A DNA stretch of 64,000 nt from Styela clava (lineage: Eukaryota; Chordata; Ascidiacea; Stolidobranchia; Styelidae). The stretch spans positions 9,267,135 to 9,331,134 of the forward strand of contig NC_135255.1 in NCBI RefSeq assembly GCF_964204865.1. The letters run 5' to 3'. Positions 1-64,000 of the stretch are shown here, in pieces. Within the stretch, counting starts at the first letter, position 1. The number at the start of each line of letters is the position of its first letter. The translations under genes were made by a program, and so were the position numbers. The notes beneath the pieces were generated by a model. That model saw only the letters and a program-made list of their open reading frames with translations, was not told the origin of the DNA and did no database searches.

Positions 1-2
1 GC

Positions 3-212
3 CTGAACAGCCTGTTCCAAGCAAACCCAAATTCAAACAGCAGAAATAAAGATAATTTTTTTATTCCATTTGTCAGTAAAAGTATTTCACAAGAATCAAT
101 CGCAATATGTGGACCAAAAGCTTGGAATTCCCTACCCGATGACATCAAAAATTCAAAATCGAACTCAGAATTTCGTTCCAAACTTAAACAATATATATTA
201 TCATCATATTAG
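3..212 (+). pseudogene. C-terminal scrap of a LINE reverse transcriptase
   Basis: The frame starting at base 3 reads open to a TAG at 210-212. It carries the tail motif common at the C-terminus of CR1/L2/Jockey-type LINE ORF2 proteins: a GPKAWNSLPDDIK-like core, then a basic F-R-S-K-L-K-Q-Y segment just before the stop. The ORF2 of the neighbouring LINE ends with the related pattern GVKLWNLLPETIR followed by F-K-C-K-L-K. The fragment runs off the left window edge, so its true length is unknown. It lies on the strand opposite the intact LINE, so it is a separate insertion. What follows the stop is probably its 3' UTR. Confidence 0.75.
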
Positions 213-867
213 CAATTTCCTCTGCTTTGAACATGTTACTGTTTGGAGATTATTTTTTTAAGGTCAGTTCAACACTGAAAGGGAGAGCTGTTGATTATTT
301 GGATTGAATGAACTATCAGGAAACTGTCCTCCTCTTCAGTCACCATAACCCAGCTGACAATTTCAATAACTCCACAGGATACTTCACCCGGATTCAATAT
401 AGAACAATGGACTGAATTAATAACTAGCACACCATTCTAATTTCATTATCATGCGTAATTAGACAACAACAAAAGCACAGCAATTTAGGTTATAGATAGA
501 ATGCTCAAATAGTAGGGAGTAGGGACAATGGTTTTTGTTTGAGTAGCATGCTGTTCAATTTATTTCCATTGTTGCTACCTATCACCGAATCACACTTTTT
601 CTTCTGCTCATCCCAGGATACCATATAATTTTATTATTTTAATTTACATTGGAAAATCCATGACATGGTAAAATGGCTTCTCTTTATAACTTATCATTCC
701 CTATCCCACTGTACCTTTATACCTTTCTAATCTTCTGGCTGAAATGCAACCATAATAGGTTTTGTGGAAATGCTTTTTATTAATTTTTTTTATTTTTTTT
801 TGAAACTTCATTGTTTTTGGCTGAATCCAGAATTTCAAAAAAAACCTTATAATAGTGAGTCATTTGA
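213..867. other. AT-rich spacer, nothing recognised
   Basis: No coding region, tRNA-like box or terminal inverted repeat was seen. The left part may be the 3' UTR of the LINE scrap that ends at 212. The right boundary is the hexamer tail of the next LINE. Confidence 0.5.
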
Positions 868-870
868 TAC

Positions 871-892
871 AGATTCAGATTCAGATTCAGAT
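871..892 (-). repeat. Hexanucleotide array at the LINE 3' end
   Basis: About three and a half copies of AGATTC (plus strand), read as tandem CTGAAT on the LINE strand, lie directly after an AT-rich 3' UTR end. Short tandem repeats at the 3' terminus are the usual end structure of CR1/L2-type elements and mark the junction with flanking DNA. Confidence 0.7.
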
Positions 893-1057
893 ATTTTATT
901 TCGTCATGCAAGAATCAATATGAGGCAAAAGAAAACACAGTAAACTGAAAAAACGAAAAACATTGATTCATTGCAATTGACGCGGGGTCGCGAATAGACT
1001 CAATGAGTCATCTAGTCAGCGACACCTTGGTGCTGTATTAAAGCAGCAAATATAGCA

Positions 1058-1290
1058 ATGAAGCATATAGAACAACAAAAAAGCGAAAATTTATCTTCAG
1101 AAATACACAAATCATTGAAATACAACAATAGATTCGAAATAAAATACACAAATCATGGAAAGACAACAGTGGTTTCGACAACAAAAAAGGAAAAATTATC
1201 TTCAAAAATACAAAAATCATGGAAAGACAACAATAGATCCGAAATAAAATACACAAATCATGGAAAGACAACAATAGATTCGAAATAAAT
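1058..1290. repeat. Imperfect minisatellite in the LINE 3' UTR
   Basis: Four to five degenerate copies of a roughly 40-bp unit are present. The unit contains ACACAAATCATGGAAAGACA followed by ACAATAGATTCGAAATAAAA. Copies begin near 1101, 1141, 1205 and 1246, and one is interrupted by divergent sequence around 1175-1195. The short open frames on both strands here come from the repeat and are not genes. Confidence 0.7.
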
Positions 1291-1717
1291 TTAATTGTAA
1301 ATAACCACACTACAAGAACCGCCAGTACGATTCATTCAGAAGAAGGCTCATTAGCGACATCTGGTGTTTAAGATGCGCATCGATGAATTCAAAACATAAA
1401 ATAATGCTGAGTCATACGACCCAGCACTAAAAAGGACTGAAGTAGCGTCCCAAGCAACTGGGTTGCCGTTTGATAGCAATTATATGTGGAAAGTAGACGA
1501 CGACGAGTTTCCGGCACAGTAAGGTGAAGTACCGGTATGCACTATATAAATTGCACATGAGAAGTTGGCAAAAAATGACATAGTAAAACATGAAACAGCC
1601 AGCAAAACAGGTACAGCATTCAGCTGTCATATAAAAAAAAAATAATGGATACAGCTGTTCAGTAGAGGAACATGGATGGGTACAGGAAACTTACTTATAA
1701 CGGAACAAGTTAGACTG

Positions 1718-4690
1718 CTAGCACCTATAAGCTTCAAGGTATAAAGTTTTCAATTTACATTTAAAAGAATTATAGTTACTTGTACGAATTGTTTCAGGAA
1801 GCAAATTCCATAACTTTACTCCAATGAACTTGATTGAGCGTTGGGTTAGTTTGGTTGAAAAACGATTCAAAAAATATGAGCAACTGGTCGAGGACCTTGT
1901 TCCATATGAGTGAACATCACTCTGCTTCATAAAATAATTAGTGAATGCAGGAGGGAGTTTTTTGTTGTGATGTTGGTGCATTATTTTTAGCACTTCGAAT
2001 TTATGCATATCCACCATTTTAATTATGCGAATACTGTGGTAAATAGGAGTCAGATGAGTGCGATAACCGACATTGGAGATAGCGCGAATTGCTCGATTCT
2101 GCATAATTTCAATATTACGTAATAAATTTTTATCAGCCAAGCCCCATGCAACAATGCCATATTGAATGTGTGACTGAAATAAGGAGTGGTAGATCATACG
2201 TAATGTTGTGAGTGAAGCAAATCGCCGAAGTCTATATAGTATCCCAACTGACTTGGATAGTTTAACAGCCAGTTTGGATATTTGAATGTCCCACTTCATT
2301 TTGTTATCAATATGAATACCCAGATATTTATAGAAATTTACATTTTCAAGTTCTGTGTCATCAATTTGGACTACTAAACCATTTTGTGCTTTACTTTTAG
2401 GTGATATTAACATAGTTTTAGATTTATTTATGTTTATTGTTAATTTGTTTGATCGCATCCAGTTTGCTACTTTAGCAATTTCAGTGTTCACCCTTAATTC
2501 AAGGGCTGCACAGGATTTGTCACTGTCAAGGAGATTGGTATCATCTGCAAATAATTTCGAGAATAATGAAGAAGAATAAGTTATGTCATTAACATATACT
2601 AAAAATAACAATGGACCCAAACAGCTACCTTGTGGAACTCCATGAGTCACTGGTAAGGGAGGAGAACAATAAGAACCTACTTGAACATACTGTGATCGAC
2701 CGCTTAAGTAACTAGAAATGAGTTTATTTGCTATACCCCTAATACCATAATGTTTCAACTTGTAAATCAGGATGTCATGATTTACAGTATCGAAAGCTTT
2801 TTTTAAGTCTAAAAAAGTTGCACTAACATACTCTTTCTTTTCTAGTCTATCATAGATAAATGATGTAGTGTCTAAAATAGCATGCGATGTGGAATGACTG
2901 TTTTGAAAACCGAATTGAGATTTATTTATGACATCATATTTATTGAAAAAACTAGTAAGCCTCTTATGAATCAGTCGTTCAAAAATTTTATCAATCGTTG
3001 AAAGGATTGATATCGGTCTATAATTTGACACGAGTTTTTTATTTCCAGATTTTAGAAGAGGAATTACTCTTGCAATTTTGAGAGAAGAAGGAAATATGCC
3101 GAGAGAGAGTGAGCAATTGAAGAACTCTGTCAGACATGGAGCGATGAGGTCAGCAACTAATTTAAGAAAGCGAGCTGGAATATTATCTGGCCCAACTGTC
3201 TTCCTATCCTTCAAATTTTGAATTTCTACCAACAATTCATTAGAAGTAGTCGGACTCAAAAATATAGACTGGCTCAGAGGATTATGAAGAAGTTGTTTGA
3301 AGTTACCCGAATCATTAGAAAACTTTTCTGAGAGGCTGGACCCTATGGTTGAGAAGTACTCATTAAATTCAGTTGATATCGAAAAGTCATCTTTGGTGAT
3401 ACTGCCATTTTTCAGATAAATTTCCTTAACTTTTTGTCTTGATTTATTATGCGTGTGCGTAATTTGGTTAACTATTTGCCATGTCGATCTCGGGTTGCCT
3501 CTGTTTAGGGCAATAAGGTTTTGGTAATAAATTTGCTTTGCTCTATCTACAGTTCTTGTCAGAACATTCCGATAATTTTTAAAGTACGAGCATTGAGAGC
3601 TGTTACCCCTCAAAAAATGAGATTTGAATAATTTATTTTTGCGTCGAATACAAGTAATCAATCCTTTAGTTAGCCAGGGTTTTAGTCTTATCCTTTTCTG
3701 ACGACGTGAAAGTGGTTGTAAAGGGGCATGTCGATCAATCAAAGAAACAAATGATTGTACAAATTCGTCAAAGACACTGTCAAAGTTTTGTGAATTTAAT
3801 TGAAGTGTGGTGAATTGGTTGTTAAGAATGCCTGTTATATCTGAACGAAAAGTGTCCAGAGAGAATGTGGACATGTCCCTTGACAATACACAATTATTAG
3901 AAGATGTTGGTTTTATGCCATTCAGGCAACACAAAATCGGAAAATGGTCTGTGATATCAGACAGAATGACATAAGAATTGATTTGTGAATTGCCCATATT
4001 AGTGTAGATGTGGTCAATTAACGTTGCTGAAGTACGACTTATTCTAGTGGGCTTTGTTATCAGGGAAGTGGCATTATGCGACATAAGCATGTTAACATAA
4101 TTGGCAACTTGGGTATTAGTAGAAGTTGAAAATAAATTAATATTAAAATCCCCTACAATCAAAAAGTGTTTATGTGCCATTTTGGATAAAGATGTTTCAA
4201 ATGCATCAGTAAAATTTAAAATATCATTGCGAGGATGTTTATATATAACGCCGATTACTAGGTTATTGCAAGTGTTCACCAAACTGACTTCGAACCACAG
4301 ATTTTCGCAGTTAGAATAATTATTAAGGTCAAGCTCTGTAATTTCAGAGTAGGTGATATCATCTCTTATAAATGCACCAACACCACCTGCTTTAGTGGCA
4401 GATGGCGCATGTATGAAGCTGTACCCATCAATAGGTATATTAAAATCATGGTTATCAGATAATTTTGTTTCACTTATTGCAATTATATGTGGAGGTGAAG
4501 AAAAATTGGATAGAAGCGTGGTCAATTCATCTAAATTTTTCATGAGGGATCTGATATTCACATGAAAAATACTTAAGTTTGACAGGGTTTGAATTGAATA
4601 TAAATTTGCAACTTCCACATTGTTGCATGTGACAGAATTATCAAGATGATCTAATTGGAATTCACTATTACTAACACTACTACAAGCCAT
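1718..4690 (-). CDS. LINE ORF2: endonuclease-reverse transcriptase, 990 aa
   Basis: This is the enzyme of target-primed reverse transcription: it nicks the target DNA and copies the element RNA at the nick. The N-terminal endonuclease (about residues 38-255) shows the HVNIRSL start, Glu74 in ISETKL, GDFN at 180-183 and the terminal DHFP with His249. The reverse transcriptase follows (about 495-760), with the RVIPLLKSG and NYRPIS blocks, Asp628 in the FLDLKKAFD motif, the GVPQGSCLGPLLF block at 684-696 and the FADD box at 714-717 (Asp716, Asp717). The C-terminal region ends with GVKLWNLLPETIR and a basic tail. The start is an ATG 135 bp after the ORF1 stop. Length and all catalytic residues are as expected for an active enzyme. 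How ORF2 is translated downstream of ORF1 cannot be told. Confidence 0.93.
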   Translation of the reverse strand: MACSSVSNSEFQLDHLDNSVTCNNVEVANLYSIQTLSNLSIFHVNIRSLMKNLDELTTLLSNFSSPPHIIAISETKLSDNHDFNIPIDGYSFIHAPSATKAGGVGAFIRDDITYSEITELDLNNYSNCENLWFEVSLVNTCNNLVIGVIYKHPRNDILNFTDAFETSLSKMAHKHFLIVGDFNINLFSTSTNTQVANYVNMLMSHNATSLITKPTRISRTSATLIDHIYTNMGNSQINSYVILSDITDHFPILCCLNGIKPTSSNNCVLSRDMSTFSLDTFRSDITGILNNQFTTLQLNSQNFDSVFDEFVQSFVSLIDRHAPLQPLSRRQKRIRLKPWLTKGLITCIRRKNKLFKSHFLRGNSSQCSYFKNYRNVLTRTVDRAKQIYYQNLIALNRGNPRSTWQIVNQITHTHNKSRQKVKEIYLKNGSITKDDFSISTEFNEYFSTIGSSLSEKFSNDSGNFKQLLHNPLSQSIFLSPTTSNELLVEIQNLKDRKTVGPDNIPARFLKLVADLIAPCLTEFFNCSLSLGIFPSSLKIARVIPLLKSGNKKLVSNYRPISILSTIDKIFERLIHKRLTSFFNKYDVINKSQFGFQNSHSTSHAILDTTSFIYDRLEKKEYVSATFLDLKKAFDTVNHDILIYKLKHYGIRGIANKLISSYLSGRSQYVQVGSYCSPPLPVTHGVPQGSCLGPLLFLVYVNDITYSSSLFSKLFADDTNLLDSDKSCAALELRVNTEIAKVANWMRSNKLTININKSKTMLISPKSKAQNGLVVQIDDTELENVNFYKYLGIHIDNKMKWDIQISKLAVKLSKSVGILYRLRRFASLTTLRMIYHSLFQSHIQYGIVAWGLADKNLLRNIEIMQNRAIRAISNVGYRTHLTPIYHSIRIIKMVDMHKFEVLKIMHQHHNKKLPPAFTNYFMKQSDVHSYGTRSSTSCSYFLNRFSTKLTQRSIKFIGVKLWNLLPETIRTSNYNSFKCKLKTLYLEAYRC

Positions 4691-4825
4691 TTAAAAGGGT
4701 GAGAAAAAAAAATTGTAAGGAAAATACAGAATCTAGGAAAGTCAAACATATATAACTATCAATAATTGTATAGACATACAACTGAATTATTATTATTATT
4801 ACGACCAGACATAAAATCAAAAAAC

Positions 4826-5803
4826 CTACTTGATGAATGAAAGGTCATCTTCAGTGACAATAGGGATGGTTTTTGTCATTGAGTTCTTTTTAATGAGTAC
4901 CCTCCCATTGTGCGTCCATAAAAATTTATATCCACAAATGACTTTGAGATCTTTGGCTTTATAAAATAAGTCTTTATTAGTGTCGGTTAAATTTTCCACC
5001 ACAAAAATTTTGGTGGATGATGGTAATTGTGGAAAGTCGGTACGAAAGTTGGCTGTTCTTAGCTGACGACGATTTTTTAAAATATTATGTCTGGTTTTTC
5101 GGTTGACAAACTTTACTATGATCGGTGATGGTTTCTTCTTGTTGTTTTTCGACATCCTGTGGCAGTTCGATATGTCGAATGGTTGAAGTGATACATTGAT
5201 TCGAGCTGCTACTTTCATGATTATGTTTTCGCAGTCTTCATCTGTGGAGTATGGGATGTTGTGAAACTCTAGATTATCTAGTCTAGATCTGCGCTCTTGA
5301 TCTTGCTGGCGTTCGGTCAAGATATCTATTTCTTCTTCAAGATCTTCGACGATAAGTTCGAGTTCGCGAATTTTTTTGTTATTTTTTGCTGTTTTGTTGT
5401 TCAGATCCTTATAGTTTGCACTAAGGTCATCAAATTTTTTTGAAATGAAGTCCTGGCTTCTTTTAATCTCTCCCACTTCATCTTTTATTATACTGAAGGA
5501 GGACAGCTGGGTTTTCACTTCCTTCAGTGAATCATCCAGTGAAGACAAGGACTGCTGGATGCCAGTGCTGGTGGGAGTGGTTAAAGAGACATCTTGAGCA
5601 AGTCTTTCCAGATGTTGTTCAATGATTGCTGGTATTTCTAAACGCAATGTTTTTAATATTGTGCTTTCAAGCACTGTAACCAAATCAGAGATTTTACTCT
5701 CCGACAATTTTGGCACTGTAAAAGTACTACCAGCTTGTCGATCGGTGGGGCTTTTGCGTTTTGGAGGGTCTGGAGGAACATCACAAGATTTTGAAGTTGA
5801 CAT
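4826..5803 (-). CDS. LINE ORF1: RNA-binding chaperone-like protein, 325 aa
   Basis: The position directly upstream of ORF2 on the same strand identifies this as ORF1. Residues 1-30 are polar and rich in Pro and Lys. Residues about 55-165 are largely heptad-like and probably form a coiled coil for multimerisation. Around residue 170 the segment QERRSRLDNLEFHNIP matches the start of the RRM-like core found in L1-type ORF1 proteins, followed by the region with CHRMSKNNKKKPSPIIVKF and a C-terminal basic part. Such proteins coat the element RNA and help the ribonucleoprotein reach DNA. The ATG at 5803 starts the longest open frame. No zinc knuckle is visible. The stop is TAG at 4828-4826. Confidence 0.85.
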   Translation of the reverse strand: MSTSKSCDVPPDPPKRKSPTDRQAGSTFTVPKLSESKISDLVTVLESTILKTLRLEIPAIIEQHLERLAQDVSLTTPTSTGIQQSLSSLDDSLKEVKTQLSSFSIIKDEVGEIKRSQDFISKKFDDLSANYKDLNNKTAKNNKKIRELELIVEDLEEEIDILTERQQDQERRSRLDNLEFHNIPYSTDEDCENIIMKVAARINVSLQPFDISNCHRMSKNNKKKPSPIIVKFVNRKTRHNILKNRRQLRTANFRTDFPQLPSSTKIFVVENLTDTNKDLFYKAKDLKVICGYKFLWTHNGRVLIKKNSMTKTIPIVTEDDLSFIK

Positions 5804-5870
5804 CTTTCCAGATCCTAAACCACAGGTCGTAACTGATGTTTTGAGTTAAAGTTGGTAGGTTTACTCAGAC

Positions 5871-6869
5871 GTTTCAATTATTCATTGCAGAGAAGATATT
5901 ATAGACTATAGTAGAGTAGGTACTCCATTAATATAAGTTCATAAAGCTATATCTGCAAACTTGGACAGCAAACTATCATATTTCGCCAAAACCTGTAGGG
6001 TCACATTTTGGCCAGAACAGCCATAGACCACTTATAACACTGTCGCCCTTGAGTGGTGCATACCATATATGTACACACCCTTTAAACTTGACCATTCCCG
6101 CGTTTTATAGTATGTGGTATCATCACTCAATGGTATTGTACATTCATCCAAATTCTTAATTTTTTTTTTTTAAAAAAAAATTTTATTACTATATTCATAT
6201 GCATTGTGTTTCATGTTGTGTTGTGTCTCTATTTATAGATGTTGTTTTGTCTAACAAACTCCTTTGTACAAACAGTTTTGTACACTCCACCCATATCCCT
6301 GTTACCGCATCCACCCACCCTCCTCGCACAACTGCCTGTATAAAGGACCATATTGTACATATTTGATTTACCCTATTATAATTTATATAAATCAAAGGGG
6401 TGTATGCCGCACATCTGTGTTTTAGACCAATATGGTCTTGTGCATACATCCCGTCTTCAGTATTTATAAGTACTTACTCTTTTATATTGCTTTTACGAGA
6501 CGAATAAACATACATACATACCCGTCAGACAGTACGGTACCCTATATCGGCTTTAGTAAACCGTAAATTTACCGTACCGGTATACTACCTAGAAAGAATT
6601 TCATTCACTTCCTTCTTTTAGTTTTCGTGTTTTTCATCTTACGGAAAACTCTTTAACTTTCGGTTTTTAACCACTTCATCCGTATTTTCTTTCAGTCTTC
6701 TAGTGTTATCCGGTTGTGACAGATGTAAAACGTAAAAACTCGCCATACATGCCATAGAATCAATACATTAGTGTTGAGCACAGACAGAATTCAGAAACAA
6801 AAAAGGACTCAGAGTTTTCAGTACTGCAGTATGGGATCAAGAGTGTGAACATTTTTGTTTGCCCGAAGA
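5871..6869. other. Non-coding spacer with a possible LINE 3' fragment
   Basis: No gene was found. A T-run followed by an A-run (about 6158-6175) forms a perfect AT palindrome. The stretch from about 6180 to 6520 ends in AATAAA and a short CATA array (about 6500-6522), which looks like the 3' end of a truncated retroelement on the plus strand; no coding part is left to prove it. The remainder to 6869 is unremarkable. Confidence 0.35.
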
Positions 6870-6877
6870 CTCAACGG

Positions 6878-7579
6878 GGGGTCTTACTACTTACTGAATA
6901 CAGCGCGAAACACCGCAAAGAGCGCAAAATAGCGCGAAACAGCGCAAAATAGCGCGAAACAGAATGAAACCAGCGCAAAACAGAGGGAAACAGCGCAAAA
7001 CAGGAGACGCAGTCATTACCACCTCCTGCCACGAAAGAACCACGGCGCCTCTCGCCGTGGTTTTATGGCGCTATTTCCGGTATATTTACAAGGTTATGTA
7101 CCGGATTATAGGTTATCATGCAAAATTTTATCTACCTTTTTGGTGCTCCGGAAGTATGTGCAGCAACATGTCGCACAACCTTAATCCGCTACACACACAC
7201 ATACTATTTTCAGGTTGTGCGCTATCTTGATGCACATACTTCCGGAGGTCCCTTTTTACCTAACCCTAACCCTAAAGCCAACCATATCCTTATGGAAAAT
7301 GTTTTAAATTATGGTACCCAAAATGTGTCACCAGCAGGGGCAGACCTGCCATTACAGCATCGGTACAGCATTACTGGCTACATACGTTGGTTTGTGTTTT
7401 TAATTTGCTGCCAAGGCGCCCCGAACTCATCGCAAAATTTTTTTCTGCTTCACGCTGTTTCCCTTTGTTTTGCGCTCTTCCGCGCTGTTTTGCGCTGTTT
7501 CCCCACTGTTTTGCGCCGTTTCCCTCTGTTTTGCGCTCTTTGCGGTGTTTCGCGCTGTATTCAGTAAGTAGTAAGACCG
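6878..7579. mobile_element. Foldback (hAT-like, non-autonomous) element, 702 bp
   Basis: The two ends are long inverted repeats of each other. The left end begins GGGGTCTTACTACTTACTG and continues AATACAGCGCGAAACACCGC; the right end is the reverse complement of the same string, finishing GTAGTAAGACCG. Each arm is over 100 bp and built from degenerate 10-13-bp subrepeats of the type AACAGCGCAAA. The element is flanked by the direct repeat CTCAACGG (6870-6877 and 7580-7587), an 8-bp target duplication as made by hAT-type transposases. No transposase is encoded; open frames inside are repeat-derived. Assignment to hAT rests on the duplication length only. Confidence 0.8.
7142..7251. repeat. Nested palindrome inside the foldback element
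   Basis: Two arms of about 40 bp (7142-7181 and 7212-7251) are imperfect reverse complements sharing CTCCGGAAGTATGTGC and GCACAACCT, around a 30-bp loop. This may be a smaller hairpin MITE that inserted into the larger foldback element. A short run of CCTAAC units follows at about 7258-7275. Confidence 0.65.
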
Positions 7580-7834
7580 CTCAACGGGCTCAATATCCCA
7601 TTTTTGCAGTATTCCCGTATATAGTTATGTGGACCCAGTTTGTTGTAGTTACCGCACCGGTAAGTCATGAATTTGGAAAACATAATGAATAGTCTATATG
7701 TACTCTATTTCAGTGTTTATAAATAGACTAGTTATTTAATGCTCAAATTAGTCAATCTTTTATTTATCTGAAAACATTGTTTTATTCAATATTTTAGTCC
7801 CTAAACTCTAAATACCTGCCAGTAAACCATCAGC

Positions 7835-8929
7835 ATGGCGGCAAAGAAGGTGGTTCCATATAACATGGATGTTAGATTCCTTTGTCTTGATGCGGAATCA
7901 AATACGCATGCACTTCCAGCACTGAAATCTAAAATTGCTGACATTCCCAAGGAAAAAAGAAGTACATTTTTAAATCATAAAGATGAAACTGGGAACCGGC
8001 CACTTTTTTATGCGACAATTGGAAGGTCATGTCGTACCATTGAATTTTTGACATCTGAAGGTGGAGATCCAAATCTACATGATGATGATGGCTACACTCC
8101 TCTTTTTTACGCGACTGGTGAAAAAGATCATTTGGAGACAGCAAAGTGTTTGCTTGAAAATGGTGCAGATCCAAACTTTATACGTCAACCTGATGGCATT
8201 TCTCCAATACTATTTGCTACTTATTTTAAAAAGCCACACATTGTCAAATTGTTATGGCAATATGGTGGGAATCCAAGAATTCCTTCGACGGAAGGAAGAG
8301 TTGCTCTCAATGTTGCAGTAATGAATGGAAGTAAAGAGTGTAAATCATTGCTTTGTGATATGGTTCGATGTTTAGATCTGAAAGAGGAGAAAAGGGGAGC
8401 GGTGTGTGCGAATTGTAGTTCTTCAGTAGAGAAGCTGAAACGCTGTGGAAAATGCAGTGCGAAATTGTACTGCAGCAAAAACTGTCAAATAGCAGACTGG
8501 AAACGAGGTCATAGACAAAGTTGTAAGGGATTTTTGATTGCTAAGGTCGAAGTTGATTCTCTAAAAGATCAGGAGTGGATGTTTACACTTTCTAAAAAAC
8601 TTGGAGCATCTTGTCCTCCATCAGAGGGAAAAGACTTCAAAACAGATGTTTCTCATCATGTGGGAAAACAATTCATCGTAAGAGTGCACATAGCTGAAGT
8701 TCTTAATAATATATCCGATCGAGATAAATTGATCATGGTATATTGTGAAGATCGTTGTCGCACGTATTGGATAAGTGAAGAAGGTGATAAGGAAACTTAT
8801 GAAAAAATGGAACAAATATTACGTGCAAATGAAAGTAAAAATTATGGCCATTTTTGGGCTGAAATTCATTCTTATAAAGATCCATCGATTAAAATATTCT
8901 TTGATCGACCATCTGCACAGAGTTGGTGA
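7835..8929 (+). CDS. Ankyrin-repeat and MYND zinc-finger protein, 364 aa
   Basis: One uninterrupted frame starts at ATG 7835 and ends at TGA 8927-8929. Ankyrin-type repeats occupy about residues 50-180, with repeat starts near NRPLFYAT (54), DGYTPLFYAT (85), DGISPILFAT (120) and EGRVALNVAV (153). A MYND zinc finger follows at 191-230 with all eight ligands: Cys191, Cys194, Cys204, Cys207, Cys213, Cys217, His226 and Cys230. The last 130 residues match nothing I recognise. MYND fingers bind proline-rich peptides, so an adaptor role in cytoplasm or nucleus is likely. Unlike vertebrate ANKMY2, where the finger is near the C-terminus, here it is central, so orthology is not claimed. A splice-acceptor-like TTTTAG at about 7792-7797 could belong to a 5' UTR intron or a trans-splice site. 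Confidence 0.88.
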   Translation: MAAKKVVPYNMDVRFLCLDAESNTHALPALKSKIADIPKEKRSTFLNHKDETGNRPLFYATIGRSCRTIEFLTSEGGDPNLHDDDGYTPLFYATGEKDHLETAKCLLENGADPNFIRQPDGISPILFATYFKKPHIVKLLWQYGGNPRIPSTEGRVALNVAVMNGSKECKSLLCDMVRCLDLKEEKRGAVCANCSSSVEKLKRCGKCSAKLYCSKNCQIADWKRGHRQSCKGFLIAKVEVDSLKDQEWMFTLSKKLGASCPPSEGKDFKTDVSHHVGKQFIVRVHIAEVLNNISDRDKLIMVYCEDRCRTYWISEEGDKETYEKMEQILRANESKNYGHFWAEIHSYKDPSIKIFFDRPSAQSW

Positions 8930-9557
8930 ATAACAATGATATGATTTTTATATCCATCTCAAGAAGCTGAAATTAATAAGACTGGATTCATCATAAGACT
9001 TTGGCATATGTTAGAAAAACGTTTACCGCCAGTCCCTCTTTAATCTATCCAGTAACGCAGTCACACATCATGTTTTACTGATTCTAATGGTTGTATGCCA
9101 TGCGCCCATCGCAATGAACCAACAGTTTCAACATCCTGTATAAACTTCTTGATTTGCTTTTTGCTGTGTTTGCTTTCAATACTATTTTATTATTTCATAT
9201 GTAAATAAAATAGCTTTTAGTAATGAACAGTTATTTGTGGGCTATAAAGAATTCAATGAATAGTTTCATCTAATTTTTCTGTGTAACAGGAATTTGTAGC
9301 ATTAATATGTTATAGATAATTGATCAATACTTTGTTTACTTAAGGTCCTATCACTGAGGCTAAGTATATTGTGTTTTCCAAACGAAAAAATATCAGTGAA
9401 AAATGGTATATTCATCTTTTCTATTGATTGAACAAAATCTAAGAATAAAATTAAAAAAAATTGTTTTGTAATTATTGTTTCATAAGCATGTAATTAGGCT
9501 TTTGGTTTAGGTGAATTTTGTACTGTAACATTTGTAATTCATTACAAGTGATAAAAT
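8930..9557. other. Gap between the ankyrin-MYND gene and RBFA, with poly(A) signal
   Basis: An AATAAA at 9204-9209, about 275 bp after the stop of the ankyrin-MYND gene, is its probable polyadenylation signal. The rest is AT-rich and must hold the RBFA promoter, but no specific element was recognised. Confidence 0.5.
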
Positions 9558-11659
9558 ATGATGCAAAGGAGTTGGTTAGGTTATATAAGCCTCGGACGTG
9601 AAGTCTGCATCTGTGGTTCACCGATAGTCATTCAGAAAAGAACAAGACGTAATCAGTTTAAAATTAATCCAGCGCAGTTGGAACAAAAGGTAAATTCAAT
9701 TTTGTCAATAATATTATGGTGTATTATAGAAATTTTCCCAAAAGTTAGTAAGTATATAGAAAGTTTGTTAATAATGTGGGAAGTAATTGCTAACATTAGC
9801 TAGATATGAACCAAAGAATTAGTAATATAATTATGTAAGCTGATTCGTATTCTGTTGAATTTTATATTGTTGATTTAGGTCCGTCCAGTCAAGAGAACTC
9901 TCAGCTCTGATTTCCCACATCTGTTATCGGGGGTGTTTGTTTATAGTGAAAGTATGCAACACTTCAAGAAAACATCTATTTAGTTTTCTATAAATTTCTG
10001 ATTGCTGTATTTACTTCCCCGTAGTATATGGTGCATGTTGTCTTCATTTTGTTGGGGAAAATTGCATTTTGTGTATATCACAGAAATATTTTTTTCAGAT
10101 GAACAATTTTATGACAAGAAAAAAAAAATTTAAAAAGTTCAACATGGATGAAGAAGAATTTGTCTCTTCTACCAGATCATCATCAATCACATGTCCCAAG
10201 AAAGCAAATACAAAGAAGCTAAGTGAAAATGTCATCATTAGAGAGAGGAATATCAGTAACCTATTAAAAACTGAAATTCAGGTATGTTTTGACTGCAACT
10301 CGCAATACTCTTGTGGGACACTCTGGCATCGGTGCTTTTCAAAAACAAATTTTTTTTTTGTGAAATCCTACTATACGTATAATTTGATAAAAAATGACCC
10401 CTTCTGAATTGCAAGGTTTCAGCATTATGAAAAATTTGTTTTCTAGAATTTTTATATTCCTTTATTGTTGTTTTACAGAATTTGGTGGAATCTGGAGAAC
10501 TGGGCAGTGAGGTTCAAGAACTAAATTTAACATTCACCAAATCATCTATGGCATCTCAGGATATTTGTAGAATCTTATGGGAACCAGATAATTCGGCAAA
10601 AGATGTGGAAATATATGAAACTTTGAATGGGTAGGTGATTGGCATTGTTATAGCCAAATAAATTTTTCATAAGATAGTCTGCAGTAATGGAGAAACTACA
10701 GCCAGTGGCTGGGTTTAGGACTCTTCATTTACGGACGGACTCTTCATTTATATTTCAATATAATATTTTTTGGATAGCACTATAATATCTAAACATGAAA
10801 TTTCAATTAAAAAGTAAATATTGTATTGAAAGGTCTGACCATCAGGGGATGTGTTTAGCGTCTTTCTTAAATAACCTGACACATGGCTGAACACATGCTT
10901 TGAATGTTTTTGGTGTCGTATTTCAATATCAAAATGCGCTTTGATGTTTGGCAGTTTATGCAGCCTTCCTGTGCTGGTCAGGTTTTCCACATCTGATCTG
11001 AAGCAACCATAGTGTCATGTCACCCCAACTAACAATACTAGGTAAAGATGTACAATGACTGACAGACTTCACTGAATGGAAGCAGAAAGTTGAATAACAA
11101 AAATAAAAACATGTAAGAATTGCGTTTGCATATGACCATGATAAAAGGAAAATTTTCCATGTTTTCCACAGGACAGAGATAAGTTTTTCAATTAGATAAA
11201 TTATATTCTGATTAGCAACCTCTGGGTAAGCTTCCATTACAAGTCTTGGTATGGTGATAGTTATCACAGCTTATGCCTTATTTTTGAACATGGCTCTAAC
11301 TGCTATTTTTGATCTTTAGTAGTATTGGCCTTTCCCAGTGCATTTAAATTTTTCATGTAATTTGCAACAGGTTGAGCGGAAGGATTCGACATCTTTTGAT
11401 ATCAAGTCATGTTTTCGGTAATATTCCTAAAATTCAATTTTATATGGATTATGAATCTCAACGATTAGCCATGGCTGACAAAATTTTAAACGAACAAGAA
11501 CTGGATATCGGACCAGATGCAGATCATGTTGATTCTAACATCGAATCTGATGAAGAAATCAAAAACACTACACAATCTGGAATAAATGATTTAAATTATG
11601 ACAATTTATATAGTAAACTTGTTAAGTTGAAAAAAACTAATAAAATCGATAAATCTTAG
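9558..11659 (+). CDS. RBFA: Mitochondrial ribosome-binding factor A, 4 exons, about 251 aa
   Basis: Exons are 9558-9689, 10099-10281, 10479-10630 and 11371-11659. All junctions are GT-AG and keep the frame. RBFA binds the small mitoribosomal subunit during 12S rRNA maturation. The core is a KH-type fold: the N-terminal helix region IIRERNISNLLKTEIQ, a strand segment ending LNLTFTKSSM, a helix YETLNGLSGRIRHLL and the final strand FGNIPKIQFYMD, matching the family pattern of a GRIR helix followed by a P-x-[IL]-x-F strand. An acidic C-terminal extension (LDIGPDADH onward) resembles metazoan RBFA, which also has an L-D-x-G-P-type segment. Exon 1 is Arg-rich and could be a mitochondrial presequence; it is the least certain part, and another 5' exon is possible. 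No clear poly(A) signal was found. Confidence 0.87.
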
Positions 11660-11934
11660 TATACAAGTCTGTAGTCACTTTGAAAATGATAGATGCCAAC
11701 TGAATTACAATATATGTTTCTAGTTATGACTTCACTAACTGGAGGGAGAATGGAGTATAGAGCCTACATTTTTAAAAAGTTGTATGCACCTTTTTCTAGA
11801 GCAAGGGTGGACAAAACATGACATACATGCCCAATGTTCCGTACCAATAGGGCTACCAACCGTCCCAGAAATGACGTCTAGCGTCCCGGGCTGAGCTACG
11901 GCTATCCCGAAATTTAACGACAACCAAGGCGTTC

Positions 11935-12217
11935 TAAAATAAGAATAGGATAAGATTTACATATTTATCCCGGGGGGAGAGGAAAGCCGATAAGACGGAT
12001 TAACCATATGGCGAACCACGGCCTTTCGTTCGGTAACCGTACCATTCCATGTCGGGTATGGGATTAGTTAGCCACCGACCAGCGGTTACGTGAACCACCT
12101 TACGGCGGCGAGGAGTCCAGCAATCCTCTCGCACATGACCATCCCCACATTGGATTCGAACCTGCGGTGGCGAGCGTAATTCTAACGCTTATCACGATGA
12201 ACCACACCGCCGCGCAT
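11935..12217 (-). mobile_element. tRNA-derived SINE
   Basis: On the minus strand the head (12217 down to about 12150) carries an A-box-like GTGGTTCATCG (12205-12195) and a perfect B box GGTTCGAATCC (12162-12152) at tRNA spacing. This internal RNA polymerase III promoter defines a tRNA-derived SINE. A non-tRNA body of about 210 bp follows to about 11935. The 3' boundary is approximate, and no poly(A) tail or target duplication was resolved. It lies inside the outer hAT element, so it is either younger than that element or part of its captured DNA. Confidence 0.7.
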
Positions 12218-12971
12218 TGTCATTGTAAGCGTGTCGGCTTCGTTCAGAACTGGAAACGGATGTAATTCACGCAAATATATTTATCAATAAAACGATTACA
12301 TCTGTATGGTTTATTCAAATAGGAGTGAGTTGAAATTTGTGGATAAGACATGTTTCGTCCTGAACAATTGCAAAATGGATGATAACATTATATACAGCAG
12401 TCACCTTAATTTGAGAGTATCGAAAAGTTAATCCGGTGAGATTTGTTGAAAAATGTAGTCGAAAAAGTTGCGGCGTGTAACAATTTTTTGTGTTTCTTGT
12501 TTTTAATTTATAATGCATTGTTAGTGTGAGGCTCTTTTATGAGCATCAAATTTCATTACTCAGTCAGGCTCGCATAGTCGTCCGTTTTATGACGCATTGT
12601 AGAAAGCTCTTGTCCTAGGGAGAGTTCATTATTATTATATTTCCGTGAGGATTACAAATTTTAACATAAACTTTGTGAAAACTAACAAAGATCTTCTTAA
12701 AGCGGCAAAATCACAATAAAAATACATATTTAAATGCGAGAAAGACTGATTTCTTGTGTTTTTGGTTTAAAAATTAAATCTACGTAGCACAAATTGTATA
12801 TTTCCCCTGCTTTAGTTTTTATGCGTCAAAGACTCAACATTTCACAAGTCTCTTTGATTATTATAAAATTATTTACAGTTTGTGAAAGTAACGCTGCACG
12901 GCGCGCACTGTTGCTTTTGACGTGCTTCGTGTTCCACAAGCTTCTGTTGCATCAATTTTCAAATTCTAGAC

Positions 12972-13426
12972 CAGGGTGGTCCAAACCCAGGCCCGCGGGC
13001 CACATGTAGTCCGCCGCTTCATTATCTATGGGATGGCCCGCGTCACATTCGGAGATTGATCAAAACATCGCATTCCGTGTTGTTTCGTAATAAAATTAAT
13101 CAGAAAAATCTTTTGACATATTGTTACATCACTAATGTCACTAAATTGACTAGTGTTATGGCTATCTGAGGCAACTAGCGAAGTTGAATGAGATGCTAGG
13201 CAGTCTAAATTATTATCTGGCTTTCTATCTTTTTGGTCGGGAATATATGCTTACAATATAGGCATCATAGAAAACTAAAAATAGAATGCAGATTCTATTA
13301 GCTTGGGATAGCTATGTCTGATAACTATGTGTTTGCACAATGAAAAGCGTTTGTTTTTGTATTGCACTGTTTACCCATTCTTGGCACTATTGTGGCCCGC
13401 GGAGCCGACAACCTTGGACCACCCTG
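12972..13426. mobile_element. hAT-type MITE, 455 bp
   Basis: The left terminus CAGGGTGGTCCAA is repeated in reverse complement at the right end (TTGGACCACCCTG). Subterminal CCCGCGGGCCACAT and TGTGGCCCGCGGA also mirror each other. TTCTAGAC occurs immediately left (12964-12971) and, after three extra bases, on the right (13430-13437), consistent with an 8-bp target duplication with a slightly altered right junction. There is no coding capacity. It is nested in the outer hAT-type element. Confidence 0.8.
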
Positions 13427-13549
13427 GTCTTCTAGACATTAAGGTGTCCCGGAATGGTTTAACACGAAGTTGGCAACCCTACGTACCATAATGGTTTGGT
13501 AAAAAGTAATTTACGTTGGCACTCAACCACATTGAAGTCAACCAAGTCT

Positions 13550-13690
13550 TGCAGACGTTTTCCAACGAAATTCTTTAATTTTACTCTCCCAGAGAATTAT
13601 CCACTGATGGTTTGGCGTTGTCAATTTGCAAGCACTTGCAGCTGTGAACAGGCATTCTCAGCCACAAAAACATACAAATCTCAGCTACCA
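13550..13690 (+). pseudogene. Scrap of a hAT-family transposase C-terminus
   Basis: A short frame contains LPENYPLMVWRCQFA followed by STCSCEQAFSATKTYKSQL. This fits the conserved hAT dimerisation region (F-G-S-T-Y-x-C-E-x-x-F-S-x-M-K-x-x-K-x-x-Y-R-S) found in GTF2IRD2/ZBED-like transposases. Nothing upstream or downstream continues the protein. It lies just outside the right end of the outer hAT element, so it is an older relic or a displaced part of it. Confidence 0.55.
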
Positions 13691-13867
13691 ACTTGGTTCA
13701 ACATATGTACCGGTACATTTAGATTCATTCATTTAGTACCACATGCACTTCTAGTTGATTTCCGACGAGATTTTCAAATCTACAAAATATGAAAACTGAT
13801 ATCAATTTACTTATAAATAACACATTTTTATTCAAAGTAACTGCAAAACATGGATTATTAGTAATTT

Positions 13868-14001
13868 AAAACACGATTTCTTGCTATCGAATAGGTCAAA
13901 AAAAAAAATTCGCGTTATTGACTAGGTCTTATTTTAAGAAGACGGCTTTTAATCGTTTTTAAAATTCGGGCTAGGTCTTATTTTCGGTGAAACACGGTAT
14001 A
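13868..14001 (-). repeat. Probable terminal fragment of an unidentified DNA transposon
   Basis: The reverse complement begins TACCGTGTTTCACCGAAAAT and contains two copies of AATAAGACCTAG. I recall this as a dispersed repeat end in animal genomes but cannot name the family, and no partner terminus was found. Confidence 0.35.
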
Positions 14002-14044
14002 TAATGCACTTCTGCAACTTTCTTCGCATAGCCTTGTGGTGCGT

Positions 14045-15545
14045 GTGGTGGCGAACGTATTCCTAAAGCTTAGCATAGCGTTTCCCAACCTTTTTTGGTC
14101 GCGGACTATTTTCTCACCGGCGAAAGCCTTTGCGGACTCAACGTAAGTTTATTGCAAATGTACTCTGCGTGAAGGAGTAATAAAACCAAACAGAACAGAA
14201 TTTTAACGAATTTCAAAATCGGAAATTCGCCGCAATTGCGCGTTTGTTGATAGAGCCAACTTTTTTAATGTATGAATGGCCTTTTCTGTCGCATAATATT
14301 CAATCCATGACAACGACGAGAATATAAAATGTCTTTCTATTTTAATTTAGTTGTGTTCATGGTCACTCGCGGTTGCGTCGACTTATCACAAGATGAAAGC
14401 ACTACTTCTCTAATGCCACGGCAATCTGCGAACATAATAATGTGAGAATATATTGCCCGATTATATTTAGTTTTGATACATATTATTTGCGATCTTGCAA
14501 ATTTGTTATTGCTGTTAGAAAAACCCTACTATCTGCTATAAATTTCCAAAAAGTACAACTTGATTTAGTATTTATTAAAAATATAAATAAACTATATTAG
14601 TAAATAAAAAATCGCCTTTCTTTAATATTAATTTAATTGTGATAATTTTAATCTGCGGTTGTGTTGACGAAATAGAAGCAATACTACTCAGAAAATATCA
14701 TGACAATCCGTGGACACAAAAATGCGTGGTAAAGTGCCCGATTATATGTTGTTTAGATTCATATTTTTGTGAATTCGACAAATCTGAGCTGTTTGTATAA
14801 CACTTACGGCGCTCCAGTACTGTGCGTACCAATGTGGAGGCAGTAAAGCAAAGAATCCTAAGGGAAAATGCCCTGATACGGATACTACAGTATAGCACCC
14901 GAAATTTTGCGATTTTCAATGTCTAAAAAAGCGTTTTTAATCGGTCGAGGACCATCATAGAACTTAATTTATGGTGTTTTCCGTTTTATTTTCAGTATTT
15001 TATATTGCCCCCTCTCAATTTAGAAAATTTAGGTTGCCACCATTGACACCTACCAGAAAAGAAAATTATTCCTCGTTGTTCGAGCTCGCGAGAAACGCCA
15101 CTTCAACGCCACTATCTATCAACGCGTTTGCCGACTCGTGTTTTCGTCGGAAATCCGCAAGTGAGTTGTGAACTCCAATCGTTTGAATAAGCGAGGCGCA
15201 AGTGGCCTGTCGCGTCACCTGTTACCAAATTTTCGAATAGTAAATTGCTATTCTAATAGTTGAATATTCGAATATATGCCCATCCCTACTCAGTACCCAG
15301 TATATAATTATTGACTCGATGAATGGTATATGAATAAATTTGCTTTTCACATTTTATGTAAATAGTAACCTAAATCGTAACTTTGCTAATAGTCAAGTTT
15401 CGCAAAAAGGTTTGCGGACCGCAGTGAATTTCTGGCTCGTCGCGGACTCATTCCAACGCCCCGCGGACTCATTTGAGACCGCGGACTCGGGTTGGGAAAC
15501 ACTGGGCCTTAGCACGATGAGCCAAAATATTCCCACAATCGCCCA
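14045..15545 (-). mobile_element. tRNA-like SINE head, split by a hAT insertion
   Basis: Joining the two flanks of the hAT element at 14086-15504 gives a sequence that follows the head of the SINE at 12217 for about 45 bases (minus strand: GGCTCATCGTGCTAAG, then ATACGTTCGCCACC). The B box is not preserved in this copy, so only the A-box half is recognised. It shows that the hAT inserted into an existing SINE-like sequence. Confidence 0.5.
14086..15504. mobile_element. hAT-type element, 1,419 bp, inside a SINE
   Basis: The left end TAGCGTTTCCCAACC and the right end GGTTGGGAAACACTG form imperfect inverted termini of the hAT type (consensus CAGTGTTTCCCAACC), with GCGGACT motifs near both ends. 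GCTTAGCA (14078-14085) and CCTTAGCA (15507-15514) flank it, two bases off the right end. Around 15220-15290 another hAT-like terminus (TATTCGAATATATGCCCATC) is visible, so a further decayed element may be nested. No intact frame is present. Confidence 0.7.
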
Positions 15546-16867
15546 TAATGGCGTCTGCGTGAGCAATACCAAATCCACTAAATGCTAAAGTCAGCTCTCT
15601 TTCTCGAATTGACATGATTGTAACGTACGGTAACTTTTTGATGACGTAGTCAGGTGGGAATCAAGAATGACATGCAAATGTTACGCCTCGCCGTCTCCTA
15701 ATAAACAAGAGAGCAATGCCCAAATATATGACTACGAAGACCAAGACAAAATATTTTACCCACAATTTTCCCCAAAAATCATATCCTGGACGAAACTGTG
15801 AACCATCGTTACATATTAGCTGACTGCCCTAGCCCTAAAATTGGTGTTGACAGTTACTGATGATCAAGTCCGACTGCAGTATGAAACAGAACATACACAA
15901 GATGCAAAGAGAATAAAAAAAATGAACGGAAAGATATTGCGGATAATGGTTTATTATAGGGATCAATATACAAACAAGAATATCGGTCGGAGACCGAAGA
16001 CTTATCGGCTCAACTGCGGTTTCGATTCATGACTCTATAGTGATACCGCGTGTCTCATCACTGACACTAATTAATTAATACCTCGCTAATTATACGACAT
16101 AATTCATCCAAAATCAATAGGCTTCTGGTCCGAGATATGATGAATGCACATGCAAAATTTGGAGCAGGGGCGCTGATGACGATTTGGGCAATTGGGGAGG
16201 CGCTGGCTGTCAACCTGGGCGATTGAGGGGCGCTGACATTAATACGGGAACTCACAAGAAGTATGATATTTTATGCCATTTACTCCTTTTTTATGCCTTA
16301 CTCCTCAACCTAGAATATGTATTATGACTTTTTTGAATCCGTATTGTTTCACAATTATACATAGCGTATACGGCATACGCTTCCTTCACCATGCTTCACA
16401 CTGCGCGTTTCGTTATACCGTTTTGAATAACAGCTTCATTTAGTATCGGGTTGTTTTGTGCGTTGAAGCGGTAGTGTAAGTACAACACCCATATGTTATA
16501 CTTTTGGTTTTGTTAAGAGCAACATGTGAGAGCTGGGCATCTGATTGAACTGACGTACGTCAAATAAGACCATCTCCATGTTGCGACTTAACTGGTTCAT
16601 TTTTGTTTCTTGGGTCATTAAATAATGAGTCTACATAAGTAATACATAAATTGGCAAAGGCAAATGTTTAGCCCGGTGTTATATCATGTTGTGTCTGACA
16701 TTGTTTAATGTCGATTTATCATTTGGGTTGCGTAAGTCTAATATATCGGAATACAGTGACTTAAGCAGCATATTTAACCGATTTATATTAAAAACAGGAT
16801 TATACTGCGTGGTCTCCAAAAAACGAGACCATTAATTTCTCGATTACTTATACGAAAATGGAGTGAA
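15546..16867. other. Non-coding stretch, nothing firm
   Basis: No conserved coding segment or RNA gene was recognised. Around 16160-16245 three GGCGCTG-containing phrases recur, which could be remains of a transposon end. Short open frames here look random. Confidence 0.4.
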
Positions 16868-17467
16868 TTATTTAATTTTGTATACATTTGAACTTCTGTT
16901 TGCGTATGTTTGTACCCAAAAGTCTAGGAAAACCTAGGACGTTTTGCACAAAAATTATGTTGTTTCCAGAATATATTCAAAATGCCCTCCTCGGCAATTG
17001 CATTCTTTTTGCAACATTGTCAATTACTCTTCTTTGGGCATTTCTCTATTTTATTTCTGCAATTACAGCCTTGAGTTCACCAATTTGAGGATTGTTCTGA
17101 TACAAATTGTCCTTCGAACTCCCTACATATCAAAATCTGGGAGGTTTCAGTCCGATAATTAAGGTGCCCACTGGATGTCACTGCTGACTTCTCTCTCAGG
17201 AAAGCAAGCGTCTGATTTGATGTATGGGGGGTCACCTCGTCATGCTTGAACCGCTGCTGGTCACCTCTATCAATGTCCAGATTTTTCTCGGCACAAACAC
17301 GTAATGCAGTAATGTTCTATATTCACCGTTTGAACTCTTTCATTTCCATGTCCTGATAGCAGAAGATGCGCTTCAGCAGAATTCTAAGTAAGTGGTTGAA
17401 AATTTCGCGAAACTTCTGAGTATAATCATACGCAAACAGAAGTTCAAGCGCAAATTAAATTAAATAA
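16868..17467 (-). mobile_element. Decayed mariner/Tc1-like element with inverted ends
   Basis: The left end (16868-16909) and right end (17427-17467) are inverted copies sharing CATACGCAAACAGAAGTTCA, then an AAATTAAATAA-type stretch. Between them, minus-strand frames give a broken DDE-type transposase: FKHDEVTPHTSNQTLAFLRE matches the motif before the second catalytic Asp (FQQDGAxPHxS...FL), and the C-terminal phrase DNVAKRMQLPRRA matches the usual R-x-x-x-C-x-x-x-x-G-G tail. The catalytic region is corrupted by stops and a deletion (the element is about half length). It is dead. The terminal sequence is not one I can name. Confidence 0.6.
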
Positions 17468-17644
17468 TGTTTTTAGAGATGGTGAAGAAAATTTTGAATT
17501 CCGTTTTCTAGATAACCCTGAATTTTCAGAAGCGAAAATGCACAACTACCATTGGTTTTATACTTTCAAACTCATGTTCACTGTTCCATCTTTTTGGGAA
17601 CGGAATCAAATTGAAATATTAACACGAGTGACATCAGGTTAGAA

Positions 17645-18177
17645 CAGTGTTCTTCAACCTTTTTTACCGTGGTATACCTTTAACAATTTTTCAAGAACTT
17701 TGTATACCTTACAAATACCAATGATTATTTAAGCCCTAAATAAACATTGAATTTTGGGCTCAGATTGTACTGCAACTCTGCAATATCATCATGCAATCTA
17801 ATAGGCTAGTATCCGCATGTTGTAAACGTTGTCAATTTGACTGGCGGCCTTAGTGTCAATGGGAATAATGTTCAACGTAAATCAAGCCATGTGCATGGGA
17901 GCCGAAATCACCAACCCAGACACGTGACCGCATTATTTATATAATTTGTGATTGATAAATGTGCTCAAGTCGGTTCTTTGCGAAAATGACATTTATATTT
18001 CATGTGCGCCGCGTTCGCATTGTTGTCGAAGCTTGAATATTTTATAATTTAATAAATTAGAGTTTAGAAATCCCTGATTTCGGCTGTACACCCTTCGTAT
18101 ACCCTTTATCAGTTGTATACCCAGCTTATGGTCCGGTATACACATGGGTATACTGTATACCCGATTGAAGAGCACTG
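17645..18177. mobile_element. hAT-type MITE, 533 bp, perfect target duplication
   Basis: The termini CAGTGTTCTTCAACC (left) and GATTGAAGAGCACTG (right) are imperfect inverted repeats, with GGTATACC/GTATACC motifs close to both ends. The direct repeat GGTTAGAA flanks it exactly (17637-17644 and 18178-18185). There is no coding capacity. The exact duplication suggests this is one of the younger insertions in the cluster. Confidence 0.88.
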
Positions 18178-18430
18178 GGTTAGAAGTTTTTTACTGCTCT
18201 TGCCAGCTCATTCTTGGTAGAGCGAGTATTTAGTGCAGTATTTAGTGTAGACCTTGACAGTGTCAGACGGAGAGACTCAAGACTGTTTTTTTACTGAAAT
18301 GAAGCCAGATATTATCAAGCTGGTGGCATTTCACTAGGCGCAACCTTCACATTATGCTAATGATAAATGGAGAATAAAGCTGCTTTGATTCTTTTGTTAG
18401 GGGGACGTTTGCTAGTTAAAAAGTCGTTCA

Positions 18431-18466
18431 TGGGGGCGCTGGAAGGAAAAAGTTTGGGAAACACTG
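18431..18466. repeat. Isolated hAT-like terminus
   Basis: GGGGGCGCTGG then AGTTTGGGAAACACTG looks like the right end of a hAT-type element. No left partner or target duplication was found, so it is probably a truncated copy. Confidence 0.4.
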
Positions 18467-19238
18467 CTGTAGATAGAGTAATCTGGTGTTAAGGGTTTTA
18501 TTTTGTAATGATCAATAGATCGTATTGTGAAATATTTTCGAGAATTGGAAATAATATTATCCGTTGATCAAGGTTTACATTTGATGCCTAAGATCTTCGA
18601 TTTATCGCAAAATCACTGATGGACGGGGCAAAATGAACATTACTTTAATTAATCAAGCGACAAGCATGGACGTTGGATAGAAAAACGAATCCCACAGAGC
18701 CCATTTTGAGATGAATAAAAGAAATAGCCCTCTAGCGACAAATAAAATCTTTAACCACTGGAAATTTCAAAGCAATTGGTCTAGTGAAAGCGATTTTGCC
18801 ACAAGAAGAAGAAAATAATGACTATCAACAACAACATGATAATAACAAAACGATTTATATATATACATTTCGTATCCAGTAGGGGAAATGTTTGGTTGTA
18901 TAAAATAAGGTGTCATTAATTCTTCAATTGAACGAACGATGTAAAATGCACTCATAAAGAAATTAAATTCATTGAATAAGGCGTTTTTTATTTTGGTAAC
19001 ATCATAGGTGACGCACTGGCGTATTCTGCATTTTAGGCAATGCTATTGTAGACCAATTGAACGAAAACGAAGAAAGAAAATGCAGTAATCAATTACACCA
19101 TTAAACATACAAAACAAACGCTTATCCAGCATGATAATAAAAACTTTTGAACATAGTTATTATTGTCGAACACTGATTCTGAATGTGGTGTTATAATCAG
19201 ATACAAGGAACTTTATCACTGTAATATTGTTCATGGTT
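18467..19238 (-). other. 3' flank of the protease gene
   Basis: This is non-coding. An AATAAA on the minus strand (18992-18987) lies about 250 bp past the protease stop codon and is a reasonable poly(A) signal. Nothing else was recognised. Confidence 0.5.
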
Positions 19239-22200
19239 TCACACTGTTTCCATCGCTCTTTTGATCCATTCGGTATACTTCCAAACTCTTGTATATATCC
19301 CAGGCATTCTTTTTTTACCGCATTCTCGACTCCAACTGACTATTCCATTGATATAAAAGTTTCCATACCGACCACGGCACATCAATGGACCTCCCGAATC
19401 TCCCCAGCAATGATCGTTTCCTCCTTCCGGATATCCTAGAATAAAAAAGAACATTTTTTGGTGACGATGATATTCTATTTCCTTCCAAAAACTTAGTGTC
19501 TACCACACTAACTGATGTGTATTTTGTAGGCAATTTACCTGCACACAGAGCATTTTCCATGATTGTGCCTTTCATTTCTTTCCAGCTATTGCACAAACTG
19601 TTATCAAGAATTGGAACTTTTGCGTAGTTGATTTCTGAGACCAAATCCATACTATCGGCTTTCCGTGATCCCCATCCTGCCACGTAGCAAAAATCACCGA
19701 CAAATGCATCCTAAATGCCATAGTTCAAATATTTACTAGTAAACGCAAATAGTATCAGCGGACAACCAACCCCTGGCATTCAAGTATACCCATAAATTGA
19801 GATAGCTGGTAAATTATGTTACTATACAAAGATGTTTTGCTTCTGTATAACTCCCTTGCGCGTGTTTCAAATGAAGCATTACCGAACATTACTAATTCCA
19901 TAATTTTAATACCTTTCACTTTTATTTTGGTTTAGCGTTACTAACTTTATTATCTACTTGTTAAGATTCACAAAGAGTGCTAAAAGTCTATTTACTTCCT
20001 CCCTGTATACAGAATGTGATATATGCCGAAGCTGAGCATAGAAGAAAAGAGAAGCATTTGGCGGCAAGCACCAGAGCAATAAATATTAAAATAAAAACAT
20101 CATGCACTTTACCTGTGTAGGGAGACACACTGGTGAAACTGTTGGACTGAACACTGCCTTCTTTGAAAGTTTCAGAAGTGCAATATCGTTGTATGGAAAT
20201 ATTCCTAATACTGACATCCCGCTCTGATATCGCCAGCGTGCTGAATATCTGGTGAAACTGCAATAGGTGGTATACAATGTGAGTTTTAAATTAGCAAGGG
20301 GAAATAGAAGTTTGTAAAATAAATCTTCTGTGCAGCTTCAGTTATAAATTTTATGTCGCCTGAAAAGTTGTCGATGCAATTAATAATATTCATGAACAGT
20401 TGAAAGCGCTAAATGCCACAATTTTGTTCCATATAGATGCAAAGGGATTCGGACAAACTTTGGAAATCTTCAAGCAAGTATCTGACGTAACTTACCCTCC
20501 GTGAACCATCAGCTCCGTGACATTGAAATGCTGTTCACCAGGGGATGGGATAGTTCTTTCATATCTTCCAGCAATCACTACAAATTTGTCTAATTCTTCA
20601 TGTAGAAGCATTATACCAAGAGATCGCACGAATTGAGCAACGAAGCAATGTGTGGCTGTCAGAACCCACCTATCATATTGTATGTATATATATATATATT
20701 AAAAATGATTATCGCGTTCATATGCTAATTTGATGGCATGATTTGATTTTTATCATGTGGGTGCGAAGGGCGTGATCATAATACTAACAGCGATTTCATG
20801 ACCGTTACCAGTATTTTGATTTTGGGGTATTTAGTTCGAATCATTATCTAAGTGAGCTCTTTAAGAAATTTAGAGTAGGTAGCATGATCTATTTTAACCA
20901 CCCCATACAAAATTTGGGTCTTGCTCGGGGCAAGTTTAAGTTTTGTTAGCATTTGAGGACCAAATACAGATTCGTGATAAACTTACTGATCATTTATTAG
21001 TGATCCTCCGCAATTTAGCCTCGGCTTTCCGATTTGAACGACCCAAGGAAAGTTCCCATTTTGAGCTTTTTGCCCATTCACAATTCTGTCTGTTGCTGGA
21101 TCAGCTGTCGCAAATGGAACAGACTGAATTCCGCATTGGGGTCTAATCGAACGATCGTCCGCTATTGTCTTTTCCGTTGAAACGAAGTTGACCTTAACAG
21201 CAAATCCTTTGCCTCCTTTTATGGGTTTTGAGTTAGTGCGAGATTTTGTTTTAAACGTTATGTTTGCAGTATTTTCATTCAATATAATTACACCACGAGG
21301 TGTCTGACCACCACAGTAAGATATACGTTTGAAACCTTCCCCATCAATGATGACACTGTCCGAACAATCCTTCGAAGAAATCAAATCAAAATGTTGAAAC
21401 TGCAGTTCGATCGTGTGTTTCTTAGATGGGGCCTGAAGAGACCATTTGCATTTAGTTCCGCCAATGTAAGGTAAAGGGTGGTTAGGACTTGATATGATGT
21501 CACCGTCTTTCGTAACAAGACCACCACACTTGTTATTCAATATTTCAGCTTTGATTCGGAATCCTTTGTCTTGTACTGTATCGTCGGACTTGAAGACAAG
21601 GAAAAAGGCGACATCAGATTTCATTGTGACTTGACTGACCATGCCAGTAAAGTCCCTTCGAATGCTATGAAGTCCAAAACTTTCTCCGGTAATTAATGCT
21701 TTTCCGACATCAGCGAAAGATGGTACAACATACACGGTTAGGATATCAACAGGGTCTTCCAGACTTAGTTCTTCAATAGTAATTTGTAAACGATTTCCTG
21801 ATGGATATATAGTTAGTTAGTTTATGGTATATATGTGTCGAAAAATGAAGCACCACTATACTTAGATCACATTATTAAAAAGTAAAGATCAATTATTTGG
21901 ATCGATTGGTTCGTATTTGGATAAATTTAATTCGCATAGTATCTTTGTCCGTATGGTGACATAATTGAGTTTCTACCGACTGAGTCAATAAGCCAGTCCT
22001 TTCAAATTATACCCGTAAGAATTATTCTCGTTAAATTCACCGCACAATATGTTTTGTCGCAACATGTTGATTTGAACGCATAAAAGTGAAACTTACCCTT
22101 TTGCTGATCTGATTTTGGCATCCTAATGAGCCATTTGCACTCAACGTTATTTCCATATCTCGTTGGATAACCTGGAGATTCTAACACGCTAGGAGCTATA

Positions 22201-25200
22201 ATGACAGAAGTGTTACCAGAACAAGCAGAATCTTCATCATTCGATTCCAGATTCTGCAGAAGTTAACAAAATCACACGCGGTAATAGCCTACAACTTAAT
22301 TAATGACATAAATAAATCTTGCAAAAAATACTTACCTTGTCTTGAGATTGTGTAGTTGGGCCGATACTGTAAATGATGAACGATTCGTCACCTTGAAATG
22401 TTTCTGGAAATGATCTGAGATGTGGTCTACTATGATACGGCCGTTTTTCCGATATTCCGACATGTACAGCCGTCATTCTTACCTTCAATAAGCACATGAA
22501 TATACCAATTATATAATCATTTATATTAGGCCCGCGTAACACCGATTGACGAAAAAAGTATGTAGAGACGGGGTGAGAACTTTACTTACTTCCTTTTTGT
22601 TGCTAGCGTACAAGTAATACAATAACTTCCAACTCTTTGATTCACACGGCTGCAAGAACATTGAATACGCGGTTTTCAATTTTCCAATCGCCGGGACAAT
22701 TTCTTTAAAACAGAAGTATATAACTCGATCCACTCTGACAAAAATATAAAAATAAATTTGTTATAGAAATCATAAAGTAACTGTGTATTGAACCGTAGGT
22801 GCTTCCGCCTTGTTTACTTCCAACTTCGGGGATCCGTAAGTGGCAATTTTCATCAGAATACTTGAACGAGATGGCTTTAGTTTAGGGCGTAGAGCAGGGA
22901 TGGGCAAGGTTTTTGAACCGGGGGCCAACAATTTTGCCCATCTAGTCTGACGGGCCATGTAAGTATGACGTAAAAAATTATATTTTATGAACAATATTTA
23001 CAGTGTTACAAAGCAAAGGTGGAAAACCATAAGCCTCGTGCCAGAACTAAATTTAACCGCAATCTCAACAAATTCATTGAGCTATTTTTAGCTAAGACAT
23101 AAAAATTTGGTTTCAGTTTGGTTCTGGTAGCATCAAGCGGGCTAGATTAAAATACCCAACGGGCCGGAGCTTCAGAGTGATAACTATAAATAAAATAAAA
23201 TTATTTTCCGAAAGATGTTATATTATTCTCATAAAAAATTAGTCATAATAAACTTGAAGAAAGAGTATGAAATCCAAAATTAATATACCCTTCAGCGCGT
23301 TCCGGATATAGTCTTAGGGATGTTATATCTCCTCTTTTCTTTCGACCTGGTGTCCATATTCCGTCTGTATCGAATTTGGTTTCGTCGTCTATTCCTTGTC
23401 TCAGATACCTTCGAAGAGTTTTGAAAAATGAAGAATCATGACGTTCACGCTGACATATTAACTTTATACCAGCGATTCATTAATTTGGTAACGATACCCA
23501 CGGATTGTGCGATTCAGTCATACTGTATGATGTGTATGGAACGCATTTGATTGTCGTCTCACAAAATTTCCTATGAATGAACATGACATGAATGAAAAAT
23601 ATCATACCGTAACACTTCTTGTGAATTTATATAACATCTTCAATCTTATGTTTTCAAAAGATGTTTCGATAATTTTATTGAGATTTTTTCACATCATCAG
23701 CTCGATAATGCTCTAAACAAGCTGTAAGCGTAACTGATACGTACGGGACAACTATTTTTGTAATAGCTAAAATTGTTTCCGGTCAGACGTCAGCTTAGTC
23801 ATGTGACTTACTTGAAAAATATATTTCCATTTTGCACAGTAGAATAAATAAGTACAGTGATAGGTTTGTCGGACTGAGCAATAAAATTTGCCGGATGATT
23901 ACAGCAATATAAAAATTTCCTAGTTGGACAGGGACGGGACATATCTGATCCGTGACAATTCTTCTCCAGCGTTCCCCACTGTGGAGGTCCATGAATCCTA
24001 TTGTGTCTTCCACATGTTTCAACATTTCCCCTGCCAATCTGCAATGAAAAGTTACGCCAAATGTATAATGTGTAATAAATACGCTGGAAGTGATGCATGC
24101 ACTTTTATAACATTTCATTGGAAAAAGTTAAGTATAGTCTGAAGTAAGCTTTGCCTCTGAAGTTGGCGGGATATTGGTATCGTATCTTGGGATATTAAAC
24201 AGATTTTAGACGCAGAGTCTCTGTTGTAGAAATATTACGCCGAAATTGGATAGCCTATAATGTAAAACAGATCAAGTTATCCGCAATTTTGGAGTTGCTT
24301 AAATCAAACTATGCCGAGAGTCTTTGATATTAAATAGCGCATTACCTGAATCCAGTCATTGTATTCGTCTAAAACTGGAGCCCATTGATCACCTTGCATA
24401 ACGCCATAGAATGGTCGGCTGCCAAGACTAAGAAACAACAAATATGTCTTAACAATTACCGTTTTCTGTGGCATGTTATCATTTTTGCGCGGTGAAGGAT
24501 TTTTATTTTATGAGAGCCAAATAACTTGAGTAAAATGCCATTGAGTTCAACCCTAAATTTTTTCTTGAAATCGCATAAAATACAAAATTATTCAATTATT
24601 TTTTCACTTTATTGTTGTATATTTTCGATTTCGATTTACCTATTCATATTTTTGTGTAGTCACATGCCTTTTTCTGCCCATACCTATAGGCTAAAAAATT
24701 ATTATCCGTTGCATGTGAAACATACCTTTGGTATTACATTTTTTCAGAGAGTATAAAACTTCGGAATTGGCATCATAAAGAAAAATAACAGCATTTGTAT
24801 TTGTTTATTCAACTTACACATTCAGTTTGAACCTGAACTATGCTACCTGCATATATCTTTTGACTTGCATAGTGTTTTCCCATTGATTGCACATGTGTCG
24901 TTGGCTGACCTCCAAGTGAAGAATTGCAATTTTTCGTCGGAAATTCGCGTCATAGAGAGATCATTTGGGGGTTTTATAATTTCATAATGCAGAGAAAAAC
25001 TCTTCCCAGTGCTGGACCTAAAATTCAAAGTGACTGAGTAATACATAGATTTGTAAAACAAAATTTAACTTTATATGTTTTCAAGAATTTATACACATTA
25101 GCAATTCGCGTTTTCTGTGCGAAAACGATTCGGAATACATTTGTGCGAAGACGGACGTTTGCGAGAATATTACCATTTTGATGATCTTAATTTATAAATG

Positions 25201-28200
25201 CCGTTCATTATTCCCAAACTACATTCTCGCAAAAATCCTTTTTTTGTCGAATTACTTTTGCTCGAAAGAGGGATGTCACCGAAACTCATTCAAATCCATC
25301 TACCGAAAATTCTCGCGAAATTACGTTTTGGAATAATACAGAAGTGCAGAGCCTTCGCAAAACTTAATTTACACACTCAAGTCCGAGGCCCAGTGCTTAC
25401 CGCCGTCCCAAAAAGCTGATATTCAAATCATTGTCGATTGTAACAAAAGTTGGTGGAAGCCTATTCCCACAAAACGTTCCATATCCAGAAATTTTGACCT
25501 TGTCCTTCAGGCAGTTCATGTCGAAGTTGAAAGATGAAGCTCTTCCTCCTACGAAATTTTGGAACTGAAAATTGCAAACACGAATTATCAAGTTATCTTG
25601 ATTCATATAAATAATGACCGAGCGCTAAGTTTCGAGAAATTTAGTTTTAGATAGCTTATTCTATATCCACACCTAATCATTTCACCAGCGCACACAGGCA
25701 GTCTGTCACCATGAAGTGCAAATAGCCAAATTCCATTTTCATTACTCCGAAAGAGGCCGTGGCTCACCTTGTTATTAAGCAATCTTATCGGTTTTCCTTT
25801 ACCTTACAGAAAAAGTTTAGCCAATTATTTTATTTTCGGCAACCATATTTCGCATTTTTGTAATGGAGGGCGTGCTTAGTCAATCGCTGTGTGTTTTCCT
25901 AAACAATTTTAGTCACGGAGGAATGGATTAGCATTATTGATCGATTGAAAATCATAGATACTTTGCAAATCGTAAAACTACCTTGTCAAGCCACATTATA
26001 TATAGAATAACCATGTGTTACTAAAATAATGAAGACTAACTTTCCATGTAGGGATGCTCCGTTTTTTCTCGTTATCAAGCCTTATGATTCTGAACGTAAT
26101 TCTTATAACGCTTCCTCTCGACGCACTGATTTTCCAATTACACACTACATCCTTTTTAGCGTTTGCCGTGAATTTTTCGGGAAATCCCGGTGAAGAAATA
26201 ATGCCGGATTCTGATGATAACATTTCCACGTTACCGTTGCATCCGTCTTTAGCAAGCTGTGTGGTCTGAATATAAGGGCGCGATTTTTCGTTACTGGGTA
26301 CATACAAAAAGTGCTTTTTTGGAAATTCCTTGTTGTCTTTTATCGCCACTCGTGAGTTTAAATCGAGGCCGTAGCCATTGCTCCCAATTATCAGTCTCTC
26401 TGCCGAAGCGTTTGAAGGAACCGAATATGAACCGTACAGGTAAAAGTTATTTTTCCAGGGATAGCTACACCACCTTTTAGAGATCCGATGAATTGTTGTA
26501 AGCAAGTTATCTTTCGTTGTAATGGAACGAATGCAAAAGAAGATAGGATCTTCAAATTTGTTTTCAACAAAATTAGACATCAATGTAAATTTTTTCAAGT
26601 CACCCGGTAATCTCCCACTCTCACGCCACGAGGCTTTATCAGTAAACCAATCATTTTTGTCTCGAACTCTTTCCAGTGAAAATGAGTAATACGGAATTCC
26701 TCTATCCTTTCGGCTATTGACATAAATTGAAACTGGATGTGCTACTGGTTTTTGTACAACCTCGTTCTTTTCGCAACAGAAAAATCCTTTGGTAGTTTGA
26801 CAAAAAACTTTTATTTTACGATGAGGTATGTTTGCATTCCATTTTGTGCAATTTTCTTCACCCCACGAAGGGGGTCCATCAGTTTCGCTGAGTTTATCGC
26901 ATTGTCTAATTCGTTTTGGTCCAAAATATAACCAATCATTGTACTCGTCCAAGATAGGTACCCAAGTATCTTTTACAAAATCATTTATTCTCTGCTTCGG
27001 AACATTGCCTTTTGATATTTGCCGGCAAAGATCTTTCCTCAGGCATAAGTTCTTGTTAATCTTTTGACAGCGATCCGCCGCCGATTTCCACGAGAGATTT
27101 TTGACATTTTCTGCAATTGAAAGGGCAAATTTAATAATGGTGCACTGCGTAACAACAATATCCGTGCGATTTCAAGATAAATTTCAGATTTGAACTCAAT
27201 GATATTTTAGACAAGTTGTTTTTCTCGTTTAGCTCTGATAAAATAAAAAAAATTCTCCATAAAGGGAAATGGTTGTAGCTTCAGCCACAGTAGGATATAT
27301 CACATAAAATATCAGTAACTAAAACACCATGTATTTTAGTGCATTTACACCCGCATTGACGTAACAGGCAATTTCGGAATGCATTGATTGTCATTTATAT
27401 CAAATAAATGACGTCCAAGTAAAAAAAAAAAATACGCCCGAGAACCACACTTTCAACTATTGCGAAGCCACATACTTGCGGGAATGGGATTATTTTTACC
27501 GAAATATTGCTGTTCTGACATATGATGCGCCCTTTCCTCTATTTTTCATATATAATCATACAATAAATATTAAAAACTCACCAAAATATGTAGGAGCATC
27601 ATCGCTTTTGACCGAGCAAAAATCTGAAACAATAAATATATATCAGAAGGTTGGAAATTACGCTTATAAATGAATAAATTAATATTTGTGGTCGACGATT
27701 GCAAACCTCATTGTTTGTTTGACTGGTTTCATTAATCCATTATCATTCCACAAAACGTCATATTGAATATTTACATCATTTTGGAATAATACAGTTTTCA
27801 ATACAAAGTTTCCGGGGGTATATTGAACCCTTTCTTAATAAGGTTATAATTTGTGACGAAAGACTTTAAAAATTAACTTCAAAAATGAAAATTGAATTAT
27901 TGGTTTAATTTTTTACCGTTTTGGTCTACAACTGTGTATACAAAGTTAGCATTTTTCGTGCATAACTGATTTAGGTTTTTTTCGACCATGGGAAATCGTC
28001 TTTAATCAGAAGACTAAAAATATGACAAAACTTTTGGTACATTATATTGTAAGAAATCAAAAGTACAAATTGAGTTGGACAGGGGTTACAAATTAATTAA
28101 ATTTATTTTACAGCTACTCGTACCAATTTGGGATAATTTTCTTTCAAATTAGTGCCACTATAAATAATTCTGTTACTAGAAGATATACGCGTTTGATTGA

Positions 28201-28360
28201 TGCTAAGCCGCTCATTTACTAAAATTCCTAATCAACAACGCATAGCCTCAGAAAGGAAGAGTAATATTTATCTATATTATATCAAATAAAACTTGAACTA
28301 CTTACTCATCAAAGAAATCATGCTGACCACCAAAACAATGTATGTCGAGTGAATATCCAT
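19239..28360 (-). CDS. Secreted mosaic serine protease: X-CUB-X-CUB-CUB-trypsin, 17 exons, 1,327 aa
   Basis: Exons (minus strand, given low-high): 28306-28360, 27582-27623, 26041-27110, 25401-25564, 24847-25017, 24346-24418, 23812-24038, 23498-23570, 23289-23449, 22590-22734, 22336-22482, 22097-22253, 20987-21797, 20496-20669, 20113-20257, 19539-19710, 19239-19435. All junctions are GT-AG and in frame. Residues 1-20 are a signal peptide. Module X1 (about 34-320) and X2 (about 479-785) share W-x-S-A-x(3)-C, L-C-x(3)-D-x-C, a P-x-L-D-E-Y-N-D-W core, G-P-P-x-W-G and a final C-C. Each precedes a CUB domain (Cys323 and Cys787); a third CUB starts at Cys919. The protease begins at Arg1066/Ile1067 (IVNG), with His1106, Asp1181 and Ser1276 in GDSGGP. 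Asp1270 at the pocket base predicts cleavage after Arg/Lys. Such CUB-trypsin proteins act outside the cell, for example in immune or developmental cascades. X is unrecognised. Confidence 0.9.
22895..23172. mobile_element. hAT-type MITE in a protease intron, right end truncated
   Basis: The left end CAGGGATGGGCAAGGTTTTT is a common hAT terminus, followed by GGGGGCCA. Near 23120-23172 the phrase GCGGGCTAGATTAAAATA then CGGGCCGGAG resembles the usual inner right end of such elements, but the outermost bases are missing. It lies in the intron between exons 22590-22734 and 23289-23449. Confidence 0.55.
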
Positions 28361-31300
28361 CGTGTCTCTAAAATCCTTTCGATTTTCTTCAAGTTGAAGC
28401 TCAACCTAACGTGAGACTGGGCAATTTTTCGATTAAATTACGTTTTATAAATATCTGATTTATCTATATGTTGTCATGATCCACAAAATAAAAACAATAG
28501 CCTCCAGCACTTTGACAACTATATTATGTTTGGCTTAGATAAAGTCGGAGATATTTTGAGGACAGTGATTGCAGAAACACTACCCCTTTTGTACCCGGAT
28601 TATTATATAAAAAATATTTATCAACAACACTGATTTCTGTAATGAGTCACATTCGATGCGTCATTTTAAAGACGCGAGTTCAAGTGTTAAGACTTCGAAG
28701 AAGTTGTTTGTACGGGCTCTATTAATAGATTACAATGTTCACGATCACCATAATAACCGGAGATTAATTAGATTTTCGAGAAATATATACCTTGATAAAC
28801 TACTAGAATTGCTTCTGGTATAAAACATTTTAATTTACGTTTGGAAATGCTACGCCTGGCCTCTGTTCTGTTTTTATTGCAGTTGTTTCCATCTGCCAAA
28901 CAATATATACTTACCATACGAAAGTAATGAAGCAATAATGTGGTTTGTTACAGCTGCCAAACATTTAGCCACATTCATGTGGACGATTAGTACAGTTTTT
29001 TTTAATGTCAACTTTAGGTATTCTTGGCTTGACTCGTTGCCTGTAATGACATTTTGGTGATTGATCAACGCAAACGTTTGCAAAATTACGAAACAGCTTT
29101 TGTAATAACGATATATATATATATATGAAATAGTACACTTCAACAATACGTGATCGAATTTCTGATAATTTTTTCGATAAATGTCTCACGTGTATGATTG
29201 GAACATTACGCAGACACAGAATATAGGTGGTTAAGATCTGGTCGCGCTTCAACTTACGTTCGAAAGTTTTAAGTGCAGCAGCATGTCGACGCATCCATGC
29301 AGCCCACTAAATTATCTTATGTTTCATCCAGGAATAGCCAAGAACAAGAGGCATTATGGTCATTACTTCAGCAATATATTCTTAATTGCATATCATCGAA
29401 TTTTATGAACCATAACCAACACAACACTATAATACACAACACTTTTATGCAATTGAAAATATCCTTAATTGAACTCTGAATCGGGACTTGTCAACAGATC
29501 ACAATGTCATTTATTTGGAACAAATCGTAAACTTATAGATTGATTTAATAATTCGTGTCACAATGATTACATGAACTCACTTGCTTAACACAAGCATTTT
29601 TATGAATTAATATATTCGCCATTAAAATGTTATTATACGGCGGTAACAGCAATACAATAAAAACTAAATGGATATCGCACGAAGAGTAGATATTTAATAT
29701 ATATGTAAAGTTCTAATCAATTACGCGTTTTATTACGTCCTGCACTGATATCATCTAATTTTGTAAGAGTATAACTTTCTATTCTTCGGGGCAATAAATT
29801 TATCAGATATTTTGTTTTCTACAACGGGACTTTCCGTGAACTTAAGCATTATTCTTTCTCGCTTTTGTATAGGTATTTTCCCTTCAAATTACGTATAAAC
29901 GGTACAAAACATCAAGCTATATCTCTTTATAATTGTGCCTATTCCAGGGCTCTATAATGGAATATCCCCTATTAAATATCTTCTCCCATTTATTGTGTAA
30001 TTTAAAAAACAATAATATTTTCTGAGGAAAGACGTCACTCGTAGTCATAACTGAATATATATTTTTTGATTTCCCTGAGAGAATATTTTCTCGTCAGCTA
30101 TAAGTTTAGGTTGCTAATCGAAAATAGCTTCAAATGGCGATGTAAGGATTTTATGAAAAGCTGATTTATATATTTTTTTCAATACTATATTGAAATTTTA
30201 ATATATATACAATATATGAATAACTCAAAATCTCAACTTTTAAAATAATGGTGCTACTGATCATGGCTTCGGTGAGTGACACTAAGCCCTGATAAATGTC
30301 AAATGTGAATTCGTTGATACAGCAAGTTGATCGTATCAGTGATTTCTTCGAAGGTGAAAATCGTCATGAGCAACGGAAATATGATTAAATATTTGAGGTA
30401 ATAGACTATGATATAAATAAAACTCAAGAGTACAGTTGACAATGACTAATTGTTATTCCATTTCGGAACAGTTTATACTAAACTACATATTCAGATAGAA
30501 AATATTGAGTGGCCTACGATCGTATTTAAATCGGCATCCGGTTTATAAGAAAGATGCAATATATCACATCACATATATTACCTCGAAGTACACACATCAC
30601 CTCGTTCCGACCCGTGAAGAAAATAGTTGTTAGCGTCTTCTAATATATAGTTAGGTATTATTACAATCAGGCTTATGGTATATTCCTTATATTCCTTTCT
30701 GCCTTGGGCACAAAGCGGACCTACCGTACCAGCTTTCAAATTTTTAGTTTCGTGGGTTTACTTGACGATGGATACGTATTTTAAAAGGTTGTTACTATTT
30801 TACTATTAAAGTGCGGTCTTCATTCCAAATAAATGTTCATTGCTGCCAACTTAGACACGCAGTGGACCTATGTATCGTTTTGCTAAAGTACTGTTGTTAT
30901 TATTTTTATTGTCGTTGTTGATTTCGAGAGAGGAATATGCATATTGCTGGCACATAAAATGAATAAGATTCATGATAATTTATTGATATTTGGAAGTATC
31001 CATTGCCTGCACCCTGCGCTTCAGGTTTACCCCGAAATCATGAGGCCAGTACCTCAACAGCTACCGCCAGCAACGTTCCGAAGTCTATTATAATTTTGTA
31101 TACTATAACATGTATACTTCTATGTTCACCATGGGAGTTTATACTGCATAAACGTGATCTCATCATAAAACATTATTGGTTAGATCCATTCAAAATGTTA
31201 CCGATTTCAATATGTCAAATTGTGTGATATCAACTACTGTTTATCGAAGGTATGCCAGTTGGAAATAATATTGTAAGTTTAACTCGGAACTTAACATTTA

Positions 31301-33345
31301 TAAACTATTCAGGCAGTTGAATAAATAAAATCGGATATTTTGCGCTGACATTATCACCAAATGTGGATTTGGATATAAAAATAGCACGTTGACAGCGCTT
31401 CGAAGACGGTGCGAAACAAATGAATACGAGATAGCCAACTGGAACAGCTGGCAAACATTCCAAGGTTGCACCATTCGTCCGTTTATAAGGCATACTTTTC
31501 TAATTACTTTCTTTTTAATTTAAAAATCGTATAAACTGCTCCACAGATATTTCATTACCAAGTTGGTGTTGATACTGGTGGACATCGAGTGACAGCAGAA
31601 AAGTTAAAATGAATAATCTACCGGCAGTGGAATTCTAAATTCTTAAGGCATTAAACAATTGTCTTTTAACACACCGAATTGAGTAGAAGCATGAACTTTG
31701 TCATCTAGTTTGCATGTATAGACGCCATTGGAGCATTAGAAAATGATTTATTCAAAGTCAGTGGCTTAGAAATCACTAAAACGAAATTCACCGCTAGATG
31801 ATGATAAGTAACTTACAAAAGTCTCGCAATTCCGGGGATAAAACATTGAAACAGGAATTCTTTCAGGCGACGTATTTTATGTTTTGAGTTAATGAAACTT
31901 CACGTGTGTTGTTAGTTGGTTCGCGCCAGGCAACGTATTTTACTGTCGTCTCCAAGTAGATGTCCTATCGCGATGTCAATATTAGAAATGTTTACAGAGT
32001 GAGTATTGCGCTGACGATTCAGATATTTCTTGTACAATACTTTGCCGAAAAAATGAGAATCATACCAGGTATTTTGAGTTTTCATGGGCGGAACGCGACT
32101 CTAAACAGGCAGGCCAAAAACCAACAAGCAAAGGCTATTCACGGACTGGTCAATTTTGAGACGCAGTTTTACGAATTCGAATCCTAACTTCTGCCGTGCT
32201 GCGCGCGAACGGGTAGCGTTAAGGAATTGGCAGCGTTGACAATTACTACAAGCGTTATTCAGCGTAACCAAATATTCTTGCAGCACTTCAAATTGTCGTT
32301 ATATAAATCTATTTGGTTGGCCTCGTTAATTGTTGTGAAATCGTTCAGGCATGGTATATCGTCACAGATTGGTGCTATCCGATCAGATTAAACAAACTTA
32401 AACTTGAAGCAATCTTAGTTCGAGAAATGCTTGAGAGTAAAGTTACTTCACATGTTTGCTGAATCCAAAGTGAATAGAGGCAAAATTGTGGTTAAGTGTT
32501 ATGGGGATATATATGATCACGAGTATAGCAATTCTATAACCTTCACGGGCATAATTGTAAGATAGAAAAGAAATACCCCAATCGTAATGCGTGGTGGACC
32601 GTTCCCGTCACAGTAAACGTTATCATATCGGGTAAAGCTATCAGTTCAGACAGCGTATTTCTTCGGGATAAGGTACTGATCATCGTACGGGACGAAATGC
32701 TTGTATTAGTTTATTATTAATCCAATGTATCCACAACGTCGTCCGAGTCCGTTGGTATAATTAAGAGAGAAAAAAATAATGAGGGGTTGGGATGGAGTAG
32801 CAGAGTACTGAGCAATCGGCGTCGTGCGATAATTAGTCGGTTGGTAAGACTCCGAACCAATGATCCCTTGTAGGTTGTTTGTTCAGAGGTGCGGAGGTGC
32901 GTCCCGCCGTAGTTCAATCTCGTACATCGCGTTTTGTAATTGTCGTGCGTGGCACCAGATGAGGATACTTTCAGAGCTATTTTGTTTGCTATAGTTTATT
33001 CAGACGGTATTTGGCGTGCGTGTTGTTATAATTAATTACGCAATATTGGATGTTTGGAAAGGTGACGCTTCAAGAATTCAAGACACTTTGGCAGGTACCT
33101 CAGGATTTAGAACAGGCGGGTACAAAATCAAAGTGAAGTGAGTTAAAAAAGGATTAGACCGACAAGCCTAATATATACCGGGACAGTGGATTGTGCGTGT
33201 GTCAACTATACCGATTCCTTGCGAATTTAAGCGAAACTTGTTCAGTTCAAACTTTGAGAGTGTTCGTCTTATTGGAATGTTGTCCTAGACGAGCTGTATT
33301 ATTGATTGGTCTTGAGTTTAAATAATTCTATGGAATACAATTCTA
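28361..33345. other. 5-kb upstream region without recognised genes
   Basis: This contains the promoter of the minus-strand protease and possibly regulatory DNA of the RBM24/38-like gene. No conserved coding segment, tRNA or transposon end was recognised. A short AT dinucleotide run sits at about 29110-29126. Confidence 0.45.
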
Positions 33346-33622
33346 ATGAAGCATTCCGATCCCAGCATGACCTCTCAGCTGGTTTCAGTCGTTTGTAACA
33401 ACGGTCGCTGCGATATACTCACAAGTACGAGCCACGCTGATGCGAGCTCAACGTCACAATATTGGGTTGAGAAAGATTTCTTCGAGTGCTTTAGCACCCA
33501 TCTGTATTATGAAGATATAACAGCCACATGTTATCGCCACCAGTCAGTCGTATTTTGTTTAGTCTCTGGCGCACGCTCTGTACTATTGTTGTATGTCAAT
33601 GGTTCTGGTCATGAAAGGACTG
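33346..33622 (+). other. Possible 5' coding exon of the RBM24/38-like gene
   Basis: An ATG-initiated frame of 92 codons ends at a good donor (ACTG|GTGAGT) in phase 1. The 36300 acceptor of the RBM24/38-like gene needs exactly one incoming base, so the join gives an unbroken frame and a protein of about 607 residues. The encoded peptide has no recognised domain, and a matching phase happens by chance one time in three, so this is only a candidate. Confidence 0.25.
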
Positions 33623-36299
33623 GTGAGTATTATATCTGCTATGCAGATTAGTATACACGTTTGTGTAGAAATAATGGTTTTGGGACTTCCTTGTTCCAGT
33701 TATCTAGGCATGATTGCCAATGTGACGCAGTAGCCAAGTTAGAATACAGTTTTATACCAACTGTTTTATATTTTAGACACAAAATGAGGTGGAAGCGCTA
33801 TATTTCAGTAAAGTGTGTCTCATTTACCTGAAACCCCTATCAAGAATTCGGCCGTCATTTAAACTAGCTGTGCAGATGGTCTTTTCTCTCGCATAGCATA
33901 ATATAGAACTAATATAATCTATGTTTGCATTGATAACTGGTGTTCTTGTAATCAGCAGACATGGGAAATCGGATGCTAATATTAACCCGACCATACGTTG
34001 ACAGTGCGTCCAGATGCGCTTCCTTTAATATGGAAACATATCTAGCCCATTGTCTGACAAATGCAAACTTAGCAGCAATTCTAGTGTAGTGAACGTAATT
34101 CTAAACTTCCTTCCTTGCTGGAAAATGATAATCACCTCATCGAAAGCATTTTCAGAAACTGACAACGAAACACAATCGACCTTGGTAGGACTACGGGTAA
34201 TACTTTGATAATCGGTGCGAATTATCTTTGCGTGAAGTTTGGCCTAGCAGGTCGTCAAAGTGCTAGTGTCAAAACAGTAGTACCGTGTCGGTTAATTGCG
34301 TGCATTATTAACATATGGTGGTAATTTTATCGCAAGTGGTGTTCGAATATTGTCCAGCCTTGGTCAGATGTTTGTTTCAAAACATATTTGCCTAGATTCA
34401 CGAGATTGCAGTTTCGATTTGAAACGCTTTTTATTGCGATCACACTAACTGTTGTGTCGGCCCCGTGATAGACCTCGTATTGTACACTTAGAACAGTATA
34501 ATTCTACTTCATTGACGACGGCATTTTTTCAGAAAACTATTGACTGAGCTTGTCCTCAATTTTATATTAGGTCGTTGTTCTTTTCGCGAATATGTCAAAA
34601 TGTCTTGTCCAAGAAAGCTTTTAAGGATTTAGTTATAAATTTTATGGCCAGTAATTTATTACTGAGCGCTAAGTAAACTTCCAAACTTTATAGACATCGA
34701 CATGCTATCAGCTGATAGCGCACACGTGTTGTGTGTTCTTATCTTCAGTCATTTGAGCATGAAGCGACTACGGTTACGCTGGAGATAGAAATTCATAGTT
34801 TGCTGGCGAAAGCTTAAGGTAACATTACGTAATGCTGCAGGTAGACGTTAATCAGCGGTAATAATAAATTATATAGTTTTTCCATTAGAGCAATGAATGA
34901 ACAAAATAGCTAGCGATTTTCGTAAAAACATTACTGTCTGCTGAACCACTCAATAATCAAATCAGTGCCATCAATTGGGATAAGTAATTATATAAATTAC
35001 AATAGAACCAGACTAGAATTGGAAGAAATGTTTTGGTGGCGCTGTGTACAATACATTGCATTTCATTCTTATCGATGATATGAGACATTTTACTTATATG
35101 GGTGGATAATTTATTTATTTGTTCTACAAATTTTATATGGTACGCTAGAATATGACGTAACTCCAAATAATGTAATACTTCACACCTATGTATCCAGGAA
35201 GTGCGCGCAATCGCATTGTATAACACAATATATTTTGTCTATCGTACTGGCCGACTAGTTTCATTGAAAAACTTTCCCAGAGTTTGACTTCACGTGTGTG
35301 TTGTTAACCATTCGACTACAAGGGTCGGCAATTACCGTAATGAAATATTAATGCTTTTCGAGATCTCGAAATGTATTGTTTGACTTTTTTTCCCGTCGCG
35401 CTCAGAACATACCTTATCGATGTATAAACTATCATCTCCCGACTGTAAACCCGGTAGCCATGTAAGGTTGAGACGTTTTCTTAGCCGAGCCGTATACCGT
35501 CACCCAGTGACTTAATTCAAACCACCATACCTAACGGCAGATATTTAAGACTATTTTTCTTGTTCGTTTTCGATAGTATCGAATGACTGGTGTGGTTTGA
35601 ATCAATGGATACATACAAATATATACCAGAGGTAGATTATGCAGGCAGGTAGTCCCGCTGTGTTCTATGGTATTTCTAAATGGTGCCTATTTTATGACCT
35701 AAGACTTTATGTATTCCTTTCTACGGGTACGTTTGGTTCAAGGATCATTTATTCTAGGTAGCAAACCTACATTATTACCTCTTTAATTATTTTTAGTGAA
35801 TTATATTTATGAGCAGGCCAGGAAAAATTTCAAACTTCAGTCTGTCGCAGTTTTCGAGTAAGATTTACTTTGTTTCAAGCAAGGATTTTGTTTGTTCTTG
35901 TTACTTACATGGCCGTTTTTTAGTCATTTCGATTTTTCATTATCCTCAAATATTTAATATATCTTTTCTTCCGCGACAACTTTAATTATTCCACACGCGT
36001 AACTATTTGAATTAACACTAATTTGCAGGTACTAGTGTAATTTGATAGACCTTCATGAAATCTGGAACACATGTGTTGCCCTGAAAAATCAATCACACAT
36101 GGTTGCTAACTTGCGGCGCCCTTTGTTGTGAAATTTAATTATCTTCATTAAAACTACGCGACGTACACTGAGCTACTATTCAAAGCAGTTCCCGGGAAAC
36201 ACAAACATCGAACATATTTTTTCCCTGTTGGACCTACAAAGATCAAAATTACTACCCAAATTTTTTATTCGACCTCTGCTGCCCTTCCGTTGCGACCAG
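33623..36299. other. Candidate intron or upstream region, nothing recognised
   Basis: No coding segment or transposon end was seen. The last 150 bases are open in the RBM24/38 frame from 36152 (after a TAA at 36149) but hold no ATG. A splice acceptor GACCAG ends at 36299. Confidence 0.4.
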
Positions 36300-39200
36300 C
36301 TTGCACAAACGGAAACTTGGCAACCCTACACCCAACATCTTCAGCCTTCAACTCGGCGAAACCTCAAATTAGGCCTGTTTCGGTTGATAGTGTTCTAGCT
36401 TCATCAAATTTCCTGTTCACCTCAGAGGAGTCAGAAACGCGGAACGCAGCCACTGTGGAGAGTTTAAACAGAAAGCGCAGGGCTAGCCCTTTCCTCGTCA
36501 AGCAAGAAACCAACGGAGCATCAATTCCATCTACAAGTGTTTCAACAAATTTAGACAACACGGAAGAAGAAAGCGCAAAGAAGGCTCGGATTATTGCCGA
36601 AGCAACAAGTGCTGTCAACCACGTACCGGGTGTAGCTCACAGACAAGCGATTGACCCCACAACGCTCGCTTATTCTGCGGGATCGAGAGGCTTCCTGGTG
36701 TTGCCTGGATCCCAGACACCGGGGCTAAGGACGCAGTACATTTTAGGTTCAAACACTGCATTACCAACCGCCAACGGTATAATCCCGTCGGTAGCGACTC
36801 AAAACCTTACAGGAGTGCCCCAACCACCTAGCGCCGCAGTTCTCCAACAATTGCAAGCAAACGCTCAAGCTTCAGTTTTATCAGTTGCCGGTCAATCTCC
36901 GGGGCAAATAGCCGCACCAATAATGACGAGCGCGGCAACAACGAACTTTTTTGCGAATACTGCACAACCAGTAGGACACCAAGTTATAAATAGTGCAGGA
37001 AAACCTGTAAATATGACTTATCACACGCAAAAAGACACAACTTTTACTAAAATATTTGTTGGAGGTTTGCCATATCATACTGACGACGCGTCTCTAAGGA
37101 AGTATTTCGAACAATTCGGTGAAATTGATGAAGCGGTTGTTATCACGGATCGAGTATCTTCTTGTTCCAAAGGATATGGATTCGTGAGTACTTGAAATTA
37201 TTTTCTCAAACTTTTCGATTAACTATGTAATTATGCGCTGTGTAAGGTTGGGATTGGTATACAGCGTATACTATAAAGTAACTTGTTGAAAACGTCCTGC
37301 AGTTTGTATAACCAAAGATTGAATTTAACATAGATGTTTAATCCATTCCGACTTTATCACAGTTTAGTTCCGACGCATATATTGTTGAAATTGATGGCAT
37401 TCCAGAATATCCATTGTGATTGTCATTGATCGAATAGTTTGAACGAATTACTTAGATTACGCGATTATTTTTAGGATTGCCCATTTACGATGAGATCATA
37501 GCTTTCAGTAAATCAATTTAGCAGCAATGACAGATGCACTGCATTATAGGGTTTCTCATCGCCACAAACCAATTGCATCATTTTGAATGGATATGTTGAA
37601 TTAGAATTATACCTCGGCTCTTTTTTTGATGACTGAACCCGAACAAACTCAAAATTCCAAAATCCCGTTTAAAATAAAATTCAACAATGTCGCCGTTGCC
37701 TACAAATTGTCAATCCATGAACATACACCCGAATTAATTAACTTTCGATATTCCGCTTAATCATATCTATTGTGGCATAGTGTGTGGTATCGTGTAAAAA
37801 ATTCAGATGGTCGTGAATAACCAACATCTTTGTATTCACATGTCGAACTAATCGATCAATTTCTGACCTCTATGAATTGAACATTGTTCAGTTCAAAAGA
37901 ACAACTTGGAATATGCTTTCTATTTTTCATTCCGTGACGTTTCATTTCATTATATCAGGTGACTATGGCCGAAAAAGGAGGAGCTGAACTCGCCTGCAAA
38001 GACCCCAATCCTGTGATAGATGGAAGAAAAGCCAACGTTAACCTCGCCTATATTGGTGCCAAACCGAGAGGACAACATGTCACACCAACCAGTAAGACAT
38101 TTTCCCTATTGCTATACTTACAGAAGTTACTGTGTGGGTGTTATAATTTTTTATGTAAATAATTTTCAAACAAGTGATGAAAAACATATAGTAGTCCTGT
38201 ATTAAGTGGCGACCGTAAAATCAGAACATATTTTCGGATATATCGTATGAGATTTTATCTTAGTTGAGGCAATTAGCCTTTTAATATGACACTCTCTGGT
38301 AGACTTGTATCTGCCCCAGTAGGATACTATGTCAAATCATGCGACAGCTAATTCTTAACCTGTGAATATAATATTAAATTCATTCACTGCATCAATTTTC
38401 TTTCCCATCGGATTGTGGTGACGATGCTCTTGTGCCATTATACCTGCCTTCCCATGGGGCTGCGCACACTGTTGATAGCAGAAAAGTCGACCAAGTGCAT
38501 CTGCTACATTCGTTGAAATGTGATATTCGCGAAACATGGCCCAATGATATCATTAATAGGGACATTCCGTTTGTATTTCGCATGATATGATGCAGCAACA
38601 TATTAGGACTCTGATCCTCTTGTCAAGTATTGATGTTTTATGAAATGGCTCGGATCAAAAGTGGTTATTCAAGTCGTATTACAGACTAAATGATGTGTTA
38701 CTACCTTATCAATTTTTTTTATCTCACGCAACCAGCGACACATAAAAATGCCAAGCTGTCGAAAGTATACCGTTATAAATAAGGTTTCCGAACGTAATTT
38801 CGCTTTCAAAATAATATTTTGACTAAAAACAGCAACTTGTTTGAGCTTAGGCGAGAAAATGACCACATGTTACCTTAACAGAAAAACCCTATTATCACAA
38901 AACTGATGGGAAACATTCGATTCCGATGCGTTAAATTGGTTTTGTAGATGAATTGGTTTATAAAGAAGCGGAATTGTTTATATCGTGCATAGCATATATC
39001 GTGTCATCATGAATCTATTCTAGCTCTGTGTATCTGTTGTTTCTACTCCTTCGGATAAGAGTGTTTCAGCTTCAAGCATCAATTACAGATGGCTTGAAAA
39101 CCCTGTCAAATTGCAGAACCCCGTAAACGGCAAACGAAACTGCTTAAAATATCCAATGAAAGCATGTTTATTGAAAACGTAACTTGGCCTCTTTAATCCT

Positions 39201-42200
39201 TGCATTGCACGTAGACCGAACGGTTATCTTGGCGTTTGTGAGTTTGGCGAGTCTGCTTGATTAATTATTAAAAGAATATTCTCGCCGCACTTGTAGTGTT
39301 AATTCACTAGAGTTACTTGACAGTGGGCACACGCTAACCTTACGCCGGCACTTGACTAATGGAAAAAACGCGAAAAACGCTGGCATACCAAGCTGGCTTC
39401 GTGTCGAAATATCACTGAACCGTAAATTACCTTGTCGTTGTTGACAGTATACAAAAAGTTAACAACTTTGCATCTGAGTGATAAGAAATCAAGATCGATT
39501 ATGATGAGTAAGTTGTTAATTGGGAAACCAAGCGGAACCATTTGAATACATACAAACTGGGACCGTGCCTATACGAACGAGACGTTAACAACTAGACCGA
39601 TGTCCAAAAGGGATAATTTCGTATGTACCATATAATGATAATCAAATGAAATTGAGTTGGCACCACATGGAGACAAATATCGACCAGTTTTTATAGATTC
39701 GGACATTTTCATACATTTTCAATTTATAATGTGGAGGTATTAAACCCACGGGGCTCCAAATTTTAGGTATTTATGTATTGTTAAGTCACGACGAAAATCT
39801 AGCACTGTTATGTATTTGTCCCTATTCCTTCCAAATAAGTTTTGATATATGTATATGAAAAACAGGCGATTCGGGTTCCTCTTAGTCTACGTTTCAGCCC
39901 ACGTCAACTATGTTTGAAATCTAGTACACGGAATAAAGTTTACATAAGCTCTTGTTTTAAACGTTCGTATTAAATCAGGAGCACTCGACGACACTCGTGA
40001 AGATGTTATGGTATGCAAACAGAAATTTGGTGTGTATATCGTAAAACTTAATACTATCAATACTACGTAGTACGTATACTTGCTCTTCGCCGTCCCAGTA
40101 TCAGCCACATCGTAATAACTTTTTATAAGACATTCATATAAACAAACCTAGCCAATTAACGAATTTATATAATGTTGATCAAATCGTACTGATCGATTCG
40201 TGTCCTAAGGTTTTGAATATAACGTAACTTCCAGTTACATTTGTCGCGATTTGTAAGGATATACCCCGTAAAGCAACGGAAACATGGCAGCATTAGCGGT
40301 TTGGTTAGCATGGGATCCATCCGAAGTAAATCAATTGATTATCGGAATAGTATGGTTGAATAAACAAATTGTATATGTCATTATTCACTGACATGGTTTT
40401 GATATTGTTAGTAAAAACTAATCGCTGCGTGTACAAAAAAAACTGACTCACCCCTAAACAAAAAAATTATTGTAAATGAGTTGGTAGAAAAGCTAAATAT
40501 TGGTATTTTGTTATTCACAGTTGCAAACAATATTCGTTCTACTCCTTTCGCGAGGTATAGTTTACTTCGTATGTGTGCGGGTTATAATACATTGCATACG
40601 AGCAAGCGAATAATTGTCAGTACTGGTGGTTCTTGTATTTTACATTTCGGGTATGGCCCACCAGTAATGCCCTTTTAAAAACGTTTCCCCTTTTATCAAC
40701 CTCATTGCTTCGAATGATAATGTCTGTCGGTCACGGCCGTTAGATTTCGTCATGCTTGATATCCGATCACGGCAAGGAATTGTTTTAGAATAAAAAATGT
40801 TTGTTATTTGACTGGCACTACGATGAAGAGAATAAAAGTTGAAAGGTTTATAACTTCTGATCAAATTTAAGTTCGTATTCAAATATTAATTTGTTCGAAT
40901 AAGGGCTGGAGTCGAACTGAAACAGTGATGCCCTCTTATATTGCTGTTGTAATACTGCTGTGTTAGTTTGATAAGGGACAATAAAACGTCAACAATGACA
41001 TATTGTGATGTAACAACCAGGGCTCAGGCTTGATCGCGCTTTATACCTTTCCACCATATGGAAACTTTGTGGTTATTTTAAATATAACTAATTTTGGTGG
41101 AGTTCCACTGCCAATCAAGCTACCTCTCGTTTGCCATATCAACAATTTCGTTTTGGGTTTTCACCTCTATTTGCACATTTTTGATTCTCTTGGATAGAGC
41201 AAAAATGTCGCTTTTGCATGTGAAACATTTCCGCATATATGGCATGTATTGTTAGAACTCAGCACATGGCAGCCCCAATTAACCCTTTATATTTGATCTC
41301 TTGTAAGCCACCAGGTATCGTCGTAATCCACAAAAAATATAATATCACATGTATTATATCCCTTCCATTATACCTGTATTCAATTAACCGCACAACTTCG
41401 GACGCCAATTCAGTCTTCAATTTTTTATGAGGTTCCTTACTGGAATGTATCTTGATATCAGTAGCCAACTTTACAGATGAGCTTGATGTCATCTTGGTAA
41501 GCCGGCCCACCTAAGGAGGGGGCAAGTTTCGTGCCTTCTCGTATTCACATATGAAAAAGTTTTGGAAAAAATTTGGTAGTATGGTAATTCGTGGTTATTG
41601 TATTTCATTCCCGGGTTTCGACTCAAGTCAGTATGAATTATTAAATTATTTTAGCCACCGAAAAGTTAACTTCGAGCTGTGGGAATCCCCTGGCGATTGC
41701 GATGAAATATTTGTGTAATCAACGTGGTTTGATAGAATCAATTTTACCGATTCTGGGTTAGGTTTGGTACGTTTTGCATCCGGAATTTTTGGTCTATACT
41801 TTAGTGACACTCAAATGGTGGTGACAAACGACATTTGATTTTCACTCTGATAACAGTATAGACACCAATGTTTTGTTTTATCTCGGTTTCAACGTTTTCG
41901 CGCGAATTATAGCCCATGCTCATGCATATGAAATTTAAACAAGATCCAATCATTTATACATCTGCTTTTCTGATGCAATCTCATGTATATTCTTACTGAT
42001 ATTGACCGCACCATATGTAAATATTCAAGAAGTTGTTCCTCCAGAAAATGCTTTTAGAGCGTCTTGAACAGACTCGCCTATAGTTGAGGTTATTTGAAGC
42101 CTATGGACTCAAAATCCGCAGGGGCCTCGATATCCAATATTGAACAAATATTCATTTTCAATTCGTTTTCAAAGTTTGGAGGCGTGTTCCAGAATTAAAC

Positions 42201-45200
42201 AGCTTTAAAATAATTCAAAAGTGGATTTTTTATTTTTTGATCATTTTAAAATACCCTTGTTCCAAATATTTTTATTTCAAACGTCAAAAAATTAAACAAG
42301 TTCAAATAAAGTGAATTTTATGAAATAATTAAAATGATATTGATCATGTAGTATAGCTTTATTCGTTCAAATGGTTAATTTTACCACCTAGGCGGTTGAT
42401 TACAACCGTCTATTGTGGATTTAATGTGTTTTAGGCTCTTGGACGGTACATATAAACTGTACGACTAGTATGAATTCCTTCGATTAGCCCGTTAATATAT
42501 TACTAGCTGGTTAGTTACATACTGGTTACGTCGTTACACGACGTGGCGACTTCAGTCATACACCACTTCAGCGCATATTTGGCTTCTCTATACCTTGGTC
42601 CATGTATTAGGAGGGCGTACTTGTTTGTTTACTGGATTTGTGGCATGTGGGATTCTACGCTTACGCTAAAATGTAGCAGAAAAGAACATTTCACATTTTG
42701 AAATTACCTTTCAAAATCATTTTAGGTAGGCTCCATTATCGTGTGGTGATGTTTCTGAAACATAATTAAGACTTCGGCGAATGTTTATACGGCCGTTTCA
42801 GAGAAAATTAGGAATCATTTAGTTGCTTCTGCATTACGCTACATAACCTTATAGCATATGTTGAAAATCGTGAGATGATATGCTGATGACTCTTACTTCC
42901 CATTAAAATTTTTGCATGTTGTAGTATACATAACACGGGCTAAGTGTCGCAAAAAAATTTCCACCTAGAATAAGAACAATGAATTACTGAAGCAAGGAAA
43001 CACAATTTTCTTCGTGGCCATCGATAAATTTTACCGCAGTATTGTGTGTAAAATAGTTGGCTTTTAGTAAATTTAGTAGGGTAATCACTTTTCTCTCGCT
43101 CAATTTTTATTGCACTAGTAATTTTCCCATTATCATAAGATTCATAACGCTGTAAACGTACTGACATTATTCATGTGTACACTTGAAAATATTTTATATA
43201 GCTTTTTTGGTACTGCCGTAGTGTGTGTACCAGGCTAGAGTTTGGCCATAATTTCATTCCGATTTTTCTTACTTTAGTTCTATTACGAGTTCGAGGACCA
43301 AGTATTAACCAAGTGAGTATACCCCCTGCCCACGGGTTTCAGCCCCTTTACACACAAAATGAAGTATAGTAGGCGAACGAAATTAGTTACCTCCATAATG
43401 GTACACACACTTCTGTAACGCCGTTTTTTTTTCAAGAAAATTCGGTCCTTAAATGATAGATTGTCCCATGCGTGGACGTGGTTGAGTGAGTGACCAGCCA
43501 AATTTATGTCATTTTAAACCGTCTTGAATATTAAATACTTTTGATCAGGTTGTTATTACTTTACAATGAATCATTTTAGAAATTGATTTGCCGGTATTGT
43601 CGTAAGCGTGGAATCGTTTGATTAAACGATATAACGATCGACTGCAAGGCACCATTTGTCCTTCATCAGCGGCATCCTAATCTTTTAAATGTCCCTTAAT
43701 TATGCGGCTCCAACCGTTTTCCCAATTACATACATTGTCTCGCGCGACCCAAGAGTATCCGTTTTCAGCGTTTGACTAGGTAACATAATCCGTTTTTAGT
43801 TATTCGTTGAAAGAAACAAGCTGGTAAGAAATGTTCGCGCGTTTTCCTGAACTGGTTTATACCGCTTTTTACCTTCGTTGGAAATTCCGCTGAACAATAG
43901 ATACTGACACAGATTCTCATGAGATGATATTCACTTGCTATTAAACGCGTATATTGACTCGAATTCATCAGTTTCTTTTGTCATCGCTTTATAAGGTTAT
44001 AAGCTCACAGAGTTCGATCCCGCTCCCACGAATATACCCCTGCTGACACCATTTTCGAAACATAACCGCCACGGTTAATCAATATGGAGGTAAAACGAGT
44101 ACAAAACTTTTGATGACCAAAAAGTTTTCGTGGGTTTTCAATTTTTTCTGCGCGGGACCGGTACGTGACTGTCTTTAAACATTGACTGTTTATATTTTGT
44201 AGACAATGAACGTTCTAATGTTTTTATTAGAACACACGGAGTTGCGTCATAATACGTGGTTGTATTGGGACGAGGCAGGCGTTGATTGTTGCGTCTAGCG
44301 AATAACCCTAATTTCAGAATAATGTCACCGTCTTGTCAAATCTTTTTTTTACCTTTACGCTATTCTGTGTTGTACCGGAGATGGTAGAATTTTGTATTCG
44401 TTGTCAATCTAATATATGGACATCCAAATCACATCGGGTTCAACGAATTGTTGTATTCATAAAAAAAATTCTTCGGTTGGCCACTTGTACCATTTGCACC
44501 AATTCACATGGCGGGACTGGCAGTTGTTTACAAATCTTTCAATATCCGGCTTTTGAATAATTCGACTACACTTCAAATTAAATGAATTGAGCGGAAATGA
44601 AAAGTTTTGTTTTGCTTGTACCAGTATACTAGACTCGCGCTGATGCCCATAATCAAGGAATGAATCTCTGGGATCTCGAAAGACCTTTTCATCGAACCAA
44701 GACAACCCTTTCGTCGTCCACACAAAGCGCTGTTTTGTCTGTGTGACCGCTAGTCACCGGTATTTAATAGCAGAATATAGAAGCAGTATTTCATTTCCCC
44801 TTGTCGATTCAATTATATTGCCGCCACCAGAATTCTATTATGCTGGTTCTTCTATTGTCTGTGTCAGTTTTCAGTTACGCTTTCCCTCTTTTGTCAGTGT
44901 TTTGTCCTATACAACGTTCCCATACTACATTTCTACGGTCTTAATGAAATTTGAACCCGGTTTTTGTTCTGTTATGTTTTTGCTATCGTAAGTTTTACAC
45001 TATTAGAAAATAGTAAAAAAATGACTGAAATTTTATGTTCAATGTAACGAACACGGACAACATAGGGTATGAAATTGTCATGGGAATTTAGTATAAACGA
45101 ATCTACTCCATATCAAATACATGGCTCAGAAGATAACTTAACTTTGTACAATTTCAAAATGTACTGAGCCTACGTTCTAACTAGACTTTTTATTTATTTC

Positions 45201-48200
45201 ATTGAAGTGCTTTGTACAAAGAACTGACGTTACCGACTCCGTTCTATATAAATGTTAACATCTTTTGACAAGACAACCCACACATGTTCGCGAAATTAAT
45301 TAAAACCGTCGCTTGGAATATAATGTCACTCAGTTCCGTTCAATTAAGAGTGTTGTAATGTCGATACGCGGGTCAGATCTCCTGTGGTGGAGACACATAT
45401 CGATTACGTCCATATAACGAGCGATATCCGTCGGTAACTCGCGACTTTTTTATGTTATATGTTATATATTTTCATCATATACTTAACTTGTTTTATTCGT
45501 TAATTTTTATGTCATTTGCAATTTCTCATCGAACAAATTTCACATCTGTTTGGGAGAATACTGAACTAGAAGCAAATGAGATACGTCCTTCCAATCAAAT
45601 TTGTTCCCGTCCCCACGTATTAGTATTATAACAACATTTACTGCGACCACAGAAAAAGATGCTGAATTTAGTTGTACGCCCAACCTTAACGAGTCTGACT
45701 TCGCTGGCAGTCCAAGATTAGTCCTATATGCATCCCACGGCGTCGTCGAATTCAGGTGTACGCCAAACCTGAGAGTAGACAAGACAAGAGTCTGTTTCTG
45801 GAGCCAACATTACCCATGTTTTTTCCAGCTCTTGTTTTATTTACTCGTTTATTGATGTTTCATGACTTTATGTAATACGTTATATTGATTGATACAAACT
45901 AGCGTAGTAGTTGGTCAGTACTCTAAGAAATAAGAATTTATCTTAGCGTACTTTTCACAATGTAAAGGGTAACATTGTCTATTTTTCTGTATTTTCAGAT
46001 GTTATTGCACGACAAGGTACAACCTACGCGCAGTATATTCAACCTGTTCCTCAGACTTTAGGACAATCGCCTTTTGGGTAAGAACGAATGTGTTTGCTTG
46101 ATTTTGCTTTTCCAATCAGCACTGCAAAACGGTTATTCTAGGAACATTTATTTAAATAATGCGACAGTATCTTGCGGCTATTTCTGAAATCTGAAGACTT
46201 ATATTTCGGTTCTTTTAGTTTTAACAATAATATGACCATTTGAATGGTAAATTCAAGACGATAAAGGAAAAATTCACTTTTTCCGACGTTTTACTTGGAA
46301 ATTCATATCTGGAATAATCACAAAAAATCTATCAAGTTTTGAAGTCATTTTCATTTTTGCAATGTTGTGTATTTATGACAGAAGAGCCTGCTGCCAAATT
46401 AATTTACATACCAGCGTTCACTTCCGATTTCTATATATTTTATTTCCTTCCATAACAGATAATTTACGAATTGTAAAATCCGTTGCAGGCCGTGGTAATT
46501 GTGCCAGCAAAGGTGATGAAACATGTACGTGAGATATTGATAATAGACGTCGCGTGCGGTGTGTTTTACGCGTTTTTTATTTGTGGTTTTTTTTCTTGTT
46601 CTTATTATTACATCATTTTTATTTTCCCTTAAGTTGAATTTATCATCGAAATCTCAATGTTTTGAGATCAGCGATACGAAATGTGGATAGAAATACTGAT
46701 GTTTATACACAAAACAAAAATACCCTATTTTGTTGAATTTACAAAACAGCTACGTGTTGGCCAAAATAATTGTGGAATAGTAAGCGTTTTTCTTTATTCA
46801 AATGGCTGTGTTCATAATGAAAAAACGCACCCATGTCGTACAAATTTGTAACAATTCGGAAATATGATTTCAGTCCTGAAAGTTGCATAAAACAAATTCA
46901 GAAAAATCACAATCATGTTGTAATTACTGATATCAAATATTACAACACTATTAATTCCCTAATAACTGGTAATGAAAGAAAGAAGTTACTTGATTCAAAA
47001 TTTTGCTATTCACTGATTCAATTTCGATGTTAGAGGCTTTTATAACAGCAAATTATCACAGCCACTGATGCCAAATTTTTCTTTGCACTGGCTTGTTTAA
47101 TATATATCATAATTTGGAAATATATTTGATTTAAACCTGTTTATGAATTATATCCGTACTTGGACATTTGACGCTAAATGATGATAAAATTTGATTATGT
47201 TCTATTTTGGTTGAATGACGTGTAAAACATTGTTTTGAATGATTGTGGGAAATTTTCTTCACTTTTTTCGACACTGAAGTTTGGAGATTGGTAGATTTAT
47301 CATTTAACTTCGCGATTCAAGGGATTTTAGCATGTGTATCCATCGAATACTTCTCAAACTGTGGTTGGCGTTTGTAATAACCTGTTGTTCGATTTCAATG
47401 GTGAAAATCATCTTAGAAAATCCTTACTAGGCGAACTTGATTGCCTCTCTTCTGCCCCCTCGTGTTATCTTCGGTTCGTTTTTTGTTTGTTTGCTAAATA
47501 TCATGCGTGTGCTTGGACGTTGTTGTGTCGTTGAATGTGGGTGATAAAACAACAACATTCATTTTTTTTCATGTTTTGTGATGTCACGTTTTTGCCGTGG
47601 AATTATACTGAACTTGCTAATATTCCATCATCACGTTATAATCAGAGCACTCGATACGCATCTAATCGAGTACAGAAAAATCTTAAAAAGTCGAAAAAAA
47701 AAAAATTTGAAAAGCATATTCGTATGTTTAAGAAACTCTATATATATGACTAATCTAAGTTTAATTCGATACCAATCGCGGAAAATTTGAGATTAATAGA
47801 TGCATTTATTCTTAATTTACTAAGTTATATGAACTAAAGGTAGGTTGTGTAATAAGCTACGCCACAGCTTAAATTGAAATCAATTGTCGCTTTTTTAGTC
47901 TTCGGACAAGTTCCATTTTCTTTTTTAATATACAAATTATACTTTACTAGTTCGATGGGATCTATGCGAATGATATATTTGGCGATGGATCATCTGCGCT
48001 TTTGTGCTTTGTCTCTAGAAGTAATTATGTATGTCGACCTTTAGAACTTTTGGTGTAAGGTTTGAGTATATTCGCATACAATACAACGAATATATATACT
48101 GAAATATAACGTCGCTGAAATAGAAACGGCCGGAGTTGCATTTTGCCCAGATTCGTTTCCATGTTTATGGTCGACAATGTCGTGTTTTCACACGAGGACA

Positions 48201-50905
48201 AGTCTATTCATAACGAGGTATTTTCGATCGTCTGTCAAATAAGATGTGACGAATATTGTTTTCCGAATAGTAAGCATTTAGGTGTCTCTTAATTTCTAAA
48301 TCATACAGCTGTCAGTAACAAAATAGCTGCATTGGCAGCTGATAACCACTGCAACGCTTTTGTTCTGTCACGATCTTCTGGAATCCCATGGGCATGAAAG
48401 CGTGCGCGCACACAGCTGATGTCATCAATCTATCATTGAGTCCAAAAAAGAAATTACAAGCATTCTAGGTATTTGAAAACATGTTAATTAGTGGCCAGGA
48501 TCTATTTCTAACAACAATGAATGTTTCGATGATCTTTGACCCCAGAAGAATTATTCCAATATTTTACCATTTTCAATATTTTTATGCTTAATTTGGGGAT
48601 TGCAAACTGTTTATACCCATGGTTTTATTCAAAATATTCAACCTCCCGTCATTTAAAAGTACTGATAGCGTCAATTATTTGACTTATTCCGAAGTTTACA
48701 AATATTGCCATACAAGGCGCCATTTCCCACCGTTGCGTAAATATGTCTGTAACAGTCTATTCGTAATTAGATGTCGATAACAACAAACGTCGCAGCGGGC
48801 CAAGCTATAATCTTTAATGAAATTGAAATGTTAGCGAACTTTTTTCAATTTTCTTGATCTTCTTAGTGGTAAAAAAAAAATCGACTCAGGCCTTTAATGG
48901 TAATTGATTTTGATTGTTATTGATCCTAAGGGATGTATTTGTTTGATGAACCATGAGGGAAGGATAGTCTGTTGTGCGAATTTTATCGTTAACATTTTTC
49001 ACCCCACGTTCGAAATTTGTTTTTTTACAGATAAACTTTCTCGTAACGGTATAAATATACAAAAATATTTTATCCGAATTTAAATTGCAATATTCCAAAA
49101 TGAATGCGGTCTTGGAATAACTTCAATAGAAAATGCTATTGTACCCTATGCTTAGAGATTATATATTAGAAAGAATAGACTTTTATGAGTTAAATTACTG
49201 ATAAAACAGTCCACATTATTTCCGGCGCTGCGGAGTCGAAAATAAAAATTTACAGTCGACTCCGATTTTCTAGTCTGGGTTGAAACAAATTATTTTCTGC
49301 AGTTTTGACCCCGAATCCAAGAAAATTGAGAATTTCCAGACTCCGCCGAGAATTCGAAAATACGACTCCAGCAAAATTGTTCGCATCTCATTCGGTGGTT
49401 TGTGTGCCCCCGAATATAAAAAAAGACTCCTCATAGTATATTTTGTACTGTTGAAGGTTGATTTTAATTTGAATTTTGTGCTGCTTTGGTTATTGAATAA
49501 AATCTATAGCTGACCGAATCAATGGTCATAATATTTAACAATACTTCATGATTATTTTGTTGAAAACCTGGTGGTGTTGGTCGTAGAGCGGGTGCTTTTT
49601 TGTTTTTCTCAAACTCGAGATATGCTCGTTGATTGGTGGTTTTATTGAACAAACTCTGGTGTATATTATTAGAACACTCTTCGTGAGGTTTATTTCAATG
49701 TCTTTTTTTTTTTATTCGATTGTCATTGCACACGACCATCTGAAGTTTCAAATCATGAGCATAGACATTCTACTATTACGCCCTCATGATGAATAATTTG
49801 CAGTGGGCATGTACCAAAGTTTTGACCGGTTTTACTACCGTTCACAAAGCGTTAACCCATCAATGATTTTATCTGTCGTTGTTACCTCTCGGCAGCCTTC
49901 CCCTCAAATGAGCTCTTCTTTCGGGCACCCGATTGGTCTAGTCATATGCGAAATTTTATAGACAGCAGAATCCTACACTTCGTTCCTGATAAGTAACATT
50001 GTTCTTATTTATGTTACAGAGTATCAGCGCTGTATCCGTATGGTCCCACTGCAGCAACCGCTTATGTCACACCAAGTGGGGTATTAGTACCGGCAGCACA
50101 TGCGTCCTTTTCTCAACCTACTCAGATTATTGATTACGGTCAACAGTACGCAGCGCAGCTCGCATCATCTTCGCCGTTTGCTCAAGACGTGGCAGCCTCT
50201 GTCGGAGCTGGAATGGGTAAGTTGATATATTTAACTCAGTTGGTAGTTTGTAAGTGTACAGTTTCCACTTTTCATGACTGTATTTGTAATTTGGCAATAA
50301 GAACACAATCGCGTTCACGAAGTTGTATTTTATAGAAATGAACTTTTGATTTTAAAGTATAATATACGAATACTGTTAACTATATGTGTTGCGGTTATGC
50401 AAGATTACCTACCTTTCCCTGCTCTATGCCCTTGCGCAATTGGAACCGTATGCGTCTAACGCAAGGATATAAAAATGGAATAAAAAAAACTATTCAAGTA
50501 AAGAGTCTGCTACACACTTGCTATACACTAACACAGATGTATTTCTGTAACGTTTCGTCGTCTATGAGTAGACGTAGCGTAACGTTGTGTTAGTGTGCAG
50601 CAATACATGTTGAAATAAATAGAATACTCAAAAATATATTTTGTTTGATAGCACATTACCAAACAGCAGCCGGCGTCCAAGTCCAAGCACCTCATCCTCT
50701 TGCCGCCGCCGCCACCCATCCTACCGGTTACACCGCAACATTTCAAACAGCTGGATTAACAGGAGGTTACGGTGCTGCCCCATCAGCATATGCAGCGGTA
50801 TCCTCACTTCAGCCTCCTCTGGCAGCCACACCAAATGCAGCAGCGTATGCTCACATTACAGCTCAACTTCAGGCTAACGATCGACTTGGTTTGACTAACC
50901 AGTGA
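36300..50905 (+). CDS. RBM24: RBM24/RBM38-type RNA-binding protein, at least 5 coding exons
   Basis: Coding exons are 36300-37183, 37959-38091, 45999-46077, 50020-50216 and 50652-50905 (TGA at the end), all in phase. One RRM spans exons 1-2, with RNP2 KIFVGGLP and RNP1 KGYGFVTM, and the family signatures [36 protein letters not shown] and GAKPRG. Ala-, Gln-, Tyr- and Pro-rich sequence follows to [12 protein letters not shown] at the C-terminus. Vertebrate RBM24 and RBM38 bind GU-rich RNA and control muscle splicing and mRNA stability; the two cannot be separated here. The first in-frame ATGs are 36923 and 37013. The 37013 start gives 277 residues beginning [13 protein letters not shown], closely matching the vertebrate start. 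Yet the frame is open for about 240 more codons upstream, with coding-like sequence including a basic RKRR, so a longer isoform using an upstream exon is likely. Confidence 0.9.
38092..45998. other. Large RBM24/38 intron (7.9 kb)
   Basis: No second gene, tRNA box or transposon terminus was recognised in this long intron. At 45664-45686 and 45748-45770 a 23-bp phrase (GAATTTAGTTGTACGCCCAA and a variant) recurs, agreeing at 20 of 23 bases. Confidence 0.5.
46078..50019. other. RBM24/38 intron (3.9 kb)
   Basis: No coding segment was recognised. Between about 49225 and 49375 several GACTCCG/CGGAGTC-type phrases recur in both orientations, which looks like a degraded interspersed repeat. Confidence 0.45.
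50521..50600. repeat. Long hairpin in the last RBM24/38 intron
   Basis: TACACTAACACA (left) pairs with TGTGTTAGTGTG (right), and CGTCTA with TAGACG around a four-base TGAG loop; an ACGTTTCG/CGTAACGT stretch pairs in between. The left arm has about 12 unpaired extra bases. It could be a tiny MITE or a structured intronic RNA; nothing in the sequence decides. Confidence 0.6.
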
Positions 50906-53296
50906 TTAACAGTGCATCTGAAGACAACAAGTAGACATTTCAACGACGGAAGTGTTAGGTAAACTAACAAGGAATTTGTTGCCAGTGACATTTTTGAAAG
51001 GGTCAAATGTAGCAGAGGCTACGCGAATAAAAGGCCTTCTTGATACTATTCTGCGACGCCAACTGTGAGAAGCCATGTTTAATTACAAGACTATGATGGT
51101 TTATTCAACTCGCCCACTTGTTAGAAAATTATATATATCGCCTGGATGGAAGCTAGTGAGCTTATTAATGACCCATAGCAAAACTCTTTAGTTTGAGTCA
51201 TAGGTGACGTCAATATAGAATTTTTTGTTTATCTTATTTATTGAATGCTGTTATCATTTTCGCACTGTCTAGAAAGGCCGGGTGTGTTACTTAAGATTTG
51301 GGACACTCTGTGATACGTTTTACGTTTGCGCAAGAACACTCTTCATTAAAAATCTTTGAGATTGTAGTCTTAATTTTAAGCATTAAGTAACGTTCCGGTC
51401 TTTCTAACAGGGATTATATATAGACTTGATTTTGTTCACATTTTCTTCAGATTTTGCGTCGCCATCAAATTTGTGTAGGGGTTTGTAAATATGTAATATA
51501 TCTTACTTTTTGAAATATTGTAGATCCTGTGACGTTTTCTCTACACGTCCGTGCGATATTCATCCTTTTTATATTGTGCATGCTTACATAAGTGGCTAGG
51601 TATGGCATATACTATATAGGCATTAGAAAAAAATTTAGAGCTCTCTCTAATGCCATCTAATAGAAAAGTCGCAAGTACGTCATACGATTTGTATTCGTTG
51701 TTGCAAATAACGTATTTCCTGATTTTTTGGCCACGATATCAGCTTGCCTAAAATTTTATCAAATTGATTGAGTGCTAAACCTCCACTTGGTTTGTGAAAG
51801 GATTAATACATTTTAAAATCTACTAGAATGGAGAATTAAGGTGTGCCATTTTGCCCAATATGCTCTAGTCAGTTGGTCTTGTGTAGGCTTTATTTTGTAT
51901 TCATAACATTAAAGAGAGTGTCAACGGTCAACCGATATCTTGTAATCGGGACACGTTGAGTTTTGTTGTCCTGTATTTTGCATCCTTGCAGCATTTGTAG
52001 TACTGAACGATGCACATTATGCAAACCTAAAATACAGCACTGTAATTTTCTTTTTCTCTATCCCATTTTTGTTTGTGATCCGTCCAACTACCTATACAAG
52101 GAAATCATGAGCCGTTGCTTGTGCCACTAAACCAGTTTAAAATCGGTTCCCGATTTCCTGACCATATCACTTTAACGTAGAACTATTGTACATGTTTCAA
52201 ACCAACAAGTGCCATTAAAACCATATTCGAGGCATTGAAGATGTGTGTTTTATATATTGACTGGGACTTCCAAAAAGTGTTCAAGCTTAGTAGACCACGG
52301 CTTCGACTAATGCGCAATTAATCTTATTGTCCACAAGTGATACAAGAGAATTGAGGTCAAATGCCGTGTAAATCTATCTAGTTAACGGAAATATGAATTT
52401 GGTCCATCATAGTTCCGGAAAAATCCAACAACATTCATTGCCCAATAGATATGACTAGCTGCGGCCAACCTGCTTGACCGTCGCGAGGGGCTTAATAATA
52501 TAAATCGAAAACCTAATAGTGTGGGCACCGAAACTGCACATTTGATTGTATGGTATATACACATACAAACCGATTTTTTACGAGGTCGTTCCAACCAGGA
52601 ATGGATTGGAGTACTGATACATGGCTAAATTTATCAATGCTTTCACGGTGAAACTACAAACACAAAGGGAATTTTTATAGAACTTAAGGTTTTTATGATT
52701 GGATTCAGAATATTGGTTCAGCTGCGATGATGAAGCTGAGCTGCAATAAACAAATTGTTTCGCTACATGGACTCTTTTTGAATCATACCCGAAAGAAATA
52801 TCTAAAACAATTAGCGCAATTGTTGGTTCTTTTGGTACCACCCACCGTCGAAGCCTAGTGCCCTTTTAAATGCATATATTACAGCACACTGTAATAGACG
52901 ATCTGAAACGGTCGAGGGGGTGAGTTTTTTTCCAAAATTTTAAACTACAAAAAAAGGGTTGAGAGCGCATGCGCAAAATGATTACCGATTACCACGGGAC
53001 TGACGCAACCACTGGTCGGTTTAAACATCAAGTTACAAAACTATTAAAATAGATTGCAACAATCGGAAACAAAGTGTTTATTCAGTTATGTACAACTTCC
53101 ATGGCAGCGTTGCTCAAACAGGTCCCCCGCTTCCCTATAGAGGGCGACCAACCAGTTTTTGGAAGGCTACTTGCAAAAGCATTAATAGTTTTTGAAAGAT
53201 GTCCTCGGTACATCATGTTTGACAAAATTATTGTGATCATCTCTTTCTCACTCCATTATTCCTCTTTGATTGTGTGCGTGTTGTGTTAATTTAAAT
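50906..53296. other. 3' UTR and flank of the RBM24/38-like gene
   Basis: An AATAAA occurs early at 51026-51031. The following 1.2 kb has long T-rich and TG-rich tracts in keeping with a long 3' UTR, which is usual for this family. No further gene was recognised up to the hAT-type element at 53297. Confidence 0.4.
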
Positions 53297-55665
53297 CAGG
53301 GGTTCCCAAAGTTGATGGACCTTTGACCCCCGGAAAATTCTTCTTATACTTTATTATTGCAAAATTTTCGGAGGTTATTTTAAGAGTGGTTTTACTAATT
53401 TTTGATTACTGCGATTAAACTGAAACTCCTAAAAAAACAAAGCGATCATTGAATTATTTGATTTATATTTAAATTTCCGAAACACAACTGAAAACTAACG
53501 AATAGAATTCAACAACGCGAAAACGAGGTAATGTTTACGACCACGACTGAAAATCTGTCTGAATAAGAAAAGTGTCTGAGTGGATGCGAAAAGGGGCATT
53601 GTTACGTCACTTTTGCATCTTGCTGATTGGCCAATGTCACGAAGTCGTTGCTCGGGGAAAAATCCATTGACCGCAGGCCAAAATTTGAAGCAGATGGATA
53701 TTGGCGGCCAGAAAAGAGGAGCGTAAAAAAGGGTGCGACGGTACGGCTGGGGTTCAGGGCACGCTCGAGCTCAGGAATATTTTAGAAATAGGCTACAAGC
53801 TTGATTTTAAATACACCTAGCATTAGAGTTTGTTATGTAATAAAATTAATATATAGGACTACTTATAATAGTCATGTGATAGAATACCCTAGGAATAACA
53901 AGCACGATTTCCAACAATGAATTTACAACTGATAGCGACTAATGAAATTACTTGCTCATCTTGCATACAGCCAGTGATGAGCTAGAAAAATTGTAACAAC
54001 CAGAACGTAACTGAATCGTGAAAATGTATTATATTTACAGCACGGTCGCATACGCTTTCCCGGAGTGGTGTTTTCCCCTTAAAATGGCATATTTTCATAA
54101 AGTTCGTCGTCACGTAACAATTAAAATTTATCCAGCAGACCAGGCACTTTTTTTACTCAGACAGATTTTCAAGCGCGATTGTAAACCTTGCCTCCTTTAT
54201 GTTGTTTTAGGTTTTGATTATATTTCCAAAATATAAGTATATATGAGAAAAATAAATTGCTAGAATGGACGACGCTTAAATCAGTTGTCATTACTTTTTA
54301 ATAACAGTTGTTTGATTAATTTTAAATGAAATGGTGTTTTTGAAGCGTTCAACCTGTCAGCACACGCCGGAACAGAATAAGCATGGTAAATATTATAATG
54401 ATAAGGTATGGACGTTCACCCGAACTTTGGCCCCAGAAAATTACGCCTGCAAAAAAAATGAGAGTGTTTTGGAGTGTTAGCTCTTATAAAATGGTTTACA
54501 TGTTTGAAACCAAAATTTGTATTAGAATTATCCGTTTACAAATACTAGGCTATATTTACCGCATAATGTGTGAACCTTATTCATGACAACTGCAACTAAA
54601 GATCCCCAGGGCGTAACTACGAAAACGAGACATTGTTTACAACCTTACTTGAATATCTGTCTGATTGACAGAAGTGTCTGAGCGACAACAGAAATTCCAA
54701 CTCTATCCTCAACCCACTGCCCTATCTGTCTTCGATCCACTGCCATATGACCCTCAACCATCCTATCCTCGACCCACTGTCTATCTTCCTCAACTTCCCT
54801 CTCTCCGACCCACTGCCCTACCTCCCTAACCTTTCTATCCTCGACCCACCGCCCTACCTACTTTATTATTCCTATCCTCAACCCACTGCCCTATTTCTCT
54901 CAACCTTTCGGTCCCCGGCCCACTACCCTATCACCCTCAATCTTCCTATTCTCGTCCTGCTGTCCTATCTCTCTCAACCTTCCTAACCCCGACCCACTAT
55001 TCTCCCCATTAGCTGTCTCACCCTCAACCTTTCTATACTCGACCCACTGCCTATCTACCTCAACCTTCCTATCCTCGACCCACTGCCTATCTACCTCAAC
55101 CTTCCTATCCTCGACCCACTGCATATCTACCTTAACATTTCTATACTCGCCCCACTGCCTAGCTCCTTCAAACTTCATATCCTTGACCACTGCCTATCTA
55201 CCTCAACCTTCCTATCTTCGATCCACTGCCTCTCTACCTCAACCTTCCTATTCTCAGCCCCTGCCCTATCTCCCCAACTTTTCTATCTTCGACCCACTGT
55301 CCAATTTCCCTAGACCTTTTTACTTTCAACCCATGCCCTTCCTCCCGCAACCTTTCTATTCCCGACCAACCGTCCTATTTCTCTCACCTTCCTATTCTCG
55401 ACCCACTGTACCATCACCCTCAGCCTATCTATTCTCGACTCACAGTCCTATCTCCCTCAACCTTCCCATCCTCGACCCACTAGCCACTACCTATCTTCCT
55501 CTCCTTTACCCACTGCCTATCTCCCCAACCGTTCTATTCTTGACCCAATGTCCTATCTTTCTTAACCAAGCACTCTTTAAATAGCCCCGAAAATTTTGCA
55601 ATGGTAAAGTATAAGAAGAATTTATCGGGGGTCAAAGATCGGGGAAAAGTCCATTGAGTCGAAAT
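53297..55665. mobile_element. hAT-type element, about 2.4 kb, with internal minisatellite
   Basis: The left end starts CAGGGGTTCCCAAAGTTGAT and continues through GACCCCCGG to a TTCTTCTTATACTTTA stretch. The region 55570-55665 is its inverted copy, with about 80-90 matching bases. The extreme right terminus is degraded, so no target duplication is seen. Inside, a segment near 53525-53590 recurs in direct orientation near 54620-54690 (shared: TCTGTCTGA and AAGTGTCTGAG). No transposase remains; the right half is a minisatellite. Confidence 0.75.
54702..55568. repeat. Minisatellite, unit about 36 bp, roughly 24 degenerate copies
   Basis: The unit is of the type CCTATCCTCGACCCACTGCC followed by CTATCTACCTCAACCTT. 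Copies differ in length by a few bases and by many substitutions, with a cleaner core at about 55030-55130. The strand is strongly pyrimidine-rich. Open frames on both strands (for example the repeating V-E-D-R-K-V-E-V-D-R-Q-W on the minus strand) come from the repeat and are not genes. The copy count is an estimate. Confidence 0.88.
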
Positions 55666-55814
55666 AATCTTATACCAAAAGAATGCTTTCAGCATTTGAC
55701 TTTTGACCCCAACATTGCTCGCGAGAAGGTCGAGCCTAAATTTCAGCTGACTTGTGGTTCTTCAAAATACTGGAATAGGTTTGCTTCATATTTATCTTGT
55801 CTGGGGCCTTAAAT

Positions 55815-57959
55815 ATGTCTCGGATAAGAATTCCTGGTAAATTACCATATTTACAGTAAGTATATATAAACTAGACTAAATTTTCCTTTTATCAGTTTAT
55901 TAATCACACTGTAAATTAGTTCAAAGCGAGGTCTGAAGGTCCTGAATTTTACAGAAACAAGGGGAGGCTGCAAGAACTAGCAGTAACTTTTGGCCTGGGC
56001 ATGTTATAAAATAGATACACATGGTAGATGGAGGATATTTCTGCATTTGCCAACTTTTTGACACACTATTGACAACATTTTCAGGTTTTCCCCATTTTAC
56101 AAAGGAGCTCCTCAGCGCAGATTATTTTTCCCTGATTGGTATGTGAAGTTGGTAAAACCTTATGTGAAAATGCCTTCAGATTATGTGAGATTTCATGTTC
56201 CACACGAGTAAGTCAATATTTTATTTTTGTACTGTCATAATTATTATATTCAAATATATATTGAGATGAAAAATTGTATGAAAATGGTCAAAAGCTCACA
56301 GACTTGTGATGAGTGGGTGGGAATTGTAGGGTTTTGATTGTCCTAATTCTGTAATTGTTAGCAGGATTGTTCAATCTGAATTTTAAGTATTTGTAATGTT
56401 TCAAAGTAAAGTATTTTCTGAACTTTGTATAGGATAATGTAATACAGGGGTTCTCAAAAAGTTTTGGTGTTATGGAGCTTGTGAAGAGGTTGACTAATAT
56501 TCTGAGATGTATTTGCTGCTTTGTATTGAAAAGATATTCAGTATTCCAAACATAAACAAATAGATCGTAGAGCCCCTTACGTCTTATGCATAATTCAACT
56601 GTGTTGACATCACATGCTACACTTGGGTTCAAATCCCACCTCACCTGTTATAAAATGTGTAGGTAATACTAAACCTGAAAGATTCGGTCCCTCAGGGGCT
56701 GTTTGCTCACGACTTTGAAAGATTGGAACAAGGGAAAGCGTGATTAAGCGTGGTAAAAACAAAATTCAAGCTCAAATGGTTTTCAAACTTTGTGTTCAAA
56801 TCTTATCCGATAATATATATATTTTTAATTTATGATTAGAATGTAGTACTATCCAACTAAGATAATGGACCATATCAGTGCAAATAGTCTTAAGAAATTT
56901 AACTAATTAGCAATTATTCATTCTCTTCTGATTTTCAGCATGACAAAATACGACTTGAAAGAATATCTTGAAAAAATATACGAAATACCAGTGGCTAGTG
57001 TTGAATTGCGACCTGTTCAATGGGGAAGATATCAAGATGAATCGAGAAAATGGTGTTTTACAGATCCTTATAAAATAGCACATGTTCGCTTGGTAAGAAA
57101 ATCCATAATTAACTGTTTATTATTGGCTATTTTTTCTACGACGCCTTTTTGCCATAAACAAAGCCTTATACAAACAGCTAGTGGTATGCAAGGAGCCACA
57201 ATTTATGGTGGGAATCTTTTCAGTTCCCTATCGCCTTCCTAATTTGTTAGGTGGCGGGCATGGGAATTAAACCTGAGATGCCAACATAGTTAAATATAAC
57301 CCCTCAACTGCTGGGCCATCCCGCCCACAAACTCCCAGTTTTGGAATGCTCAGCTTAACAATCGAATTGTAAAGCTCTATACCACCTGTTATGGTCTTTG
57401 TACTGTATTAAATATTCAGGGATCATGTCTCGCGTGTAATGTTCAGATGAGTTTGTGATCATTCCCATATCTGATTTCTTTACAAAATATTAAAGAGTGC
57501 AATAATAAATATTCCTACCAGACTTCTTGTTCCTGGGCCCCTGAAAGAAAACAGCTGCTTTAGCAGAAGCAATCCCCATAAACAGATGCAGTAGAAGTGC
57601 TTTACCATCCTTGCTATAGTTGAAAGAATTTCTAACCATCTAGTTATTACTCCCAGTAGCAAAAACCACGACAATGATTTTTAAACACAGTCAGCACTGC
57701 AGCAAGTATTCTGTCATATTGACTACATGACATCCCTCTTTTGAGAAAAGGATTCTAAACATCACAATACCTTATTCAGGGGAAAGGCATGCAATTTGAA
57801 TACCCGGATCTTACACCAACAGCTGAACAAAAGGATGAAAATCCAGATGATGTTACTATGTTTGAGAGATCACAAAAAGAACTTGCTAAACAAAAACCTA
57901 AAGCAGATCCTATGGACATTGAAGCTAAATTAAGTAAAGGAAATTCATGGTTTCAATGA
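55815..57959 (+). CDS. MRPL23: Mitochondrial ribosomal protein uL23m, 4 exons, 165 aa
   Basis: Exons are 55815-55855, 56085-56207, 56939-57092 and 57780-57959 (TGA 57957-57959), all GT-AG and in frame. uL23m is a large-subunit mitoribosomal protein near the exit tunnel. The N-terminus begins MSRIRIPGKLPYLQF. The middle has RRLFFPDWYVKLVKP, then VRFHVPHDMTKYDLKEYLE and IYEIPVASVELRPVQWG, matching the metazoan pattern of F-x-P-x-E-M-T-x-x-D-L-x-x-Y-L followed by I-Y-x-V-P-V. Exon 4 gives GKGMQFEYPDL and an acidic-basic tail ending in G-N-S-W-F-Q, like the W-F-G-L end of human MRPL23. Length is close to the human protein. The start is the first ATG of the frame, with no leader needed upstream. 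Introns hold SINE and hAT fragments. A poly(A) signal lies at 58184-58189. Confidence 0.93.
56445..56577. mobile_element. Truncated hAT-type element in MRPL23 intron 2
   Basis: CAGGGGTTCTCAAAAAGTTT at the left is a hAT-type terminus, and TAGAGCCCC near 56569-56577 looks like an inner motif of the other end. The right terminus is missing, apparently where a tRNA-like repeat begins. Confidence 0.4.
56580..56760 (+). mobile_element. Possible tRNA-derived SINE in MRPL23 intron 2
   Basis: The B-box-like GGTTCAAATCC (56626-56636) is flanked by bases able to form a T-stem (TGGG with CCCA). A convincing A box is not visible, so this is a diverged or truncated head. Confidence 0.35.
57190..57332 (-). 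mobile_element. tRNA-derived SINE in MRPL23 intron 3
   Basis: On the minus strand, TGGCCCAGCAG (57318-57308) is a good A box and GGTTTAATTCC (57273-57263) a B box with two changes, at tRNA spacing. GTGGGCGGGA and TGCCCGCC can pair as an acceptor-like stem. The sequence differs from the SINE at 11935-12217, so it is another family. Confidence 0.6.
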
Positions 57960-60026
57960 CACCAATAAACACTGCATAGTTCATATATGTACTCCAATGG
58001 CTACCGTGGTAGGTATGGATTTGAATGGCTGATAAATTATCCAGGTGGGGAGAGTGCTATCCTTTTTTGATTCACTTATGAAGAAAGCAACCTTTTTTTT
58101 TGTGCCTATAAAACCTGTATGAATGGCACAAAGTATGTGTAAGATCGGTCATAAATGAAGGATATATCTTTTTCATATTATTTAATAAAACGAATAACTA
58201 ATTTTAAATTTGTGATTGTTGTTTGTGTTTTTTGATCATATCCGGGAGAAATGTGATGATATATTAATGGGAATTGGGGTTCCAATAGCTGCAATACTTG
58301 TATTGGCGACGCTTATGAATTGAATTGAGTGAAAATAGGCGACGCTTATGAATTGAATTGAGTGAAAATATTCTGGTTTTAGCCAATCTATTAAGTGCCT
58401 CGATCTTGCATATCATAACCCTAACAACGCTTTTACCAACATGCCCATTCGAATGAAAAACCTTCGTTGAAACCTGGATAAGAACAAAGTCCCCATCGCG
58501 GAGCATTTATGGAACTAATAGTCTTGGGTAGTATGGAGCATTCCATGATTACTACCAGTATATGCAGGACAAACTGACTCGGTGGATTTGGAAGCAATTA
58601 AACTCTACTTGTTTCATCAAGCTCCGAATCCAATTGTCTTATACCAGTAACACTGCTAGATTGCATAAATCTTGCAAACAGTTTCAAGTTTTTTAAAGTA
58701 TTAAAAGTGTCCAAAGCCAATATTTATTAAGAGTTCCTTTTGGATGACAAAAGATTTGTAACAGGGATTGGGGCTGACATACTTCAAGTTGTGGATTTTC
58801 TTTTCTTCTGCTTGTGGAAAACAGCACTTCATCTATACTCACATAGCAAAACACATTGCATAACTTAATCATTAACAATCTACCTATTCATGCTTGTTGC
58901 AAGACTCTCACAATTAAAAAGGACATTTAAATATTTATTTGTAAGCTATGTAGAAATCAGAATCTATATTAATAGTTTGAAACTGGAGAAAAATATATAT
59001 ATCAAGGTATTGCGATGAAACAGCACAGGAGTTATTCATAACCAGGTAATTACTGTTTAACAACAATCCTAATTAAAACAATATATTCATTTAGCAAATT
59101 GGTAATTTCGCAGTTACCTAAGTGTTTCGATGTGATGTCTGAACAATTAATTTTAACGAAAAAGGGCGTTTTATCAAAAGACTTTGGTGATCAAAATTAA
59201 TTACTCTTTCTGTAAAATCTGATCATTTTTGCTGCCCATTTCATGAAGTATATTTATGAATATATTATGTATGATTTTTCAATTATACATCCATTTACAT
59301 AATTCAAAGTCAATCGCAAAAATAAATTTTCAGAAAAACCTCCCATTTGGGATATTTTCAACCTAAAACATAGGCAGGAATTCAAATCAGATGCGTTTTG
59401 AATTAAGGAAAATCACTGATGTTTATATACACTTAAAATTAACAACTTTTCATAATAAATAGATAGGGAATTAGTCACAACTTCGATTCCCAATCATACC
59501 AAAACTTCAAATATCTAATAAGACAGCATGATTTATTCATGCCATATAAATATGAGTCCCTTCAGGATTTTGGAGCAAAAAGAAAAATAACTGTGGAGAT
59601 GGAAACTCAAAATTTTAGTCAAACTTCTAATGGTTATGAGCGAAGTGAAAATATTCAATAATCAAAGTTGATTTGAGAATTCTAGATAGATAATGATAGA
59701 ATGCTTGCATATGAAAAGGTTTCAAACAAAATTTGGTGTTTTCATTGTTCGGAACTGTAAACTGAGTCAAAATTGCCATCAGCTGGATGTTGGCTCAGAG
59801 TATGGAGCTTTCTCAGCTCTGATTAGTAGTATTGATTTGTGGATAACAGGAAATTAACAAGAACTGCTGAAAAGTGCATGTAATGAGGATTGAGTGTTAT
59901 GTCTCATGATACTTGGATCAGATCAATGTAGATATTTTGCATGCAAGATGTCACAGTAATATCTATCAAGTCCATGCAGGTATCTGTATAGATGTTGACA
60001 GTCATTGATCAACAGTCGTTCAAAAT
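57960..60026. other. Spacer between MRPL23 and RAB21 3' ends
   Basis: The two genes converge here. The MRPL23 poly(A) signal AATAAA is at 58184-58189, and a possible RAB21 signal on the minus strand is at 59537-59532. Apart from one 33-bp duplication nothing else was recognised. Confidence 0.5.
58305..58370. repeat. Exact 33-bp tandem duplication
   Basis: Positions 58305-58337 and 58338-58370 are identical (each starts GGCGACGCTTATGAATTGAA). Perfect identity points to a recent slippage event or an assembly artefact. Confidence 0.9.
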
Positions 60027-63564
<3,538 letters not shown>

Positions 63565-64000
63565 TTTTGGCTCCTTATTTTACCCTATGGGTGGAGCGCA
63601 CTTGCAAAAAGCAAATATCAGATTTCTTATTTTGAAACAATGACAAAAATTTGCATATACAACAAATAGAAGAAGTCAAACCAGGCTATTATCTATTTAT
63701 GAAATATATTAAATCTAAAGAAAAATAGCAGTGGAAATAAAAAAGATTGATTGGCAGTATCAAAGGAATTCAAGAACACACAATTGAAAATTATGCCACA
63801 TTCAAACAGTATAAAGTGAAATAGATTTGGTTGATTGAGTTCAAGATATTGAAATATGAAAATTTCCTGTTTTTTTAATCGCAGAATGAACAGACGACAC
63901 GAACGTTCATGGATTTTGAATTTCAAAATCATATAGTATGTGAATCATCAATTACCACACATAATATATTCACTTTGAATGGATGCATCGAGTGTGTAAA
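63565..64000. other. 5' flank of RAB21
   Basis: This should contain the RAB21 promoter and 5' UTR. No other gene or recognisable element was seen. Confidence 0.5.

Follow-up and report, generated by a model that had tools for sequence, protein, structure and literature searches.

The window, that is, the whole stretch of 64,000 nucleotides analysed here (C6:9267135-9331134, in a searched genome of 376.6 Mb and 379 contigs), carries on its minus strand a gene for a predicted CUB- and trypsin-containing protein. The gene model is based on splice sites, open frames and paralog comparison, and comprises 16 exons, running from position 28360 to position 19239, which join in frame with GT-AG introns. 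The coding sequence has 3,879 nt, from an ATG at 28360 to a stop codon ending at 19239, and the product has 1,292 aa. A Pfam search and the comparison of the X copies gave the order signal peptide, X1, CUB1, X2, CUB2, CUB3 and trypsin, where X stands for a Cys-rich module of about 300 residues that is present twice.

28360-28306, 27623-27582, 27110-26041, 25564-25401, 25017-24847, 24427-24346, 24038-23812, 23408-23289, minus strand: exons 1 to 8 (open frame, splice sites)
22734-22590, 22482-22336, 22253-22097, 21797-20987, 20669-20496, 20257-20113, 19710-19539, 19435-19239, minus strand: exons 9 to 16 (open frame, splice sites)
28306..28360, minus strand: exon 1, with the start codon and a putative signal peptide that runs on into exon 2 (hydrophobicity)
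26242..27108, minus strand: module X1, residues 34-322, wholly within exon 3
26851..27102, minus strand: DUF7495 in X1, residues 36-119 (Pfam 43.7 bits, cut-off 27)
26242..26760, minus strand: C-terminal half of X1, residues 150-322, without a Pfam match of its own; paralogous copies are weakly DUF7023-like
24993..26241, minus strand: CUB1, about residues 323-452, spliced over three exons (Pfam, paralog alignment)
22221..24986, minus strand: module X2, about residues 455-752, spliced (Pfam, BLASTP, paralog alignment)
23952..24920, minus strand: DUF7495 in X2, residues 477-557, spliced (Pfam 59.1 bits, cut-off 27)
22221..23882, minus strand: C-terminal half of X2, about residues 581-752, spliced, without a Pfam match of its own
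21526..22220, minus strand: CUB2, about residues 753-884, spliced (Pfam CUB)
21178..21528, minus strand: CUB3, about residues 884-1000, best Pfam stretch 884-984 (Pfam CUB)
19263..21084, minus strand: trypsin domain, residues 1032-1285, spliced (Pfam 4.4e-55)

In the hydrophobicity scan, the most hydrophobic stretch of 19 residues in the protein begins at residue 5. The next, at residue 812, is moderate (1.42 on the Kyte-Doolittle scale) and lies inside CUB2, and therefore it was not taken as a membrane anchor. The CUB family exceeded its Pfam cut-off over the whole protein (123.3 bits vs 21.4), in three stretches. The sequence-only reading of this locus had described the product as a secreted mosaic of CUB and trypsin in which a Cys-rich module is duplicated. 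This was right, and the domain order that it gave is borne out by the gene model and Pfam. Its borders of X are revised, since X2 spans about residues 455-752 and not 479-785, and its description of X as unrecognised does not stand: in the profile search, both N-terminal halves passed the cut-off of DUF7495 (PF24325), an uncharacterised Pfam family.

The alignment of X1 with X2 shows them to be homologous (BLASTP E 6e-29); its local score is 279, and none of 500 shuffles scored above 56. Eight cysteines are found at aligned places in each N-terminal half. The C-terminal halves of the window copies had no Pfam match, and neither whole X1 nor whole X2 had a match in NCBIfam.

The search of the genome with DUF7495 gave nine exon matches, corresponding to the window, one on contig C8 and seven on contig C10. 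The match on C8 belongs to a second gene (~22153074-22166752) with the order X1-CUB1-X2-CUB2-CUB3-trypsin; the 5′ end of its model is uncertain, with no Met at its start. The two proteins share 522 of 1,244 aligned residues (42%). The X2 DUF7495 half is best conserved (61/114), followed by trypsin (123/247); the other identities are 40/115 for the N-terminal and 59/167 for the C-terminal half of X1, 71/174 for the C-terminal half of X2, 50/128 for CUB1, 53/123 for CUB2 and 47/125 for CUB3. That the mosaic has been kept open at this identity argues for function in both genes. Thirteen of the 15 window introns have a counterpart in the C8 gene of the same phase and no more than 2 residues away; the unmatched ones are the first two, and the C8 gene possesses six further introns, including in X1.

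These comparisons bear on the question of whether the locus encodes one protein or two. The sequence-only reading had proposed a single protein of 17 exons; its join is in frame at the coordinates that it gave, but 16 exons suffice. A candidate for a further exon, in the CUB1 intron at about 25803-25769, was rejected, as no pyrimidine-rich AG acceptor precedes it and the C8 gene aligns without such an exon. The open stretch there may be a dispersed repeat, judging from a similar peptide string in the C13 stretch described below. As the single-protein model is predicted from sequence, two neighbouring genes or a wrongly joined model were also considered for this locus. In the C8 gene, however, the domains follow one another in the same order over 13.7 kb, and this, like the matched introns, argues for a single gene, so that we regard a split or mis-joined locus as very improbable.

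The X copies pair by position across the two genes, with z 78.9 between the window and C8 X1, z 107.3 between the window and C8 X2, and z 37.6-47.5 for the four X1-X2 pairs. Since each copy is closest to its counterpart, X was probably doubled before the two genes split, an order read from pairwise z scores and not from a tree. The earlier proposal that an X-CUB unit was tandemly duplicated is retained in part: X is duplicated, but for the whole unit the CUB scores are mixed. CUB1 scored 56 with CUB2 vs 68 with CUB3 in the window protein, 45 vs 43 in the C8 protein, and 67 vs 46 and 47 vs 55 across the genes. CUB1 is thus not consistently nearer to CUB2 than to CUB3, and duplication of the unit is not supported as proposed; duplication of X alone also fits.

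Further relatives were found on C10 and C13. The C10 DUF7495 exons form two clusters (C10:17945001-17985000 and 8395001-8425000), with three pairs and one single exon; the layout was read from exons and open frames and not from full gene models. In these 70 kb, neither CUB nor trypsin was matched at E<=1. The 100 kb of C8 and C10 that were scanned contain three collagen-like runs (minimum 4 triplets). Each of them precedes paired DUF7495 exons on C10, and two of the three (6 triplets) share an open frame with DUF7495 or a near-identical copy. By its exon arrangement, this is a collectin-like layout.

The C-terminal half of the C8 X1 gave five matches in the genome: two were C8 itself, and the others were the window, C13:11935374-11935676 (E 1.1e-9) and C10 (E 8.88, chance-level). 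At the C13 locus (~11932300-11936970, minus strand), for which the exon model is rough, X1, one CUB (Pfam 4.1e-10) and X2 are present, with a possible weak CUB-like piece ahead of X1 and a dsRNA-binding motif further down. The N-terminal half of the C13 X1 aligns with the other X N-terminal halves (z 9.6 to 20.1) and has no match to DUF7495 at E<=1, and the C13 X2 piece reaches 23.6 bits, under the DUF7495 cut-off. Within 30 kb around the locus, tblastn found no trypsin exon above chance level (the best match, with E 0.034, lay on the opposite strand), and a trypsin profile built from two sequences had no match at E<=1. On this basis, the X-CUB-X gene on C13 looks like a protease-free relative.

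Two of the paralogous C-terminal halves match the same part of the DUF7023 profile (PF22894), both under its cut-off of 27 bits: the C8 X2 copy with E 0.0093 and 16.2 bits (profile positions 20-125), and the C13 X1 copy with E 2.6e-5 and 24.5 bits (positions 22-118). No match to DUF7023 was obtained with the C8 X1 C-terminal half or with the window copies. The C13 X1 C-terminal half was also the single match of DUF7023 in the whole genome (E 0.0015, 25.8 bits, below the cut-off). From these profile matches, X looks like a composite of DUF7495 and a divergent DUF7023-like half. No paper naming DUF7495 or DUF7023 was found in the literature searched, and no X-like domain is named in the portions of the literature surveyed. 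A DUF7495-pair pattern matched 46 stretches in genome_contigs and 71 in viral_contigs, none of which was confirmed.

A possible link to lectins comes from a profile of eight DUF7495 copies, which had three matches at E<=10 among PDB sequences, all of them C-type lectins: E-selectin twice (E 0.085 and 0.32) and CLEC4A (E 1.6), none significant. In the control search, the X C-terminal half profile matched two repetitive or designed chains (E 0.074 and 1.5), taken as chance; since an unrelated chain reached a similar E value there, the lectin link is counted as non-significant, while the fact that all three matches are C-type lectins is suggestive. The Lectin_C profile had no match at E<=10 in the eight DUF7495 members, in a search with filters on, where weak matches may be lost. 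X1 alone had one PDB match (E 0.21), and its AlphaFold model from window-only rows (pLDDT 38.5) was too poor for a fold search. The DUF7495 half is possibly a divergent C-type-lectin-like domain. Its likeness to collectins and C-type lectins lies in the non-significant profile similarity and in the short collagen-like runs ahead of DUF7495 on C10; it differs from them in the missing Lectin_C match and in the length of those runs, only 4 to 6 triplets.

In the trypsin domain, the triad is assigned by motif to H1071 (TATHC), D1146 (NDIALL) and S1241 (GDSGGP), and D1235 occupies the S1 position, likewise by motif. The activation motif RIVNG predicts cleavage at R1031|I1032. The window protein has W1238 and S1263 where the C8 protein has R and G, and both residues differ also from the aligned trypsin. 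We take them to correspond to residues 192 and 216 of chymotrypsin, and with these differences activity or specificity may be altered. Cysteines are present in the linker (C1015) and at PVCLP (C1166); in related proteases, the cysteines at these two places tether the two chains.

The reading that we prefer, with a probability of roughly 0.45, is that the gene encodes a trypsin-like zymogen which is secreted and carries its own recognition arm, X1-CUB1-X2-CUB2-CUB3. The arm is possibly lectin-like, and each X in it would consist of DUF7495 and a DUF7023-like half. The arm would bind a glycan or glycoprotein surface and concentrate the zymogen there, cleavage after R1031 would activate it, the catalytic chain would be held on via C1015-C1166, and the activated enzyme would cut locally after Arg/Lys. 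A single chain would then do the work of a lectin together with that of a MASP-type protease, though the protein is not a MASP. Gating of the protease by X/CUB recognition, which we infer, finds some support in the non-significant lectin matches, in DUF7495 behind collagen-like runs and in the X-CUB-X gene with no detectable trypsin, and these are suggestive. As the setting we favour humoral defence; egg coat, tunic and matrix were also considered.

MASPs, C1r and C1s have the order CUB-EGF-CUB-CCP-CCP-protease. Like the window protein, they are trypsin-like zymogens that contain CUB domains and have a non-catalytic arm, with the protease at the C-terminus. However, the window protein has the order X-CUB-X-CUB-CUB-trypsin, and its recognition module would sit in the same chain. 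Neither EGF nor CCP had a Pfam match in it at E<=1, and because of their absence from the Pfam results and the different order, we do not consider it a MASP. Separate MBLs and MASPs have been described in ascidians (PMC5465252).

The ascidian ovochymase and proacrosin also combine CUB and trypsin in one tunicate protein: HrOvochymase is described with trypsin, two CUBs, trypsin, three CUBs and an inactive protease, and HrPreproacrosin with a protease followed by two CUBs (PMC9265791). The window protein differs in that its only trypsin is C-terminal, with no CUB after it, and in that it contains X twice. In HrTTSP-1 of ascidian sperm, a serine protease at the C-terminus is joined to lectin-type domains; however, this type II membrane protein has 23 EGF-like and two ricin-B-lectin domains, and no CUB or X is named for it in the available part of that paper (PMC9265791). 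A Ciona TSP1-trypsin marker gene (PMC10962819) was considered and set aside. In the literature, as far as its texts were available, we found no description of the order X-CUB-X-CUB-CUB-trypsin; eukaryotic protein databases lay outside the search. The best reading is that the predicted domain combination is new among CUB proteases; CUB-trypsin mosaics as such are known.

The ovochymase and proacrosin comparison raises an egg-coat protease as an alternative, in which X and CUB would bind vitelline-coat proteins and the trypsin would process one of them. Among the CUB-trypsin proteins of ascidians, HrOvochymase and HrProacrosin act at the vitelline coat, coat proteins are bound by the HrProacrosin CUB1 peptide, and in HrTTSP-1 ricin-B-lectin domains are joined to a serine protease domain (PMC9265791). 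Nonetheless, we consider a role in fertilisation unlikely, given the single C-terminal trypsin without CUBs after it, and given that the published descriptions of those proteins, in the accessible part of PMC9265791, contain no X-like module. A protease that processes matrix or tunic, with X binding structural matrix instead of non-self and the enzyme maturing matrix or growth-factor proteins, seems to us improbable to a similar degree. CUB domains are frequent in matrix proteases, and several X or DUF7495 loci in the genome would be consistent with such a role, as would the cellulose-containing coat of tunicates (PMC6523144). However, no matrix-binding motif was identified, and the same facts fit defence.

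The residues W1238 and S1263, together with the absence from the window gene of introns that the C8 gene has in X1, could also indicate drift in the catalytic domain of this copy, with altered or reduced activity beside a more canonical C8 copy. The triad motifs, the S1 Asp, the activation motif and the open frame are nevertheless intact, and trypsin is among the best conserved domains, which makes drift quite unlikely in our judgement. Within the preferred reading, that of a zymogen with a recognition arm, the relatives on C8, C10 and C13 might be extended to a tunicate one-chain system resembling the lectin pathway, with a C-type-lectin-like module in three formats: fused to CUB and trypsin, in a protease-free X-CUB-X protein, and behind a short collagen-like stalk. 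This extension is doubtful; if true, recognition and proteolysis would not depend on the coming together of two proteins, MBL and MASP.

Should the arm prove to be a lectin, tunicates would have a further route tying surface recognition to a trypsin-like protease, which bears on the assembly of complement-type cascades near the base of vertebrates. The module also places two Pfam domains of unknown function side by side in one secreted protein, which gives both a testable context. If the arm is not a lectin, the genes still represent a protease family that was duplicated and retained, and its module of about 300 residues is unstudied.

Several other features were observed in the window and the genome. 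Two introns of the protease gene (window 24514-24575 and 27165-27226) contain a 62-nt inverted repeat with 81% complementarity. The cellulose synthase of tunicates has GH6 as its last domain. One GH6 exon passed the cut-off in the genome (35.4 bits), with membrane-like coding stretches upstream, seen by eye; this exon is consistent with a tunicate as the source. COX1 was not found in the assembly. Cellulose synthase is reported from all tunicate genomes and from no other animals, and GH6 genes are reported in tunicates (PMC6523144, PMC7464555).

Elsewhere in the window, a LINE-type element is present at 1718-5803 (minus strand). Its 990-aa ORF contains an endonuclease and a reverse transcriptase domain, and an ORF of 325 aa lies next to it. 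A 364-aa open frame with ankyrin repeats and a MYND finger lies at 7835-8929 (plus strand). The region 36152-50902 (plus strand) begins with an RRM exon at 36152-37192, and the open stretches after it are, judging by eye, presumably RBM24/RBM38-like. A weak match to ribosomal L23, below the cut-off, was found at 56907-57239 (plus strand), and a repetitive Pro/Leu/Ser-rich stretch at 54751-55581 (plus strand) is open in several frames. Two exons of a Ras-type small GTPase are located at 60657-63579 (minus strand).
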